Assembly: GCF_022760175.1 (NCBI RefSeq) | Contig: NZ_CP094326.1 | Span: 3,770,804-3,834,803 of the forward strand | DNA from: Zhouia spongiae | GTDB lineage: Bacteria > Bacteroidota > Bacteroidia > Flavobacteriales > Flavobacteriaceae | DNA length: 64,000 nucleotides | Direction: 5' to 3' | Shown: one piece after another, positions 1-64,000 of the stretch | How the letters are laid out: each line of letters opens with the position of its first letter | Position numbering within the stretch: the first letter of the stretch is position 1 | Position numbers and translations under genes: made by a program | The notes under the pieces: model-generated | Told to the model about the DNA's origin: nothing | Database searches by the model: none | What the model saw: only the letters and a program-made list of their open reading frames with translations

Positions 1-2160
1 TAAGTTCTTTACACTGAAAACCTTATCGCGGGAATTACGGTACAATTCGCTTTCCATCAACCTTAACAACCGTTCGTCTTTAAACAATGCATAAAACACT
101 GAATACTGAAGCTCTCTGGATAAGGTATACGGCGAATATTCATACGGGCCTAACGGGGAATCTTTAAGCGGATATGTCTTGGCAATTACCTCGTTAACAA
201 AGAGCCATTCCGGCAATGTAAAAACATTCTGATTAAGGTACTGAACAGCTTCAAATTGCTTTTGATACGGTACCGGCTCATATGCGTTACTGGTGTCGCC
301 ATGAACAACATGATTCAAATAAACACCTCCGACGTTATTTAACACATGGTTATTGTACAATTGCCATTGCCCTATAATTCCCATATATAATTTTCCGGTC
401 TTGTAATAGGTATCTCCTTCTTCGTAGGTCCAGGTTTCTACATTTTCCAAGACCCGCTTCAGGTTTTTCACCCCATAGGTACTTGCCAGTACCGCATCAT
501 TACCAAGGTCTTCCGATTGCGACCTGGGATCGATGGTATTTTTATAATCCTGCTGTTCTCCGTAAAAATACAGAGGGTCGTTGCTGTGACGGGTTATAAG
601 TTCTTTTAGATACGTCTTTTCTTCTATATCGTTTTTAAACCATTTGTACCCCCATTCTATGGCGTATTTATCATACACTCCGATTTGTGGTGTTATTGCG
701 ACCACGTTATCTTCGGGCTGCGCCACGTAGTTATACCTTGCATAGTCCATTATAGACGGGGCTGTTCCGCCCATTTTTCGGGTAAATGACCTGGAGCGCA
801 GGGAGTCTACCTCAAATGCATAGGAGGCTCCCATATTATGTTTAAGTCCGAAAGTATGCCCTACTTCATGTGAAGAAACGAACTGAATGGCAGCTCCCAT
901 ATGCTGATCGTCAAACACATTGCCCCTAGCTTTTTCATCTATGGCACCGGTTTGAATCCTCATCCAGCTGTGAAGGGATGTCATCACATTATGCCACCAT
1001 ATGATGTCGGCTTCGAGGATTTCCCCACTACGGGGATCGACTACAGACGGCCCCATGGCATTAGCTTTCGGTGATGCCGCATAGGTTATTACCGAATACC
1101 TTACATCGTCAATATCAAAATCAGGGTCGTCTTCTGCCGGTTCTTTAGCAATCACGGCATTTTTAAAACCTGCCTTTTCAAAGGCTTGTTGCCAGTCAAA
1201 CACTCCTTGTTTTATATAAGACCTCCATTTTTCAGGGGTTGCCGGATCTATATAAAATACAATGGGCTTCCTGGGGGTTACCAATTTCCCTTTCATATAA
1301 TCTTCTACATCCTCAGCTCTTGGCTCCAGCCTCCATCTTGTAATGAGTTCGCGCTCTTCCATTGCATGCTGGCCATCATTGAAGTACCATCTTTTTTTGG
1401 AAAAGTAACCTACACGTTTATCAAGGAACCTTGGCTGCATCGGAGTTTCCGGCAAAACAACTATGTTACATGCAATTCCGATGGTAATAGGTATCGATGC
1501 ACCTCCTTCTGATACCGAAGTCGTCAACTCTGATTTCACCATTATATTTTCGGGAAAAGCCTTTATTTTTTCTATATAGGACAAACTTGTCTTTGCAGTT
1601 CCTCCCAAACCGGTGTTATTGAACACATCGTTGAAACTTTTCTCCTTCCCATTAAAGACTTTATTGACTTTTATGACTATTGAAGGGCTCTTTTTGTTGA
1701 TGGATACTATATCGAAGGACTCCACTATTGATGACGAAAAGTTATTCTGCACCGACCTGGTAATCGCATCGTCTGCGGGAGAGGAAACCATTGGTTTTAA
1801 AGTACGTACCCATACTTTATTATGTATTGTATCCTTTTGGAATGTTATAACCTTGTTTTCAAACTCCATTCCTTTATTAAGGCCTGCTTCATTTAACGGC
1901 AGGGGTACTTTTGAAATTTTATTTACAATAAGGAAAGACCTTCCCATTAATGAATCGGGGATCTCAAAATAGTAATCTTGTTTAATTTGAATTACATTAA
2001 AAATACCTTTGGTTAAAGTTCCTTCCTCTAATAGTTTATCATACTTTTTTAATGCTTCCGCATCAGCTGTATCTTTCTCTTTCTTTTGCTGTGCTTCGGC
2101 ATGAACAAATGTGGCCAACATCAAAAAAGCAGAAAGAAACATTTTTAAATACTTGATCAT
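1..2160 (-). CDS. zinc-dependent metalloprotease, DUF5117-type, 3' end cut by window edge
   Basis: The frame is open from an ATG at 2160 to the left edge (720 codons), so the C-terminus is missing. A signal peptide is visible in the first ~23 residues (MIKYLKMFLS..., ending near HAEAQ). The metzincin zinc motif HEVGHTFGLKH lies at residues 431-441, with H431, H435 and H441 as predicted ligands and E432 as catalytic base. The upstream half (residues ~50-250) matches the all-beta DUF5117 region found in large Bacteroidota metalloproteases of about 800-850 residues. It is probably exported and digests proteins or peptides; such proteases are often coded near SusCD and TlpA genes, which are abundant here. 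It follows the sensor kinase gene in the same direction after 248 nt. Family call is confident; the substrate is unknown. Confidence 0.85.
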   Translation of the reverse strand, partial: MIKYLKMFLSAFLMLATFVHAEAQQKKEKDTADAEALKKYDKLLEEGTLTKGIFNVIQIKQDYYFEIPDSLMGRSFLIVNKISKVPLPLNEAGLNKGMEFENKVITFQKDTIHNKVWVRTLKPMVSSPADDAITRSVQNNFSSSIVESFDIVSINKKSPSIVIKVNKVFNGKEKSFNDVFNNTGLGGTAKTSLSYIEKIKAFPENIMVKSELTTSVSEGGASIPITIGIACNIVVLPETPMQPRFLDKRVGYFSKKRWYFNDGQHAMEERELITRWRLEPRAEDVEDYMKGKLVTPRKPIVFYIDPATPEKWRSYIKQGVFDWQQAFEKAGFKNAVIAKEPAEDDPDFDIDDVRYSVITYAASPKANAMGPSVVDPRSGEILEADIIWWHNVMTSLHSWMRIQTGAIDEKARGNVFDDQHMGAAIQFVSSHEVGHTFGLKHNMGASYAFEVDSLRSRSFTRKMGGTAPSIMDYARYNYVAQPEDNVVAITPQIGVYDKYAIEWGYKWFKNDIEEKTYLKELITRHSNDPLYFYGEQQDYKNTIDPRSQSEDLGNDAVLASTYGVKNLKRVLENVETWTYEEGDTYYKTGKLYMGIIGQWQLYNNHVLNNVGGVYLNHVVHGDTSNAYEPVPYQKQFEAVQYLNQNVFTLPEWLFVNEVIAKTYPLKDSPLGPYEYSPYTLSRELQYSVFYALFKDERLLRLMESELYRNSRDKVFSVKNL

Positions 2161-2408
2161 AAACAATTCAGCTTTGAGTTAAATTTTCATTAAAAATCCA
2201 TTACCAAACCGTATGTACCAAGTAAAAAGGAGCAAAGCGGATCAAACAGGGAGTGAACGGGAATTATTCAACATCAATTATATAGTGGTCTCCCGATGAA
2301 ATCTCCACGGGCAACGCTTTAAAAGGAATTCAGAAGACACATCGCCTGATGCCAGAACGACAAGGACCATACCGGCCCGGGCACGGAGAGGAGACCGGTG
2401 GTTTTAAC

Positions 2409-3971
2409 TTAATCGGTGAGTAAAGGCAGCCTGCAAATGAACATATTATCTTGTTGAAATAACGATATATCTTCTTTTCCATAGTATCTGTATATGCGGT
2501 TCAGGTATTTTAACCCGAAGTTCTCACTCTTTATACCCCCTTCTTTTAACTGGAAAGTGTTCTTAACATCTATGTAATTTCCATTAATAACGACACCTAT
2601 ATACAGCGGTTCGTGAACAGACACCCTGTTATGTTTGATAGCATTCTCGACAACCGTCTGTAGAGACAAATAAGGAATCTTTTTATTTAAACCTGATGTA
2701 TCTTCTATGGTGATTTCAAAATGAAGTGCGTCCCTGAATCTTGTTTTTTGCAAAAAAAGGTATTTTTCTATAAAATCCAGTTCTACACGGATCCCGGAAA
2801 GATCTCCTTGTGGCGACTGAATCAAGTACCTGTATAATTTAGACAGTTCAATTGTAAATTTTTTAGACAGGTTTGAGTCCAGGTCTATCAATGTATATAA
2901 AGAGTTCAGTGAATTGAAAAGGAAATGAGGATTTACCCTTTCTTTTAGCTGTTGCAGTTGCAGTAAAGCACTTTCTTTCTGAATGGTTTCCTTTTCGAGT
3001 ACCAGCCTGTCCTTTTCTTGCCTTAATTTCTCCCTTTCTTTGAAATCGATGTTCAATGCCCTGGTAAAATAGTAGAATACAAAAAGCACCAATACCGTAG
3101 AAAGTATATATATTATCAAGCTGTACTTTTTAATCAGGTCTATGTCTTGCTCGTTAATGCTTTTGGGAAAGTTAATAGACACATAATAGTTTCCTCCCGG
3201 CAGATTCAAAGGTTGAAGGTAATTGATCACATCGAGGTTTAAATATTCTGACTGAGCGATTTTTTTATTATAATCACCAAGGTTTAAAAGTGTATCTCCG
3301 GATAAGGTTTGCGTGCTTTGGTATACATTTGTTCCTATAAGATCGAGATTAGGGTGAAGCATACAGGTACCCTTTTCGTCAAAGACATAAGCATAGGACT
3401 GAGAATAGACGTCTGTATTCCAAAATAATTTCTGTACTACTTTTAAGTCGAGATCATACCCGTAAAAATAAGTCAACTGATCTTTTGAATAGTGTCTGAT
3501 CTGGCGCCAAATCACCCTATGTTCCGGGGTTTGAAAAACATAAGCCTGTATGGTATCAGACTGATGAGAGCCTACAAGTTTCCCGGTTTCTTCCGGACTT
3601 ACGGTTACTCCATCTTGTAATTCGATATGAACAAGAGAATCATTCTTTATCAGTCCGAACCAGTTTTTTACCAGGCTACTATCCGATCTTTGCAAAGAGC
3701 TTAAAATTGATAAATTATGTAACACTGCTGTTGGGCCCGATACATCCCTAATGATATCCTGCGCACTCCTTAAGGGCCATTGCAGGGCTTTGAATTCATT
3801 TTTTATCCCTTCACGTTTCTTATAGAAACTCCTCTGGGCAATATCATTTCTTACTTCATCAATCTCATCCGAGATTAACGAGTTTAAAATAAAGGTAGCA
3901 ATAATAGAGGTTATAATAATGACAAATATAAATGCAACATACCTCTTTCTTGCGGTAAAATGTTTTAACAT
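2409..3971 (-). CDS. LytS-family sensor histidine kinase (His_kinase PF06580 type)
   Basis: This is an inner-membrane sensor kinase of 520 residues. I start it at the ATG at 3971 rather than the TTG at 3974. TM1 is at ~12-32, an extracytoplasmic region resembling a Cache sensor fold runs to ~282, and TM2 is at ~284-303. A coiled-coil linker (~308-345) leads to the phosphoacceptor motif VNPHFLFNSLNSLY (His ~349). The N-box VVENAIKHN is at ~440-448, and a glycine-poor G-box (NFGLKYLNRIY) is near the C-terminus. Kinases of this class normally pair with a LytTR response regulator, but none is adjacent in this window, so it is an orphan here. A possible -7 box, the reverse complement of CAAAGATA, is at 3996-4003. 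Signal and target genes are unknown. Confidence 0.85.
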   Translation of the reverse strand: MLKHFTARKRYVAFIFVIIITSIIATFILNSLISDEIDEVRNDIAQRSFYKKREGIKNEFKALQWPLRSAQDIIRDVSGPTAVLHNLSILSSLQRSDSSLVKNWFGLIKNDSLVHIELQDGVTVSPEETGKLVGSHQSDTIQAYVFQTPEHRVIWRQIRHYSKDQLTYFYGYDLDLKVVQKLFWNTDVYSQSYAYVFDEKGTCMLHPNLDLIGTNVYQSTQTLSGDTLLNLGDYNKKIAQSEYLNLDVINYLQPLNLPGGNYYVSINFPKSINEQDIDLIKKYSLIIYILSTVLVLFVFYYFTRALNIDFKEREKLRQEKDRLVLEKETIQKESALLQLQQLKERVNPHFLFNSLNSLYTLIDLDSNLSKKFTIELSKLYRYLIQSPQGDLSGIRVELDFIEKYLFLQKTRFRDALHFEITIEDTSGLNKKIPYLSLQTVVENAIKHNRVSVHEPLYIGVVINGNYIDVKNTFQLKEGGIKSENFGLKYLNRIYRYYGKEDISLFQQDNMFICRLPLLTD

Positions 3972-4050
3972 CAACTAAAATCTTTTTCTGTTGAACAAAG
4001 ATAAAAAGATAATGTGGCTCTCCTTCATCAACTATAGTTCGGAACGCTCT

Positions 4051-4098
4051 TCGGAGCTCCCGACAGGCTATACAGGATAAATATCAGTGATCGAGTAA
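4051..4098 (-). repeat. partial copy of a dispersed intergenic repeat
   Basis: The segment beginning TCGGAGCTCC and ending near TCGAGTAAA resembles the end of the copy at 50912-51024, sharing TCGGAGCTCC, TATACAGG, TAAAT and the ATCGGGTAA-like end. It lies in the 292-nt gap upstream of the sensor kinase. Only about half of the unit is recognisable. Confidence 0.5.
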
Positions 4099-4263
4099 AC
4101 GAAAAAGCATCCCTGAAGCAATTAAGAACCGGGACTCCTGATTTTCAAATGTAAACATATGTATAGCCAGAAAGCAATCCTGTCGAGGAATCATTCATTA
4201 TTCGGCAACCCGTTTGCATATCATCTTTTATTCCCGGGCATTATTTATCACCGGATAACCTCG

Positions 4264-4719
4264 CTAATCATTTAAAATCCTCTCCAATTCTGCTTTAAGT
4301 TCAACCCCCTGGTAACTTCCGGACAAAAATCGTTGTATCGAACTTTCTGCCCTTAGCATATCACCTTCATCAAGATCATTGCTTTCCAGAACCTGTAAAA
4401 GTAATTCAGCAGCACTCATGGTTGTTTCGTATTCACCATGAATCAATAAATTAACTAAAAAAGGTATTTCGGCTTTACAGGCCTCTAATGCATACGGATA
4501 ATCCCTGCATGTATTCAGATAGATACTTTGTTTTTCGGGTCTTGCTTCATTTTTTACCAGGTCGACCAATAATTGCCCGATACCAGGGTCATTGAAATTT
4601 TCAATTGCCAGCACCACCAAATCATCTCTTTCCGATACATCTTCTGTATTTGATATTTCCAGAATGATTTTATCGATGAGTAATTGTTTTTCGTTAAGAA
4701 TTTTCTCTTTAAAATTCAT
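4264..4719 (-). CDS. hypothetical small helical protein (HEAT-like)
   Basis: This gene codes for 151 residues, acidic and almost entirely predicted alpha-helical, without signal peptide or membrane segment, so it is probably cytoplasmic. Paired amphipathic helices such as GIGQLLVDLVKN and AEIPFLVNLLIHG, followed by a third repeat-like pair (AAELLLQVLE), suggest a short HEAT/ARM-like solenoid. I do not recognise a named family. It stands alone on the minus strand between the lipoprotein gene at 4851 and the kinase, with ~130 nt and ~290 nt of flank. Proteins of this shape are sometimes immunity or scaffold proteins, but nothing here proves a role. Confidence 0.55.
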   Translation of the reverse strand: MNFKEKILNEKQLLIDKIILEISNTEDVSERDDLVVLAIENFNDPGIGQLLVDLVKNEARPEKQSIYLNTCRDYPYALEACKAEIPFLVNLLIHGEYETTMSAAELLLQVLESNDLDEGDMLRAESSIQRFLSGSYQGVELKAELERILND

Positions 4720-4850
4720 ATGAACAGCTAAGGTTTCGTAATTCGTATAATCAAATTATATGCCATTCCTAGAGTAGAAATGATTGCTCCCTCCTCTTAG
4801 ATTACATTCATTATTATCAACAACATTATAATTTTATCACAGGCACTCTA

Positions 4851-6236
4851 TTACAGAGCGCAATTATTATTCAATATTTGATTGATATCAGGGTTGTATC
4901 CGTTATTGATTATAAAATTATTCTCGTCAAATTCTTTATATTTTATTTCACTTAATAATTTTTTTAATCCACAGAAATTAACAAGTCCAGTATTGTTTGA
5001 AATTTTTATAGTACCTCGTTCAAAAGTCTGAGCAGACAAAGCTTCCAGGTCTATAAGTTTAGGATTATTGTTAATATACAGCTCCTTATTTGTCAGACTA
5101 TTTGTAAATACCGCATTCTGAAGACCATTTAAAGAGTTCAGGCTTAGGTTATGGTTTATAGCTATCAAATAGTCTACAGACTTTAATTCTGTAAGATCTG
5201 CTATATTTTCTAAAGACGGATTATTTATTATTTTTAATGCTCCTGTACTGGCTAAGCTCGATAGGCCGTTGAGGCTCGTGAGTTTCTGGTTATCTTCAAC
5301 GGTAAAATACAGCTCACAATGTTTCAGATTTTTCAAGCCCTCGAGATTTGACAATGAACCGTTACTTTTTATCACAAAAGAGTTTACCTCTTGTAAATTA
5401 TCTAAACCATCAAGATCGGATAATGTATTGTTGGCTACAATATTCACTTTGTGTGCATATGTCAAACGATTTAATGCCTCTATATTTATTAAAGCCGGGT
5501 TTACACTTAAAGATAATTCACTTTTTACTGTATGAAGTTGGTTTAGTCCATTCAGGTTTTGCAACAATTCATTTCCTGAAACCGAAAGGATCCCCAAATC
5601 GGTTATATTTGATAATGCTTCTATGTCTGTTAACCGGTCATTATTCAGGATGGCCAATCTGGCTTCTTCTGAGTCGAGTGTCAAATTTTCAAGTCCGCTC
5701 AAATTCTGAAGATTCGTATTAATTATTAATAAATCTCCTTTTACCTGATTCAGGGTATTTAATGCCGAGAGGTCTGATATTCCAGCAGTAGACTTGAGTA
5801 TTAAACTCCCTTTAATAACATTATACCCGCTCTCTGCGAATTCTTCAACCTGTCCCTGATCATTGAGTTCTACATTGCCCTCATATGTTTTTTCTCCGGT
5901 AAGAAAGTTGTATTCAGCAGATGTGGATATCCCGTCAGCATTAACTGCAACCACCTTCCCCTGGTATTCGGTTAACCCTTTTAACTCATCAAATGTAAAT
6001 GTATGCTCATTTATATTTTCTGCAACCAACGCTTCATTTAAATACACCTTGTAAACAATATGCTGATCTGTATCACCTCCAGGGCGGGTCCATTTTATCT
6101 TACTCTCATAAGGGTTTCCTGAAATAACTTCTACGGTTATCTCTGACAGTGAAGGTTCCTGATATTCATCTGATGTAGAACACGATAACAAAAATAATAC
6201 TATTCCGGCCAAGCCGTACCACAAACGTATAGACAT
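4851..6236 (-). CDS. surface lipoprotein with FN3 domain and receptor L-domain/LRR-like repeats
   Basis: I prefer the ATG at 6236 over an in-frame ATG at 6320. It gives a clean lipoprotein signal (MSIRLWYGLAGIVLFLLSCS, Cys at ~19) and a mature protein of about 440 residues, whereas the longer version adds an unneeded hydrophobic stretch. After the anchor comes a fibronectin type III-like domain (~28-115, with SKIKWTRP and LTEYQGKVVAVN), then many beta-solenoid repeats of the form 'L..L..V...L.I..N..L.NL.GL..L'. The repeats resemble the receptor L-domain / leucine-rich family of Bacteroidota surface proteins. They probably mediate binding to a protein or carbohydrate outside the cell. It is not in an obvious operon: 130 nt separate it from the next minus-strand gene, and 930 nt lie upstream. 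Confidence 0.7.
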   Translation of the reverse strand: MSIRLWYGLAGIVLFLLSCSTSDEYQEPSLSEITVEVISGNPYESKIKWTRPGGDTDQHIVYKVYLNEALVAENINEHTFTFDELKGLTEYQGKVVAVNADGISTSAEYNFLTGEKTYEGNVELNDQGQVEEFAESGYNVIKGSLILKSTAGISDLSALNTLNQVKGDLLIINTNLQNLSGLENLTLDSEEARLAILNNDRLTDIEALSNITDLGILSVSGNELLQNLNGLNQLHTVKSELSLSVNPALINIEALNRLTYAHKVNIVANNTLSDLDGLDNLQEVNSFVIKSNGSLSNLEGLKNLKHCELYFTVEDNQKLTSLNGLSSLASTGALKIINNPSLENIADLTELKSVDYLIAINHNLSLNSLNGLQNAVFTNSLTNKELYINNNPKLIDLEALSAQTFERGTIKISNNTGLVNFCGLKKLLSEIKYKEFDENNFIINNGYNPDINQILNNNCAL

Positions 6237-6746
6237 TAAATTATAGATTTTGATAATAAAAAAGTTGAAAAAACAGGCACAAAGAAACAAAATTGCGGTC
6301 ATATGCCATCTCTCAGACATTGTAAAACATATGTTAAATAAAGTCTTTTTAGTACGTTTGTATTAAGAAAAATCTATGACATCATATTAAGAACGGAAGT
6401 ATCTTCCGTGGCTTTCGGCCATATACTCAAGATTCAACACCTAAGTAAAGTACTCTACTGGTAGTTGTATGGTAGGGAATTATATGGAGTACACATGGAA
6501 CATACATATAGAGGCTGCGGACTTGAACGGACTTTCTGTGGATATTTCACTACGACATAAGAGAATCATTTGTCGTTTAGGAAATAATTTCAATATACAA
6601 AAAAGAGGTATGTAGCCATTACTGTTTTATGTAAGAATGTTCGTTCATACAACCTTAAAATGTTTGTGTCTGTAATTACCATGAAACCATACAGAGGTTT
6701 TACAAAAAATCCAATAAATTCTTTTGGGATGTAATATCCGTATGCT

Positions 6747-7040
6747 TTAATGTTTATATTTTCTTAAGCTCACTGTATGAGCTATGATCAACATAACGGC
6801 TTCAATATAAATCAGCAGAGTATGAATATGAAGTGGCTTATCAATGCCTATGGAAACAGCTATTAAACCAATGGCAGTCCAGAAAGCATATTTCAACATT
6901 CTGGATTCAGTTTTTTTAGTTATCCTAAATACGACAAAAACTCCTATTACAAGAAATGTTAAATCTATATAAGGATTGTGTGATATTCCCAGGGGACTTA
7001 GAGAAGTTACCAGTAATATATTCTTCCTGCTTGGTACCTG
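6747..7040 (-). pseudogene. remnant of a small integral membrane protein
   Basis: The minus strand is open for 97 codons from just after a TAG (7041-7043) to a TAA (6747-6749). The translation is clearly protein-like and membrane-spanning: four hydrophobic stretches including ILLVTSLSPLGI, TFLVIGVFVVF, AFWTAIGLIAVSIGI and LLIYIEAVMLIIAH, with basic loops KKTESR and a KYKH end. No ATG occurs before the internal Met at about codon 46, and no convincing TTG/GTG start is in place. It therefore looks like a gene that has lost its 5' end, or a short gene with an unusual start. I do not recognise the family. Confidence 0.4.
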
Positions 7041-7100
7041 CTAGTTTTCAAATCATCTATAGTAGTCTGCTTCTCTGAAATAGGTTAATCATACTGAAAA

Positions 7101-7130
7101 GAAAAGACCGTCTTATTAATTTAAGACGGC
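7101..7130 (-). terminator. intrinsic terminator of locus A operon
   Basis: An 8-bp perfect stem (CCGTCTTA / TAAGACGG, 7108-7115 and 7122-7129) with a 6-nt loop is followed on the minus strand by TCTTTTCTTTTC. It lies 37 nt downstream of the TlpA stop codon. Confidence 0.7.
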
Positions 7131-7166
7131 CTAATTTATATAATAATATACCTATCTGCTGATTAA

Positions 7167-8546
7167 TCACCCTTTATTTAACAGGTCATCAAATAACTTC
7201 GTCAGTTCAGGGTTAGAAGGTCTTGGAGCATTAGACTTAATAATATTTCCTTCAGTATCAAGCAATATAAACCTGGGAATACCATTAATCAGGTAATCCT
7301 GAACAAAGTCTGATTTAAAGTCATTATCAGCCAGAAGCTGTACTCCCTCCAATTCTTCTTTATCTACCATCGTTCTCCATTTGTCTCTATCAGATTGTTT
7401 GTCTACAGAAATACTAACAAACTCTATGTTTTCATTGTGATAATCTTTTTCTATTTTCTTTAAGAATGGGATCTCTTTTATACATGGACCACACCAGGTT
7501 GCCCAAACATCTATATATACATACTTTCCTCTTAAATCTTTCAAAGAAGTAGTTCCTCCCTTATAGTTTTCATAATTATTAAAGGTAGGCGAAGGCTTTC
7601 CTTCTGCTAATGTCTGAAGTTTTTGGTATATTTTATCTACTTCTTCTTTATAACTAACATTGGTTACTGCATCAGAAAATGTTTTGTAATAGACTTCAAG
7701 ATCGTTGGTATAGGTGATTCCACTTCTAGCTTCCTTGTAGAGCAGTTCATTTCTAACAACTTCATTTTTTATTTTAGCTAACGTACTCAAATAAGCTAAA
7801 TCGTATGGCTGCTCTTCCGAATTCTCTTGAGATTTATTTCGATAATGGAACTGAAGGAGGTTTTGGTAGGCTTTAGAGAAGAAATAGTCTTCAGTATTCT
7901 GATAATCGATATCTGTCATTTCGTCTAAAAAGCCTTCAGAGACTTTAAAATCTTTATTTTCTGAATAGTAAGCATGATATCGTTCGTAATTACTTAGTGG
8001 CTCAAGATATTCATAGCGAATATTTTTGATTTCATTATTTTTGAATGTCCCTGCTAAGCCCTGAGTGTTTTCCAACAACTTTAATTTAGCATCTTTTAAT
8101 TGGTTTTGTTTGGTTTTAAATTCAACTTCTTCCATCAGGTACATATTGCCCCCTTTTGTTTCCTTACTTACAAGTTCTTGTTTATCGAATAAGTAGTCGT
8201 TCTCAACTTTACCTTCACCGGAAAACAATAAGGTCTCATTAAAATTATTTGCATCGAATTCGACATTAAGATTTTTTCCCGGATTAAGGTACAACTGAAT
8301 TCTGTTTCTACGATCGTTGGTTAATGTATACATTCCCTCATCTATTCGTAGGGTATCAATAAAAGTTCCGTCCTCCTGAATGTTTAGGTTATGATTACGA
8401 AGTTTACCTCCCGAAATTCTAATTCCTTCTTTGACATTAATAACCTTTCCGGTAAGGATCACAAAATCTTTGGCTGGTGCTTCATTGGCACAAGAAACAA
8501 GAGTAAAGATTAGCAATGCACATATAATAGTGATATTATTTTTCAT
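7167..8546 (-). CDS. TlpA-family thiol-disulfide oxidoreductase lipoprotein (DUF4369 + AhpC/TSA-Redoxin)
   Basis: This 459-residue protein has a lipoprotein signal (Cys ~19 in LVSC), so it faces the periplasm from a membrane. Residues ~28-115 form a DUF4369-like beta domain, a helical linker follows (~125-310), and a TlpA/ResA thioredoxin domain occupies ~318-459. The catalytic motif is WCGPC (C352, C355), with the cis-Pro region at GIPRFILLD. It probably reduces disulfides or keeps exported proteins or substrates reduced. It is the last gene of the locus A operon, 84 nt after the DUF4465 gene and followed by a terminator. It is strikingly similar to the two TlpA proteins ending locus B at 32826 and 34362, sharing KYVYIDVWATWCGPC and the APRPS motif near the C-terminus. 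Confidence 0.9.
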   Translation of the reverse strand: MKNNITIICALLIFTLVSCANEAPAKDFVILTGKVINVKEGIRISGGKLRNHNLNIQEDGTFIDTLRIDEGMYTLTNDRRNRIQLYLNPGKNLNVEFDANNFNETLLFSGEGKVENDYLFDKQELVSKETKGGNMYLMEEVEFKTKQNQLKDAKLKLLENTQGLAGTFKNNEIKNIRYEYLEPLSNYERYHAYYSENKDFKVSEGFLDEMTDIDYQNTEDYFFSKAYQNLLQFHYRNKSQENSEEQPYDLAYLSTLAKIKNEVVRNELLYKEARSGITYTNDLEVYYKTFSDAVTNVSYKEEVDKIYQKLQTLAEGKPSPTFNNYENYKGGTTSLKDLRGKYVYIDVWATWCGPCIKEIPFLKKIEKDYHNENIEFVSISVDKQSDRDKWRTMVDKEELEGVQLLADNDFKSDFVQDYLINGIPRFILLDTEGNIIKSNAPRPSNPELTKLFDDLLNKG

Positions 8547-8630
8547 TTTAGTTTTATTTATTTTATGAATTTACCCGACTATTGGGCATGACGTATTTAT
8601 TCGGTTTATATCTTAATACAGGGGTTAAAT

Positions 8631-9686
8631 TTACTTACTGAGTCTTATACCATCCAGACAAAAATAAGGTGGTACCACCATCTCGCCTGTTACTTCATTT
8701 ACATATGAAGATTCCATTTTGAACAAAAGCTTATCAACAATTCCCAGTTCAGTTAAGTCTACCTTATACCAATCTGCAGCTACATAGTCAAAATCGGGAT
8801 TTTGAGGATGGACTCCCGGTTGTACAGCCAAATAAAACGCTACATTACCAGTAACGGTTTCATTATTATATCCTTCTATTATTAGTTTCACATATCCTGT
8901 TGACAGATTATTATAGGCCGCAAGAGAATCTGCTTGTATTTCGCTCTGTGTTCCTCCATTATTACGAGTTATTTCTGCTGCTGCTGATCCTGCTTTTCTT
9001 TTTTCTAATACTTCATGCCCTTTGAGACGCATAAGATCGGTATTACCAGGTCCCGGTAAGTGGAACCTGCCGTACATAGAAGTTGCTGTATTTGGGTTTT
9101 GTATATTTCTAACCGGATCGCCATCTATCATATATGATTGACTTTCCTCATTATAAGTCCCAGAATATACAGAACCATAGGCCGCTAACAAATAATTATA
9201 GGTAGTATTTGCTACCAACACATGTTCTACCATGGATGGTTTATCTAATGTGATAAAGGCGTTATTACCTTTCGTATTTCCCACCAAATAATTTTCAGTT
9301 CGATTAGGTTGATTAGTAAAGACACTAAAAATGGTTGAATCTATTGCTGTTTGACGGTCTTGCGCTGTTAATCCGGCTGATGGTGAAAAATCGGGGCTAA
9401 GGCTCCACGGATAGGAGCGCCAGTTTTTATTTGAAACAGCAAAACCTGAAAATCCTTCATTTTGATTTTTAGAGACATTAACGGTAATGACTCCAGTCTC
9501 GGCATCGCCCACCTTATATGGTGTATCAGGAATATTATATGAAAAACGTTCAAGATTTATCTCATTAAAAGTTATATCCTGAGGATAGGGAATCTTCACG
9601 TCTAACTCATCAGTACAGGAAATCATTAACATCCCGTAGCATAAAGCGCCTCCTAATATTGCTTTATTGACTTTATTTAACTTCAT
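8631..9686 (-). CDS. DUF4465 domain lipoprotein of the SusCD locus
   Basis: This 351-residue protein has a lipoprotein signal (Cys ~24, in MISCTDE). The body is beta-rich and carries the DUF4465 signature: FSGFAVSNKNW near the start, and a C-terminal block with ADWYKVDLTELG, VDKLLFKMESSYVN and PPYFCLDGIRL. It starts 16 nt after susD and is followed by TlpA, so it belongs to the same transcript. Surface lipoproteins in this position (the SusE/SusF slot) usually bind the ligand or help shape the SusCD complex. The Cys in YFCLDG is the only one besides the lipid-anchor Cys, so it cannot form an internal disulfide in the mature domain. Family assignment is from motif memory; the ligand is unknown. 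Confidence 0.75.
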   Translation of the reverse strand: MKLNKVNKAILGGALCYGMLMISCTDELDVKIPYPQDITFNEINLERFSYNIPDTPYKVGDAETGVITVNVSKNQNEGFSGFAVSNKNWRSYPWSLSPDFSPSAGLTAQDRQTAIDSTIFSVFTNQPNRTENYLVGNTKGNNAFITLDKPSMVEHVLVANTTYNYLLAAYGSVYSGTYNEESQSYMIDGDPVRNIQNPNTATSMYGRFHLPGPGNTDLMRLKGHEVLEKRKAGSAAAEITRNNGGTQSEIQADSLAAYNNLSTGYVKLIIEGYNNETVTGNVAFYLAVQPGVHPQNPDFDYVAADWYKVDLTELGIVDKLLFKMESSYVNEVTGEMVVPPYFCLDGIRLSK

Positions 9687-9702
9687 AGTTTTTATTTTAA
9701 TT

Positions 9703-11202
9703 TTATTGTAAATCAGGATTCTGCGTCATTAAGGTGTTATTTATCATTTCCTCATTTGGAATTGGCCAACACATTCTGTTCTCGTTCAGGGATTTACCTT
9801 CCTTAATAGTTTCTACCCATGGTTTTCCATTATTATGGAATCGTACTGAGGCGAAAAACTCACTACCATTTTCAAGAAATAGTTCAAGAAAATATTCTTT
9901 AAAGATCATATCCATAAGTTCTGAATCTGAAGTTGGATTCAAGGCTTCCAAAGTTGGGACTGACCTCATTGAACGCAACTGATTAATCGGAGCGATCGCT
10001 TCAACAGATGATTTCCCCAGCCTGGCCAGCAACTCCGACTTGATTATGAACAATTCAGCTGCTCTAAAATAATATGTTGCATACATTTCGTCTGGTGGGG
10101 TTGCCTGCTGCCCTCCGTATCTTCCCAAACGAGTTAATTTTTTCCAAGTCCACCTATACGTATCATCCCAGGTCTCCGGAGCTCTTACTTCGCCTGTTGC
10201 GATATCCCAACGGGGATCATTTTTAAACCAATCGAGGCCATAATTCAGACCAGCTGTTAAGGTAGCTCCTGTAGCAAGAGGGAGCCTATCCCCTTCATAC
10301 ACCAGTGCATAAGAATATGAATGTCCGCCAGAACTATACCTTGACCCGTTATCTTCCAAGTACTTTACAAAAAGGTTTTCACTAGAATCCCAAGCTTGCT
10401 GATACATTTGATTCATATCGGATTCCAGGTTTAAACCTGAAGGCATCTGATCTAACACTTCATTTACCAATTTAAGAGCAATTTCCATTTCCGGCTTATC
10501 ATTTAGATATCCGGCCCGATATAGTAGGGTTTTAGCCTTTAAAGCTTTTGCAAATTCTTTTGACACAAATCTTGGAGAATGAAAGCTATTTAAATGTTGA
10601 ATTGCATAATCAAGATCTTCATATATTTTTTGATAGCTCTCTCCAACGCTAAGACGTTTTTGTTCTACATTAGAAAGGTTTACCACCTCATCTCTATACA
10701 ACAACCCGTATTCATCATCGTCCGGTGCCCACCAATGGCCATAATTCCACAGGATGTTTATATTTATCCAAGCTCTCAAGCATCGAGCCTCACCAATAAG
10801 TGCTTTTCGTTCTTCTTCACTAGGAACAGCTACCGCTGAAAGATCTGAAATTCCGTTAATAGCAAAGTTTGCCGCATTTAGACTCTTGTAAAAGTTTCCC
10901 CAGATAGAGGTTGGCGATCCCGGCATGTTTTGCTGGGAATATTCCATGTTATAATCCAACTCACTCCAATTGACAAAACCTGATTTTGAAGCTAAAGACA
11001 TGTATAAAGCCCCGGACCAACTATCATTTTGAAAACTTGCATAGATACCACGAACAGCAGCTTCTGCTTTAGAGAAATCTGTTATGGAATTTTCTTCAGT
11101 TAAGGAATAATCAGGTTGTTTATCTAAAATGCTATCGCATGAATTAAGTGTTAAAGCAATGAATCCTAATATTCCAAAAAGTATATAATTTATATTTTTC
11201 AT
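9703..11202 (-). CDS. SusD/RagB-family nutrient-binding outer-membrane lipoprotein (locus A)
   Basis: This 499-residue protein has a lipoprotein signal (Cys ~22, LNSCDSILD). It shows the usual SusD layout: an N-terminal SusD-like helical region with TPR units (for example ARCLRAWININILWNYGHWW), and a C-terminal RagB/SusD domain ending in WPIPNEEMINN and NPDLQ, a typical ending for the family. It is the extracellular lid that binds ligand over the SusC barrel. It starts 3 nt after the susC stop, so the pair is translationally coupled. Many aromatic residues line the middle of the protein. The substrate cannot be read from the sequence. Confidence 0.95.
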   Translation of the reverse strand: MKNINYILFGILGFIALTLNSCDSILDKQPDYSLTEENSITDFSKAEAAVRGIYASFQNDSWSGALYMSLASKSGFVNWSELDYNMEYSQQNMPGSPTSIWGNFYKSLNAANFAINGISDLSAVAVPSEEERKALIGEARCLRAWININILWNYGHWWAPDDDEYGLLYRDEVVNLSNVEQKRLSVGESYQKIYEDLDYAIQHLNSFHSPRFVSKEFAKALKAKTLLYRAGYLNDKPEMEIALKLVNEVLDQMPSGLNLESDMNQMYQQAWDSSENLFVKYLEDNGSRYSSGGHSYSYALVYEGDRLPLATGATLTAGLNYGLDWFKNDPRWDIATGEVRAPETWDDTYRWTWKKLTRLGRYGGQQATPPDEMYATYYFRAAELFIIKSELLARLGKSSVEAIAPINQLRSMRSVPTLEALNPTSDSELMDMIFKEYFLELFLENGSEFFASVRFHNNGKPWVETIKEGKSLNENRMCWPIPNEEMINNTLMTQNPDLQ

Positions 11203-11205
11203 TTC

Positions 11206-14200
11206 TTACTGTAGTTTTACTCTTATTCCTATATTGTATATCCTTGCAGAAGGATAGATACTATTATCTATGGCCATTCCGCTACCAATAGAAGATGAAG
11301 TCCAATTCCCCTGAGGATCAAACCCCGGATACTTTGTTATAGTAAACAAGTTTGTAGCCTGAAATGTTAACTCTACCCCTTGCAACAACATGTTTTCAAG
11401 AAACCTTTCCGGTAGTCTATAAGAAACATTCAAAGCATTAAGTCTCAAGTAAGAAGCATTGTGCAAATAAAAATCTGAAAAAATACTATTGTCTCCCAAT
11501 TCATATTGAGCCATTCGCGGATAATGGGCATCGTGTGGGCTTTTCATGATAGCACTTTCTCCCGCAACAAGATTACTATGGTTATAATTACCCACATACC
11601 CCACATCATCCAGTGGCATTTGCCATAATCTTTTATGGCCATACGCATAGCTAAAAACAGTATTCACCATGAAGTTTTTGTGTTGAAATGTCAAACCAAA
11701 ACCACCAAAAGCCTTAGGCACGGAAGTTCCGAGTTTAACCATATCGTCTTCATTAATTACGTTATCCCCATTTTGGTCTATAACAATTAAATCGCCTGCT
11801 GTTTCCTGTGAATTTCTATAATACTGTTTACCTCCAGACTCATTCTGACCTTGAAAAGCGATAGTTTCTTCTGCTGTTACAAATAATCTACCTGCCGTCT
11901 GATATCCAAACCATTGACCTGTTCTTTCTCCGGGAGACACTTTAATAAACGGACTATATGACGAAGGAAACACTAATTCCTGAGTTATACCATTAATTTT
12001 GGACACCTTGTTTATATTACTTGAGATATTAAAATCGAATGTCAATCTGCTATCTTGTTTTCTCAAAATATCATATTTAATATCGAATTCAATTCCTTTA
12101 TTATCCATTGCTGCCACATTAGAATACATGCTGCTGAATGCGCTACTAGGTGGTAACGGATAATTATAGATAAGTTCTTCACTTTTTTTATTATACACTC
12201 CTATTGTACCCCAAACTCTGTCTTCGAAAAGTCCAAAATCAAGTCCTACATCTACCATCTTTGTTTGCTCCCATTGCAACTCCGGGTTTCCTATTGAGCT
12301 GGGATGAATGGCCGGGCTTTCATTATACTGTGTAGAACCTACTAAAGTTACCCAATTAAAATTCCCAAGGTTTTGTGAGCCAGTCAATCCTACAGAGGCT
12401 CTCAATTTTAAATAAGAAACATAGTCTTTTATTTTTCCCTGCTGCATAAATTTCTCTCCGGTAACCAGCCATGCCATTGCTCCGGAAGGAAAGAGTCCCC
12501 ATCGTTTATCCTTACCAAATCTGGAAGAACCATCTCTTCGTACCGTTCCTGAAATAATATATCGATCATCGAATTTATAATGAACTCTGGCAAAACTTGA
12601 GACAAGCGCATTTTCACCTTTGGACTCATCCATTGAAACCATATTGGCGGCAGACCCAAAATTATTTAGCACATCATCATCCGGAAAATTAGTGGCATAC
12701 ATCGAATATCTCGATGATTTACTTTCTTCCATAGAGTACCCTAATAGGGCATTAATATCATGTTTATCACTAAACATTTTTGCATAGGTAAGCGTATTTT
12801 CCCATACATTAATGGATGTTTTAGCTGTGTTCCAGCTTCTGCTTCCGTTATAATTAAATTGACTCCCTCTTCTTTTATAGGTCAAGCTTTCACTATTAAC
12901 AAGATTATTGGTAAAGGCTGTTTTTAGCTGTAGTGCATTTGTGATATCAAATTCCATAAAACCGGTCCCGCTAAAAGTCAAACCTTTCCCTAATTGAGTA
13001 TTTTTTAATGTTGTATAGGGGTTCTCGGTATAAGCATCTTCGGTAAAAATTGTTCCATCTTCATTAAATGGAGGAATATCCGGCCGTACCTTTTTTAATA
13101 CGGATAACATATAATCTTTATCATCTGTATCACGAGAGGATCCGCTTACATTCAGCCCAAACTTAAGTTTATCACTAATTCTAGCGTCCAAATTTAAACG
13201 TCCGCCAAACAACTCACTTTTACCGGATTTAACAATCCCTTCAATCTCTTTATAATTAAAGGAGGTATAGTAGGTAACACTTTCTGAACCGCCTCTTAAC
13301 GAAAGGTCGTGTTGTACGGTTAGAGGGTTCGTAGTCATTTCTTTTTGCCAATTTGTGTTCCCCTCATAATAAGCCCCATCCAGAACTCTCAAATCGGTAT
13401 GGTCAAATTCACTGGAATTTAAATTTTTAAAAGCCTGTTCATCGAGATATAACCTGGTAAAATAATCAAATCTCCCCAAAGTAATAACGCGTTCTCTTGC
13501 CGCAGCATCAGCAAAGTATTTGTATGTATCAGCTTCAAAATACTGATAATCATTAAAGTCCTGAATTTGCACGCCGACCCTTGACGAAAACTCTATTGTT
13601 GGTTTTGTAGCTCCTTCTCCCTTTTTGGTCGTAACAATGACCACTCCATTTGATGCACGTGACCCATAAACTGCTGTTGCTGAAGCGTCTTTAAGAATAT
13701 CTATACTTTGAACATCGTTTAGATTTAAATTATAAAGCGTATTGGCAATATTACCGGAAGTAAGAGCAGAATACTGCGGTACTCCATCAATTACCCATAG
13801 CGGTTGATTATTACCAGAGAGAGATGAAGCTCCCCTGATAACTACACTAATAGGAGAAGTAGGAGATGCTGATTGAATTTGAACATTTACCCCAGCTGCC
13901 TTTCCCTGTAACATACTTTCGATACTGGCACCCATTGGAGCCTTTTCTATTTCTTGTTTACTTATACGGGACACAGCACCGGTTACATCCTTTACTTTTG
14001 ATGTTCCATAACCTACAACCACCACCGCATCTAAGGCGGATACATCCGGCATTAATTGAATATCAACCTTTGGTTTATCACCTACTTTAACCTCCTTAGA
14101 AATATATCCCACATAGCTAAAAACTAAAACGGGTGATTCTTCAGGAATACTCATCATGTATTTCCCATCAATATCGGTAGAGGTTCCTTTGTTTGTTCCT

Positions 14201-14664
14201 TTTACCATTACCGTAACTCCAGGGAGAGGAATTTTATTTTCGTCCGTTACCACACCAGATACTATTTTCTGAATTTTTACGGGTAGTTTTTCTTTAGGTA
14301 GTTCTTTTATTATAATTGAGTTATTGGAATTAACTTCTACCAAAAAATCTCTCTTAACAAGAACTCTTTCCAATAATTCATTTGCACTCACAATACCCTT
14401 TTTTAATTTGGTTTTGGGTACCCCGGCAAATAAATCAGATTTATAAATAAATGTATAATCGGTTTGCTCCTTAAAAAGTTCTAAAACCTCTTTTACAGTG
14501 TACTCCCTACTTTGGCTAATCACCACTTTTGAGTTTTGAGAAAGTAAATTTCCCGAAGTAAACCCAAAGGAGAGAGAGCAAAACAGTAATATGAATGATT
14601 TCATAATGGGGATTAACAGTTTTTCTCTCAGATTTGAGAAATCCAGAATTAAATTAAATTTCAT
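11206..14664 (-). CDS. SusC/RagA-family TonB-dependent transporter with STN signalling domain (locus A)
   Basis: This is a 1152-residue outer-membrane importer. The signal region (~20-42) is preceded by the long basic leader common in flavobacterial SusC proteins (MKFNLILDFSNLREK...). Then come an STN/secretin-like domain (~48-115), which in FecA-type systems signals to FecR, and a carboxypeptidase-regulatory-like beta domain (~135-212, GVVTDENKIPLPGVTV). A TonB-box-like DAVVVVGYG, the plug (~225-345, with the SusC signature LKDASATAVYGSRASNGVVIV) and a 22-strand barrel to the end complete it. It pairs with the SusD that starts 3 nt downstream and is preceded by fecR. Its 5' leader contains an antisense terminator and promoter-like box, described separately. 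Confidence 0.95.
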   Translation of the reverse strand: MKFNLILDFSNLREKLLIPIMKSFILLFCSLSFGFTSGNLLSQNSKVVISQSREYTVKEVLELFKEQTDYTFIYKSDLFAGVPKTKLKKGIVSANELLERVLVKRDFLVEVNSNNSIIIKELPKEKLPVKIQKIVSGVVTDENKIPLPGVTVMVKGTNKGTSTDIDGKYMMSIPEESPVLVFSYVGYISKEVKVGDKPKVDIQLMPDVSALDAVVVVGYGTSKVKDVTGAVSRISKQEIEKAPMGASIESMLQGKAAGVNVQIQSASPTSPISVVIRGASSLSGNNQPLWVIDGVPQYSALTSGNIANTLYNLNLNDVQSIDILKDASATAVYGSRASNGVVIVTTKKGEGATKPTIEFSSRVGVQIQDFNDYQYFEADTYKYFADAAARERVITLGRFDYFTRLYLDEQAFKNLNSSEFDHTDLRVLDGAYYEGNTNWQKEMTTNPLTVQHDLSLRGGSESVTYYTSFNYKEIEGIVKSGKSELFGGRLNLDARISDKLKFGLNVSGSSRDTDDKDYMLSVLKKVRPDIPPFNEDGTIFTEDAYTENPYTTLKNTQLGKGLTFSGTGFMEFDITNALQLKTAFTNNLVNSESLTYKRRGSQFNYNGSRSWNTAKTSINVWENTLTYAKMFSDKHDINALLGYSMEESKSSRYSMYATNFPDDDVLNNFGSAANMVSMDESKGENALVSSFARVHYKFDDRYIISGTVRRDGSSRFGKDKRWGLFPSGAMAWLVTGEKFMQQGKIKDYVSYLKLRASVGLTGSQNLGNFNWVTLVGSTQYNESPAIHPSSIGNPELQWEQTKMVDVGLDFGLFEDRVWGTIGVYNKKSEELIYNYPLPPSSAFSSMYSNVAAMDNKGIEFDIKYDILRKQDSRLTFDFNISSNINKVSKINGITQELVFPSSYSPFIKVSPGERTGQWFGYQTAGRLFVTAEETIAFQGQNESGGKQYYRNSQETAGDLIVIDQNGDNVINEDDMVKLGTSVPKAFGGFGLTFQHKNFMVNTVFSYAYGHKRLWQMPLDDVGYVGNYNHSNLVAGESAIMKSPHDAHYPRMAQYELGDNSIFSDFYLHNASYLRLNALNVSYRLPERFLENMLLQGVELTFQATNLFTITKYPGFDPQGNWTSSSIGSGMAIDNSIYPSARIYNIGIRVKLQ

Positions 14665-14671
14665 ACTTTTG
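14664..14671 (+). promoter_or_regulatory. candidate antisense -7 box at the locus A susC start codon
   Basis: TACTTTTG fits TAnnTTTG on the plus strand and begins in the susC start codon (CAT, 14662-14664). The best -33 candidate, TTTG at 14633-14636, is 27 nt away, longer than usual, so this copy is weaker than those of loci B and C. Confidence 0.3.
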
Positions 14672-14677
14672 TACGTT

Positions 14678-14761
14678 GTTAATTAATTTTTTAATTAGTT
14701 AATGTTTCAGAGGGGTTTTTAGGTTTGAATTGTGAGAGATCTGAACCAAAACCCTTTTTTT
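14678..14761 (+). ncRNA. predicted cis-antisense RNA over susC leader (locus A)
   Basis: An RNA starting just after the plus-strand box at 14664-14671 and ending in the T-run at 14755-14761 would be about 84 nt and fully complementary to the susC 5' leader. It is supported by the terminator at 14713-14761, which points away from any plus-strand gene, and by the same arrangement at loci B and C. It resembles DonS-type RNAs of Bacteroides by position. No expression evidence is available. Confidence 0.35.
14713..14761 (+). terminator. antisense intrinsic terminator between fecR and susC (locus A)
   Basis: The stem pairs GGGTTTT (14713-14719) with AAAACCC (14748-14754) and GGTT with AACC, with a two-base bulge and an 18-nt loop. 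It is followed on the plus strand by seven T. On the minus (operon) strand the T-run is a preceding A-run, so the structure fits antisense termination better than fecR termination. Confidence 0.5.
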
Positions 14762-14763
14762 CA

Positions 14764-15942
14764 CTACTTTAAGTATACTATTTCATCTTTTATTTCATAG
14801 GCTATATTGTTTGATTGTTTCATGAGTATTAAAATTTCGTTCAGGCTGTAATTTTTTCTGAACACACCACTAAAACTTTCTTTTTCAAGCCGCTTATTGT
14901 TAAAAACAATATCTACATTGTACCATCTCGAAAGCGTTTTCATAATTTTATCTAATGTTATTTCATTAAAACTAAACACACCTGTTTTCCATGCCATAAC
15001 ATCATAAGTATTTACATAATTCACAGCATATGTAAACTTCTTTTTATCAAAAACCAATTGTTGTGAAGGTTTTAAGACTATATCATTACCATCAGTTTCA
15101 GCAACCACCTTACCTTCTACCAAGGTTGTTTCTATATCAGGCTCATCATCATAAACTTTTACATTGAACTCAGTACCTAGTACAGTTATCTCCTGTAATT
15201 GATTAACTACCTTAAAAGCAGTCCCTCCATTTTTACTGCTATGGGATACGTCAAAATAGGCTTCGCCGTATATGAGTTCTACCACTCTGTCTTTTCCTTG
15301 TTCAAATCTTGTAGGATATTTTATTTTAGAATCAGAGTTTAACCAGACCTTGGTACTATCAGAAAGGTTTAGTACGAATTGTCCGCCTTTTGGTATTGTA
15401 AGCATGTTATAAGTGATCGTTTTATCTACATTCTGATCTGATTCTGATAAATAGACAATCTTCTCTCCATTACTTTTTAAGGTTTTTGTGCTGTAGTTTT
15501 TCCCTTTGCCCAACTGAACATTATCACCATTTTCAAGCGTAAGTATTGCTTTATCTCCTCCCGCTTCAACGCGAGTTTCTGCAAGTGTTAATGTATTTAT
15601 ACTTTCTTTATCCTCACCTTGTTTATTTAATAAGAAAATGGATAGGATACCTAGTCCTATTACAACAGAAGCCACAGCACTATATTTCCACCATTTAGTA
15701 TTCAGAATTACTAATTTTGAACGTTTTATTGTTGTTGACTCCTTGTCTATTTCCTTTTCTATATACCGTAACATTTTATCCCCAAGGGCTTGCTTATCTC
15801 CCTTTTCAACATTAGCCCAATCATTAGCGTCCTGAAAACTTTCATAAAAGTTAATCAGCTTCTTATCTTCCTGCTGAGTTGTGGCTCCCTTCAGGTGTTT
15901 CCTAATTAATTCAAGTAATATTGCTTTCTCTTTTTCTGTCAT
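14764..15942 (-). CDS. FecR-family anti-sigma factor (locus A)
   Basis: This 392-residue protein has a cytoplasmic N-terminal sigma-binding segment (~1-80) with the Bacteroidota form of the anti-sigma domain. One TM helix is at ~88-110 (WWKYSAVASVVIGLGILSIF). A periplasmic FecR domain (~185-300) has the hallmark 'GEAYFDV' and 'VLGTEFNV'. The C-terminal DUF4974 domain (~320-392) begins near FNEITLDKIMKTLSRWYNV. It receives the signal from the STN domain of SusC and controls the ECF sigma factor coded 168 nt upstream. Gene order sigma-fecR-susC-susD is canonical. Confidence 0.93.
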   Translation of the reverse strand: MTEKEKAILLELIRKHLKGATTQQEDKKLINFYESFQDANDWANVEKGDKQALGDKMLRYIEKEIDKESTTIKRSKLVILNTKWWKYSAVASVVIGLGILSIFLLNKQGEDKESINTLTLAETRVEAGGDKAILTLENGDNVQLGKGKNYSTKTLKSNGEKIVYLSESDQNVDKTITYNMLTIPKGGQFVLNLSDSTKVWLNSDSKIKYPTRFEQGKDRVVELIYGEAYFDVSHSSKNGGTAFKVVNQLQEITVLGTEFNVKVYDDEPDIETTLVEGKVVAETDGNDIVLKPSQQLVFDKKKFTYAVNYVNTYDVMAWKTGVFSFNEITLDKIMKTLSRWYNVDIVFNNKRLEKESFSGVFRKNYSLNEILILMKQSNNIAYEIKDEIVYLK

Positions 15943-16110
15943 TAAGTACGTATATATTATTATAGTGTCTTAAAAGAAAAACATCCCCTACTCTAAATTC
16001 ATTTTTTTTTACTTTTTCTTAATATTTTGATAAAGATCAAACACTATAAGCTATTGAAAACACTAAGTTTTAAGCTTTTTTATCAAAATTAAAAAAGTTA
16101 ACGATGATAC

Positions 16111-16701
16111 TTATTTCAGATAGTTGTTTATCAGTATTGTAATCATAATGATGCTAATAGCTTCTATAGCTAACGAGCCTCTTAAAATGGTGAGGGCCTT
16201 GGTTATATGATTTTCTACTGTTTTGGTTGAAATTTTAAGAGAAGCTGCTATTTCTTTGTGGCTAAGCTGTTCGTTTCTGCTTAAGAGGTATACTTGCTTA
16301 CATTTTTCAGGTAACTTTTCAACAATAGAGTTTATCTGCTTCACCAACTCTTCATAAATAAGTTCATTTTCAGGTGATTGGTACTGAAATCTATTTTCTA
16401 ATCCTACTTCATCTTCAAACAAAAAAGTTTCTTTCCTTTTCTTTATGAAACGGAAGACTTGATATCGAACGCTCGCATATAGGTAACTTTTAAAAGATAC
16501 TTGTACATTAAGTTTCTTGCGATTACGCCAAAGGTTTATAAATGTATCTTGTATAATCTCTTCACAAGCTTCTTTGTCTTTAAGTATATTATAGGAAGAT
16601 ATAAATAACATGTCCCAATACATCCTATAAAGTTTGGTAAGGGCCTCTCTTTTATCCTGCTTAAGATCTTCTAATAATTTTTCGTCCTCAATAGATTTCA
16701 T
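16111..16701 (-). CDS. ECF RNA polymerase sigma factor (locus A)
   Basis: I start at the ATG at 16701 (MKSIEDEKLLEDLKQ), giving 196 residues; a GTG eight codons upstream is the alternative. Region 2 (~20-85) includes the IIQDTFINLWRNR motif, and region 4 (~115-170) holds the HTH SHKEIAASLKISTKTVENHI. The protein ends in a hydrophobic tail (IEAISIIMITILINN), seen in many Bacteroidota ECF factors of SusCD loci. It should direct RNA polymerase to the susC promoter of locus A when FecR is activated. No -33/-7 pair was found in its upstream region. Confidence 0.92.
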   Translation of the reverse strand: MKSIEDEKLLEDLKQDKREALTKLYRMYWDMLFISSYNILKDKEACEEIIQDTFINLWRNRKKLNVQVSFKSYLYASVRYQVFRFIKKRKETFLFEDEVGLENRFQYQSPENELIYEELVKQINSIVEKLPEKCKQVYLLSRNEQLSHKEIAASLKISTKTVENHITKALTILRGSLAIEAISIIMITILINNYLK

Positions 16702-17719
16702 AATAGGGAAATGACTAATTAACACAGGGTGATTATCTATATTTATAGATTTGGGACTTTCTATAGAGATATCCTACGAGTTAATTTTCTGAACTCTTAA
16801 AAAATAAAATGTTTTTTATCATTTTATTTTAAAAAGTAGCCAATATATAAAAAATCTTCTGAATTCTTAAAAGGTGTTAAAAGTACCTTCAAGATGAAAA
16901 TGCGGGGAGGCATTAATAAGAACAATCAAATAAAAACCTTGCTATAATAGCTATCAGATCTCAAAATTTAAATAAAGAAAACTACAAGGAATTTCTGTAC
17001 GTGTGATTGCTTACCATCAATTTATAAGGTTCTCAAATCTTAAAAACATATACCCCTTAAAAATGTTATGTTAAAAGGGGTTGCTCTGGTAATCACTAAC
17101 TATATTTCTTGTTGAATCTAATAACCAAGCACTTCCTGACACACAACAGGCCTCCTGGTTTATTGTTGTTACAATTTTCAGTATTTAGCTTATCGGGGTT
17201 AAACACTAGTTTAAAAAACTCTAATTGAAATAAGCTAATAGTGTATTTATATGTATTAAGAAAAACTAACAATATATCGTATCAGAAATTCTATCCTGTT
17301 ATCGTGCATCTACAAATTGATATAACACAGTAATCTTTCCGGTTATCGCTCCTGCTTCTTTAAAGATACGATTCTCTCTCCTACCAATAACACACTCGTT
17401 ATAACAAGGTTATTATAAACTACATAAGCAACTGCCCACCCTCAGAGCCCTCTTAAATGGAAGGGAACCGCAGGCGTGACCTCTCATTGCTGAAAATCTT
17501 CGGTGGTGCCGGGGAGAAAAAACTTCACCGGTTTATACAGTGGTCTGATATGTTGTAGACTGTTATAACTAAACTTTTATCCTCGTTAAATTAAATTATA
17601 TTCCGGCAAAGTGAATAGCCAGCAACTTCAGTTTTTAAAGCAGGCCTTGCGTTTTTGATTTCAATCCTGTCTTCCGGAAGGCTCTTTGAGCCATCTACGG
17701 AACCGGGATATTGTCCCTG
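16702..17719. other. about 1 kb without a convincing gene
   Basis: The region is very AT-rich. It contains two short near-repeats ending in CTGAACTCTTAAAA (near 16789) and CTGAATTCTTAAAA (near 16857) upstream of the sigma gene, of unknown meaning. Short minus-strand frames around 17090-17265 are no better than chance. No tRNA or mobile element is visible. Confidence 0.4.
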
Positions 17720-18157
17720 TTAATTATTTACATTTATTTCCAGCCTGAAATTTGCTTTTTCATTTCTTCTTGCAGCACTGCGCATAAGGTAAACCCGGAT
17801 TTTATAATTTCCGCTTTTTTTTAAGATCCCTTCATACATATTTGTACTTTCGTTCACAGCACCGTTATATATTGCCACATAATCTTCTTTTGGCTCCATT
17901 ATATTAAAGTAGTTGGCATTATTATCCGTAGACATGCTCACATTCATCGTTTGTCCTTCTTTGACATTCAGAACATAATCAATGGTCTTGGATCCTGTTA
18001 TACTGGATTTAATGGTTGTTCCTGTTTTTCCCTTCTCAAACTGCACCTGACTTGTCTGGATATCTTGCGCTAAGATGCTTCCAATAATAAATATACTACC
18101 GAAAATACTCAAGCTTAAATTACGGATGTTTTGTATTTGGTTCATTTGTTTATGCAT
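17720..18157 (-). CDS. PliG-like inhibitor of g-type lysozyme
   Basis: This 145-residue protein has an N-terminal signal peptide (about residues 12-30, ending ILAQ), so it is periplasmic or secreted. The mature beta-sandwich contains the features I associate with the inhibitor of g-type lysozyme (PliG) family: KTIDYVLNVKEGQ, ANYFNI, and the C-terminal block SGNYKIRVYLMRSAARR. SGxY lies in the inhibitory loop and RxxARR in the conserved strand. It probably protects peptidoglycan from animal goose-type lysozyme, or binds another glycan or protein. It is alone, with 325 nt upstream and about 1 kb downstream. Homologues are often mislabelled as DNA breaking-rejoining proteins. Confidence 0.7.
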   Translation of the reverse strand: MHKQMNQIQNIRNLSLSIFGSIFIIGSILAQDIQTSQVQFEKGKTGTTIKSSITGSKTIDYVLNVKEGQTMNVSMSTDNNANYFNIMEPKEDYVAIYNGAVNESTNMYEGILKKSGNYKIRVYLMRSAARRNEKANFRLEINVNN

Positions 18158-18482
18158 TAAGGATTAGCACTTTAAATTTACTAAAAACAATCTCAAAAAC
18201 ATATAAAAACACAATAAACAACTATTAAAAATGTTTTTTATTCCGAATCAGCAATCTTCTTTTAAAGCATCATTATGAATGGAAAATGAAGAACGGTACT
18301 TGCCCAAGCCGGGTTTTCGATATCGAGGGTGTATCGGCATCTTTATATGGTAGCCGGGCGGTACGCGAAAAACTCTCGTACCAGCCCTTATTTATATCCT
18401 CAGCAATACTGTTTTATCTTAAAACCTGATAAATGACAGCTCCTTCTAAAAATGATCTTTAATGGTCATACATTCCGTCAGG
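18158..18482. other. intergenic, nothing recognised
   Basis: I see no reading frame, RNA gene or clear repeat. GC content is higher at 18295-18395, which may be a decayed element. Confidence 0.4.
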
Positions 18483-19682
18483 TTAATCTTTTAATATCGG
18501 AGGTGTCATTATCATTTTTTCTGCGGCCTCTTTTCTGAGGGCTTTCTCTTTTTGAGCCATGACTTCTGCCTTGCGTTTTTTGTTCTGACGCTTTAAAACT
18601 CTTTTCCGTAATTCGGCTAATTGAATTTGAGTAAAGAGATCCGGATTACGCTTCCTTATGATATCAGCCCATTTTAAAACCTTTTTATATCGATTTTCCT
18701 GTTCAAAACTCAGCAGGTCGTTCGCTGCTTCTATGGCAACATAGCTCTTATTATAAAACCAGGTATCAGCACAGATCTCATCAACTTTCTTTGTATATAA
18801 ATCCCACCGGTCAGCAGCAGCATATTCAATGAGGTCTAATTTTGCTAAAACTCCTTTTGAATAATCATTATTCTCTGCCAGCAGTTTTCTTATGGCTTGG
18901 GCGTTTTCTTTAGCCTCTTTAATTCCGCTATTTTTAGCATACGCATTTTTTATCCTGTAAACTGAAGAAAAAAAGACTTGCTGAAAATACCTGTCAACTT
19001 CATTTTGATCGTACGTTGACGTTAATATTGACCTATTGGCATATAAATAGGAAAAAGCATTTGATGACGGATTATTCAAATATTTAAGGGCTAACTTCCA
19101 GTTATGTTCTTCCAATAAAGAAGTTTTCTCCAGCCTGTCAAAATACAGTTTCGATACGACACTCCTCCTGTCGGACTCATAGGCTTTATCCAGCGCATCC
19201 AGATACGCAATGGCACTGGCTTCTGAATAACCAGAAGCCTCAAAGCTCTTTGCCAATCCGTAAATAGTATGTTCCGGATTAAGCGCATTTTTGGCCTCTC
19301 TTATGAATTGGCCGGCAGTCATACTGCCTACAATTTTATGTACAACCGTTCCCTCACTGTTTATAAATAAGTAAGTTGGAAAAGCACTTACCCCAAATTT
19401 GTCTTTTAGCGTAATTCCTTCTCCTTTTTCCATATCATACTTTACATTAATAAAGTTGGTGTTAAAATAATTTGCCACTGCATCTTGAGTAAAAACATTC
19501 TTAGCCATAGCTTTACAGGGACCACACCAGGTGGTGTAAGCATCGAAAAAGATAAGTTTATTGGCCTTACCGGCACTCGATAAATGCGTTTTCCAGTTTC
19601 CTTCTGCAAATTCAATTTTGTGGTTTTGGGCAATAGTAACCAATCCTATAAAGCACACTATTGCAGTACATACTTTTTTCAT
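18483..19682 (-). CDS. secreted thioredoxin-fold protein with helical C-terminal region
   Basis: This 399-residue protein has a signal peptide (MKKVCTAIVCFIGLVTIAQ). The thioredoxin domain comes first (~22-150), with active site WCGPC (C53, C56) in the context FFDAYTTWCGPCKAM and the cis-Pro region FGVSAFPTYLFI. The rest (~155-399) is helical and TPR-like and ends in a highly charged tail (RKRVLKRQNKKRKAE). It resembles the protein at 55050 over its whole length, so the two are paralogues. It probably acts as a periplasmic disulfide reductase or oxidase; the C-terminal region may give partner specificity. It is not next to a SusCD pair, unlike its paralogue. Confidence 0.8.
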   Translation of the reverse strand: MKKVCTAIVCFIGLVTIAQNHKIEFAEGNWKTHLSSAGKANKLIFFDAYTTWCGPCKAMAKNVFTQDAVANYFNTNFINVKYDMEKGEGITLKDKFGVSAFPTYLFINSEGTVVHKIVGSMTAGQFIREAKNALNPEHTIYGLAKSFEASGYSEASAIAYLDALDKAYESDRRSVVSKLYFDRLEKTSLLEEHNWKLALKYLNNPSSNAFSYLYANRSILTSTYDQNEVDRYFQQVFFSSVYRIKNAYAKNSGIKEAKENAQAIRKLLAENNDYSKGVLAKLDLIEYAAADRWDLYTKKVDEICADTWFYNKSYVAIEAANDLLSFEQENRYKKVLKWADIIRKRNPDLFTQIQLAELRKRVLKRQNKKRKAEVMAQKEKALRKEAAEKMIMTPPILKD

Positions 19683-20044
19683 TTATTTCAGTTTTATCTT
19701 TTCTTATTTAACTCTTTCATAATGACAATCAGTTGATTTCAAACAGTAATAAAAATAACCCGATTCAATACAAACCCACGGGTTATCTTTACGAAAATCA
19801 ATTCTGATTACAAACTTGGATTTTGAAACAATTATCGGATAAAACTATTAAACGCGATATTATTAAACCTAGGTAAATCCCCTCATTTTAAGCAGCAACC
19901 CAAGAGCCCGCCCCTTGTTTTCCTTTTATAAAAAAGTGACATCCACATTACAAATGTCTGGAGCTTACTTATCGAGTTATTTTAATTATTATATTTGAAA
20001 CATTACTCTTTTTTATTAAGAATAAAGCTAATTTACACGGGGCT
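19683..20044. other. divergent intergenic region
   Basis: These 362 nt separate the minus-strand thioredoxin gene from the plus-strand DUF2975 gene and must hold promoters for both. The only clear element is the TATATTTG box at 19990-19997. Confidence 0.45.
19990..19997 (+). promoter_or_regulatory. Bacteroidota -7 box upstream of the DUF2975 gene
   Basis: TATATTTG matches TAnnTTTG exactly and lies 47 nt before the ATG at 20045. No good -33 TTTG is present at 17-23 nt, so the promoter is partial. Confidence 0.4.
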
Positions 20045-20563
20045 ATGAAAAAAAAATCAAAATCAATAGCTAAAATATTGTATCTGATATCAAGAGCTTT
20101 AGCTCTTATTTATTTTATTTTTCTCTGTTATTCTTTATTCTGCCTTCTTACCGGCATACATATGAAAATATCCGGCAATGGACAGACAGCAAGTATTCTT
20201 TATCCATTTTCCGAAAGTACTCTCTTGAACCTGGAGAACCATAAATCGTATCTCATCTTCGGCTTTGCGTTGCCCTTATTGCTTTATGCTTTTTTCTTTT
20301 TGGTGGCCTCCGATGTATTTAAGGTTTTTACTTTAGAAAGGTTATTCACCAAAGAAAACATAAAATATCTCCGGTTATTTTATAGCATCAATTTGTTTTT
20401 ACCATTACCGATATCCGTTTTATGCAGTTTTTTTATTGAAATCCCAAATGGACTTTGGGTGTTATTATTGGTACATTTTATTCTTGGAGTTTTTATTTAT
20501 TTTCTTACCGAAATTTTCACTCAGGGAATTGGTTTACAAGACGAACAAGATTTGTATATATAG
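20045..20563 (+). CDS. DUF2975 integral membrane protein
   Basis: This 172-residue protein has four predicted transmembrane helices (~12-38, ~65-92, ~105-130 and ~138-160) and a basic N-terminus (MKKKSKSIAK). The pattern and length fit the DUF2975 family. Members are almost always followed by a very small Cro/CI-type regulator, and one begins here 3 nt after this stop codon. The pair may sense a membrane or envelope signal and control transcription, but the mechanism is not established. Promoter box upstream at 19990. Confidence 0.75.
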   Translation: MKKKSKSIAKILYLISRALALIYFIFLCYSLFCLLTGIHMKISGNGQTASILYPFSESTLLNLENHKSYLIFGFALPLLLYAFFFLVASDVFKVFTLERLFTKENIKYLRLFYSINLFLPLPISVLCSFFIEIPNGLWVLLLVHFILGVFIYFLTEIFTQGIGLQDEQDLYI

Positions 20564-20565
20564 TT

Positions 20566-20769
20566 ATGGCAATAGTAGTTAATTTAGATGTGATGCTCGC
20601 AAAGCGAAAAATGCAAAGCAAGGAACTTGCAGAACGAATTGGAATTACGACAGTTAACCTCTCCATACTAAAAACAGGTAAGGCAAAGGGGGTTCGGTTT
20701 GAAACACTCGATGCCATTTGTGAGGTTCTGGATTGCCAACCCGGAGATATCCTAGAACATACAAAATAA
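20566..20769 (+). CDS. small Cro/CI-type helix-turn-helix regulator (YozG-like)
   Basis: This 67-residue protein consists only of a DNA-binding HTH domain: MLAKRKMQSKELAERIG leads into the helix-turn-helix ITTVNLSILKTGKA, followed by the C-terminal helix with the family ending LDCQPGDILEH. The ATG at 20566 is chosen because it follows the DUF2975 stop by 2 nt and removes an out-of-context extension reaching back to 20455. It is co-transcribed with DUF2975 and probably autoregulates or controls the following serine hydrolase gene, which starts ~16-43 nt downstream. Confidence 0.85.
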   Translation: MAIVVNLDVMLAKRKMQSKELAERIGITTVNLSILKTGKAKGVRFETLDAICEVLDCQPGDILEHTK

Positions 20770-20812
20770 AAACATAAAATAGAACGTGAACCAGACAACA
20801 CTATTAAAGATC

Positions 20813-22060
20813 GTGAAATTTTATTCAGTATTGTTTTTTGTGACAGCCTTTATTTCCTGTAAAAATGGAAAGCATACAACGCAAACCGAATCAGATATTT
20901 TAAAAGATTCGTTAACAATGGAAATTGAGAATTTTAGAGAAAATGGAATTTTCAACGGGTTTTCCGTATCTATTGTGGACGATAAGGGAACTTTATACCA
21001 AAAAGGTTTTGGATTTGCAGATATCAAAAACAAGAAGCCTTATACCGATTTTACCATTCAAAATATTGGCTCCATCTCCAAAACTTTTGTTGGTATCGCA
21101 TTGTTAAAAGCCCAAGAATTGGGTAAACTAAAATTGGATGATCCGGTGAACAAGTACCTGTCGTTTAAGGTTGCCAATCCAGATTTTCCCGATGCAGAGA
21201 TTACTATCAGACATCTGGCCACACATACATCAGGCATTGTTGATAATGAGTTTTATTTAACGAGGAATTACTACTTAAAAGAGGATCAGAGTTTAGACAG
21301 CGTAAGTTTGGTCTTTGATGAAATGCAAATGTTCAATCCTGCCACTTCCATGGTATCTATGGAAGTGTTCCTAAAAAACACATTGCTTGAAAAGGGCACA
21401 TGGTACACTAGCGAAACCTATCAAAATAATAAGCCCGGAGAAGTTTATGAATACTCAAACCTTGGAACTACATTAGCAGCATTTATTCTGGAAAAAGCTA
21501 CGGGAGAGAGCTTTGACAAGTTCACCGGAAAGCACATATTGAAACCTTTAAAGATGAATGCTTCCGGTTGGCATTTTAAAGATGTTGAATTTTCTAACCA
21601 TTCCAAGCTTTACGCGGACCCAGCAACTGTTTTACCTTTTTATAGCCTGGTTACCTATCCTGATGGAAACTTCATCACTTCTGTAAACGATTTGAGTCTC
21701 TATCTTACCGAACTTATTAAAGGCTATAACGGAAATGGAACACTTTTGAACAAGGAAAGTTATATGGATTTTTTTCGTCCGCAACTCAAAGCTCATAATT
21801 TTACAGAAAGAAACGAAAGAAACCCATATAACGAAAGTTACAACGTTGGTATTTTTATCGGTTTTGGCTATTCGGGATATATTGGACATACCGGTGGTGA
21901 TCCGGGAACTGCCTCTATGTTATTTTTTAATCCCAAAACCAATATTGGCCGAATACTAATAGTAAATACATCGTTTTCCGGAAAAGAAGGAAGTAGAGCT
22001 TTTTTCGGAATATGGGATATATTGGAGAAATACCAAGCTAAATTAGAAAACCAGAAATAG
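20813..22060 (+). CDS. serine hydrolase, beta-lactamase/PBP4*-class lipoprotein
   Basis: There are two GTG starts. The one at 20813 gives an ideal lipoprotein signal (MKFYSVLFFVTAFISC); the one at 20786 adds nine residues. About 415 residues follow the class C beta-lactamase / DD-peptidase-like fold. The nucleophile motif SISK (S96, K99 when numbered from 20786) sits in IGSISKTFVGIALLKAQE. The second motif is YSN in YEYSNLGT, and HTGG near the C-terminus (YIGHTGGDPG) replaces KTG. Such enzymes are usually esterases, peptidases or D-aminopeptidases rather than true beta-lactamases. It is in a plus-strand run with the HTH gene before and an AraC regulator 18 nt after. Confidence 0.85.
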   Translation: MKFYSVLFFVTAFISCKNGKHTTQTESDILKDSLTMEIENFRENGIFNGFSVSIVDDKGTLYQKGFGFADIKNKKPYTDFTIQNIGSISKTFVGIALLKAQELGKLKLDDPVNKYLSFKVANPDFPDAEITIRHLATHTSGIVDNEFYLTRNYYLKEDQSLDSVSLVFDEMQMFNPATSMVSMEVFLKNTLLEKGTWYTSETYQNNKPGEVYEYSNLGTTLAAFILEKATGESFDKFTGKHILKPLKMNASGWHFKDVEFSNHSKLYADPATVLPFYSLVTYPDGNFITSVNDLSLYLTELIKGYNGNGTLLNKESYMDFFRPQLKAHNFTERNERNPYNESYNVGIFIGFGYSGYIGHTGGDPGTASMLFFNPKTNIGRILIVNTSFSGKEGSRAFFGIWDILEKYQAKLENQK

Positions 22061-22078
22061 TGTTACTCAATCTTAATT

Positions 22079-23191
22079 ATGGTATACTTAATCGGAATCA
22101 TCATCAGTGCCTTTCTTTCTTTTTTGTTATTGACCAAAAAAAATAAAAGTATTGCTGATAAAATACTTTTTATTTGGCTTTTCGTTACGACATTGCATTT
22201 AACGATTTTTGCTTTTAAAGCAACGGAAAGACATTTTCAGATTCCTCATTTGCTGGGTATAGAGATATTGTTGCCTTTGGTTCACGGTCCATTTTTATTT
22301 CTATATATAACTGCTTTTTCTGTCCGCCCTCTAAAAATAAGCTACAGCCTGCTGCATTTTATCCCTTTTGTACTCGCAGTACTGCTCGCCCTCCCCTTTT
22401 TACTGCTTGATATTGATGCTAAAATACTGGTGTATCAAAATGACGGAAGGCCATTTCAAATCCATCGAAACATCATTTTCATAGCGACCCTTCTTTCAGG
22501 AACTACGTACTGCCTGCTTTCACTCTACCGCTTGTACAGGCACAAAAAAAAAGTAAAGGATATTTTTTCATATACCGAAAAAATTGATCTACAGTGGCTG
22601 TTCTACTTAACCGTTGGGTTATCGGGCATCTGGATGGTTTCGTTCTTTGCTGCCGATAAATACACCTTTATTTCGGTCGTGTTATATGTACTATTCATTG
22701 GGTATTACGGAATTAAACAAGTAGGCATTTTCACGAATCAACAGGCTGTGGTTCAGGAACCGGCAATACCTGAACCCTCTATTGGGATTAAAGTTCTGGA
22801 TGAAACTCCTCCTGAAAATGTAAAATATGAAAATTCATCTCTTTCCGAAAAACAAATACAACAAATTCATACAAACTTACATCAGTTGATGCAGCGTGAA
22901 AAACCGCATTGTACGCCAGGACTGACCTTGCCCGATTTAGCAAAGCAACTGAATGTTCACCCCAACACGCTTTCGCAGGTGATAAACAGCGTAGAACAAA
23001 AGAATTTTTTCGATTATATAAATACATTACGGGTAGAAGAATTTAAGACGAGGGCCGTAAAAACTGAAAATCAAAAATACACCATGCTTTCTCTTGCTTA
23101 TGAATGTGGTTTTAATTCAAAAACCTCTTTCAACAGAAATTTCAGGAACATTACAGGGCAATCTCCTACCGAATATTTAAAACATGTTTAA
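22079..23191 (+). CDS. membrane-anchored AraC-family transcriptional regulator
   Basis: This 370-residue protein has about seven N-terminal transmembrane helices (~1-222; VYLIGIIISAFLSFLLL, LLHFIPFVLAVLLALPFLLL and so on) and a cytoplasmic AraC double-HTH domain at ~270-370. HTH1 is at LPDLAKQLNVHPNTLSQVIN and HTH2 at YECGFNSKTSFNRNFRNITG, ending SPTEYLK. This layout is common in Flavobacteriia. It senses an envelope or membrane signal and binds DNA while tethered. It starts 18 nt after the serine hydrolase gene and is followed by the alpha/beta hydrolase and outer-membrane genes, which it may control. Confidence 0.85.
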   Translation: MVYLIGIIISAFLSFLLLTKKNKSIADKILFIWLFVTTLHLTIFAFKATERHFQIPHLLGIEILLPLVHGPFLFLYITAFSVRPLKISYSLLHFIPFVLAVLLALPFLLLDIDAKILVYQNDGRPFQIHRNIIFIATLLSGTTYCLLSLYRLYRHKKKVKDIFSYTEKIDLQWLFYLTVGLSGIWMVSFFAADKYTFISVVLYVLFIGYYGIKQVGIFTNQQAVVQEPAIPEPSIGIKVLDETPPENVKYENSSLSEKQIQQIHTNLHQLMQREKPHCTPGLTLPDLAKQLNVHPNTLSQVINSVEQKNFFDYINTLRVEEFKTRAVKTENQKYTMLSLAYECGFNSKTSFNRNFRNITGQSPTEYLKHV

Positions 23192-23357
23192 GATCTAAGT
23201 TGACCGGATAAGCTCTTCTCCCTTTTTTAAAGGTTCAACTCATTTAACGTATTCATTCTTCAGTTAAAAATCCGTTTAAAATTGGTTTCACTTTTCATAT
23301 TGGGGCGATTTTTCCGGATGCCGTGCAGACTTTTGTGCAAATTTTCAATCGAAAAAC

Positions 23358-24347
23358 ATGTACAAGAAAAAACATTTACTAACAGTTATCTCGACAGTTT
23401 TCCTGTTCGCTTCGTGCGAAAAGGAACTCTTTATTGATGAACCCGGAAACCTGGTTCCAAAAACGGTAATGGAAGATGCCAACCTGCCTTCTATTACAGT
23501 GAACGGAACCGTTCTCCATTCCGAAACTTATGGCAACCCCGGCCATCCAATGGTGCTTTTTTTGCATGGCGGGCCCGGTGCAGATTATAGAAATGCACTT
23601 CGAGTTAAGCAATTAGCTGATGACGGCTATTTTGTAGTGTTTTACGACCAGCGTGGTTCCGGCCTTTCCCAAAGACACCATAAAAACACCTATTCAATCC
23701 GGTTGATGATTGATGATGTACATGCCGTTATCGAGCATTACAGGACTTCACCAAATCAAAAAGTTTTTCTCTTTGGACATTCCTGGGGAGCAATGCTGGC
23801 TGCTGGCTATATCAATTTGCATCCTGACCGCATAGACGGCGCCATACTAGCCGAAGCCGGAGGGCTCAATAAAAAATTATGGGAAGAATATAGTGAAAAC
23901 AGCAGGAGAGTAAAACTTTTTTCAGAGGCTACCAATGACATTCTTTACTACGATCAGTTTCTGACCGGAAAAGAAAACGAACACGAAATACTGGATTACA
24001 AACTGGGGATTGCTTCGAGTTTCACTTATGCCAAAGGTAATGACGAAGGCATTGAAGGGCCATCGCCTTTTTGGAGAAATGGTGCTGTTTTGTTAAATGC
24101 CCTTTCAGAAATTGCAGAAGAGGATGGATTTGACTTTACTACCCATCTTGATTATTACACAACCAATGTGCTACTGCTGTATGGAGAAAACAATAAATCG
24201 CACGGATTAAAATTTTCTCAAAAAGAAGCCGCTTATTTCCCAAACCATCAAATTGTGCAGATAGACGATACCGGTCATGAACTGATTTATTTCAAATGGG
24301 AATTGGTGTATCCTGTAGTGCTCAATTATTTAACCTCACTTAACTAA
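23358..24347 (+). CDS. alpha/beta-hydrolase lipoprotein, proline iminopeptidase-like
   Basis: This 329-residue protein has a lipoprotein signal (Cys20 in FASCEKEL), placing it in the periplasm or outer membrane. The alpha/beta-hydrolase fold shows the oxyanion motif HGGPG (70-74), YDQRGSG (~96-102), and the nucleophile elbow GHSWGA with S142. The acid is probably near LLYGENN and the catalytic His in DDTGHELI. The HGGPG and DQRGSG motifs are those of the proline iminopeptidase (S33) group, so it may trim peptides, though esterase activity is possible. Spacing to the next gene is only 6 nt. Confidence 0.8.
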   Translation: MYKKKHLLTVISTVFLFASCEKELFIDEPGNLVPKTVMEDANLPSITVNGTVLHSETYGNPGHPMVLFLHGGPGADYRNALRVKQLADDGYFVVFYDQRGSGLSQRHHKNTYSIRLMIDDVHAVIEHYRTSPNQKVFLFGHSWGAMLAAGYINLHPDRIDGAILAEAGGLNKKLWEEYSENSRRVKLFSEATNDILYYDQFLTGKENEHEILDYKLGIASSFTYAKGNDEGIEGPSPFWRNGAVLLNALSEIAEEDGFDFTTHLDYYTTNVLLLYGENNKSHGLKFSQKEAAYFPNHQIVQIDDTGHELIYFKWELVYPVVLNYLTSLN

Positions 24348-24353
24348 CTTTAT

Positions 24354-25028
24354 ATGAAGACTGTTCAAGTATTGATTTTCTGGTTGTTCTTTTCATTTTT
24401 TACAACCGTCATATCTGCTCAATCCATTAACTGGAACACTGTAGAAAACACAAAGCATATAACGACCATCGGTATAGCCTGGGATTACAGCTTGTCTTAC
24501 CATGTGGGTTATGCTTATCATTTTAACACAAAGCTGCCGCTTGTGATAGGAGCAAATTTTTCGGTACCCTCCGGAGAAAACCTGTTAGATGACTTTAAGG
24601 CAAAAGCTGGCGGACATATTGTACTGTTCGACCAATCAAGTTTAAAAGGGACTGTTACTCTCAATGGTATTTACAGACGGTTTGAAAACCCTTTGGTCAG
24701 GCTGCAAAATTTCGGAGGTGAAATGAAAGGCTCTTTTGGCTACTATAAAAACAACTGGTTTGTAGCGGGTGAAATAGGTTTTGACAAGGCTATTGTTACC
24801 CATTTTAAACATTCGGATTCCTTTAAAGAAAATAATTATAGTGATGTAAAAGACGGTTGGTACCAGCCAGCAACAGGGGGAAACTTTTTATACGGCCTAC
24901 AGGGCGGATATTCGTTCAAAAAATCAGACATTACTTTGAACCTTGGCAAAATAGCCACCCAGGATTTTAAAACCACACCACGGATTCCTTTTTATGTCAT
25001 GTTAGGCCATAACTATAAATTATGGTAA
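24354..25028 (+). CDS. probable outer-membrane beta-barrel protein, unknown function
   Basis: This 224-residue protein has a signal peptide ending ISAQ. The mature part is a series of alternating amphipathic beta strands rich in Tyr, Gly and Trp (HITTIGIAWDYSLSYHVGYAYHF, GTVTLNGIYRRFE, FLYGLQGGYSFKK) and ends LGHNYKLW; a C-terminal aromatic residue is typical of outer-membrane barrels. About eight to ten strands would fit. No named family was recognised. It starts 6 nt after the hydrolase gene, so both are on one transcript and may act together at the envelope. Confidence 0.55.
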   Translation: MKTVQVLIFWLFFSFFTTVISAQSINWNTVENTKHITTIGIAWDYSLSYHVGYAYHFNTKLPLVIGANFSVPSGENLLDDFKAKAGGHIVLFDQSSLKGTVTLNGIYRRFENPLVRLQNFGGEMKGSFGYYKNNWFVAGEIGFDKAIVTHFKHSDSFKENNYSDVKDGWYQPATGGNFLYGLQGGYSFKKSDITLNLGKIATQDFKTTPRIPFYVMLGHNYKLW

Positions 25029-25071
25029 GCTAAAACATTCATCACGATAATTATTGTTTTATTTTAATTTA

Positions 25072-25079
25072 TATATTTG
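25072..25079 (+). promoter_or_regulatory. -7 box upstream of the small lipoprotein gene
   Basis: TATATTTG matches TAnnTTTG, 29 nt before the ATG at 25109. A TTG at 25054-25056 is only 15 nt away, slightly short for the -33 element. Confidence 0.4.
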
Positions 25080-25108
25080 AATCATTAATTTTTAAAAACT
25101 ATCATTTT

Positions 25109-25516
25109 ATGAAAAACACAAAATCAACTTTATTTCTGGCCGTGATATTGGCAGTAGTACTCGTTTTCACAAGTTGTTCAAGCGATGATGATTCTTCACC
25201 GCAGCCAAGAAACATTAAGTACGAAATAACAGGGAATTATAGCGGAAGACTAACCGTTGCCTTTTCGGATGAAAGTGGAAACAGCCAAACCATCAGTATA
25301 AATTCGTTGCCTTGGTCGAAATCGTTGTCTATCGATAGCGACGTCTCGGCTATTGCACTGGCAGCAGGCAATAGTGGGGTTGACAACCCTGGAGAAACAG
25401 GAGAAACCATTACATTAAAAATTTACCGAAATGAAGAGACGGCCAAAGAATCTACTGCTCCGGCAACAGATAATGGATTCATAGAACTAGGCATATCCTA
25501 CTCGTTTGATTTATAA
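25109..25516 (+). CDS. small hypothetical lipoprotein
   Basis: This 135-residue protein has a lipoprotein signal (Cys ~23, FTSCSSDDD); the acidic stretch after the lipid-anchored Cys resembles Bacteroidota surface-export signals. The mature domain looks like one small beta sandwich (KYEITGNYSGRLTVAFSDESG, ETITLKIYRNEE, FIELGISYSFDL), similar in outline to small Ig-like MmpS/Vgb-type domains. I recognise no family by name. It has its own promoter box and is followed by the OmpA-type lipoprotein gene after 48 nt. Confidence 0.6.
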   Translation: MKNTKSTLFLAVILAVVLVFTSCSSDDDSSPQPRNIKYEITGNYSGRLTVAFSDESGNSQTISINSLPWSKSLSIDSDVSAIALAAGNSGVDNPGETGETITLKIYRNEETAKESTAPATDNGFIELGISYSFDL

Positions 25517-25564
25517 AGAAAACCATTGTATTGAGCTATATCAGAAAAACAAAACCTAATAAAA

Positions 25565-26569
25565 ATGAATATAAAATCAATATTCCTACTACCAATTGCT
25601 CTTTCCTCTTCACTACTTGCCCAGGCTTGTAACAATAGTAAACAAAAGGATAAACAAAAGGAGGTCACCTTTTCAAACGAAATTCAATCAGCAAATAAAA
25701 CATATAACGCTACACAAGATACCATCCCCATCTCAACGGCAGATTTGGGGAATTTTCCGTTTTTTGGTTTGCCCGAAAACATCCGTTACGAAAGCAAGCC
25801 CCTGCAAAGAAATTACGATGAAATCTATTTCCCTACAAACAGGACAGGCCAACTGGAAAAAATTGGTGGACGTTCCTTTAAGTCCAATATGATAAATACC
25901 AACAATAGCGAATGGTCTCGTCCTTATTTCATAAAAAGCTATGATGAGGCGATCAAGGCCGTTGGCGGGGTCAAACTGTTTGAAGGAAAGTTCAAATACG
26001 AGCAGATTCAGTTTATGAAGGAAAATGCGGAATATCTGGGTGAAGAAGGCTCGTTGGATTTTTATAACAACACTATCCATTCTTATATCATCCGCAGACC
26101 GGACGGAGATGATATCTACATCCAATTTGATGCCAATACTGCTGGCGGTGCTATTCAAATCGTACAAAAAGAGGCTTTTAAGCAAACTATTTCTATTGTA
26201 AAATCAGACCAGATTGAGAAGGATTTAAACGAAAAAGGAAAGACGGTATTACATATCAGTTTTGACACGGACAAAGCTTCTTTGAAAACAGAAGGAAAAG
26301 AAGTCATCAAAGAGATAGCCATCGTGTTAAAAAACAACGGGAATCTAAAATTGGCGATTCACGGTTATACAGATAATGCAGGTACAAAAGCACGTAACCA
26401 TATCCTGTCAGAGCAACGAGCACAAGCTGTAGTTGCGGAGTTATCGACCTCGGGAATAGATGAATCCAGATTGACCGTAAGAGGTTTTGGCTCACAAAAC
26501 CCTGTTGCCGATAACACAACTCCGGAAGGGAGGGCAAAAAACCGAAGGGTAGAACTGGTTAAACAATAA
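25565..26569 (+). CDS. OmpA-family lipoprotein with C-terminal peptidoglycan-binding domain
   Basis: This 334-residue protein has a signal peptide with a probable lipid-anchored Cys in LLAQACNN. The N-terminal ~200 residues are a unique domain (DLGNFPFFGLPENIRYES ... IHSYIIRRPDGDDIYIQFD). The C-terminal OmpA domain (~220-334) shows SFDTDKASLKTEGKEVI, then HGYTDNAGTKARNHILSEQRAQAV and GFGSQNPVADN, ending in the typical GRAKNRRVELV. It should tie the outer membrane to peptidoglycan. It is the last gene of the plus-strand block and converges with the minus-strand YdeI operon. Confidence 0.88.
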   Translation: MNIKSIFLLPIALSSSLLAQACNNSKQKDKQKEVTFSNEIQSANKTYNATQDTIPISTADLGNFPFFGLPENIRYESKPLQRNYDEIYFPTNRTGQLEKIGGRSFKSNMINTNNSEWSRPYFIKSYDEAIKAVGGVKLFEGKFKYEQIQFMKENAEYLGEEGSLDFYNNTIHSYIIRRPDGDDIYIQFDANTAGGAIQIVQKEAFKQTISIVKSDQIEKDLNEKGKTVLHISFDTDKASLKTEGKEVIKEIAIVLKNNGNLKLAIHGYTDNAGTKARNHILSEQRAQAVVAELSTSGIDESRLTVRGFGSQNPVADNTTPEGRAKNRRVELVKQ

Positions 26570-26629
26570 TTGAAAATAAAAAGATGAACTATGGTATCTG
26601 TTTTTGCAATACCCCATATATAGAATACG

Positions 26630-26663
26630 GAATGTTGTAATTTAACTTTCAACACCTCTTGTT
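26630..26663 (+). repeat. 34-bp direct repeat, copy 1
   Basis: It begins GAATGTTGTAATTTAACTTT and is repeated at 29024-29057 with two mismatches in the same orientation. It lies in the convergent gap after the OmpA-type gene; the two copies bracket the YdeI-ArsR operon. Confidence 0.65.
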
Positions 26664-26740
26664 CTTGTCTTCATAAATTTAAACACTTTTTGATGTAAAG
26701 CGCTTCGATTTATAAGGGGGCTTACAATAGCTTCTATAAT

Positions 26741-27325
26741 TTATCTATCGTTTAACCCCTTTCCGTCAAATATCTTCTCTATACATTTTTCAATTCGGGA
26801 CGCTCTTGTTTTGGATTGTTTGGCTCCTGAAAAGTGTAAGAGATAGCCTCTTTGTCTTCCCGGTGTTAAGGATTCAAAAGCGGTTTTAAAATGAGGTTCT
26901 TCTTTAAATTTCGACAACAATTCTTCGGGCATATCGAATTCTGAAGTTTTTTTCATTTTTACTTCCAGTCCAGATTTTTCAACTTCTACCGCTTCAAAAA
27001 TATAGGCTTTGATGGTTGCTTCCCCTGCTATTATTTCTTCTTTACCGGTAAATCGCATTTGTCTGGCCGCCTGGACATTTTCAGTTTGTTGCACCAACAG
27101 ATTTTCGATATCTTTTAAAAGTGCGCCTTTATAAAATAGCAATGCACAATAATCTTTAAAACCATGAATTAATACGATATTCTTTCCCTTAAACGTATAG
27201 CAAGGATGCATCCATTTAAAATCTTCGGTCAAGCCACAATCCAAACAGAGTTTACGCAATAGGGTCATTTCTTCTTTCCATTTTGGGGCTCTATCCAGAA
27301 ACCTATCTATAACTTTTGGATTCAT
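26741..27325 (-). CDS. YdeI/OmdA-like family protein (DUF1801 + C-terminal YdeI domain)
   Basis: This 194-residue cytoplasmic protein has no signal. The N-terminal DUF1801 fold (~10-115) has EDFKWMHPCYTFKGKNIVLI. The C-terminal YdeI/OmpD-associated motif (~150-190) has LTPGRQRGYLLHFSGAKQSKTR and a basic end. The function of the family is not established; members are frequent in small stress-linked operons with DoxX and SRPBCC genes. Its ATG overlaps the DoxX stop by 4 nt, which indicates translational coupling. It is the last gene of the ArsR operon. Confidence 0.85.
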   Translation of the reverse strand: MNPKVIDRFLDRAPKWKEEMTLLRKLCLDCGLTEDFKWMHPCYTFKGKNIVLIHGFKDYCALLFYKGALLKDIENLLVQQTENVQAARQMRFTGKEEIIAGEATIKAYIFEAVEVEKSGLEVKMKKTSEFDMPEELLSKFKEEPHFKTAFESLTPGRQRGYLLHFSGAKQSKTRASRIEKCIEKIFDGKGLNDR

Positions 27326-27711
27326 ACGTTTAACGTCTTAATATTCATTTTTCGATTAACCGGTCTTACATACCAGGAAGCTATTGTGAGCGCAAGGAGG
27401 ATTGCTGGACCGAGGATTGATATAATTTCATCTCCAACGGCTAAATGGGAAATGATAGCCCCGGACATCGCAAAGAAAAACCCTGCATACGCCCATTCTT
27501 TTAGCAACGGTAGTTTAGGAGTGAGAATGGCTATTACCCCTAAGAGTTTCCATACACCAAGCAGGGTCAACAGGTATAATGGATATCCCAAATTGGTAAA
27601 ATTTGAAACTTCTTCTTCCATTTTTATCAATTGTACAATACCCGTTGAGGTCATTCCCAAAGCCAGCCAGCCAGTGGTTATCCAGTATATAACTTTTTTA
27701 CGCTTTTCCAT
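27322..27711 (-). CDS. DoxX-like family membrane protein
   Basis: This 129-residue protein has four predicted transmembrane helices (~7-28, ~45-68, ~73-92, ~97-117) and the DoxX-like pattern: GWLALGMTSTGIVQLIKM, LLGVWKLLGVIAILTPKLPLLKEWAYAG, FFFAMSGAIISHL. Family proteins are small membrane components with proposed but unsettled roles in redox or quinone balance. It is 6 nt after the SRPBCC gene and overlaps the YdeI start by 4 nt. Confidence 0.85.
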   Translation of the reverse strand: MEKRKKVIYWITTGWLALGMTSTGIVQLIKMEEEVSNFTNLGYPLYLLTLLGVWKLLGVIAILTPKLPLLKEWAYAGFFFAMSGAIISHLAVGDEIISILGPAILLALTIASWYVRPVNRKMNIKTLNV

Positions 27712-27717
27712 GGTGTC

Positions 27718-28182
27718 TTATTTTAATTTGCTAACAATGTCTTGCAATCGGTTGTGCGCCATATTAACACCTTGTTTAAATGGTAATTGCAGCATTTGAT
27801 TTCTGTGTTCCAGAGATTTATAAACGATGTGCATATGGAGCTTGCTTTTGTCTTCTGTGAGTTTTATAAACTCTAAAAACTCTAATTGAACAGGGAGCGA
27901 AGTACCTTCCATTTCGAAGGTCCGGGTAATCTTTTGATTGGGTACAAACTCGTGTATGGTACCATTAAACCCGTGCTTGTTTCCCTTGGGATCGGTTGTT
28001 TCAAATTGATAGCTCCCATGTTTTTTGCTTTCTAGTTTCAGCACGTTAGTTCCCATCCATTGCGCTACAATTTCCGGTGCTACATAAGCTTTAAACAATA
28101 ACTCCACAGGCAGGTCGAACTCTCTTGTAATGGTCAGTTCCTGTTTACCTGGTTCGGCATTAACTTTTGTCTTTAGTTCCAT
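27718..28182 (-). CDS. SRPBCC / AHSA1-like (activator of Hsp90 ATPase homologue) protein
   Basis: This 154-residue protein is a single START/Bet v1-like fold that starts with the family pattern LTITREFDLPVELLFKAYVAPEIVAQWMG. GSYQFETTDPKGNKHGFNGTIHEFVPNQKI follows, and a C-terminal helix carries the basic ending. It is cytoplasmic and probably binds a hydrophobic ligand. Pairing of such a gene with an ArsR repressor gene is very common in bacteria; here ArsR is 108 nt upstream and the genes share a promoter. Confidence 0.88.
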   Translation of the reverse strand: MELKTKVNAEPGKQELTITREFDLPVELLFKAYVAPEIVAQWMGTNVLKLESKKHGSYQFETTDPKGNKHGFNGTIHEFVPNQKITRTFEMEGTSLPVQLEFLEFIKLTEDKSKLHMHIVYKSLEHRNQMLQLPFKQGVNMAHNRLQDIVSKLK

Positions 28183-28290
28183 AACATTTTATTTTTTTTA
28201 CTGATGTCGTTTCATGTGTTTATATTTATCGTTTTTCAATGGTCATATGTAACATCATAAAAATCATTCCGCCGGGTAATTAAATATGAA

Positions 28291-28602
28291 TTATAAATGT
28301 TTCATTATAGCTTCCAGTTTGTTAAATCGATCGTCCCAGAATTTTCTGAACGGCTCAATAAATACTGCTATTTCTTTTATTTTTTCTGGATTAAGGTGAT
28401 AATATATTTCCCTTCCGTTTTGTTCCTGTTCTAATAGTTCGCACTCCGTAAGAATCTGTATATGCTTTGAAATAGTTTGTCTTGATGAATCAAAATTCTC
28501 CGCGATTGCAGTAGGCGTCATTGCATTTAGAGCTACCAATGTTATGATTGTCCTTCTGGTTGGGTCTGCTATTGCTTGAAATACATCTCGTCTTGTTTTC
28601 AT
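28291..28602 (-). CDS. ArsR-family repressor (SdpR-like), autoregulated
   Basis: This 103-residue winged-helix protein opens with the family pattern [18 protein letters not shown]. The recognition HTH is [23 protein letters not shown], and the wing is [20 protein letters not shown]. It has no Cys cluster for metal binding, so it is more like the non-metal SdpR/AHSA1-associated group. It is the first gene of the operon with SRPBCC, DoxX and YdeI. Two matching dyad operators overlap its promoter (28610-28656), so it should repress its own operon. Confidence 0.9.
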
Positions 28603-28609
28603 AATTTAT

Positions 28610-28656
28610 GCAGCTATTTGACTGCAAATATATACGCAGCTATTTAACTGCGCAAA
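28610..28656 (-). promoter_or_regulatory. ArsR promoter with two tandem dyad operators
   Basis: On the minus strand TTTG (28653-28656), a 20-nt spacer and TATATTTG (28625-28632) make a full Bacteroidota promoter. The plus strand carries GCAGCTATTTGACTGC (28610-28625) and GCAGCTATTTAACTGC (28636-28651), two near-identical GCAG-N8-CTGC dyads 26 bp apart. One fills the spacer between -33 and -7; the other covers the expected transcription start. This placement predicts direct repression by the adjacent ArsR protein. Confidence 0.8.
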
Positions 28657-28826
28657 TTTTTCAGCCTGTTTTATTTGTTTTTGACAAATGTTCATTGGTA
28701 GTCCTTTAATCGTTTTTGAGATAGAAAATACGTACTATTTCCTATTAAAAAAGGAGGTCTGTAAAAAGACAGATAGGTTACAGTTCAGGGGAGTGAAAAA
28801 TATAGAATTCTTCCTTTCCAGGATCT

Positions 28827-28888
28827 TCAAATTTCACGATATCCTAAAAACCAGAAAACCTTGCAAACTACATGATTTGCAAGGTTTT
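28827..28888 (+). repeat. 62-bp repeat shared with the tRNA-Arg flank, copy 1
   Basis: This segment matches 50521-50582 with three mismatches, all in the first 16 bases. It contains the terminator hairpin. Confidence 0.85.
28855..28888. terminator. bidirectional intrinsic terminator in the repeat
   Basis: A perfect 13-bp stem (AAAACCTTGCAAA / TTTGCAAGGTTTT) encloses an 8-nt loop (CTACATGA). A/T-rich ends on both sides permit termination in both directions. Confidence 0.7.
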
Positions 28889-28912
28889 GACACACGTTGA
28901 ATGTGCTTCTAG

Positions 28913-28936
28913 TGACCTCGGCAGGATTTGAGCCTA
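28913..28936 (-). pseudogene. 3'-end fragment of a tRNA gene (T-arm and acceptor strand)
   Basis: On the minus strand the segment ends CTCAAATCCTGCCGAGGTCA, which resembles a TpsiC loop, the 3' half of a T stem and a seven-base acceptor strand with discriminator A. No matching 5' acceptor strand or anticodon arm is found further upstream. The spacing to the terminator repeat mirrors that of the intact tRNA-Arg at 50607. Confidence 0.4.
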
Positions 28937-29023
28937 TTTAGGGTTCTCCTGTTTTATTGATCCAGTCATGTAAAATCACTTTTTGTTGACCGGTTTGTTA
29001 ACCGCTAATTAAACTCCTATACA

Positions 29024-29057
29024 GAATGTTGTAATTTAACTTTCAGCCCCTCTTGTT
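29024..29057 (+). repeat. 34-bp direct repeat, copy 2
   Basis: Same orientation as 26630-26663, with two mismatches. It ends 35 nt before the end of the GH89 gene. Confidence 0.65.
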
Positions 29058-29091
29058 TCATGTTTCCTGAGATGTATGCTCCCCTCCTCTT

Positions 29092-31275
29092 TTAGTTGAA
29101 AACTTGTTTATTATTGATATCGGGTTTAAAATTAAATTGATTCTGGTAGAGTGCTTCTTTAATCAATGCTTTAGCAGATGCAACCGGGTCCTTAAATAGC
29201 GTTGTTTTACTGACTCCGGTTTTTTGAGTCCATGCTATTTCCCATTCTACAGTGTTAACAGGAGTATTTGTTTTAAGGGCATTTAAAACCAATTGCATAC
29301 GCTCAGAATAAAAATCTCGTATCAGACCACTCCATACCCGACAAGAGTAATCATTTACAGGTGGTCCCCAAACAGAGATTATATATTTAGCATTACGCTC
29401 GTAATAGTCCTTAAGCTGTTCTGTTTCACCGTGTGTCCTTGCCATTTCAATCCAGCGATCTAAACTGTTTAACGGATGGGAAGCCATCAGTCTGTCTATG
29501 TTTGCTAAAAGCTCAAGCCCTTTCTCACCAGCCATATCCCCATCTTTTATATTTCCATTTTTAAAAGCATTAGCCGCTATACTGAAGTATTCATCCGCCT
29601 TTAAGCCTAAAGCCAAGGCCGAAATTTCTATTGCATCTGCACAATAATTGGGAGAATCAGATAATTGCTTGCTGCAATCTAAAAAAGCTTGTGCAGCTTT
29701 ATAAAATTCCGGATCATTGTTGACAGTTCCAATTTCTGCTTTTCCTAATTGCCAACCAAATTGAGGATGGGGAACGAGGTTTTTATATGCACTTTGTCTT
29801 AACAAGTCCCACGATTCCTTCATTTTAGCAGGGTACCCACCATAGCGATTAATACTATAACTCTTTAACCATAAATCTAAATCAATAGGCTTATCGGTCC
29901 AAGCTACATCTGTCAATAACTCATAGATCACTGCATTGTTTTCTAAGCCTTCTCCGGATATGGTAAATCCTGTTAAGTTTCCATGATCCGGAGACTGAAG
30001 GGTTTCTGCTGCTCCTGTTGCATAAAGAGAAATATCCCCTGTATAGGCTGTCTTCCCTCCCATATTGGGCACAAAACCGTAAACCCATTGTTTCCCGTTA
30101 AAAGCATTCATAGGTTTCCAATTATTATTGTAATCATTCGCATAGTCTAAAATAAGTACCTCATCAGACGGGACTTTACTGAATAAAGCCTCTACGGTTT
30201 TTGAATTCCATATATAACGCTGGTATGAAAACATCCAGCCCTGAATGACCCATACAGCTTCGGGATTAGCAGATTTTACTATACTATGTGTTTTTTTACC
30301 ATAATTTGCCAGGAGTTCCGTAATCGGTAAGTCCGACTCAGGCAGTTGTAACTCATTAAAACTATCAACCAAAAAATACTTGGCTTTACCAAACTCATTC
30401 TGCCATTCCTCCATGAATAGTTTACTGATCGTGGCAAAAACTTCATCGTCAGGAGCTATAAATGATGGGCGTTGCTCTTCGGGAAAACCATCATTCCAAT
30501 GGGTTTCATAGATGTTAAGATCCGGAAATACCCGTTTTAAGGCCTTCGGTACAAAACCTCCAAATGATTGTACGACAGGTTCCATACCCAATTCATGCAT
30601 TCTATTCAGGATTTTATGCTGAAGATTTATTTGGTCTTTATGCCATTCGGAGGGTAAAGGGCCATTTACCTGTTGGATACATCCCATCCGTAACCAAGGC
30701 AAATGAGCCGGACCTACATAAAATGAATCTATTTCTTTCTGAGTCAGCCCTAATTTTTTCCAGACCCTTTCAGCAATAGCTTCTCTTGCTACCGGCGCCA
30801 TCAACATATTAAAACCATGCATTGCCTGCCAATCAAGTTCTTTTTCCCATCTTTCCCAGTCCCAGTAGGGAGTTGTATAACCTGAAGTAACAGCATTATA
30901 AGCATGTCTTATTGGATAAGGAGACGTATTCTTTGTCAGGTGGGCATCTGGCCATTTATCTGGTATATTAAACTCCGGACCAGCCCAATCCAACATTCCC
31001 AATTGTTGACTTTTCAAATAGTCGTAAACTCCACGCGTTAAGGCTATAGCACTATTCCCGTTTACCGTAAGGCTTCCATTCTTTGCCATGTAAGTATAAG
31101 TACTTTGAGCTAAAGTGGTATCTATTTTCAAGACTATGTCTTTCGCTTTTTTATCTAATACACGTTCTAAAACTCGTTTTGCGGCATCGAGTTCCGGATG
31201 ATTCCCAGAAAGTATTTTATTCCTACAACTCCCCATTATTACCAATAACAGAAATAAATAAATTATTTTTTTCAT
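29092..31275 (-). CDS. alpha-N-acetylglucosaminidase, GH89 (NAGLU family) lipoprotein
   Basis: This 727-residue protein has a lipoprotein signal (Cys17, IMGSCRN). The NAGLU N-terminal domain (~30-110) is followed by a catalytic TIM barrel (~118-460). The barrel has WDWERWEKELDWQAMHGFN, HLPWLRMGCIQQVNGPLP, SFGGFVPKAL, and the conserved block FLVDSFNELQLPESD with E308 as a likely catalytic acid. WVIQGWMFSYQ and WVYGFVPNMGGKTAYTGD are also family motifs. A helical C-terminal domain (~465-725) completes it. It removes terminal alpha-linked GlcNAc, as found in heparan sulfate and some mucin glycans. An N-terminal ROK kinase fragment precedes it by 80 nt, and a divergent AraC regulator lies beyond. 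Confidence 0.92.
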   Translation of the reverse strand: MKKIIYLFLLLVIMGSCRNKILSGNHPELDAAKRVLERVLDKKAKDIVLKIDTTLAQSTYTYMAKNGSLTVNGNSAIALTRGVYDYLKSQQLGMLDWAGPEFNIPDKWPDAHLTKNTSPYPIRHAYNAVTSGYTTPYWDWERWEKELDWQAMHGFNMLMAPVAREAIAERVWKKLGLTQKEIDSFYVGPAHLPWLRMGCIQQVNGPLPSEWHKDQINLQHKILNRMHELGMEPVVQSFGGFVPKALKRVFPDLNIYETHWNDGFPEEQRPSFIAPDDEVFATISKLFMEEWQNEFGKAKYFLVDSFNELQLPESDLPITELLANYGKKTHSIVKSANPEAVWVIQGWMFSYQRYIWNSKTVEALFSKVPSDEVLILDYANDYNNNWKPMNAFNGKQWVYGFVPNMGGKTAYTGDISLYATGAAETLQSPDHGNLTGFTISGEGLENNAVIYELLTDVAWTDKPIDLDLWLKSYSINRYGGYPAKMKESWDLLRQSAYKNLVPHPQFGWQLGKAEIGTVNNDPEFYKAAQAFLDCSKQLSDSPNYCADAIEISALALGLKADEYFSIAANAFKNGNIKDGDMAGEKGLELLANIDRLMASHPLNSLDRWIEMARTHGETEQLKDYYERNAKYIISVWGPPVNDYSCRVWSGLIRDFYSERMQLVLNALKTNTPVNTVEWEIAWTQKTGVSKTTLFKDPVASAKALIKEALYQNQFNFKPDINNKQVFN

Positions 31276-31355
31276 AATACTTATTGAACGTTAATTATTT
31301 ATAAAATTAATAATGTTATATCAAATACCTTATTGCTATTTCAATCAGAACCATC

Positions 31356-31628
31356 TCAGAGATAATTTACTATACCGGCTGTCGATATACCAACACCCTT
31401 AATAAGATAATCTCTTATACCAAGCTTGATCATTACTTTTTTAACAAGGGATACTAACTCTTCAATTGAAGTGTTTTCATTTAAACAACTTTTTAAACGA
31501 ATATGATTATTTATCAGTTTATTTAAATATTCTTTTGTAAAAAAGGTTTCGTCAGTCTGCATCCAACACGCTTTTATCCGGCTACCCCCGATATCTATTG
31601 CTAAATAGCAAGTTTGTTGATTAATCAT
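31356..31628 (-). pseudogene. truncated ROK-family sugar kinase (N-terminal fragment)
   Basis: Ninety codons encode the N-terminal ATP-binding part of a ROK (NagK/NanK-like) kinase: YLAIDIGGSRIKACWM at ~8-23 and IKGVGISTAGIVN at ~77-89. The frame then ends at a stop right after the first conserved region. ROK proteins are about 300 residues, so the sugar-binding and zinc-binding parts are missing, and only 80 nt remain before the GH89 start. I infer a deletion. An intact copy would have phosphorylated the GlcNAc released by the GH89 enzyme. Confidence 0.75.
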
Positions 31629-31796
31629 TATTTTATTGAATTCTTTTATTTAGTCAGCAACTGTAACATTTATACCTATTTCAGCGCAATTAAATAAAAC
31701 CCAGATACAACACGTACGCATAAAGTTTCATATATTTCGCAAATAGTATCACCCAATATTAAAAAGAAAGGGGTTTTATACTTCTATTTGTCAATT

Positions 31797-32594
31797 ATGA
31801 GCAAAATCAATTATAGTTTCCCTCTCACCTATATGAGCTGTCCAATAGAAAGTATTACAGGCGTATGGGAATTCAAAAGACCTCCATTCTTTAAATATTT
31901 ATGTTATTCGCTATCCGGACATTTATTACATTATGTGATAAAAGGTTCTTACTTTATAAAAATAAACGGCAATGAATATTCAGTTAAAAAGGGGGATATT
32001 ATATATTACTATGAATCAGAAGAGGTGGAAACGATTGGGAACCATACAGATGTTATCTTTTATTCAATAAGCTATCAAGCATCCAAACTATTACCTTTTT
32101 CCATAAATAATCGTGTATTTAAAGCAGATAACAATCTAAAACAATTATTCAGAAATCTTTATGATTCATTCTCTTCCCAGTCTGATTTGAATAAAAGACT
32201 TATGAGCTTTTCCTTTCTGTTAAATATCCTCAATAAAATTGAGGGAACCCGTTTTGATTCTGTACATGATAAGATTGAAGAAAGAGCTTTATGGTGGGAA
32301 ATTGAAAGACGAATAAGAAAAAACAAAATGTTTAAACCTTCTTTAACAGATTTACTTAAAATTTCCGGATACAGTAAATCAACCGTTATACGTTCATGTC
32401 AAAAAGTAACAGGAAATACACCCATGCAGCGTATTCGCAGACTAAGGATGGAAGAAGCCAGAAGCCTTTTAAGTTTTGCTCATTTAAATGTCACTCAAGT
32501 CTCAGTTTATTTAGGCTATAGCCGGGTTCATGAATTCTCCCGGGAATTTTCAATGTTTTATGGATCTCCACCAAGTAGCTTACTAAGAAAGTGA
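31797..32594 (+). CDS. AraC-family transcriptional regulator
   Basis: The ATG at 31797 gives 265 residues; a TTG three codons earlier is less likely. The N-terminal half (~15-110) is a cupin-like ligand-binding domain (GSYFIKINGNEYSVKKGDIIYY). The C-terminal half (~170-265) has the two HTH motifs: LTDLLKISGYSKSTVIRSCQ, and VTQVSVYLGYSRVHEFSREF, ending GSPPSSLLRK. It is transcribed away from the ROK/GH89 pair and probably regulates it in response to a sugar. An inverted pair ATAAAACCC (about 31695) and GGGGTTTTAT (about 31770) lies in its upstream region. Confidence 0.88.
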   Translation: MSKINYSFPLTYMSCPIESITGVWEFKRPPFFKYLCYSLSGHLLHYVIKGSYFIKINGNEYSVKKGDIIYYYESEEVETIGNHTDVIFYSISYQASKLLPFSINNRVFKADNNLKQLFRNLYDSFSSQSDLNKRLMSFSFLLNILNKIEGTRFDSVHDKIEERALWWEIERRIRKNKMFKPSLTDLLKISGYSKSTVIRSCQKVTGNTPMQRIRRLRMEEARSLLSFAHLNVTQVSVYLGYSRVHEFSREFSMFYGSPPSSLLRK

Positions 32595-32633
32595 TTAAAA
32601 TAATTGACTTATCTTAAAAATTTAACAACACAA

Positions 32634-32662
32634 TGTTTCTATGTAAGCATCACATAGAAACA
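32634..32662 (+). terminator. hairpin downstream of the AraC gene
   Basis: A perfect 11-bp stem TGTTTCTATGT / ACATAGAAACA with a 7-nt loop lies 40 nt after the AraC stop. There is no strong T-run, so it may be a weak terminator or an RNA-stabilising hairpin. Confidence 0.5.
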
Positions 32663-32734
32663 ACCTCCTTTATTATCGACTATTAATTTTTTGTCTTTAT
32701 CATATAATCAGTCATTTACTTAAAATTTGATATT

Positions 32735-32842
32735 ATGAATAATAACATGGTTATTTTTGATATTATAGTTCCATTTCTTTATGTGATTTTTTTCTTCCTG
32801 CTGATAAGAAGATTAAAATCTCAAACTACAGACTTAATGTAG
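32735..32842 (+). CDS. possible 35-residue single-pass membrane peptide
   Basis: The frame ATG 32735 to TAG 32840-32842 encodes an N-terminal MNNNMVIFD, one strong hydrophobic helix (IIVPFLYVIFFFLLI) and a basic RRLK tail, which is the layout of a small membrane peptide with the positive-inside end at the C-terminus. It is too short for standard gene calling. Its last 17 nt overlap the 3' end of the convergent TlpA gene. It could be chance in AT-rich DNA. Confidence 0.3.
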   Translation: MNNNMVIFDIIVPFLYVIFFFLLIRRLKSQTTDLM

Positions 32843-34202
32843 CTAATAAAGCTATCAACTTGTCATCTGACGGTCTTGGGGCATTTGCCATGACAATATT
32901 TCCCTGAGGATCAAGAAGAATAAAACGAGGGATACCTTTTATAAGATAATCCTGAACAAATTTTGAATTGAAGGCGTTATCTGCAAGTAGCTGAACGCCT
33001 CCCAAATTCTCTTTTTCAACCATTTGTCTCCATTTGTTACGGTCTTCCGGATTGTCAATAGATATACTTACAAATTCGATGTTTTTATCATGGTACCGGC
33101 TTTCTATTTTCTTTAAAAACGGGATTTCTCTTTTACAAGGCCCACACCAGGTAGCCCAGACATCAATATATAGGTATTTACCTTTTAAATCGCTTAAAGA
33201 TGTGGTACTGTTGTCAAAATTTTCATAATCTGTGAATTCAGGTGAAGGTTTTCCTTTTGCTACAATCTTTAAGGCATTATAATTTTTGGTTATTTCTTTG
33301 TTGTTCACCTCATTTGTACTCCCCTTTATATACTCCGCATAGTAATTCTCTACATCGGCAGTATAGGTAATACCATTTTTTGCCTTCTTATAGCAAATGA
33401 TGTTTTTAATTTTTTGATTGGATAACATATTCACCGCTTTTAAATACGCTACATCTTCATCAATATTTAAAGAAGCCGATATTTCTCTGGCTTGTTGCTG
33501 ACAATAACTATCAACCAGGCTGGAATAATCATATGAAAATATATAATCTTCACCGTTGTTATACGCAATCTCTTCCAGTTCTTTTAAAAACGCATCAGAC
33601 ACTCTGAAATCATTATTTTTGGTTTGGTAGATATGATTTACCTGATACTTATTTAAATTATTTAAAGTATAATATTTAATATTCCTCTTCTCTTTTTCTA
33701 TATAAGTCGCTGGAAAATATTTGGTATTCTTTAGCAATTTTAAAAGTTCCGATTCAAGCTTTTTTTGAGTTTCTTTAAAATCAACTTCATTCAGCAGATA
33801 TATGTTTTTCACATCACTTAGAACCTCACTTACTCTTTTTCTTTTTTGCAGCAAATAATTATTATAGGCTGCTCCTGCCCCGGTAAAAGTTACTGTATTA
33901 TTATAATCTTTAACATCAAAGGTCAGGTGAATATCATCACCGGATTCCAGGTACATATATGTAAGATGTCCTCCATAATATAACATTAGATTGTCTGCTT
34001 TAGTTCTTATGGTATCTACAAACGTTCCATCTTCATTAAGAGGAATATCATGAGAATATGAATAACATAAACTGGATAATCTTAATGTATTACTTTTCTT
34101 GTTCAAAACTTTGCCCTGTAAAATGATAAAATCATTTCTTTGTTCTTTAACACAAGAGGCCAGGATAAAAACCAAGGCACAGGTGTATAAGTATATTTTC
34201 AT
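32826..34202 (-). CDS. TlpA-family thiol-disulfide oxidoreductase lipoprotein (locus B, third copy)
   Basis: This 458-residue protein has a lipoprotein signal (Cys17, LASCVKE). It has the DUF4369-like N-terminal domain (~25-115), a helical linker, and a thioredoxin domain with WCGPC (C353, C356) and cis-Pro at GIPRFILLD. It is closely related to the proteins at 7167 and 34362, sharing YIDVWATWCGPC, EIPFLKKIE and APRPS. As last gene of the locus B operon it is 159 nt after its sibling. The clustering suggests tandem duplication, with cross-locus relatedness to locus A. Confidence 0.9.
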   Translation of the reverse strand: MKIYLYTCALVFILASCVKEQRNDFIILQGKVLNKKSNTLRLSSLCYSYSHDIPLNEDGTFVDTIRTKADNLMLYYGGHLTYMYLESGDDIHLTFDVKDYNNTVTFTGAGAAYNNYLLQKRKRVSEVLSDVKNIYLLNEVDFKETQKKLESELLKLLKNTKYFPATYIEKEKRNIKYYTLNNLNKYQVNHIYQTKNNDFRVSDAFLKELEEIAYNNGEDYIFSYDYSSLVDSYCQQQAREISASLNIDEDVAYLKAVNMLSNQKIKNIICYKKAKNGITYTADVENYYAEYIKGSTNEVNNKEITKNYNALKIVAKGKPSPEFTDYENFDNSTTSLSDLKGKYLYIDVWATWCGPCKREIPFLKKIESRYHDKNIEFVSISIDNPEDRNKWRQMVEKENLGGVQLLADNAFNSKFVQDYLIKGIPRFILLDPQGNIVMANAPRPSDDKLIALLATLSL

Positions 34203-34361
34203 AATTGTATTTTTTATGACATCGCTTCTATTGAAGCTTTCTATTATTATATAAACAGCTTTTCCAATAGCTGCAACATATTAAGCTTACCCTTTATCTG
34301 TTATAACTGCTTTTGCGAAAAAGGTATTCCTCATAAACAGGATTTTTCATGGAATAAAAAT

Positions 34362-35744
34362 CTATATACCCAGCTCATTAAACAGTTCAATCAAGCGAGG
34401 TGAAGAAGGACGCGGAGCACTTCGATTAACAATATTACCATCCGGATCTATCAAAATAAACTGTGGAATCCCAATGATTTGATACAATCTTATAAAATCT
34501 GATTTAAAAGCATTATCGGCAATTAACTGAATTCCTATTAATTCTTTTTCTTTTATCATGGTTTTCCATTTATCATACTCTTTTTTACTGTCTACAGAAA
34601 TACTTACAAACTCAATATTGTCGTTTTCATGATACTTTTTTTCAACTTCTTTTAGAAAAGGCATCTCCGCTTTGCAAGGCCCACACCAGGTTGCCCATAC
34701 ATCTATATAAACATACTTTCCTTTTAATTGATCGAGAGACGTGAAACCTCCGCTGTAATTTTCGTAATCAATAAACCCGGGAGATGGGTTTCCTTTCTCC
34801 AATACTTTTACTTCCTGATATTTTTCTGTAACCATATTTTTATGTTCTTGATTGGTAGACAGCTTTATGTAAGTATCGTAGCTTGGTTTAAAAATGTTAT
34901 CCAAAGCCAGTATTCCAAGAATTGATCTGTACAAAAGAGCATTACGAATATATTCCGATTTAAAACCGTTTGCTGATTCAAGTCTCGCAACGGAACTGGA
35001 AGAAGCTCCTGCCTTTACCAGGCTGTCTGTCTTTTCCCAGTGTTTATCATTAACTAACCTGTAGTAGTACACAGATGCTCTGTAATCGTTATCTATCCCA
35101 TAATCTATGTGCTTTGTTTCGCTTAAAAAATCATCGGACACCGTAAATTCAGGAGTCTTTGCATAATATCTATGCTCTCCCTGATAACGTGATAAACTAT
35201 AAATGTACCAGTAGTTTATATGCCGTTCCCGAAAATTTTTAAAGGCAGGGTTTAACTGCATAGAATCGTTTAAAAGAGTTAATAGCTCCTCTTTCTTTTC
35301 TATTAATGTACTTTTGAAATCCTTTTCCCCGAATAAACAGGTTTCCGGTTTTTGCTGATTCCATTCTTTTATTTTCTTATTAATGGCCTGCAACAAATTA
35401 TTTTCATCGGAGCCTTTGCCTTCAAACCTCAACGAGGTATCTAAATTATCGGCATCAAAGGTTATAAATAAATCATCCCCTCTAAAGAATACTATATCTA
35501 TAGATTTTCTATGTCCTGCTGAAAGCGTATACAAACCGGGTTCTATAGTAAGTGAATCCTGAAAACTGCCATCTTCCAGTAAAGCTATTTCATATTTAAA
35601 ATCACGATCATTATTTGTTAAAATAAGCTTATTAACTTCTCCTTTACTGGCAATTTTACCATTAATAACGGTATATGTTACCTTTGGTTCTTTATGACAT
35701 GCTGTAAAAACCAGAAAAGTCAGTATTATAATTATTTTTTTCAT
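34362..35744 (-). CDS. TlpA-family thiol-disulfide oxidoreductase lipoprotein (locus B, second copy)
   Basis: I place the start at the ATG at 35744 because MKKIIIILTFLVFTACHK is a proper lipoprotein signal; a further in-frame ATG at 35810 only adds a non-signal leader. The 460-residue product has the DUF4369-like beta domain (~25-120), a long helical linker and a TlpA domain with WCGPC (C354, C357) and IIGIPQFILID. It is a sibling of the proteins at 32826 and 7167, including the shared SAPRPSSP end motif. It follows the 35868 gene by 123 nt in the locus B operon. Confidence 0.9.
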   Translation of the reverse strand: MKKIIIILTFLVFTACHKEPKVTYTVINGKIASKGEVNKLILTNNDRDFKYEIALLEDGSFQDSLTIEPGLYTLSAGHRKSIDIVFFRGDDLFITFDADNLDTSLRFEGKGSDENNLLQAINKKIKEWNQQKPETCLFGEKDFKSTLIEKKEELLTLLNDSMQLNPAFKNFRERHINYWYIYSLSRYQGEHRYYAKTPEFTVSDDFLSETKHIDYGIDNDYRASVYYYRLVNDKHWEKTDSLVKAGASSSSVARLESANGFKSEYIRNALLYRSILGILALDNIFKPSYDTYIKLSTNQEHKNMVTEKYQEVKVLEKGNPSPGFIDYENYSGGFTSLDQLKGKYVYIDVWATWCGPCKAEMPFLKEVEKKYHENDNIEFVSISVDSKKEYDKWKTMIKEKELIGIQLIADNAFKSDFIRLYQIIGIPQFILIDPDGNIVNRSAPRPSSPRLIELFNELGI

Positions 35745-35867
35745 GTGTTTAAAATTTTCAACTCCCTGTAAATAAGATGTATGAATGGTCATATTCTTAA
35801 GATATTTCATCGCATTTGTTACCTCATGGATTCATTCGTAGTGATTTTGAAGAACGAACTCAAAAGA

Positions 35868-37106
35868 TCAAGATTTTGAGAATATGCTATCTAACATTTT
35901 ATACATATCTGCTTTTTCAGAGTTTTTGGAGCTGTAGATAATTTTCCCTGCCGGGTCTAACAATATTTTGGTTGGAAAGGAATTTACGTTAAAAGGTATT
36001 AAAAGGTTATGATCCCTGGTGGTCTGAATGTGCCTCCAGTTATACTCTCTTTCTTTTATTACTTCTTTCCACCTGTCGGAAGTGTCACCTGAATTAATTC
36101 CCAGCACCATAAAGTTCTTATCTGAATATTTATTGTAATATTCTTTTATTTTGGGCATTTCTCCCATACATGGACCGCACCAGGTCCCCCAATAATCGAT
36201 CAGGACATAATTTCCTTTTAAATCAGACAATCTGAATTCAGAACCATCGTCTGTATTTTTTGTGATAAATTCCGGAGCTTGCATCCCGATTCCGGTCTTT
36301 TCGACTGCTTCGAGCCTACTTTTAACCTCTTCGTAGAAAGGTGTTCCTGTTAATATGGCAGCATCAAAACGATCGAATAATTCTTTAGCCTGTTCGTAGG
36401 TAAAGGAATTACGATAATAAGCATCACTAAAAATATATGAAGCAGCAATCGATTTCGGGTGTGTTTTAATAAATGAGACCTTCATTTCCTTGACTTTGTC
36501 ATCAAGCTCACTTCGCTCTTTGTTCATTTTTTGAACTTCCCCGGCACTTAAGTTTTTATTGGTGCTTAAAGTAACAATTATCGAATCTGTTTTATTTATT
36601 AAGGGAAATATCTGCTTATTTATTTTGCCTAAATCATCATTTATACCATGCTGGTCCGATGGATATGCATTTACCATAAAATCATCGACTTTTCCGGAAT
36701 ATGTTATTTCAGCTCCCGGATAACCGATAAACCACATTCTACACATCTTTGCCTTAACAGAAGCTCTGTACACCTTACCTCCTAGCGTTACCTTATAGCT
36801 CCTTAGCGCTTCAGGTATGGTTATGTAGTAAAGTTTGTAATCACTTACTGTGTCTTTAAAAGTAAATTTTTCATCTTTTACCCATAAGGTATCTCTCCGA
36901 AAGCCATCTGGCCGGCTATCGTCTTTTTCAGTGTAAACAAGATATTCTGCTTCTAAATTTTCCAGATGTGCATTTAGGGTAAATGTCTCCTGTGCATTAA
37001 AAGTAATTATCTTAGATTTTTTTTCAATAGTAATATTATTTTGGCCAAAACTGGTATAACCAGTTACACCAACCAGTATATATAGTATAAAATTAGATTT
37101 CAGCAT
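35868..37106 (-). CDS. TlpA-family thiol-disulfide oxidoreductase (locus B, first copy)
   Basis: This 412-residue protein has a signal peptide (MLKSNFILYILVGVTGYTSFGQ) without a lipobox Cys, so it is probably soluble in the periplasm. The N-terminal DUF4369-like domain and helical middle (~165-280) precede the TlpA domain (~285-412), with WCGPC at C310 and C313 and NSFPTKILLD. It is most similar to the protein at 47618 in the decayed locus, where the same blocks recur (FPGADVKIQGKISDFM there, YPGAEITYSGKVDDFM here; LGINSGDT in both). It belongs to a different TlpA subgroup from its two downstream neighbours. Confidence 0.9.
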   Translation of the reverse strand: MLKSNFILYILVGVTGYTSFGQNNITIEKKSKIITFNAQETFTLNAHLENLEAEYLVYTEKDDSRPDGFRRDTLWVKDEKFTFKDTVSDYKLYYITIPEALRSYKVTLGGKVYRASVKAKMCRMWFIGYPGAEITYSGKVDDFMVNAYPSDQHGINDDLGKINKQIFPLINKTDSIIVTLSTNKNLSAGEVQKMNKERSELDDKVKEMKVSFIKTHPKSIAASYIFSDAYYRNSFTYEQAKELFDRFDAAILTGTPFYEEVKSRLEAVEKTGIGMQAPEFITKNTDDGSEFRLSDLKGNYVLIDYWGTWCGPCMGEMPKIKEYYNKYSDKNFMVLGINSGDTSDRWKEVIKEREYNWRHIQTTRDHNLLIPFNVNSFPTKILLDPAGKIIYSSKNSEKADMYKMLDSIFSKS

Positions 37107-37191
37107 TTGATTCTTTTTTTAAATACAACCTTAACCTGAATAAAGTCTGGATTAGAATTAGACATTCTCTTAAATGAGAAAACTTTAGGAT

Positions 37192-37224
37192 AAACAGGGT
37201 AATAAGCTATGAATTACCCTGTTT
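37192..37224. terminator. strong hairpin inside the locus B operon
   Basis: A perfect 12-bp stem (AAACAGGGTAAT / ATTACCCTGTTT) with a 9-nt loop lies just downstream of the lipoprotein stop and 86 nt before the first TlpA start. The T-run is on the plus strand side, so on the operon strand it may act as a processing or attenuation hairpin rather than a classical terminator. Confidence 0.55.
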
Positions 37225-37231
37225 TTTTTAT

Positions 37232-38203
37232 TTAGTTATTAACTATAGTTACGCCTACAGGCCATGACAGCCCGTCTGTCCTGGTAAGCTCAACGGTACC
37301 GTATTCTCCGTAAAGGTCTGTAAAATTGTTGGTCCATTTTATTGTCAAAACTTCAGGGGTTATACTCACAACCTCCCAGTTGCTTTCATAGTATGTCTCT
37401 ACTGCCACTCTTGTGAGAATATTGGATTCAGCATCATAGGTTAATGTCCCTCCTCTAGGTCCGCTATAGGCTCCTCCAAAAGCCATATCATCAACATCAT
37501 AATAACCTTCTTCTTCTCCCGGCGTGAAAATTACGGTTCTTTTTGCTCCTACAACAACGCCTGTGTATGAATAGGTTATCGTTCCTGGGCCAACTTCGAC
37601 CCATGTAGCTTCAAACTCCCCCAGCCATGTATCTACGATCTTAAATTCTGCTAGAAAACCGAAAGTGCAATTGAAACCGGAGCAATTCTCTCTGGAATCA
37701 AATACAGTTCCATCTTTTCCTGTAATTACCCATTTAAATTCAAATAGATCTCCGGGCTTTATTTCTGTTCTGGATGATAAAAAGTCTCCTTGATAAAGAT
37801 CATACAACATGTCTTTGGTAACTGTAATCTGAAACATCTCCCCCGGATTATTGATAGTAGTTATTAATTTACCGGAATCGCCTCCCAGGTAATTATAAGA
37901 ATCATTTACTTCTTCCTCAATGAATGCATAAATATCTATTTTTGAGATATCCGAGGCCATTGCGCCGTTCGATTGGAAAGCTACATCAAATGTTAATTCA
38001 CTGACTCCCCAAAACTCTTCCCCAGTACTTTTATTCACATTGTAAATAAAGCTGGATTCGTCCCCTTGTGCTGTAAATTCGAGATTTGCAGTAGTTACCC
38101 AAGAAATGTTGGATGCATCAGGCACTATTATTTCTTCTACATCATCACAAGCCTGAAAAGAAAAAATGGAAACACATAATATTATTAAGATATATTTATT
38201 CAT
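37232..38203 (-). CDS. SusCD-associated surface lipoprotein, unknown family (locus B)
   Basis: This 323-residue protein has a lipoprotein signal (Cys ~19, FQACDDVEE) followed by an acidic stretch like a surface-export signal. The rest is beta-rich with many Trp, Tyr and Asp residues, probably two Ig-like/SusE-like domains: ISWVTTANLEFTAQ at the start, GDLFEFKWVITGKDGTVFD in the middle, and FGGAYSGPRGGTLTYDAES further on. A Cys pair (ENCSGFNC, ~176-181) could form a small disulfide loop. Its place just after susD (45 nt) suggests an accessory ligand-binding protein. I cannot name the family. Confidence 0.6.
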   Translation of the reverse strand: MNKYILIILCVSIFSFQACDDVEEIIVPDASNISWVTTANLEFTAQGDESSFIYNVNKSTGEEFWGVSELTFDVAFQSNGAMASDISKIDIYAFIEEEVNDSYNYLGGDSGKLITTINNPGEMFQITVTKDMLYDLYQGDFLSSRTEIKPGDLFEFKWVITGKDGTVFDSRENCSGFNCTFGFLAEFKIVDTWLGEFEATWVEVGPGTITYSYTGVVVGAKRTVIFTPGEEEGYYDVDDMAFGGAYSGPRGGTLTYDAESNILTRVAVETYYESNWEVVSITPEVLTIKWTNNFTDLYGEYGTVELTRTDGLSWPVGVTIVNN

Positions 38204-38248
38204 GTTCTTTTAATTTTGGATTATTAAAGCATGTCATCAAATGACTTC

Positions 38249-39691
38249 CTAATTTAAATTTGGATTTTGATCCCTGACCGACTGTGCTATTTTCACTACA
38301 TAACCATCATCTCCCGGTGCCAACGTAAAGGTCTCTCCTGTTATCGGATTTGTTCGCGTATAAGTAGGTACAACTTCGCCATACACATGATATCTTTTTT
38401 GGTCATAAAGATTCAGAGCTGACCCTGCCAATTCTTTACGTCTTTCATCCTTCACCAGTTGTAAGGTCGTTGTATTATCTGTATGGGTCAGCGGGGTAAA
38501 ATTCACAAGTCTATTTTCCAAAAGAGTGTTTAAAACATCAATAGCTCCTGCTCCATCACCCGTACGGACTTTAGCTTCTGCATTGGTTAACATCAACCTT
38601 GGAACGCTTAAACCATTACATCGTTCAGAACTTGCATACATGTATATATAATTCGGGGATACATCCACACCGGAGCTTGAGGTCTGTGTTGCAAATAAAT
38701 ACCATCTTCTGTCGTTATCCTTATCATAAAGGGCTTCCAGGTCAGGAGCATATAATTGAAAAGGATTGTTAAATCCCCAAGCGATATACCTGTTCCACAG
38801 TATTTCTTTATTGAGTGTCCCATAATACCAGTTATCTCCATTGTTATAACCTGACCATGGATTTGACGGATTGGCAAAATCTACTGTATTATAATCTTCC
38901 AGATAATCATACAGTGACAGGGCTGTATTTGAATAACCTAAGGCCTGGTCAAAATCACCCATATACAGGTAAACTTCCGAAAGTAATGCATAAATAGATG
39001 CTTTACCAGGTCGGAAATTAGCATAGGAATTAACTGCCTGATAATTATTTCCCAATAAGCGAAGTGCTTCATTAAGGTCGGTTAAAACCTGTTGATAGAC
39101 TTCCCCAACACTCGAACGGCTTAACTGCGCCTGTAAATCGACTGTTAATGGCATGGCCACACCCGGTAGATCCAGACTTGATGAATCGTAATGATGGGCA
39201 TATTCATTAACCGTCAAAAAATATTCAAAAGCTCGTTGCGCCATAGCTTCAGCTTTAAGGATGTTTCTTTTAGAAGCATCAAAATTTCCTGGTTTGGCAT
39301 CATCAACTTCTTCCAGAATGTAGTTCATGACATGAATGTATTGATAAAGGCCATTATAATCATTATCTGATACTGCTGGGTCAAACAGGTCGTGTTGCCA
39401 GGTATATGCATTTACACTCGGTGTGCTATTGGAGATTGTATTAAAGCTTGCCTGGTTATGGTACACATCCGGATCCATAAAGCGTGTATTGTTTCCAACA
39501 CCTGAACCAGTTCCCCTGATTATGGCATAATCCTGTAACATCTTATCGTAATCTTCCAGAGTTGAAGGAATGATATAACCCGTAGGTTCTACATCTAAGA
39601 AATCATCAGGGCTTTGACATGCCGATAATGTCAAAAATGTCAGTAATATGTATATATGTCTTTTTTTCATCGTATTACTCTTTAATTTCAT
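38249..39691 (-). CDS. SusD/RagB-family nutrient-binding lipoprotein (locus B)
   Basis: The open frame reaches 39802 and would overlap susC by 100 nt. The credible starts are ATG 39691 (used here) or ATG 39670, which begins the lipoprotein signal MKKRHIYILLTFLTLSACQ exactly. The mature protein has the SusD/RagB layout, with the N-terminal DFLDVEPTGYIIPSTLEDYDKML motif, TPR helices (EAMAQRAFEYFLTVNEYAHHY), and a C-terminal RagB region ending VRDQNPNLN. It caps the SusC of locus B and sits 12-33 nt after it. The decayed susD at 45551 belongs to the same subgroup (PSTLEDYDKMLQDY compared with PKTIEQLESLLNNY). Confidence 0.93.
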   Translation of the reverse strand: MKLKSNTMKKRHIYILLTFLTLSACQSPDDFLDVEPTGYIIPSTLEDYDKMLQDYAIIRGTGSGVGNNTRFMDPDVYHNQASFNTISNSTPSVNAYTWQHDLFDPAVSDNDYNGLYQYIHVMNYILEEVDDAKPGNFDASKRNILKAEAMAQRAFEYFLTVNEYAHHYDSSSLDLPGVAMPLTVDLQAQLSRSSVGEVYQQVLTDLNEALRLLGNNYQAVNSYANFRPGKASIYALLSEVYLYMGDFDQALGYSNTALSLYDYLEDYNTVDFANPSNPWSGYNNGDNWYYGTLNKEILWNRYIAWGFNNPFQLYAPDLEALYDKDNDRRWYLFATQTSSSGVDVSPNYIYMYASSERCNGLSVPRLMLTNAEAKVRTGDGAGAIDVLNTLLENRLVNFTPLTHTDNTTTLQLVKDERRKELAGSALNLYDQKRYHVYGEVVPTYTRTNPITGETFTLAPGDDGYVVKIAQSVRDQNPNLN

Positions 39692-39702
39692 AATCTTACT
39701 TA

Positions 39703-42700
39703 TTAAAATGAAGCTCTCAAGCCAAAAGTATAACGCGTTAAATAGGTATAAGCTTCGCTTGTTGGGGCTATAGGATCTACCCCTATGTCGTTGGCTACCC
39801 ACAGGAACGGATTGGTTACCTGCATACTGAAACGCAAGTTTTTGAAAAAGGTAGGTTTCAATAATTTTGACGGCATCGTATATCCCAAAATAATATCCTG
39901 TACTCTTATATAATCTCCTTTATGCACATTACGTGATGATTGATTCCAGATACGATGCATGGTAGCTGTATCGTTCCTATTCTCAGATAATCCAGTAATA
40001 GGATTTACTCCGTTATAGAATATCTTAGGTACATCGGTAGTCGCTTCATCCCCTGGCTGCATCCATCGATTGCCCCATTCTTCATGTACCCTGATATTGC
40101 TAAAATCATATTCAAAATTATTATAGGTACCATTTCCGGTCGAAGCATAATTGTAGGACATTTTAAATATATAGTCCGCCTGATAGTTCATATTTACGGT
40201 AAGGTCTATACCTTTGTAGTTCAGTGTTGTAGATAAACCACCATAGTGCTTTGGCACCCTTGATCCTGCATATTTCAATTCTTCAATAGCTACATTTCCC
40301 CGCCATGACCTTGTATTCCCATCTGCATCATACAGCAATACCTCTCCGTTGTTGTCCAATCCTGCAAAATTATACGCATAAGTAGCTCCGATTGGCTTGC
40401 CTTCTTCATACGCATTGGTTCCTGTATAAGTATCTGCCGTCGGTGTGGTGTTGATCTTGGCTGTGGTTAGAGTATTCTTATTGTAATTCAAATTAGCCCT
40501 TACCGACCAGTTAAAATCTTCAGATCGAATCAGATCGGCATTTAATAGCAACTCTACCCCTTTATTATCTATATCTGCATAATTAACAGATGCTCTCGTC
40601 CAACCCACGGTAGGGTCAAGAGGTCTTGAAGTATAAACATCCGTACTTTTTTTAGTGTAATAATCTAAGCTACCTGACAGCCTGTTATTGAAAAAAGCAA
40701 AATCAAGTCCAAAATTGGTTGTAGCTGTTTCTTCCCATTTGAGATCAGGGTTTGCAGGCTGGTTTAATACCAGACTATTGTATTGATTTCCTACATTTAT
40801 ATTACGTACACGTGCTGTTGCCTCTGGATACACCCCTATCAGACTGTTTCCTCCCAACCCATAGGTAGCCCTGAACTTCAAACGATCTATCCAATCTGTA
40901 TTTGCCAGAAAGGGTTCATTAGTAGCATCCCATGCGGCACCAACAGACCATAGTGGCTTGTACCTAAAATCCGGATTACTCCCAAAAATATTGGCCTGGT
41001 CAATCCTAAAACTACCATTCAGGGTATATTTTTGTTTGTATGTATATCCTAAATTGGAGAAGACACTTACAAATCGATTATCCTGATTATTAACATCAAA
41101 AACTAACGCATCATAATATCTGGTAAAACGTCCGCCAGTCCAGTTAGTCAATCTGTAGTTTACCAAATCAGCCTCGTTAATCGGCAAATACGTGGTAGAT
41201 CCTTTATCATAGCCAAATTGCCTGTTTCGCGAAAATTCTGTAAATCTTCTGGAATATTCACCACCGGCAAATATATCTAATTGATGGTCATTCCAGGTTT
41301 TATCCCAGTTAATGGTATTTTTAAAAACCCACCCTTTCGAGTACGTACGTTCCTGTAAATACTCCGAGCCCGGAGGTATCCCATACTGATAGTTTCCGGT
41401 ATCCGGATTCATTATATAATAATCATTAACTGTATTACGCCATGACGGTAAATTCATGGACTTAAAAGCATCTAAATCATTGGTGTTACGCTCATACCTG
41501 AATGAACTACTAACTGTCAGGTCTTTAAACAATTCTATATCCAGTTTAAAATCAGCTCTTATATCAACAAGTGTACTGCTATTATCTACATTTCGTTGCT
41601 CTTCAAGTGCATTGTATGTGTATGGTGCGTTAACCAGGCTCTCTCTTTCTTTAGACATCCAAGGATTCCAATGGTAGTATTTTTGTATATATTGCCCATC
41701 TTCATCAACCAACTGATCATATGGCTGTGCCAATGTAACCATTTCAATAGGATTCCCAAATCCGAATTGTGAGGTTAAATAATTATCCTTTTCCTTTCTT
41801 AAAGCGGCTGTCATTCCAGCGGTAAATGATATTTTATCATTAAAATCGAAAGTATTGCGTAGATTCATAGTAATACGATCATTATCATCTCCCTTCACTT
41901 GTCCTGATCTATCAACATAAGATAGTGAACCAAAGAATGAATTGTTATCTCCTCCTCCGGAAAGCGACAAGTTATATGTGGTTTGTATTGCATTTCTTAA
42001 GAGATATTTTTCCCAATCTTCATTAATGTTCCTTTGTTTAAGTTCATTAATGTATCGGTCAAATGTATTTTGAGACCAAACTTCTCCATCCGGTGACAGT
42101 CCATTTCTATACAGATATGCCAAATGAAGGTCGTTAATACTTCGTGTACCTATGGCCAATCCGTTTATATCGGTCCATTTTTTATCAATGAATTCCTGAT
42201 CCAGTGCAATTTCCCCGGCAGTAGTCATCAAATTAAGATTGTTCAAATCTACCTTTTCTTCCATCTCTACAAACGCTGAAAAATCGACCCTTAAAGGGGT
42301 GTTCTTACCTCCTCTTTTCGTCACAATGACTACAACACCATTGGCAGCTCTGGATCCCCAAATTGATGATGCAGCTGCATCTTTTAGTATCGTAACGGTC
42401 TCTACATCTTCCGGATTAATAGACTCCAGATTTAGCTGATCTGCTAAAGGGAATCCATCTACAACGACAAGCGGATTCGCATTAATACTTAAAATAGAGC
42501 TTCTCCCCCTGATCTCAAAAGCACCGCCAAATGCAGGGTTCGTATTTAAACCTGTTGTTTGCCCCATGATACGGTCCATTATATTCGTACTTCCGGGACG
42601 TTGTTGTATCTGAGTTTCTCCAATTTGAGTAAAAGACCCGGCTGTTCTTTCCTTGGAGAGGTTTTGATAGCCTGTTACAATTACCTCACTTAAACTCGTA

Positions 42701-43311
42701 GCTTCAGTTTCCATGACCAGATTAATAACCTCCGATTTAATCACTTGTTTTTCAACGGTTTTCAATCCTACATAAGAATATATCAATCTAGCACTATTGC
42801 CTCTGACTCTGATGGTGTATTTCCCGTCAAAATCAGTTTCCGTACCATTACCAGTATCTTTTTGTACAATAGAAACCCCCGGCATAGGAACTCCTTCTGA
42901 ATCGACTATTGTTCCGGAAATCACAAAAATTCTTTGTTGCAATACCGGTGCCGGCTTCTCTTGTAAGTAAATATTGTTCTGTTTTCTTAAATATGTAGTA
43001 TTTGTTCCGGAAAACAGCATTTCCAAAACATTTTCCAAGGACTCTTGTTTTACATCAATACTTATCACTCTAGAGAGGTCAACAACAGAAGTCTGAAAGA
43101 AAAACTTATAATCACTTGCAGATTCAATCTCATCTAAAACACGACCGACATTTTGGTTCTTAACAGAAATTGTAAGCTTGTTCTGTGAAAAAGTTGTATT
43201 AGCCTGCAATATAAAAATGGCGGCCATTGTAAAGAGTAAAGAGAGCTTCATTTTTAAATCAAATTTTACAATAAAAGAGCTACCCCTCTTGTTATCAAGA
43301 AGATTTTTCAT
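39703..43311 (-). CDS. SusC/RagA-family TonB-dependent transporter with STN domain (locus B)
   Basis: This is a 1202-residue outer-membrane importer. The signal helix (~21-43, KLSLLFTMAAIFILQANTTF) follows a basic leader. The STN domain (~48-115) has NVGRVLDEIESASDYKFFF, and the carboxypeptidase-like domain is at ~128-205. A SEVIVTGYQNLSKERTAGSF segment precedes the plug (~225-335, LKDAAASSIWGSRAANGVVVIV), and the barrel extends to the C-terminal F. The ERTAGSF type is frequent in SusC proteins coded with TlpA genes. Its leader carries an antisense promoter and terminator. Confidence 0.95.
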   Translation of the reverse strand: MKNLLDNKRGSSFIVKFDLKMKLSLLFTMAAIFILQANTTFSQNKLTISVKNQNVGRVLDEIESASDYKFFFQTSVVDLSRVISIDVKQESLENVLEMLFSGTNTTYLRKQNNIYLQEKPAPVLQQRIFVISGTIVDSEGVPMPGVSIVQKDTGNGTETDFDGKYTIRVRGNSARLIYSYVGLKTVEKQVIKSEVINLVMETEATSLSEVIVTGYQNLSKERTAGSFTQIGETQIQQRPGSTNIMDRIMGQTTGLNTNPAFGGAFEIRGRSSILSINANPLVVVDGFPLADQLNLESINPEDVETVTILKDAAASSIWGSRAANGVVVIVTKRGGKNTPLRVDFSAFVEMEEKVDLNNLNLMTTAGEIALDQEFIDKKWTDINGLAIGTRSINDLHLAYLYRNGLSPDGEVWSQNTFDRYINELKQRNINEDWEKYLLRNAIQTTYNLSLSGGGDNNSFFGSLSYVDRSGQVKGDDNDRITMNLRNTFDFNDKISFTAGMTAALRKEKDNYLTSQFGFGNPIEMVTLAQPYDQLVDEDGQYIQKYYHWNPWMSKERESLVNAPYTYNALEEQRNVDNSSTLVDIRADFKLDIELFKDLTVSSSFRYERNTNDLDAFKSMNLPSWRNTVNDYYIMNPDTGNYQYGIPPGSEYLQERTYSKGWVFKNTINWDKTWNDHQLDIFAGGEYSRRFTEFSRNRQFGYDKGSTTYLPINEADLVNYRLTNWTGGRFTRYYDALVFDVNNQDNRFVSVFSNLGYTYKQKYTLNGSFRIDQANIFGSNPDFRYKPLWSVGAAWDATNEPFLANTDWIDRLKFRATYGLGGNSLIGVYPEATARVRNINVGNQYNSLVLNQPANPDLKWEETATTNFGLDFAFFNNRLSGSLDYYTKKSTDVYTSRPLDPTVGWTRASVNYADIDNKGVELLLNADLIRSEDFNWSVRANLNYNKNTLTTAKINTTPTADTYTGTNAYEEGKPIGATYAYNFAGLDNNGEVLLYDADGNTRSWRGNVAIEELKYAGSRVPKHYGGLSTTLNYKGIDLTVNMNYQADYIFKMSYNYASTGNGTYNNFEYDFSNIRVHEEWGNRWMQPGDEATTDVPKIFYNGVNPITGLSENRNDTATMHRIWNQSSRNVHKGDYIRVQDIILGYTMPSKLLKPTFFKNLRFSMQVTNPFLWVANDIGVDPIAPTSEAYTYLTRYTFGLRASF

Positions 43312-43318
43312 ACATTTA
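43289..43318 (+). promoter_or_regulatory. predicted antisense promoter at the susC start (locus B)
   Basis: TTG (43289-43291), exactly 19 nt, then TACATTTA (43311-43318), one base off TAnnTTTG. The -7 box begins in the susC start codon (CAT 43309-43311), as at locus C. Confidence 0.4.
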
Positions 43319-43324
43319 AATTGT

Positions 43325-43392
43325 TTTTGTGGTTAATTATTTTTTGACCATTCTTCATCTCGGGAGATGCGGCAACATTTCCCGATTTTTTT
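43325..43392 (+). ncRNA. predicted cis-antisense RNA over susC leader (locus B)
   Basis: From the predicted promoter to the end of the T-run is about 68 nt, complementary to the susC leader and containing a ten-pair terminator. No plus-strand gene exists upstream that the terminator could serve. Same arrangement as at loci A and C. Confidence 0.45.
43360..43392 (+). terminator. antisense intrinsic terminator between fecR and susC (locus B)
   Basis: The stem runs from 43360-43369 (TCGGGAGATG) to 43376-43385 (CATTTCCCGA): ten pairs with one G-U, a six-base loop and seven T following (43386-43392). This is a textbook plus-strand intrinsic terminator within an otherwise minus-strand operon. Confidence 0.7.
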
Positions 43393-43439
43393 CAGTAGTT
43401 TAAGATGTATTTTTTTTCATTTTCAGTAAAAGAGTTTAG

Positions 43440-44600
43440 TTAGTTGATTATAATTGTATTATCTTTTGAAATTTTGTAGTCTACGCTATATATCTCATTA
43501 AAATAATCCAGCACTTCTTGTATTGTTTCCTCCTGTAAATTTATATGTGCATTGAAATTTTCTGTTGCCAACACTTCATTATTATTCACTATAGTCACAT
43601 TATAAAAACGCTCTAATTTCCTCAATATATTTTCGAAAGATTCATTTCTGAATATCACTTCACCATGAGTCCATGAGGTATACAAACTTGTATTTACAGC
43701 CTTCACATTAAGGTTCTTGATAATTTTATCATAAATCCCCATCAATCCCGGATCTAACACCAAATGTTTATGTTCCTCCTGTGCCCCATCTTCTGCATAC
43801 ATTGCAACAGCCCCTTCAACTAATGTTACATTTATCTCGTCATCCTCTTCATACGATGACACATTGAAGGTAGTTCCTAAAACCCTGACATCTACCAAAC
43901 CGGTATTAACGATAAAAGGGCTTAGAGTATCTCTTACAACGTCAAAATAGGCTTCCCCCTCCAAATACACCCGACGGTTCTCTCCATCGGTAAAATGAAC
44001 AGGATACCTTAATGAAGTTCCGGCATTCAGAAACACCCTGGTTCCATCTGATAAAGTGATATTAAATCGTCTGCCAAATGGCACAAGAATTTCGTTATAA
44101 CTATGATCATTGTTTGCCAATGAATCGCTATAAATCAATTCCCCCTTTTGGTGATTTCCAATAACGATTCCCTGATCATTATAGACAATTCCTTCAGAAA
44201 TCTCATCGAGGTTTTTAATACTCCCATCTCCGGTTTTAAGAATAATTGCTTCTTCCGGGACAATAATAATATTGTCTGCCTTAAAGTTATTATAAACCCC
44301 ATAGCCTATACTTAAAACTACTGTAACTACCGCAGCATATTTAAGTACCCCGAATATTCTCCGTTTAGTACCTTCCTTCTTATCTGATCTGATTTTTATT
44401 AGTAAATCGCTCTTTATCTTCTTTAAATCCTGATTTACAGAAACCACATCAAGAAGATAGTCGGTGCCTACATATTCCTCGAATATTTTTTTGTTTTTGG
44501 AACCCTCAGCGATCCATTCATGTAATAGCTCTTTGTCTTCCAAAGAAGCATTACCATTTAAAAATTTAACAATTATATTTTCAACTTTAGTTTTATCCAT
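43440..44600 (-). CDS. FecR-family anti-sigma factor (locus B)
   Basis: This 386-residue protein has a cytoplasmic anti-sigma segment (~1-80), one TM helix (~88-105, VLKYAAVVTVVLSIGYGVY), and a periplasmic FecR domain (~165-285) with GEAYFDVV and RVLGTTFNVSSYEEDD. The C-terminal DUF4974 domain (~315-386) begins VIFRNESFENILRKLERFYNV. It probably holds the sigma factor coded by the divergent gene at 44718, 117 nt away, until SusC signals. Unlike locus A, sigma and fecR are on opposite strands here. Confidence 0.93.
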   Translation of the reverse strand: MDKTKVENIIVKFLNGNASLEDKELLHEWIAEGSKNKKIFEEYVGTDYLLDVVSVNQDLKKIKSDLLIKIRSDKKEGTKRRIFGVLKYAAVVTVVLSIGYGVYNNFKADNIIIVPEEAIILKTGDGSIKNLDEISEGIVYNDQGIVIGNHQKGELIYSDSLANNDHSYNEILVPFGRRFNITLSDGTRVFLNAGTSLRYPVHFTDGENRRVYLEGEAYFDVVRDTLSPFIVNTGLVDVRVLGTTFNVSSYEEDDEINVTLVEGAVAMYAEDGAQEEHKHLVLDPGLMGIYDKIIKNLNVKAVNTSLYTSWTHGEVIFRNESFENILRKLERFYNVTIVNNNEVLATENFNAHINLQEETIQEVLDYFNEIYSVDYKISKDNTIIIN

Positions 44601-44717
44601 CTAAATTTTCACCATTTACAATTATTACGTTCCAAAAAATTAATACCCTATGTTTTTTTTATTATTTTTTTCATATTTACCTAACATTATTTTAATTTAC
44701 CACTAAATTCTCAATTT

Positions 44718-45332
44718 ATGGAGGTTGGTTCTACCAATTCTAAAAATTTAATTATATACCTGCGTAGAGGAGATGAATTAGCATATAATTTGCTGGTCGA
44801 CATCTTTTACAGCAAATTAAAAATCTATGCAAAAAAACTGACCTCAGACGATCAAATCGCCAGTGATATTGTTCAGAATGTTTTTATCAGAACCTGGGAA
44901 TATAGAGAACGATTAAATTCCGAACTCAATCTTAAAAATTATTTATATAAATCCGTTTATAACGAATTCATCAATCAATATAGAAAAGACAAGCCCTTTC
45001 TTCCTCTTGAAAAAGAATATATCACTTCATTAAATGATTTTGCGGAGAACAAAACAGAGGAAGATCTCAACACCCTTATAGAATTATTAAATAAAGAAAT
45101 AGACAAACTGCCTCCTAAATGCCGCCAGGTATTTAAACTAAGTAAAGAGGAAGGGCTTACCAATGAAGAAATTGCCAGCTATCTTAATGTTTCCACCAAA
45201 AATGTAGAATCATTAATAACAAGAGCATACAAAACCCTCAGATCCGGTTTAAAGGGAAAAAGAAAAATATTCCTGATATTTATATCGAGCTTTATTAAAA
45301 AGACATTTTTAAAAAGAACGAATGTCTTGTAA
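44718..45332 (+). CDS. ECF RNA polymerase sigma factor (locus B, divergent)
   Basis: This 204-residue protein has region 2 (~20-90) with DQIASDIVQNVFIRTWEYRE and the promoter-melting part LYKSVYNEFINQYRK, and region 4 (~125-180) with LPPKCRQVFKLSKEEGLTNEEIASYLNVS. The C-terminus is hydrophobic then basic (KIFLIFISSFIKK). It is the only plus-strand gene of locus B and shares a 117-nt control region with fecR. A short AAGACATT/AATGTCTT inverted repeat overlaps the end of the gene (45300-45328). The sequence beyond is a dispersed repeat, so its original downstream neighbour may be lost. Confidence 0.92.
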   Translation: MEVGSTNSKNLIIYLRRGDELAYNLLVDIFYSKLKIYAKKLTSDDQIASDIVQNVFIRTWEYRERLNSELNLKNYLYKSVYNEFINQYRKDKPFLPLEKEYITSLNDFAENKTEEDLNTLIELLNKEIDKLPPKCRQVFKLSKEEGLTNEEIASYLNVSTKNVESLITRAYKTLRSGLKGKRKIFLIFISSFIKKTFLKRTNVL

Positions 45333-45336
45333 CTTG

Positions 45337-45435
45337 ACTCGATAATCGGGATTTATCCGTATAGCTACGCTTGTCCTTGTGAAATATTCCTAAAAGAATT
45401 TCATTGGACTTGCTTCGAAATGTTTTGTCCATGTG
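45337..45435 (+). repeat. dispersed intergenic repeat, copy at the susD pseudogene
   Basis: It starts ACTCGATAATCGGGATTTAT and ends near CATGTG. It matches 47286-47380 (same orientation) and 50912-51024 (opposite), sharing CGATAATCGGG, CCTTGT.AAATA, AATTTCA..GGACTTGC.TCGAAATGTTTTG. It lies between sigma B and the truncated susD. Confidence 0.75.
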
Positions 45436-45550
45436 CGTGCTGGCCTGCAAGGTCGTTTCCTTCTTTGTACGATAATGCTTTTTCATTTTTTTCAGGAATA
45501 CCTTTTCTCAAAAGTGAACTTTATGCCATTATTGTCGAAAAACCTCCTCT

Positions 45551-46981
45551 ATAGTACCCAAAACGATAGAACAGCTGGAAAGCTTGTTGAATAACTATAG
45601 TACGTTTGCCAGTGAAGGAGCTAACGAACTAACCTTTGGGACAGATGATTATGGTCTGATTACCGACTTATACGATGCCAAATCCAGTATTTATCCGGTT
45701 AATATGGTCGAATTTGCAACATGGGATAAAGACTATTTACCGGATTACGACCGCCCATACTGGCCTGCTGAATGGAGAAAAATATTTACGGCTAATTTAA
45801 TACTGGCCAACCTTTCCAAAGTTGAGGGTAGTCAGGAACTAAAATAAAAAATTGAAGCCGAATGCTACTTTATCAGGGCCTATAGTTATTATCAGCTTGC
45901 CAATGTTTACTGTTTGCCTTTTACCGAGGCAAATAAAGACGAACTGGGGTTGCCTCTAAAAGAGCTGACCAGTTTTGAGGAATCTGTAGAAAGGGCAACA
46001 CTGGGGCAAACACAAGCCTTCATTGAAGCCGATTTAATGGAAGCACTCGAGTTGAATTCTTCATTGAAATTGGTTAATGGTAAATACCGTACCTGGCGTG
46101 CCAGTACTGCAGCAGTTAATGCTTTTGCTGCCAGGTATTACCTTTCCTTACGCGATTATGAAAAAGCTCAAACCTATGCAGAAAAGGCACTAAGCGAGCA
46201 TGATCTGCTAAGAGATTATAATACAGGGATGCGGTATTCCGATATTATCTCTCAGGTAACGATATTTAATCCCGATGCAACAACCGTTACTTTGGAGTAT
46301 CCTTATACACACGATAATCAAACTGATCCCACCGATATGTTGGAGTGGGAAGAATCCTATTTTTTGAGGTATTTAAATAATCCGTTCTGGTATTATATCC
46401 CATCACAGGATCTATTGGATTTATACGATCATACTTACGACCTAAGATACAAATATCATATGGTAGAACATTATTCTTATGACAGAGGCGCCACAAACCC
46501 ACCATACGATCATCCCGGCTACATCTTTTTCTTTAAGGATAAGATATTGAACGGGCCATCTGTTCCGGAGATGCTGCTCATCAAAGCAGAGTGTCAGATA
46601 CGACAAGGCTCCTGGCAACAGGGAATCCAAACGGCAAATCAATTGAGGGCAGTCAGAATGGATGTTAATGCTCCGGCAAATGTGATCAACCTAAGCGCTG
46701 CTACGCAGGCAGAAGCCTTGACCAAAGTATTGGAAGAACGCCGCAGGGAAATGCCATTTACCATGCGTTGGTACGATGTCAGGCGCTATAATAACAACAG
46801 CGAAGCCTCTGACGATGTTGTAATGACCAGAACGTTCTATCCGTATAATGCCAATGCTGTTTTGGGTAATGAAACACCTGTTACTTACGAATTGGAAAAA
46901 AATTCGAGAAGGTTTGCAAATCCGATACCTAATACAGATATATTATCCTCGAACGGGGTAATAAAACAAAACGAATATTAA
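45551..46981 (+). pseudogene. decayed susD: 5' end lost and one in-frame stop
   Basis: The frame is SusD-like throughout (PKTIEQLESLLNNYSTF ... ECYFIRAYSYYQLANVYCLPF ... VLEERRREMPFTMRWYDVRRY ... RRFANPIPNTDI). It has no signal peptide: a stop at 45515-45517 and repeat-derived sequence replace the first ~35 residues. A TAA (45845-45847) after SQELK interrupts the frame, which then resumes in the same phase with KIEAECYF. No susC is left beside it. It is of the same subgroup as the locus B SusD and is followed by TlpA genes like those of locus B. I regard it as non-functional. Confidence 0.85.
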
Positions 46982-47014
46982 AATATTTGAGTTAGTTGAT
47001 AGTTATATTGTAAT

Positions 47015-47039
47015 GTCCCGGCTTACAAAACGCCGGGAC
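47015..47039 (+). terminator. GC-rich hairpin after the susD remnant
   Basis: A perfect 8-bp stem GTCCCGGC / GCCGGGAC with a 9-nt loop, 34 nt after the stop. There is no T-run, so it is only a possible terminator. Confidence 0.45.
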
Positions 47040-47285
47040 TCCTTCGGGAATACCATAGAGGTTACTTCAAAGAGCACCCCATACTATCTATTATCTCTTT
47101 TGATAATTATTAAATAACGTGAGTTCGATTAAGATCTCCATTATTATATAAGAATTGCCAATAACATAAATGGTTGTTTCCCTGAACGTCGTCCTGAATG
47201 TACGGGCAGGCAGTCGAAAGGTTTTTAAAAGGTAGCATTTCGTTTAGGTTTCGACAACGCTCAACCTGACATTTGACATCATTTT

Positions 47286-47380
47286 ACTCGATAATCGGGG
47301 TTTATCCCGTATAGCTTATCCTTGTAAAATACTGCTAATGGAATTTCACGGGACTTGCATCGAAATGTTTTGCCCATGTG
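47286..47380 (+). repeat. dispersed intergenic repeat, second plus-strand copy
   Basis: It starts ACTCGATAATCGGGGTTTAT and ends TGCCCATGTG. It is closely similar to 45337-45435 and, inverted, to 50912-51024. With the copy at 45337 it brackets the susD pseudogene. Confidence 0.75.
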
Positions 47381-47617
47381 CATGCTGCGCCACGAAGTAT
47401 CTTACTGATGAACAACCACATACAATATTAACTGTATTAAAACTCACATTAAAGAATATATATATATGAAATGAGCATAAACAAAATTAATTATTTGCAT
47501 ACCAACCGACATAATTAATTTTTTTGTGCGAAGGCACAGCGGTTATATCTATGCAAATAATTTTTAATAAGATAAAAATTTAAATAGATGAAACGAATAT
47601 TAACAAATTTTAAATGT

Positions 47618-48808
47618 ATGAAAAGAACTGTCCATTTATCGCTTTTCCTTTTGATAACGACCATTTTTTTATCCTGTGATGGCGCGCCTGAGAAGCAAAA
47701 GCAAACGAATGAATTTAAGATATCAGGAGAGATCAAAAAGTTTTCAGGAACCCTTTTCTTCAGGCATCCTGATAAAGAATATTCAAAAGAGACCAAGCCT
47801 GATTCCATAACAGTTAAAGACGGTCTGTTCGAATATAGCGATACCATTTCAAAATTAAGTTTAATAAGGGCTTATACCGATTTTAATGATACTGACAACA
47901 AGCTTTTTAAAAAAGCCAAAGGCGGAGGCTATTACCCTGTAAAGTCAATGTACCTGATGTTTTTCGCCTTTCCGGGTGCAGATGTTAAGATACAGGGAAA
48001 AATATCCGACTTTATGGATGCCTATCCGTCGGGAGATGAATATAATAATAGCCTGGGAGCTATAAACAAAATAGCTTATCCCAACTTTAATAAAAGTGTC
48101 AATTTAATGGTCCAAAGTTCTTTTGAAGAAGATTCCCTAAAAATAAAGGAGTTGCAAAAAGAAGCAGAGGAGATCAGTGAGTTGGGCAACCAACAAAGAA
48201 TAGCTTTCATAAAACATAATCCTAATACCTTAGGGGCTGTTTGGTACCTGGACGATATGGTAATGAGAAGCCAGGTAAGCGATTCTGCTGCTTTTGCCCT
48301 TTTCAAGGAAATCCCTGAGAATATACACAATAATGATATTTATCAGGGATTAAAAACACTCATGGAAGCTATAGCTGCCACAAGTGAAGGTGCTACTGTG
48401 CCCGAGATCAATACCACGGCCACACTCGATGGTTCTGCTTTTAATTTAGAATCGTACAGAGGAAAATATGTTTTGATAGATTTTTGGGGTATCTGGTGCG
48501 GGCCTTGTGTGGCAGAAATGCCCAGAGTAAAAGAGTTTCAGGAAAAACATAAAGACAAATTAATTGTTTTGGGTATCAACTCCGGAGATACCAAGGAGAA
48601 AATTCGAAAATTTGTAGATGAAAAGGGTTATGACTGGAAACAATTAATGAGCGATAAGGCCAACACTTCCGATAATTTTGTGAACCGATTTAATGTAAAA
48701 GGCTTCCCTACAAAGTTTATAATAGACCCTAAAGGTAAAATCGTAAAACGATATGTAGGTTCGGGCGAAGAAGCTTTTGACTTGCTGGAAGAGATGCTCG
48801 GTCAATGA
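47618..48808 (+). CDS. TlpA-family thiol-disulfide oxidoreductase lipoprotein (decayed locus)
   Basis: The ATG at 47618 begins a good lipoprotein signal (MKRTVHLSLFLLITTIFLSCD); an ATG ten codons upstream at 47588 is the alternative. The N-terminal DUF4369-like domain has YPVKSMYLMFFAFPGADVKIQG. A helical part follows, then the TlpA domain with WCGPC (C304, C307 from 47588) in the unusual context FWGIWCGPC, and KGFPTKFIID. It is a paralogue of the protein at 35868. It seems intact although the neighbouring susD is dead and no susC is present, so it may serve another transporter or be on its way to loss. Confidence 0.88.
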   Translation: MKRTVHLSLFLLITTIFLSCDGAPEKQKQTNEFKISGEIKKFSGTLFFRHPDKEYSKETKPDSITVKDGLFEYSDTISKLSLIRAYTDFNDTDNKLFKKAKGGGYYPVKSMYLMFFAFPGADVKIQGKISDFMDAYPSGDEYNNSLGAINKIAYPNFNKSVNLMVQSSFEEDSLKIKELQKEAEEISELGNQQRIAFIKHNPNTLGAVWYLDDMVMRSQVSDSAAFALFKEIPENIHNNDIYQGLKTLMEAIAATSEGATVPEINTTATLDGSAFNLESYRGKYVLIDFWGIWCGPCVAEMPRVKEFQEKHKDKLIVLGINSGDTKEKIRKFVDEKGYDWKQLMSDKANTSDNFVNRFNVKGFPTKFIIDPKGKIVKRYVGSGEEAFDLLEEMLGQ

Positions 48809-48959
48809 ACTAGCTCGATGCAGGCTTCGGAGAATTAAATTCTAAAAGATTAAATGTTAATTACGAACAATAACATCAAATGTAAATACGTGATAATTAA
48901 TAAAACAATACAAGATGAAAAGTTTACAATTAGACAGGCTATGGCCTGAAAAAGCATCA

Positions 48960-50447
48960 ATGAAAACAGTATTGTTGCTAATGGGGTTGTGTTTGGGCCT
49001 GGAGACAAGCGCACAAAGTAAAACCCCCGATATTATGGAATCCGTGAAACAATATCCGGATAGTTTGAGTTTGCATAAACTATACATCAAAGGAGCCGGT
49101 TTGTCTCCGGAAGAACTGACCGCACAATATGAAGGTTTAATGAAAATATTTCCTGAAAATGCGACAATTCCTTATGCATTGGGAGAATCGTTATGGAATA
49201 AGGAATTACCGGAAGCCAGGCCCTTCTTGCTAAAAGCAGTAGAACTCGACCCCAAACTCGCAAAAGCATATTTCTATTTATGGATTGATGCCGAACGTTG
49301 GGGCGACTTCAAAAAAGGACAGGAATACCTTTTAAAAGCAAGGGAAATAGATCAGGACAATCCCGATTATGCTTTTTACTATGCAAGCAGCTTTAGTAAG
49401 TCAGATTCCGGGAAATATACAAAACTAAGCCTCGAAGTGGTAAATAAATTTCCGGATAGTGAACGCGGAGCCCAATCATTGTATTGGCTGGCTACCCGTT
49501 CCAAATCCGATAAGGATAAGCTACGGTATTTTAGCCTGTTGAAGGACAAATTTCCACCGGCTAAATTTTCATGGTCGGCATCAGGAATGTCTGGTTACTA
49601 CGATTTGTTGTTGAAATCGGATCCGGATAAATCTTTGGAACTTGCCAAAGCCATGTTAGACGGTTCGGAAGAAGAAAGGGATCAAAAATACTGGAAAGGC
49701 CAGATTGAGGTGGCACAAAACATAATAAGCGTCAATACATTGCTGGATAATAATAAGCCTGGTGAAGCTTATGCTGTTCTGGAAAAAACAAAAATGAGCC
49801 GTTGGTCTAATGCTAAAAACATGGTGTTATTACTGAAGGCTAAGGCTCTGAACGCTTCGGAAAAAACGGATAAAGCTTATGAAGTACTTATGACAGCCTA
49901 TGCCAAATCGCCTGAAACAGAGATTGGCGAAGCCTTACACAGGTATGGAACAAAGCTTCACAAAAACAAAAAAACAGTAGAAAACGATATCTGGGCCGTT
50001 AGAGATGCCGCAACTGAACCTGCTACTGACTTTTCACTCAAGCAATATTTTAAACCGGGCAAGGCTTCTCTCGCAGACTTTAGAGGAAAGGTTATTCTGC
50101 TTACCTACTGGTTCCCGGGTTGTGGCCCGTGCCGTGGGGAATTCCCTCATTTTCAAAATGTGGTCGATAAATTTAAAGGTAAGGATCTGGTGTATCTGGG
50201 GATAAATATCGTTCCGGAACAAAATGACTATGTTATCCCTTTTATGAAATCGAGTGGTTACAGCTTTATCCCGTTGGAAGATTATAAAGAACGTGAGAAA
50301 GGAAACCTGGATAATCGAAATGCAGCGCCCATGAATTTCCTGATCGATAAAAAAGGGAATGTTGTTTTTTCCGATTTTAGAACAGATGGCGATAACGAAG
50401 AAGTTCTGGAAGAAATGATAGCTTCATTACTGAACAGGGATGAATAA
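48960..50447 (+). CDS. TPR-TlpA fusion: periplasmic thioredoxin-like protein with helical repeats
   Basis: The start at 48960 yields a signal peptide (MKTVLLLMGLCLGLETSAQ); ATG 48915 would add 15 residues before it. About 495 residues: TPR-like helices fill ~25-360 (ARPFLLKAVELDPKLAKAYFYLWI, GQEYLLKAREIDQDNPDYAFYYA). A C-terminal TlpA domain follows with the active site GCGPC in WFPGCGPCRGEF (C403, C406 counted from 48915). The Trp normally before the first Cys is replaced by Gly, and the cis-Pro segment is AAPMNFLID. It may bind protein partners through TPRs. It follows the 47618 gene by 151 nt. Confidence 0.85.
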   Translation: MKTVLLLMGLCLGLETSAQSKTPDIMESVKQYPDSLSLHKLYIKGAGLSPEELTAQYEGLMKIFPENATIPYALGESLWNKELPEARPFLLKAVELDPKLAKAYFYLWIDAERWGDFKKGQEYLLKAREIDQDNPDYAFYYASSFSKSDSGKYTKLSLEVVNKFPDSERGAQSLYWLATRSKSDKDKLRYFSLLKDKFPPAKFSWSASGMSGYYDLLLKSDPDKSLELAKAMLDGSEEERDQKYWKGQIEVAQNIISVNTLLDNNKPGEAYAVLEKTKMSRWSNAKNMVLLLKAKALNASEKTDKAYEVLMTAYAKSPETEIGEALHRYGTKLHKNKKTVENDIWAVRDAATEPATDFSLKQYFKPGKASLADFRGKVILLTYWFPGCGPCRGEFPHFQNVVDKFKGKDLVYLGINIVPEQNDYVIPFMKSSGYSFIPLEDYKEREKGNLDNRNAAPMNFLIDKKGNVVFSDFRTDGDNEEVLEEMIASLLNRDE

Positions 50448-50520
50448 TTTTTTTTAAACAAATGAGAAGTATGGTAAAAAAAAGAAACTGGAATTGATCC
50501 GCTATAATATTCAATTCACA

Positions 50521-50582
50521 TCAAATTTCATGATGCCCTAAAAACCAGAAAACCTTGCAAACTACATGATTTGCAAGGTTTT
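50521..50582 (+). repeat. 62-bp repeat shared with 28827-28888, copy 2
   Basis: Three mismatches separate the copies. This one lies directly downstream of the tRNA-Arg gene (minus strand) and probably represents the native tRNA terminator. Confidence 0.85.
50549..50582. terminator. tRNA-Arg terminator, bidirectional
   Basis: A perfect 13-bp stem (AAAACCTTGCAAA / TTTGCAAGGTTTT) with an 8-nt loop, 25 nt from the 3' end of the tRNA. T-rich on the plus side (TTTTTTCG), so it can also end the TPR-TlpA transcript. Confidence 0.75.
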
Positions 50583-50606
50583 TTCGCTATTTGTTTAGTA
50601 CTGTAG

Positions 50607-50680
50607 TGATCGCGATAGGATTCGAACCTATGACCGTCTGCTTAGAAGGCAGATGCTCTATCCAGCTGAGCTACGCGACC
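50607..50680 (-). tRNA. tRNA-Arg(TCT)
   Basis: The minus strand folds into a 74-nt cloverleaf. The acceptor is GGTCGCG paired with CGCGATC (one G-U), with discriminator A. The D arm is GCTCAGCTGGATAGAGC. The anticodon stem CTGCC/AAGCAG region has loop CTTCTAA giving anticodon TCT, and the T arm is CATAGGTTCGAATCCTATC. CCA is not encoded. Confidence 0.95.
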
Positions 50681-50911
50681 AGCTTTGGTATTCTTTGCTA
50701 CAAAAGCGGTGCAAATATATAACGCTTATATTAACTAAGCAATATAAAATTAAATATTTTTAGGTTCCACCCCAATATTTTCTTGGCCTCCGGAAGTAAA
50801 CTACTGAATTTCAAATAAGTTTAAATTCAGTAAACGACCCCGGAGCAAGCTCACGAGAGGGTCGAGTGTAAAAAAAGATACAACGTCCCTTTTAGCGATG
50901 GAGCTAGCTCT

Positions 50912-51024
50912 CACATGGCAAAACATTTCGATGCAAGCCCTCTGAAATTCCATTAGGAGTATTTCACAGGGACGGGCGTCGGAGCTCCCCATAGTTATAC
51001 AGGGTAAATCCCGATTATCGGGTA
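50912..51024 (-). repeat. dispersed intergenic repeat, inverted copy
   Basis: It reads on the minus strand TACCCGATAATCGGGATTTA ... AATTTCAGAGGGCTTGCATC ... TTTTGCCATGTG. It carries a GGAGCTCCGA insertion relative to the plus-strand copies, which the partial copy at 4051-4098 shares. Confidence 0.75.
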
Positions 51025-51123
51025 AAAGAAACAAATCTTTTCGTTCAGCATATATTCTAATTTTCCATAAATTGCCCTATCGTTCAAATTTTCCAATAAT
51101 AAAACAATCCGAACTCCACGACC

Positions 51124-52590
51124 ATGAAATCGATATTATATGCTTTTTCCTTTCTAATGACTTTGTTCCTTTATCCGGCATATGGGCAAAATCCTTCTAA
51201 AACAAAATCTGAAAAGATGAATGTGCTTTTCATCATTTCCGATGATCTGACCGCCACAGCCGTTTCTGCTTATGAAAATAAAACCTGCAAAACTCCTAAT
51301 ATAGACAGGTTGGCCTCTGAAGGAACGCTATATACCCATGCATATTCACAATATCCTGTTTGCGGTCCATCGAGAGCTTCCTTAATGTTTGGGTATTACC
51401 CCAATGCCACTACAACTTACGGGTATGTAAGTGGCCGGGAAAATGTGGGTAACGATAAGGTATCATTTGCCCAGCTGTTCAAAAACAATGGTTACTATAC
51501 CGCAAGGGTAAGCAAAATATACCATATGGGAGTGCCAACGGATATCGAAACCGGAAGTGACGGTAAAGATGATGAAGCATCGTGGACCAAAAGGTTTAAC
51601 AGTGCAGGCCCTGAGTGGAAAGCAGAAGGCGAGGCCGAATTGGTACAAAACAACCCTTTCGGCACCATTGAACGAAAAGGCGGAAATGTAATGACAATTG
51701 TAAAAGCCGACGGGGACGATCTTGCTCATTCTGATGGGAGAACAGCCCAAAAAGCCATTGAGCTTATCAAAGAACATAAAGACAATCCCTTCTTTCTGGC
51801 TGTTGGCCTGGTACGCCCACATGTTCCGTTTGTCGCTCCTAAAAAATATTTTGAACCATATCCGTACCGGCAAATGGTTATCCCGCCACAAGTTGAAAAT
51901 GATTGGGATGATATTCCTGCCAGAGGTATTAACTATGTAACTTCTGTAAATGCTGAAATGAATACGGAACATGAACTAAAAGCCATAGCGGCTTATTATG
52001 CTTCTGTATCATATATGGATGCACAGGTAGGAAAAATATTAAATACGCTTAAAGCAGAAGGTCTCGAAGACAATACTATTGTTGTTTTTACCTCCGATCA
52101 CGGATTTCATCTGGGAGAACATCGTTTCTGGATGAAAGTAAGCTTACATGAAGAATCTGTACGGGTGCCACTTATCATCAAAGTTCCGGGTAAAAAACCG
52201 GGAGTCTGTAATTCTTTTGCAGAATTAATAGACCTATACCCTACTGTAGCCGGCCTTGCCGGGTTAAAAACTCCCGGAGGTCTTCAGGGAAAAAACCTTA
52301 AACCTACCATAGACAACCCCGGTACAGAGGTGAGAAACTATGCTTTTTCTACAACCCATGGAGGCAACTCATTTTTGATCAGAACCCGTAAATGGGCCTA
52401 TATTCAATACGATGAGGATGCAGGTAAAGGCATGGAGCTTTTCGATATGGAATACGATGAAAAACAATACAATAACCTTGCTTACAATCCGCTATATTCT
52501 GAAGTGATCGCAAAAATGAAGGACCTGTTAAGGCAAAAACTGAGGGAGGTAAGAATCAACGATCTGGATATAAATTATGCTGATAAATAA
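51124..52590 (+). CDS. iduronate-2-sulfatase-like sulfatase (Cys-type, formylglycine-dependent)
   Basis: This 488-residue protein has a signal peptide (MKSILYAFSFLMTLFLYPAYGQ). The alkaline-phosphatase/sulfatase fold opens with the metal-binding LFIISDDLT (~35-43). The sulfatase signature follows at C80-G-P-S-R84 in PVCGPSRASLMFG, where the Cys must be converted to formylglycine. Further motifs are VRPHVPFVAPKKYFEPYP, and the metal-binding TSDHGFHLGEHRFWMK at ~325. The C-terminal part has AELIDLYPTVAGLAGL and GNSFLIRTRKWAYIQYDEDA. This pattern is that of the human IDS-like subfamily, so a 2-O-sulfo-uronic acid or similar sugar sulfate is likely. No maturase gene (anSME) is in the window. Confidence 0.9.
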   Translation: MKSILYAFSFLMTLFLYPAYGQNPSKTKSEKMNVLFIISDDLTATAVSAYENKTCKTPNIDRLASEGTLYTHAYSQYPVCGPSRASLMFGYYPNATTTYGYVSGRENVGNDKVSFAQLFKNNGYYTARVSKIYHMGVPTDIETGSDGKDDEASWTKRFNSAGPEWKAEGEAELVQNNPFGTIERKGGNVMTIVKADGDDLAHSDGRTAQKAIELIKEHKDNPFFLAVGLVRPHVPFVAPKKYFEPYPYRQMVIPPQVENDWDDIPARGINYVTSVNAEMNTEHELKAIAAYYASVSYMDAQVGKILNTLKAEGLEDNTIVVFTSDHGFHLGEHRFWMKVSLHEESVRVPLIIKVPGKKPGVCNSFAELIDLYPTVAGLAGLKTPGGLQGKNLKPTIDNPGTEVRNYAFSTTHGGNSFLIRTRKWAYIQYDEDAGKGMELFDMEYDEKQYNNLAYNPLYSEVIAKMKDLLRQKLREVRINDLDINYADK

Positions 52591-52917
52591 CCCAGCCCAG
52601 AAGCAGTTCAATGAACTCCCTTTGGAAATATTGCGCCGGATCCGGCCTGCCTGAACAGGGAATCCTTTAAAATATATGGTCAAGGAGTAAGGTACTTATA
52701 TATTTGGCTTTTTACCATTTATCAATTAGGTAAGTTTCTTTTTCATGCACTTCGTCCATAAAATTTTCACTAAAACCCGTGAGTCATAATTTCCACTAAA
52801 AAAATATTATCTTTAATAAGAGCCCCATTACATGTAGCGGCTTCTGTTTCAAAGAGCCGTTTAACAGCAGTATAACCGGATAATTTTCAAGATGAGATAA
52901 CTTTTACACAGTACACT
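52591..52917. other. intergenic, possible distal promoter box only
   Basis: TATATTTG at 52699-52706 fits the -7 consensus but lacks a -33 partner and is over 200 nt from the patatin start. No gene or repeat is recognised in these 327 nt. Confidence 0.35.
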
Positions 52918-53682
52918 TTGTCAACACATCTCAAACATATAGGACTAGCCTTAAGCGGGGGTGGCGCCCGTGGATTTGCCCATGTTGGGGTACTAAAGGT
53001 AATGGAAGAAAACAACATACTCCCGGAAGTGATCTCCGGAACAAGTATGGGAGCCGTTATTGGCGCTTTAATTGCAAATGGCTACGCTTCGTCCGATATT
53101 ATAAACATGGCTTTCGATAAAACCAATCTGCGTATTTTTAATGTAAGGGGGCTAAAGTTAGGATTGTCTAATCACACCTATGTTAAGCGCACTCTGGAAA
53201 AACTGTTACCAAGCAGCTTTGAAGATCTTCAGGTTCCTTTTTATGTTTCTACCACTAACCTTACGACGGCAAAGCACGAAGTGTTTTCTTCCGGTAACTT
53301 AATTGATGCCATCACCGCTTCCCTTTCCATTCCCCTAATCTTTAAGCCCGTAAAGATCAACAATCATTATTATGCGGACGGGGGCCTGGTAAAAAATCTT
53401 CCTGCTTCATCGATACGGGATAAGTGTAAATTATTAATAGGTTCGCACGTTAACCATATTCCGGATACTTGTAATCTGACTAAAACGAGTCAGCTTATCG
53501 ACCGCGCTATCAGAATCTCCATACACAATACCGTTGCTACGGAAACAGCGCTATGTGATGTGCTCATCGACCCTCCTGAATGTGGCCATTACGATATGCT
53601 GGATTTTAAAATATTTGATCAGATCGTGGCAACCGGTTATGAAGCTGCCATACAAAAGATCAACAAATATCAATATATATAA
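52918..53682 (+). CDS. patatin-like phospholipase (RssA/NTE-type)
   Basis: This 254-residue protein has no signal peptide. The start is a TTG at 52918; no ATG is available before the glycine-rich loop, so the unusual start is well supported. The oxyanion loop GLALSGGGARGFAHVG is at ~9-24, the nucleophile is S43 in GTSMG, and the catalytic Asp is D154 in ADGGLVKNLP, giving the Ser-Asp dyad. It should hydrolyse acyl chains from phospholipids or lysophospholipids in the cytoplasm. It stands alone and converges with the locus C operon. Confidence 0.9.
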   Translation: MSTHLKHIGLALSGGGARGFAHVGVLKVMEENNILPEVISGTSMGAVIGALIANGYASSDIINMAFDKTNLRIFNVRGLKLGLSNHTYVKRTLEKLLPSSFEDLQVPFYVSTTNLTTAKHEVFSSGNLIDAITASLSIPLIFKPVKINNHYYADGGLVKNLPASSIRDKCKLLIGSHVNHIPDTCNLTKTSQLIDRAIRISIHNTVATETALCDVLIDPPECGHYDMLDFKIFDQIVATGYEAAIQKINKYQYI

Positions 53683-53769
53683 AGGACTTCCTTTTACAGA
53701 ACACATGCCTGTACCCCCCCAACATTCAACCGCAAGCGAACAAATGCGAGACAGGAATGGTTTAAATGC

Positions 53770-53797
53770 ATAAAGGACTGTGGTAACAGCCCTTTAT
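53770..53797. terminator. bidirectional hairpin between patatin and locus C
   Basis: The stem ATAAAGG-A-CTGT / ACAG-C-CCTTTAT has one A.C mismatch and a GGTA tetraloop. It is placed between convergent genes. Confidence 0.55.
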
Positions 53798-53865
53798 CCT
53801 TACTAATTCAAATATAAACATTGGTTAAGAAAAAAATCTCACTTCTGTTCTTACGGTTTAAGAGA

Positions 53866-55026
53866 TCAATACCCGAATACCTCTTCCAGCTTTTTATCGA
53901 GTTCGTCTCCGTGTACATATTTGGCCAGTATTCTTCCTTCCTTATCCAGCAAGTAAGTAGATGGCAGGTATGGAGCGGCATATTCAGTTATGACCTTAGC
54001 GGTATATGGGGGGCCTGCGTCTCTGGGAGGAAATACATCGGCTACCTGTATCCATTGCAGGCCGTCTTCTTTAATAGCCTTTTTCCAGGAATCATGGTTA
54101 CTGTCATTTGTAACCCCTACAATCTCGAAACCACTGTTTTTATATTTATCATAAACCTCCTTAAGGTGAGGATATGATTTGCGGCATGGTACGCACCAAC
54201 TTGCCCAAAAATCGACCAGTACAATCTTTTCTCCTCTTAAAGACGAGAGCGTAAAGTCTTCTCCCTTGTCTGTCTTCAGGGTAAAATCGGGAGCCACTTC
54301 TCCTATGGCCGTTCGTTGCAGGGCATCAAGTTCGTCCTTTAAGGATCTGTAAAACACAGACCTTTTTACCTCATCGCTGAATCCCTCTACTATTTGCTTA
54401 AACTCCCCGTAAGTCTGGTCTACTTCGTTAGCCTGCATGTTCATATACCTGGCTGCGATTACCGAACCCGGATTATTTAACGCATAGTTTTTAATGTATG
54501 CCGTACGAACCTTTCTTGCAGCTTCCCTTGCTTCCGAGACCTCTTCGTAGTTCTTGTTGTATTCTTCAGTACCTTTTTCCATGGTCTTTCCTTTCTGAAA
54601 AAGCTCCTGGAGTTTTTTGCTTTCAGGCAGGCTTGCTATATGGCCGGACACCTTTTTTTCTTCGTCATTTATAACGGAACCCCGGATGCCGATCTCTGCT
54701 ATAAAATTCCTTTCATCTGCTTGGGCCGGGTTAATATCTATTTCAAAGGTCTCATTTCCCAATAATAAACCGAACATATATGTACCGTTAATGGTAAATA
54801 TTCTTTGCTCTGCCCCGTCTACTTTCCCTTTTAACACGAAATGTCCGTCTGTAACCTTTGCAGTATCCTGATGTGACGTTACGGTTCCTTCGTCCAGGCC
54901 TTCTACAGTTCCGTAAATATAATATCCGTCATGAGCCTTTTCTTTCCCTGTCTTTTTACAACCGACAATGACGGTTACAGCTAATGTCAATACCCATAAA
55001 AAGTTATACTTTGTTCTCATTGTCAT
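53866..55026 (-). CDS. TlpA-family thiol-disulfide oxidoreductase lipoprotein, WCVPC type (locus C)
   Basis: This 386-residue protein has a lipoprotein signal (MRTKYNFLWVLTLAVTVIVGC, Cys ~23). The DUF4369-like domain (~33-130, YYIYGTVEGLDEGTV) and helical linker precede the TlpA domain (~245-386). The active site is WCVPC (C278, C281) in FWASWCVPCRKSYPHL, and the cis-Pro region is APYLPSTYLLD. The V-P dipeptide differs from the G-P of most others here and may shift the redox potential. It is the last gene of the locus C operon, 23 nt after the thioredoxin gene. Confidence 0.9.
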   Translation of the reverse strand: MTMRTKYNFLWVLTLAVTVIVGCKKTGKEKAHDGYYIYGTVEGLDEGTVTSHQDTAKVTDGHFVLKGKVDGAEQRIFTINGTYMFGLLLGNETFEIDINPAQADERNFIAEIGIRGSVINDEEKKVSGHIASLPESKKLQELFQKGKTMEKGTEEYNKNYEEVSEAREAARKVRTAYIKNYALNNPGSVIAARYMNMQANEVDQTYGEFKQIVEGFSDEVKRSVFYRSLKDELDALQRTAIGEVAPDFTLKTDKGEDFTLSSLRGEKIVLVDFWASWCVPCRKSYPHLKEVYDKYKNSGFEIVGVTNDSNHDSWKKAIKEDGLQWIQVADVFPPRDAGPPYTAKVITEYAAPYLPSTYLLDKEGRILAKYVHGDELDKKLEEVFGY

Positions 55027-55049
55027 TTTTTAATTTGGTTCATTATATT

Positions 55050-56276
55050 TTACATGCTTTCTATTTCCGCCTTAAGTGCAGCAACTCTTTTATCTTCCTC
55101 TCCCTTTGCTCCTTTTTTCATTATATAATCGTCGATATTTTTCATCGCTTTTTCTTTATTGCCTATTCGCTTGTAGAGGTAGGTCAGGCAATAATATGCC
55201 GGAAGGTTTTCACTGTTTTCTGATTTGATCTGTTCCACAGCTTCTACTGCCTTATATAACAAGTTCTTGTCTGCATCGGCAAAATGTTCCCTCTGGCCCA
55301 GTTCATAAGCAGCCTGTATAATACTATAGGTTCCTTGCTTCTTATCTGATCTTTTTAAGTTTTCGGCGGCAGCTATTTGTAATTCCCACCATTTTTCAAA
55401 TTCCTTATTTGCTATGTGGTAATTACCCGTCCAGCTATTTTCATAAAACTCCTGGTTCTCGCCTGCATAGTCCTTTTTACATCCTTCAATGGCTTCTTTT
55501 AATTCACCGAAAGTGCCTGTAGATGCGATCTCATTGATATAATCATTTATAGCGCCTTCTATGATATAAGTATAATATTCTTTGGGCATTGATTCAATAG
55601 CGAGAAACTTGTCCTTATTATTTAAAAAGTAGAAGAACGGATCGCTTTTATATTTCAACCCTGTATAGGCTATGATCGTATATCCTTCTTCAGTAGCAAA
55701 CTGATCCGGTTGCATGGTGGCAATGAATGCCGTACCAACCTCCCTGATCCTTTCTCTGTTATTCTCTACCCCTAAAGCTTTTATATATTGTGCCATAAAA
55801 CTGATCTCCCGCTCACCATCGGCATAGCGTTTTTCCAAACTCCTGATTTGCCTGGAGGGGTCGAGGGCTATTTTTGCCTGTTCTATCAGTTCGGCACCAT
55901 TCTGGAAAGCAACAATTTTATGCACTATTTCGGCCTGGGCGTTAATGAATAACATGGTTGGGTAGGCTGTGATGTTATACTGTTCTGCCAACGCAACACC
56001 CTCGCCCTTTTCCATATCCATTTTAAGGCTTACAAAATTTTCGTTGAAGTACCTGCCTACTTCTTCTAATGGAAATACCTCTGCAGACATCTTCTTACAT
56101 GGCCCGCACCATGTTGTATAACAATCAAAGAAAAGGAGCTTGTTTTCCTGTGCAGCTTTTGTCAGGGCTTCACTAAAAGTACTTTTCTCGAATTTTATTC
56201 CTTGTGCATTGGCCGTGATCCATCCAAAGATGAACAGTGCCACAACCATGCTTATTGTATCAGACTTTAATTTCAT
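55050..56276 (-). CDS. secreted thioredoxin-fold protein with TPR-like C-terminus (locus C)
   Basis: The start at ATG 56276 gives a signal peptide (MKLKSDTISMVVALFIFGWITANAQ); ATG 56303 would add nine residues. The 408-residue product has a thioredoxin domain (~28-150), active site WCGPC (C57, C60) in FFDCYTTWCGPCKKM, an extra Cys at ~52 and YNITAYPTMLFI. A long helical region with TPR-like units follows at its end (YYCLTYLYKRIGNKEKAMKNID). It is a full-length paralogue of the protein at 18483. It is encoded between two TlpA genes of locus C. Confidence 0.85.
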   Translation of the reverse strand: MKLKSDTISMVVALFIFGWITANAQGIKFEKSTFSEALTKAAQENKLLFFDCYTTWCGPCKKMSAEVFPLEEVGRYFNENFVSLKMDMEKGEGVALAEQYNITAYPTMLFINAQAEIVHKIVAFQNGAELIEQAKIALDPSRQIRSLEKRYADGEREISFMAQYIKALGVENNRERIREVGTAFIATMQPDQFATEEGYTIIAYTGLKYKSDPFFYFLNNKDKFLAIESMPKEYYTYIIEGAINDYINEIASTGTFGELKEAIEGCKKDYAGENQEFYENSWTGNYHIANKEFEKWWELQIAAAENLKRSDKKQGTYSIIQAAYELGQREHFADADKNLLYKAVEAVEQIKSENSENLPAYYCLTYLYKRIGNKEKAMKNIDDYIMKKGAKGEEDKRVAALKAEIESM

Positions 56277-56332
56277 ACGTTCAAAATTTCTTAATACCCC
56301 CACTCAGCTGTTTTTCTTTCTCGTTTACCTGT

Positions 56333-57535
56333 CTAATCAAATAATGCTGCCAAATCGCGATCCATATCCTCATCGGTTCCGCCGCCACCGCCGTAGCGCC
56401 CGACGATGGTTCCGTTTGGATTGACCAATATCTTAGTGGGCAATGTATGAATGCCGTACGCATCACTAATCCCGCCATCTAATACTTTGTATTTGCCTTC
56501 AGTTCTATCAATTTTAAGACCTCTCAGCACATGATGCCAAATACCAATACCATCTTTCTCTACCGCTTTTCGCCATTTATCCGGATCACTGTCATCGTCG
56601 GACACCCCAAGAATTTCCAGTCCTTTGTCATTATATTTTTTATAAAGGCTTATCAGGTGAGGGTTTCCTTTTCGGCAAGGCACACACCAGCTGGCCCAAA
56701 AATCAATAAGAAGGTATTTTCCTTTAAAATCTGAAAGCTTTAAGGGATCTCCGTTGATATCCGTTGTACTGAAATCTGCTGCCAAACTGCCCGGAGCTCC
56801 TTTTTTTAAATTCTCTACCTCCTCTTCCAATTGCTTTCCAAATGTTGTTGACCTATACTTTGCAGTAAAGGAATCGTATAATGGTTTCGCTTCATCATAG
56901 GTTAGATCCGATAGCATAAAAAACAATGAATACATACTTATAAACGAATCCGGGTGATTTTTAACAAACTGCATGGTTGCCTTATTTTGTGTATCGAACA
57001 TGGGGGTTAGTGCTTCTTTCAGATCGTTAATCTCATAACTGATAGCTTCCAGTTCTTCTTTATCGGCTCCTGAGTCTGATGCTTTCCGGTATTTTTCATT
57101 CATCGCCTTTAAAGCTCCTTGCTCTTTCTTATAATCCGCGGCAATATGGTTCCTGATGGAATCGAGCTTGTATTCGTCATCCTGAGTTTTTGATCCCTTC
57201 AATGTTGAATTTTTAAAGTTGTTATAATCGAGTTGGAGCTTCATAATTGCCGGTTCGGCAAAAAGGCTTAAATAACTATCGTCGGTAATGCCTCTCATAT
57301 TCGCATCTTTAAGGATGCCTATACGAAGAACAGGTTCTTTAATTTCTTTTTCGATTATAAACGATCCATCCCGGATCATAATAGTGTCTATGCCACTTTC
57401 GCCCGGTAAATATATCTCGCCATCGCTTAATCCTGTGACGGTTCCGTTAATACGATACGTATCCGGCTTCAAGGGATGTTCTGTTTTACACCCGATCAGA
57501 AGCAAGAATACTAAAAAGCTGTTTACTAGTTTCAT
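56333..57535 (-). CDS. TlpA-family thiol-disulfide oxidoreductase lipoprotein, WCVPC type (locus C)
   Basis: This 400-residue protein has a lipoprotein signal (MKLVNSFLVFLLLIGCKTE, Cys16). The DUF4369-like domain (~27-125, YRINGTVTGLSDGEIYLPGE) and helical linker precede the TlpA domain (~260-400). The active site is WCVPC (C284, C287) in FWASWCVPCRKGNPHL, and the cis-Pro segment is IHTLPTKILVN. It is related to the 53866 protein rather than to the locus A/B group. It is separated from the MORN gene by 151 nt and from the thioredoxin gene by 56 nt. Confidence 0.9.
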   Translation of the reverse strand: MKLVNSFLVFLLLIGCKTEHPLKPDTYRINGTVTGLSDGEIYLPGESGIDTIMIRDGSFIIEKEIKEPVLRIGILKDANMRGITDDSYLSLFAEPAIMKLQLDYNNFKNSTLKGSKTQDDEYKLDSIRNHIAADYKKEQGALKAMNEKYRKASDSGADKEELEAISYEINDLKEALTPMFDTQNKATMQFVKNHPDSFISMYSLFFMLSDLTYDEAKPLYDSFTAKYRSTTFGKQLEEEVENLKKGAPGSLAADFSTTDINGDPLKLSDFKGKYLLIDFWASWCVPCRKGNPHLISLYKKYNDKGLEILGVSDDDSDPDKWRKAVEKDGIGIWHHVLRGLKIDRTEGKYKVLDGGISDAYGIHTLPTKILVNPNGTIVGRYGGGGGTDEDMDRDLAALFD

Positions 57536-57686
57536 CTGTTTATTTTTATTATTTTTTAATCGGTCAGATCGAATGCCCTGATCGTTATCCAGATTTTCGT
57601 TACGGGCATTTCATACGTTCAAAATTTTGTAATCATTTTTAAAATAAGGCGATCAAAAATTTTAAATATTTTTTTTGATCAATTAT

Positions 57687-58349
57687 TTAATTGCCTAAAC
57701 CTTTTATATAAGTAAAATCAGTTGTTATCTGCCACAGGCCCGGTTCAGATATTTCAAAAACAAAATAGTCTTGTTTGTACAGCACCTTAAGTTTTACAGG
57801 GTACGTTACGTTGGTAAGTTCTACAAAATTGTTTTGGTTGTTTTGAGTTTGAAATCGACCATCTAATACAGCAATCGTGACTCTTGGATAATTGATAAGT
57901 TGTTGTCCCTCCTTTATAGAGATCCTCACCCCCTGGATATTCTCTTCTATCTTACTAAAGTTTACCGCCGATACGTTTTGAGATTTCTCTATGTTTTTAA
58001 ATGATCTCTCGTACAAGCCTTTATATATATCATTTTTCCAGAACCCTTTCACCACACTGTCTTTAACCTTGTAATATAAAGTGCCTTCCCCATGTTTCTC
58101 TCCTTTTCGGAATTCTCCTTCGAACACATCACCATTTTTCCATATATAAGTACCTTTCCCTTCCGGCCATCCTTTTTTAAACTCTCCTTTGTAGGTATCC
58201 ATACCAATCGCCTCCCCTTCACCGTGGGCTTTGCCTTTTTTACATTCACCTTTGTACTCCCCCTCAAGAGCAGCCATAAGAACTTTACATTCCTGTGCGT
58301 TAGAAATTTGGAACAGGAATACCATTACAAGCAACAGATTTTGTTTCAT
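57687..58349 (-). CDS. secreted MORN-repeat protein
   Basis: This 220-residue protein has a signal peptide (MKQNLLLVMVFLFQISNAQ). About four MORN repeats lie at ~28-110 (YKGECKKGKAHGEG, YKGEFKKGWPEGKGTYIWKNGD, FEGEFRKGEKHGEGTLYY). A C-terminal domain of unknown fold follows (~140-220), ending in ISEPGLWQITTDFTY. MORN repeats bind proteins or lipids. It is an unusual companion of SusCD and TlpA genes. It begins 24 nt from the MITE-like element at 58373, which separates it from susD. Confidence 0.8.
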   Translation of the reverse strand: MKQNLLLVMVFLFQISNAQECKVLMAALEGEYKGECKKGKAHGEGEAIGMDTYKGEFKKGWPEGKGTYIWKNGDVFEGEFRKGEKHGEGTLYYKVKDSVVKGFWKNDIYKGLYERSFKNIEKSQNVSAVNFSKIEENIQGVRISIKEGQQLINYPRVTIAVLDGRFQTQNNQNNFVELTNVTYPVKLKVLYKQDYFVFEISEPGLWQITTDFTYIKGLGN

Positions 58350-58372
58350 TGTTAAAAAGTAAATTATGATTT

Positions 58373-58505
58373 ATGAGGGTGTCTAAAAAGTTTTTTTGTT
58401 GTCTGTTGGAACATAGCCGGGAGCTAATTGCATCTGATTATCAATAAATTTCGACTGCGCTCAACCCGGCATTTAGTAATTATAAAAACTTTTAGACACC
58501 CTCAT
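58373..58505. mobile_element. 133-bp inverted-repeat element (MITE-like)
   Basis: The terminal inverted repeats are ATGAGGGTGTCTAAAAAG at the left and its reverse complement, with one base deleted, at the right, about 22 bp each. The centre includes TTTCGACTGCGCTCAACCCG, close to a segment near 47252. There is no reading frame. It sits between susD and the MORN gene and would form a long stem in the mRNA. A target-site duplication is not clear. Confidence 0.6.
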
Positions 58506-58515
58506 TTTAAATCTA

Positions 58516-59979
58516 TTAATAACCGGGGTTCTGCTCTACCACATTTCCTCCGGCATCAATTGAATTTTGATCGATGGGTAAAATATACTTATCCGGGTCT
58601 GTAGCTGTAGGTTTTACCGTCGTAACATCGAAGCCATCAACAAAATGGTAACGTACCAGGTCGAACCATTCTTCTCCCTGCTCCATTGCCAATTCGATAT
58701 ATTTTTCAATCCGTACTGCTTCTAAGAACTGACTTAAAGATATCGTAGCCGGGTACGTTTCAAAACCGTCTCCGCCTGTAGTCGTTGCTCCTGCCCTGAC
58801 CCTAACTGCATTTAAAGAGGCTAAGGCTTCAGGGGTAACGGTACCTGCTGCACGGGCAGCAGCCTCTGCATGAATTAAATATACTTCTGCCATTCGCAAC
58901 TGATAGATCATGGAATATGGACCATTGGCATTGTACTTATAAGTTACCAACCCGAAAAAGTCGGTAAAATACAAGCTGGAAAACCTCGATCCGTCGTGAG
59001 TGATATTCTGGCCTGAAATGTCGGTAGATCCTAATGCTAAAGCTTCAAGAGCCGGGGTTCCTCCCGCATAAAAGCCGACAAAATTTCCAATCCCAATATT
59101 CTCGTCCGGGGTTCCTTTTACCCCAAACAGTACTTCAGGGCTATTAAACAGACTTTCTGAAGAACCATCAAAGATACTTGTATATGGAGTTGTAAGTTCA
59201 AAATCAGCTCCGGAATTATCGATAACATCCTTTGCCAATACCGCAGCCTGAGGATAATCGCCTTTATACAATAGCACCTTGACTTTTAACCCTTTGGCAT
59301 ATATTTTATTTGTATAATACTTCGCTCTTAGATCAGGAGCATTTGCAATGGCATCATCCAAATCTGAAATAATAGCTTCATAAGACTCTTCTACGGTATT
59401 TCTGGGAAAGGCTTCAGCAGACCTGGCCGGATCTGTTCTTAAAGTTATCCCGTAAGCAGAACCCGTATCATAAAACTGTCCCCATAAACGCAACAGATAG
59501 AAGTTTGCAGTAGCGCGAATTGCCTTTACTTCTCCTATCATTTCTGATTTTCTACCAGCCGGAGAAAACTCACTATCAGCTATTCCGGATACCTTTTCAA
59601 TAAACCAATTACACCTGTTTACTATATCGTACATACGTGTATAGGCTCCCAGATTATCTCCCGTATTTACTGAAACCGGATTATTTGCCATATACCCCTC
59701 GGGCTCTGCTCCCGTATTAAAAATACTGGGCGCCATCGCACCGCTTAAAACAGAGGGCAACAAATATATTTCAGGGTTACCCGAAGAAGTACTCCTTTGC
59801 CTAAACCCGGAGTAAACACCGCCGAGTGCTAATTCTGCGGTAGCCTGATTGTTTATGGCTGTTTCCGCATCTAATGAATAGCTTGGTTTATAATCTTCGA
59901 TATCTTCAGTAAGTTGGCATGATGTCAGGCTTATAAACAAAAAGCATAACAGCACATATATATGATTAAATGTTTTCAT
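58516..59979 (-). CDS. SusD/RagB-family nutrient-binding lipoprotein (locus C)
   Basis: This 487-residue protein has a lipoprotein signal (Cys21, SLTSCQLTE). The SusD fold is shown by YNVFR-like N-terminal helices (ELALGGVYSGFRQRS), VKAIRATANFYLLRLWGQFYD, the TPR segment GLKVKVLLYKGDYPQAAVLAKD, and the C-terminal block VRIEKYIELAMEQGEEWFDLVRYHF. It ends YILPIDQNSIDAGG...NPGY, typical of the family. It starts 20 nt after susC. The C-terminal end abuts the MITE-like element (11 nt), so transcription beyond it may be attenuated. Confidence 0.95.
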   Translation of the reverse strand: MKTFNHIYVLLCFLFISLTSCQLTEDIEDYKPSYSLDAETAINNQATAELALGGVYSGFRQRSTSSGNPEIYLLPSVLSGAMAPSIFNTGAEPEGYMANNPVSVNTGDNLGAYTRMYDIVNRCNWFIEKVSGIADSEFSPAGRKSEMIGEVKAIRATANFYLLRLWGQFYDTGSAYGITLRTDPARSAEAFPRNTVEESYEAIISDLDDAIANAPDLRAKYYTNKIYAKGLKVKVLLYKGDYPQAAVLAKDVIDNSGADFELTTPYTSIFDGSSESLFNSPEVLFGVKGTPDENIGIGNFVGFYAGGTPALEALALGSTDISGQNITHDGSRFSSLYFTDFFGLVTYKYNANGPYSMIYQLRMAEVYLIHAEAAARAAGTVTPEALASLNAVRVRAGATTTGGDGFETYPATISLSQFLEAVRIEKYIELAMEQGEEWFDLVRYHFVDGFDVTTVKPTATDPDKYILPIDQNSIDAGGNVVEQNPGY

Positions 59980-59999
59980 GTGAATTCTTTTTTTAGTTA

Positions 60000-62900
60000 T
60001 TATAAGCTGATATTAACACCAAGGGTAAAGGTCCTCGCCTGCGGGTATGAATATCCCTGGTCGCTAATTAAATCGATAGTACTCCCTCCTCTTTGGGTGT
60101 TTATACTCTCAGGATCGATACCCGGATAACTGGTTATTGTAAACAGGTTATTTCCTGTTAACGAAAAACGCACGTTGGATATGCCCACCTTCTGCAACCA
60201 ATCCTGATTAAAATTATAAGCTATAGAAGCTGATCGTAACTTTATATAGCTCCCGTCTTTTACATCTCTGCTGGTTGCTGTACTATAACCATGGGTTGAA
60301 GACCCCAGGCGGGCATACTCTGCATCTGTATTTTCAGGTGTCCACAGATCGTAAATATGAGTGGTTTTATTTTCGTAAGCCCTGTTTATCCCGGCTATCT
60401 CAGCGCCTTCTCTCCAATACTTTTCGTTCCCCTGAACAAAATTAAAATTAAAGGTAAAGTCCCAGTTCTTATAACTCAGGTTGTTATTCCACCCGCCATA
60501 ATAGGCCGGATTAATATCGCCCAAAGAAATACGATCAGCATTAGTAATCTCGCCATCGCCATTTACATCTCTATAAATATAATCTCCCGGCTGGGTTAAC
60601 CCGGAATAATAATTGCCATCCGGAGCTCCCGCGTTTAATGTTGTAATTTCTTCCGGGGTTTGTGCAACAGACACAACATCGTATCCCAAAATATACCCTA
60701 CAGGCTCTCCTTCGGTAATACCGGTGCTCCCAAAACTAGAGGTAGCTCCACCATGCAAAGCTTCGACATTATTATCAATAAAGGAAATATTAAAAGACGA
60801 GTTCCATCTGAAATTTTCATTTCTGATAATATCTCCTCCCAATTCGATTTCCCAACCTTTGTTACTTACATCTGCCACATTTGAGTTCCATGAAGAAGCC
60901 CCTGTTTGTCCCGGTATGGGGGTTAAAAGTATAATATCGTTCGTTTTCTTTTCAAAATAGACGATCTCTCCGTTCAATCTGCCGTTAAACAGGCCAAACT
61001 CTAAGCCTAGATCTAACTGATCGGTCTCTTCCCAGCGGATACCCGCATTTGGCACACCTTCTACTACGATCCCGTTTACACCGTCGTATTCAGAATCTCC
61101 GTTTCCAAGTGCCCTGTATATCGCTAAATAGGTAAACGAAGGCAGGTTATCGGACCCTGTACGTCCCAAACTGGCACGTAATTTTAGCTGACTGATAAGA
61201 CCGTTATCTTTCAGGAAACTTTCGTTATGCACATTCCAGGCCAGTGCTCCGGAAGGGAAAAAACCGTGTTTATTGTCCGGTCCGAACTTACTCGAACCGT
61301 CATAACGCGCTGTAAATGTAGCAAGATACTTTTCTTTATAGTTATAGTTTATCCTTCCAAAAACAGAATTCAAGGCATTTTCATTAAAATCACTCTCATA
61401 ATTATGTACATTCTGAGCCGATCTTATATCCGTTAATATATAATCGTCAGGAAACCCGTCGTAGGTTTGTGATTCCAGATCGAGCTTAGAATAGTCCCAA
61501 GACAATCCGAGTACGGCATCGACAGAATGATCGTTGGCAAAAGTCTTATTAAAGTTAAGTGTATTTGCCCAAGAAGAGGTTACACCCGCACTACGATTGA
61601 CCCCCAGTAACGCGCCGCTTGCTCCATAAAAACTTTCGAAAAGGGCATCTAATGTAAATGACGGACTAAAAACCTTAGAATGATCATTGAGCAGGTTAAG
61701 GCTTAGCTGCGATCTGAATTTTAGACCATCTGCAATTTTATATTCTCCATAAACAGAACCCAAAACATTTTGAGAGATGGCTACGTTTCTTACTTCTCCA
61801 TCATCTCCGACAGGGTTGTTCAACATGAACCCAAATGTGCCTACAGATTGAGTAAATGAACCATCATCGTTATACACTTCCAGATCCGGCCGGTATAGTG
61901 CGCCGGTGCGGAGGTTGCTCAATCCTGATTGTTTATTGTCTGAATAATTATAACTGATATTAAACCCGACCCTTAGTTTATCTGATACATCAGCATCTAA
62001 ACTACTCGTAAAGTTGTACCTGTTAAACTTATTACCTAGCATAAGTCCTTCCTGGTCTGATACTCTTGCCGATAATAAGTAGTTAACTTTGGAAGACCCT
62101 CCACTTACATTAAAATTGTACTGGTTCCAAACAGCATTATCGTTTGTAATCTTATCCTGCCAATCGGTATTTGCATTTCCAACGGTCACCTGATCGATCA
62201 ACCCTGCCGGTGTTAAAAAATCATTTACCCATTGCTCAGTGTTTAAGGCGTCAAAAGTCCTCAACGGATTCTGAATGGTTGTACTATATGAAAAGTTAAA
62301 CCTGGGTGCCTGATTTCGTTTTCCCCGTTTAGTCGTAATAACAATAACGCCATTCGCGGCTCTTGATCCGTAAATAGCAGCTGCCGAAGCATCTTTAAGC
62401 ACATCTACCCGCTCGATATCTGCCGGGTTTATAGCTAATAACGGGTTTTCCCTGTCGCCGAAAACGCCTAGTCCTGTACCATCTGCAAACCTGGGGTTAA
62501 TAGTAATAGGAACCCCGTCTACTACGTACAGTGGCTGGTTATCACCGATCAACTGGCTAAGTCCTCTAATATGGACAACAGCACCACTTCCGGGAGCTCC
62601 GGCTTGAGCAGAAACATGCACTCCGGTCATTCTCCCCACTAAAGCCTGATCGACCGTTTGTGTTTTTACCTGAACAATTTCTTCTGATTTAACAGAACCT
62701 ACCGACCCGGTCAGGTCCTTTCTTTTTGTTGTTCCATACCCCACAACCAGAACTTCTTCCAGCGCATTTACGTCTTCTTTAAGGCTAAAATTATACGTAG
62801 TAACCCCGGCAATTATAGGCTTATACTGAAATTCGAATCCCATCATGCTTACATAAATAAAGTCTCCTTCATTGGCTTGCAAAGAAAATCTCCCGTCAAA

Positions 62901-63413
62901 ATCGGTTGCGGTTCCCCTCAGTATAAAGTCTTTGTTCACAGGAGCACCTGCTTTGGGTTCGTTGTTGGTCACTACTACCGTTGCGCCGACAAGTGGTAAT
63001 CCGGACGGATCGGTCACAACCCCGTTGATCATAATCTGAGGAGCAGCCTTTTCTTTTTTAACAATAATGGTATTGTTTGCAAACTCATACGTTAAGTGCA
63101 TCGGTTTCAACACTTTTACAAGCAATGCTCCGGCTTTTATAATTCCTTTTTCCAGTTTAACATCGGGAATAGCATTTATTTGATCGTTGCTGTAAATAAA
63201 CGTGTAATTTGTCTGCGATTTGATCAGGTTAAAAACCTGTTCAACAGAAATATTCTGATCTCTGTCAATCAAGATTTCAGCATCCTGTGAAAATCCGCTA
63301 TTCGGACTAAAACCGAAGAGGGTAACGCAAAACAAAAACATAAATACTTTCATGATAAACCGAAGTAGTCTTAATCTGTAATCAAACAGATTGCTGGTTA
63401 GTCTAATTTTCAT
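60000..63413 (-). CDS. SusC/RagA-family TonB-dependent transporter with STN domain (locus C)
   Basis: This 1137-residue protein has a basic leader and signal helix (~18-42, IMKVFMFLFCVTLFGFS). The STN domain (~47-115) has NISVEQVFNLIKSQTNYTFIY, and the carboxypeptidase-like domain (~128-210) carries an inserted loop (KAGAPVNKDFILRG). A TonB-box-like EEVLVVGYGTTKRKDLTGSV precedes the plug (to ~350, LKDASAAAIYGSRAANGVIVI), and the barrel ends LGVNISL. It is organised like the locus A SusC. The start codon region carries an antisense promoter. Confidence 0.95.
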   Translation of the reverse strand: MKIRLTSNLFDYRLRLLRFIMKVFMFLFCVTLFGFSPNSGFSQDAEILIDRDQNISVEQVFNLIKSQTNYTFIYSNDQINAIPDVKLEKGIIKAGALLVKVLKPMHLTYEFANNTIIVKKEKAAPQIMINGVVTDPSGLPLVGATVVVTNNEPKAGAPVNKDFILRGTATDFDGRFSLQANEGDFIYVSMMGFEFQYKPIIAGVTTYNFSLKEDVNALEEVLVVGYGTTKRKDLTGSVGSVKSEEIVQVKTQTVDQALVGRMTGVHVSAQAGAPGSGAVVHIRGLSQLIGDNQPLYVVDGVPITINPRFADGTGLGVFGDRENPLLAINPADIERVDVLKDASAAAIYGSRAANGVIVITTKRGKRNQAPRFNFSYSTTIQNPLRTFDALNTEQWVNDFLTPAGLIDQVTVGNANTDWQDKITNDNAVWNQYNFNVSGGSSKVNYLLSARVSDQEGLMLGNKFNRYNFTSSLDADVSDKLRVGFNISYNYSDNKQSGLSNLRTGALYRPDLEVYNDDGSFTQSVGTFGFMLNNPVGDDGEVRNVAISQNVLGSVYGEYKIADGLKFRSQLSLNLLNDHSKVFSPSFTLDALFESFYGASGALLGVNRSAGVTSSWANTLNFNKTFANDHSVDAVLGLSWDYSKLDLESQTYDGFPDDYILTDIRSAQNVHNYESDFNENALNSVFGRINYNYKEKYLATFTARYDGSSKFGPDNKHGFFPSGALAWNVHNESFLKDNGLISQLKLRASLGRTGSDNLPSFTYLAIYRALGNGDSEYDGVNGIVVEGVPNAGIRWEETDQLDLGLEFGLFNGRLNGEIVYFEKKTNDIILLTPIPGQTGASSWNSNVADVSNKGWEIELGGDIIRNENFRWNSSFNISFIDNNVEALHGGATSSFGSTGITEGEPVGYILGYDVVSVAQTPEEITTLNAGAPDGNYYSGLTQPGDYIYRDVNGDGEITNADRISLGDINPAYYGGWNNNLSYKNWDFTFNFNFVQGNEKYWREGAEIAGINRAYENKTTHIYDLWTPENTDAEYARLGSSTHGYSTATSRDVKDGSYIKLRSASIAYNFNQDWLQKVGISNVRFSLTGNNLFTITSYPGIDPESINTQRGGSTIDLISDQGYSYPQARTFTLGVNISL

Positions 63414-63420
63414 ACATTTG
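63391..63420 (+). promoter_or_regulatory. predicted antisense promoter at the susC start (locus C)
   Basis: TTG (63391-63393), exactly 19 nt, then TACATTTG (63413-63420), a perfect TAnnTTTG. The -7 box begins in the susC start codon (CAT 63411-63413). Confidence 0.5.
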
Positions 63421-63426
63421 AAATTG

Positions 63427-63509
63427 GTAAGTTAATATTACAGTTAATTTGCTCTCAAGGGGAATAGACCTGTGACTTTGGACGGTTGGCAGGTGCTGTT
63501 CCCTTTTCT
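63427..63509 (+). ncRNA. predicted cis-antisense RNA over susC leader (locus C)
   Basis: From the promoter to the T-rich end is about 83 nt, complementary to the fecR-susC gap. This is the best-supported of the three copies on the promoter side, with a full-consensus -7 box. Position matches DonS-type antisense RNAs of Bacteroides polysaccharide loci. Confidence 0.45.
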
Positions 63510-63510
63510 T
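63457..63510 (+). terminator. antisense intrinsic terminator between fecR and susC (locus C)
   Basis: GGGAA (63460-63464) pairs with TTCCC (63499-63503), ACCTG (63468-63472) with CAGGT (63490-63494), and the outer AA with TT. A T-rich tract TTTTCTTTT follows on the plus strand. Confidence 0.5.
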
Positions 63511-64000
63511 TTATTTTGTTATGATCAATACATCGTTATCCTGTTTAAATTTTACTTCTTCTGTTCTTTCCAGATAGGTCAATAATTTACTTATATCGTC
63601 TTCTCTTTTAAGGAATCCCGAGAATATTTTGGTTTTTAATTCCTTCTGTTCAAATAAATATTCAAAATTGTACCAGCGGGAAAGGATTTTCATCATTTCC
63701 TCCAATGTCATTTTATCAAAATTGAAGTACCCGTGTTTCCATGAAATCGTATTGTTCACATCTACCCTGGCTACATTTAAAGTACCATCAGATATATTAA
63801 AAACCGATTGTTCTCCCGGTGTGATATTCTTGTTGACCGTTCCGTTGTTGATGTTCACCCTGCCTTCTACAAGAGTGGTGTACACATTCTCGTCATCCGG
63901 GTTCGCACGGATATTGAATTCTGTCCCCAGTACTTTTACCTCCTGATCTTCCGTAGTCACCAAAAACGGCTTGTCGTTATTAAAGCTGCTCGGGCTTACC
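63511..64000 (-). CDS. FecR-family anti-sigma factor (locus C), 5' end cut by window edge
   Basis: The frame stays open through 64000 (SFNNDKPFLVTTEDQEVKVLGTEFNI), so the TTG at 63963 is not a start; the N-terminal anti-sigma part and TM helix lie outside. Visible are the end of the FecR domain (VLGTEFNIRANPDDENVYTTLVEGRV) and the DUF4974 domain (FNFDKMTLEEMMKILSRWYNF and the end VLIITK-like strand). It precedes susC by 97 nt. A sigma gene is expected just beyond the right edge, as in locus A. Confidence 0.92.
   Translation of the reverse strand, partial: VSPSSFNNDKPFLVTTEDQEVKVLGTEFNIRANPDDENVYTTLVEGRVNINNGTVNKNITPGEQSVFNISDGTLNVARVDVNNTISWKHGYFNFDKMTLEEMMKILSRWYNFEYLFEQKELKTKIFSGFLKREDDISKLLTYLERTEEVKFKQDNDVLIITK

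Follow-up and report, generated by a model that had tools for sequence, protein, structure and literature searches.

Gene content of locus B

The window analysed here is the whole 64,000-nt stretch of the Zhouia spongiae genome in which the locus lies, and all own-genome counts come from the one complete 4.04-Mb genome that contains it. On the minus strand, locus B carries a fecR anti-sigma gene (43440-44600; Pfam FecR and FecR_C), a susC gene with an N-terminal STN domain (39703-43311; STN, CarbopepD_reg_2 and Plug) and a susD gene (38249-39802; SusD-like_3 and SusD_RagB). An ECF sigma factor gene (44718-45332, plus strand; Sigma70_r2 and Sigma70_r4_2) is divergent from fecR.

The 128-nt gap between fecR and susC holds an antisense unit on the plus strand. 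Its parts are a -7-like promoter box, TACATTTA (43311-43318), the first T of which is the complement of the A in the susC ATG; a TTG 19 nt before this box (43289-43291), proposed as a -33 element; an AU-rich 5' hairpin of 8 pairs (43329-43351); a terminator hairpin of 10 pairs, TCGGGAGATG-CGGCAA-CATTTCCCGA (43360-43385); and a T7 tract (43386-43392). The hairpin and T tract have the sequence and position that the first-pass annotation had given them. The predicted product, with both ends inferred, is a plus-strand RNA of ~68 nt (43325-43392). At the Rfam gathering score the sole match in the window is one tRNA, and the antisense unit is unmatched.

Three of the four genes after susD are thioredoxin/AhpC-like, the other has no Pfam match, and none is a glycoside hydrolase (0/4). 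Given these thioredoxin/AhpC-like genes, locus B is a SusCD locus and probably not a glycan locus. Such genes (7167-8546, 32826-37106, 53866-55026 and 56333-57535; some with DUF4369) lie near all three susC genes of the window, accounting for 1 of 2 scanned genes at locus A, 3 of 4 at locus B and 2 of 3 at locus C, and all three loci look like SusCD-thioredoxin loci more than glycan loci. Among named genomes, the closest relatives of SusC B come from Mangrovimonas and Aestuariibaculum, both members of the Flavobacteriaceae, which sets the host apart from gut Bacteroides. On the far side of the sigma gene, a plus-strand ORF (45914-46981) matches SusD_RagB at its C-terminal end and SusD-like_3 in part and below the cut-off, with no ORF of susC size beside it on that strand; it is possibly a susD remnant or has a misplaced start.

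A promoter-like box at the susC start codon

In the Z. spongiae genome, 18 FecR_C loci precede susC, and five more FecR_C matches sit in susC-length frames. The sequence TAnnTTTG occurs at exactly the same place as the locus B box in 8 of the 18 fecR-linked susC genes and in none of 256 control ORFs drawn from 400 kb of the same genome (Fisher p 6e-11); for the looser form TAnnTTT[GA] the counts are 13/18 and 5/256 (p 1e-14). The box therefore reflects more than the sequence preference around start codons, and translation-start bias as its origin was rejected on the strength of the control ORFs.

For a broader comparison, 140 fecR ORFs were reduced to 130 distinct junctions: 18 from the own genome, 17 from named genomes and 95 from further relatives. 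The 95, all from Flavobacteriaceae, derive from 100 regions that were among the best-scoring matches listed and so do not form a random set; one match near a contig end was passed over. Over the 130 junctions the loose box is present in 95 and the strict form in 66. Two observations on the box count against reading the unit as an antisense RNA gene: the loose form is missing at the first ATG of 35 junctions, some of which perhaps reflect a misplaced start, and the box of locus B is the weaker variant ending in A, without the consensus G.

The first-pass annotation had read a complete promoter, TTG-N19-TACATTTA, at this site. The comparison retains the half at the start codon and drops the other, since TTG at that spacing was found in only 4 of the 95 box-bearing junctions; as a conserved -33 element it was rejected, and its presence at locus B is probably chance. 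Boxes are likewise placed at the susC start codons of locus A (TACTTTTG, 14664-14671, plus strand) and locus C (TACATTTG, 63413-63420, plus strand), bearing out the earlier observation that the position is identical at the three loci and the hairpins unlike. On the sense strand, TAnnTTTG occurs five times in 130 junctions x 300 nt upstream of susC (a raw count without a chance expectation), a scarcity consistent with susC being driven by another sigma factor.

An antisense terminator in most fecR-susC junctions

The locus B hairpin has the most pairs among the 8 terminator-like sites in 38000-48000, although the region shows no overall enrichment of sites of this class (8 versus a shuffle mean of 6.7). 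In the own genome 16 of 18 fecR-susC junctions contain an antisense terminator with an energy of -12 kcal/mol or below, compared with 6 of 52 control co-directional gaps. These 16 are the junctions with gaps of at least 60 nt, and the two without a terminator have gaps of 20 and 22 nt. Across the larger set, 121 of the 130 junctions have gaps of at least 60 nt, and at a threshold of -10 kcal/mol or better 113 of these contain an antisense terminator and 12 a sense-oriented one. The 17 junctions in which the antisense terminator is missing count against the antisense-RNA reading as well; nine of them have gaps below 60 nt and the other eight do not. One junction (L298) has a strict box, TATTTTTG, no antisense terminator and a strong sense-oriented terminator (-15.0 kcal/mol).

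It had been noted that no plus-strand gene precedes the locus B terminator, and that the unit would lose its meaning if the hairpin merely stopped a long plus-strand transcript. We found no plus-strand ORF of at least 100 aa between 32594 and 44718, which leaves ~10 kb upstream of the hairpin without one; plus-strand ORFs in this interval reach at most 73 aa in a listing down to 30 aa. Moreover, the distance from the box to the end of the hairpin is 70-105 nt in nearly all box-bearing junctions. This limited range, together with the lack of a preceding ORF, gives no support to a terminator serving a long transcript.

Two leader types and their loop motifs

The terminator hairpins were sorted into two types by a mechanical rule that mis-sorts a few (L114 was counted as type II although its hairpin looks like type I). 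Type I, to which locus B belongs, has a short stem and a loop that is 6 nt long in 46 of 62 hairpins; these loops have the form UU...G in 26, C...AA in 8 and others in 28. The locus B loop, CGGCAA, is one of the eight C...AA loops and is the reverse complement of the common UUnnnG. Type II hairpins are long and include those of locus A (14710-14757, plus strand; -15.1 kcal/mol) and locus C (63457-63506, plus strand; -24.7 kcal/mol; loop motif CTTTGGACGG). They, too, show a motif in both orientations, CTTT-n-CGG in 9 of 51 and its reverse complement CCG-n-AAA-n-G in 8 of 51, one of which (L311) is doubtful.

We considered whether these loops are an ordinary terminator feature and rejected it: among 31 ordinary terminator loops from the own genome, UUnnnG is absent, CnnnAA occurs once (CGCAAA) and one loop is a 4-nt UUCG, so that 1/31 fits as against 34/62 for type I. 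When only ordinary loops of 5-8 nt are counted, as for type I, 1 of 16 fits. A motif in both orientations is expected if sense and antisense loops meet, or for a DNA palindrome, and is unexpected for a protein site on one RNA. As evidence on recognition, the two-orientation loops are an observation that falls short of proof.

Stem pairing and folding of the antisense strand

Among relatives, every one of the 10 pairs of the type I stem shows changes on both sides while the stem remains paired, the kind of compensatory change that had been proposed as a check. This was reached by 1 of 500 shuffles, and neither the 96 double-changed cells nor the covariation score was reached by any of 500; the type I subset comprised 45 of 62 hairpins (those with a 6-nt loop, with one duplicate left out). 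The evidence from stem pairing is partly circular, since the unit was located by its terminator and the hairpins were chosen for pairing. The 5' part, defined as the stretch between box and terminator, was not chosen for folding.

The predicted locus B RNA folds into two hairpins with an MFE of -22.3 kcal/mol and a z-score of -5.08, and its 5' part has z -3.3. The complement, that is, the sense leader, also folds somewhat (z -2.62), which counts against reading it as open. Folding of the 5' part could be assessed for 51 of 62 type I and 42 of 51 type II junctions, the others having no box or a short 5' part. Relative to dinucleotide shuffles, the antisense strand gave a mean z of -2.86 for type I (41 of 51 below -2) and -3.28 for type II (35 of 42 below -2). 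The sense-strand means were -0.57 for type I and +0.40 for type II; the type I sense parts fold a little better than their shuffles (p 0.004), which counts against a fully open message. Control 30-nt windows located 8-38 nt upstream of 52 other genes had a mean z of -0.32, with 14 below -1.

GU pairs make up 21-23% of antisense-strand pairs and 4-6% of sense-strand pairs; in the message, the wobble pairs that fold the antisense RNA turn into A-C mismatches. G and U are more abundant on the antisense strand than on the sense strand, which inflates the raw energy gap between strands, and the z-scores correct for that. RNAalifold on 48 type I RNAs recovered the terminator hairpin as the only common structure; the 5' hairpins vary in sequence and length and are missed by this method, so each sequence was folded singly and compared with its shuffles. 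Read most simply, these results describe a folded antisense RNA opposite a more open leader.

Together, these comparisons indicate that the unit is an antisense promoter-terminator under selection, with expression predicted from sequence. The proposal that it has a selected function and is not a recent copy is upheld by the terminators (16/18 and 113/121), a box above background bias, re-paired stems and antisense folding.

Distribution beyond the family

To the Flavobacteriaceae-rich set we added a phylum-wide sample of 43 junctions (21 from other orders of the class, 18 from other classes and 4 from the same family), after dropping 14 fecR ORFs without susC nearby. In the 21 junctions from other orders, an antisense terminator is present in 14 and a sense terminator in 5, the loose box lies at the first ATG in 5, box and terminator coincide in 4, and in 10 the antisense strand of the 5' part has a z of -2 or below. 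The 18 junctions from other classes include 4 with a terminator and 1 with both box and terminator; the four same-family junctions include 2 with both. The single case from another class (L357, genome G123) has a terminator of -23 kcal/mol and a 5' part with z -4.5 on the antisense and -2.9 on the sense strand. By these counts, the antisense unit as defined in sequence is a frequent feature of Flavobacteriaceae, occurs in other Bacteroidia as well and is rare elsewhere in this small sample.

The unit does not need fecR. We took 30 of the 63 Plug matches of the own genome as loci; among 21 Plug-domain genes that have no fecR linked to them, three carry the unit. In these three (L024, L026 and L034) an antisense TAnnTTTG lies at the start codon, along with an antisense terminator whose hairpin is of another kind.

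Leader type and the regulatory region of SusC

SusC B is a mosaic. Its residues 126-1202 are 60-79% identical to the Mangrovimonas and Aestuariibaculum relatives (L054-L056), and residues 1-125, comprising the signal peptide and STN domain, only 20-26%. The FecR proteins of these relatives are 28-31% identical to FecR B and 38-42% identical to FecR of locus A; the relatives have type II leaders and locus B a type I leader. From this sequence pattern, the regulatory block at locus B (susC, 39703-43311) has apparently been exchanged near the STN/CarbopepD border.

A similar pattern emerged from 126 of the 130 junctions, 111 of them with an assigned leader type. The nearest neighbour had the same leader type in 101 of 111 cases by STN, 103 by FecR and 72 by the SusC body after STN; for the barrel the count was 62 of 94. 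Shuffling the labels gave means of 55-56 (barrel 47) and maxima of 74-75 (barrel 66); body and barrel counts lie above the shuffle mean, so some leader-type signal resides there too. In paired queries against the body, STN prevailed 34 to 5 and FecR 37 to 6 (p ~2e-6, uncorrected for kinship). Four pairs (L214/L303, L218/L254, L007/L252 and L247/L294) have similar bodies, unlike leader types and weakly similar STN domains. Judged by sequence neighbours, leader type thus appears to go more closely with FecR and STN than with the body of the transporter. The RNA gene is flanked by fecR on one side and the STN-coding part on the other, so its co-inheritance with both may be hitch-hiking: it may travel simply because these two must stay together.

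A model for the antisense unit

We consider it probable, at roughly three chances in four, that the unit is a short antisense RNA gene working like the DonS-like SusC-leader RNAs of Bacteroides. A housekeeping promoter (sigma-ABfr type), with its -7 box over the susC start codon, would make the ~68-nt RNA; the two-hairpin transcript would end at its own terminator before fecR and would pair with the part of the open susC leader that begins ~14 nt and ends ~81 nt before the start codon. This assumes that the sense and antisense RNAs overlap, the susC transcription start being taken to lie far enough upstream. Most likely, this pairing would block ribosome loading and/or expose the message to RNase, and susC would be silent. 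Once the ECF sigma factor is released via SusC-STN and FecR, the leader would outnumber the antisense RNA, and the excess of one over the other would act as a threshold switch for the importer. Transcription, both RNA ends, pairing and repression are steps that we infer, and Northern-detected DonS-like RNAs and repression by DonS in Bacteroides lend them support.

The competing explanation that survives best, although we regard it as unlikely, is that polymerase initiating at the start codon interferes with sense transcription through collision or occlusion, the RNA being a by-product. Interference of this kind would suit a promoter-like box right over the start codon and a terminator downstream within a limited distance range, but has no need of a 5' part selected for folding on the antisense strand. 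That the box is susC translation-start bias and the hairpin an insulator, keeping stray plus-strand transcription out of fecR and the sigma gene, is very unlikely. The locus B sigma gene does sit downstream on the plus strand, and start regions in this genome are A/T-rich; against this stand the excess of boxes over control ORFs (13/18 versus 5/256), the structured 5' part and the UU...G or C...AA loops of 34/62 type I hairpins, found in 1/31 ordinary terminators.

We give scant credence to an RNA acting mainly in trans, for example on sister susC leaders with similar hairpins. Type I hairpins are alike within a genome, L008 and L010 share the loop UUGGCG, and units were sought only opposite susC starts, which leaves room for orphan copies elsewhere. 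Yet identical loops occur in 1 of 135 pairs within genomes and 30 of 1296 between them (permutation P 0.18), revealing neither cross-talk nor avoidance and no significant diversification of loops within genomes. Lastly, a DNA operator for which the RNA is irrelevant, suggested by palindromic stems and loops in both orientations, is barely credible when stem sequences vary with pairing kept, T tracts lie on one side (113 versus 12) and the second hairpin folds mainly on one strand.

Beyond the cis-acting antisense RNA, we offer a wider model more tentatively, judging it possible but rather less than an even chance. FecR, the antisense RNA and the signal/STN region may form an exchangeable cassette that, across Bacteroidia and beyond glycan loci, recombines at about the STN/CarbopepD border onto different transporter bodies. 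G-U pairs in its two hairpins would keep the antisense RNA folded and the message open; together with terminator loops in either orientation, these hairpins could form a loop-to-open-leader or loop-loop recognition system, each importer remaining silent until its own sigma factor is released.

Significance and comparison with known systems

Among the open-licence papers listed in our searches we found no account of such RNAs in Flavobacteriaceae or of FecR/STN cassette exchange. New here are the frequency of the unit in Flavobacteriaceae and its presence in other Bacteroidia and in a SusCD-thioredoxin locus; the two hairpins, and loop motifs that occur in either orientation; and the apparent tendency of leader type to follow FecR and STN over the transporter body, with what looks like a cassette swap at locus B. 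The comparison yields an architecture that can be tested, in which a -7 box sits at the start codon, both hairpins are under selection on the antisense strand and the message is open, and would extend SusC-leader antisense RNAs from gut Bacteroides to Flavobacteriaceae, other Bacteroidia and seemingly non-glycan SusCD loci. If leader type truly goes with FecR and STN, the RNA would be part of the phylum's sigma/anti-sigma signalling in nutrient import, and one block exchange could change a transporter's regulation.

As described in papers citing Cao et al. (2016, J Bacteriol 198:2410), B. fragilis has short RNAs antisense to susC homologues at 15 loci, some of which repress their cognate locus; these RNAs are reported to be 78-128 nt long and to lie at host-glycan loci. 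DonS is reported to repress its locus in B. fragilis (PMC7366714, PMC10994844, PMC11697453) by a mechanism described as unknown (PMC11697453). For B. thetaiotaomicron, reports count 10 and later 32 annotated antisense RNAs associated with polysaccharide utilization loci, in DonS-like orientation, several validated by Northern blot and some anticorrelated with susC (PMC7366714, PMC10994844). A flavobacterial transcriptome study reports transcription antisense to coding genes from 287 regions, with DonS cited as a point of departure for further work (PMC9723704); these regions may include such SusC-leader RNAs.

Like DonS-like RNAs, the locus B unit lies opposite the start and leader of a susC homologue; the likeness to the B. 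thetaiotaomicron RNAs is, by description, one of orientation opposite susC. A promoter of their own, with TAnnTTTG at -7 and TTTG at -33, is expected of DonS-like RNAs; here the -7 element is conserved and the -33 element is not. An intrinsic terminator of its own, which we assume to be a trait of the kind, is present at locus B. The predicted length of ~68 nt, based on an assumed 5' end, falls below the 78-128 nt reported in the citing papers. Locus B has thioredoxin-like genes and does not share the association with host-glycan loci, which we do not hold to be essential, and its host belongs to a different bacterial family from the Bacteroides hosts of DonS.

Those plasmid antisense RNAs that start by loop-loop contact resemble the locus B unit as short structured antisense RNAs over a translation start; the UUnnnG loop fits the YUNR U-turn motif only in part, and contact through it is putative. 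On this comparison, the antisense unit is best placed with the SusC-leader antisense RNAs: it resembles the DonS-like RNAs by its arrangement, kinship to DonS itself being a separate matter.
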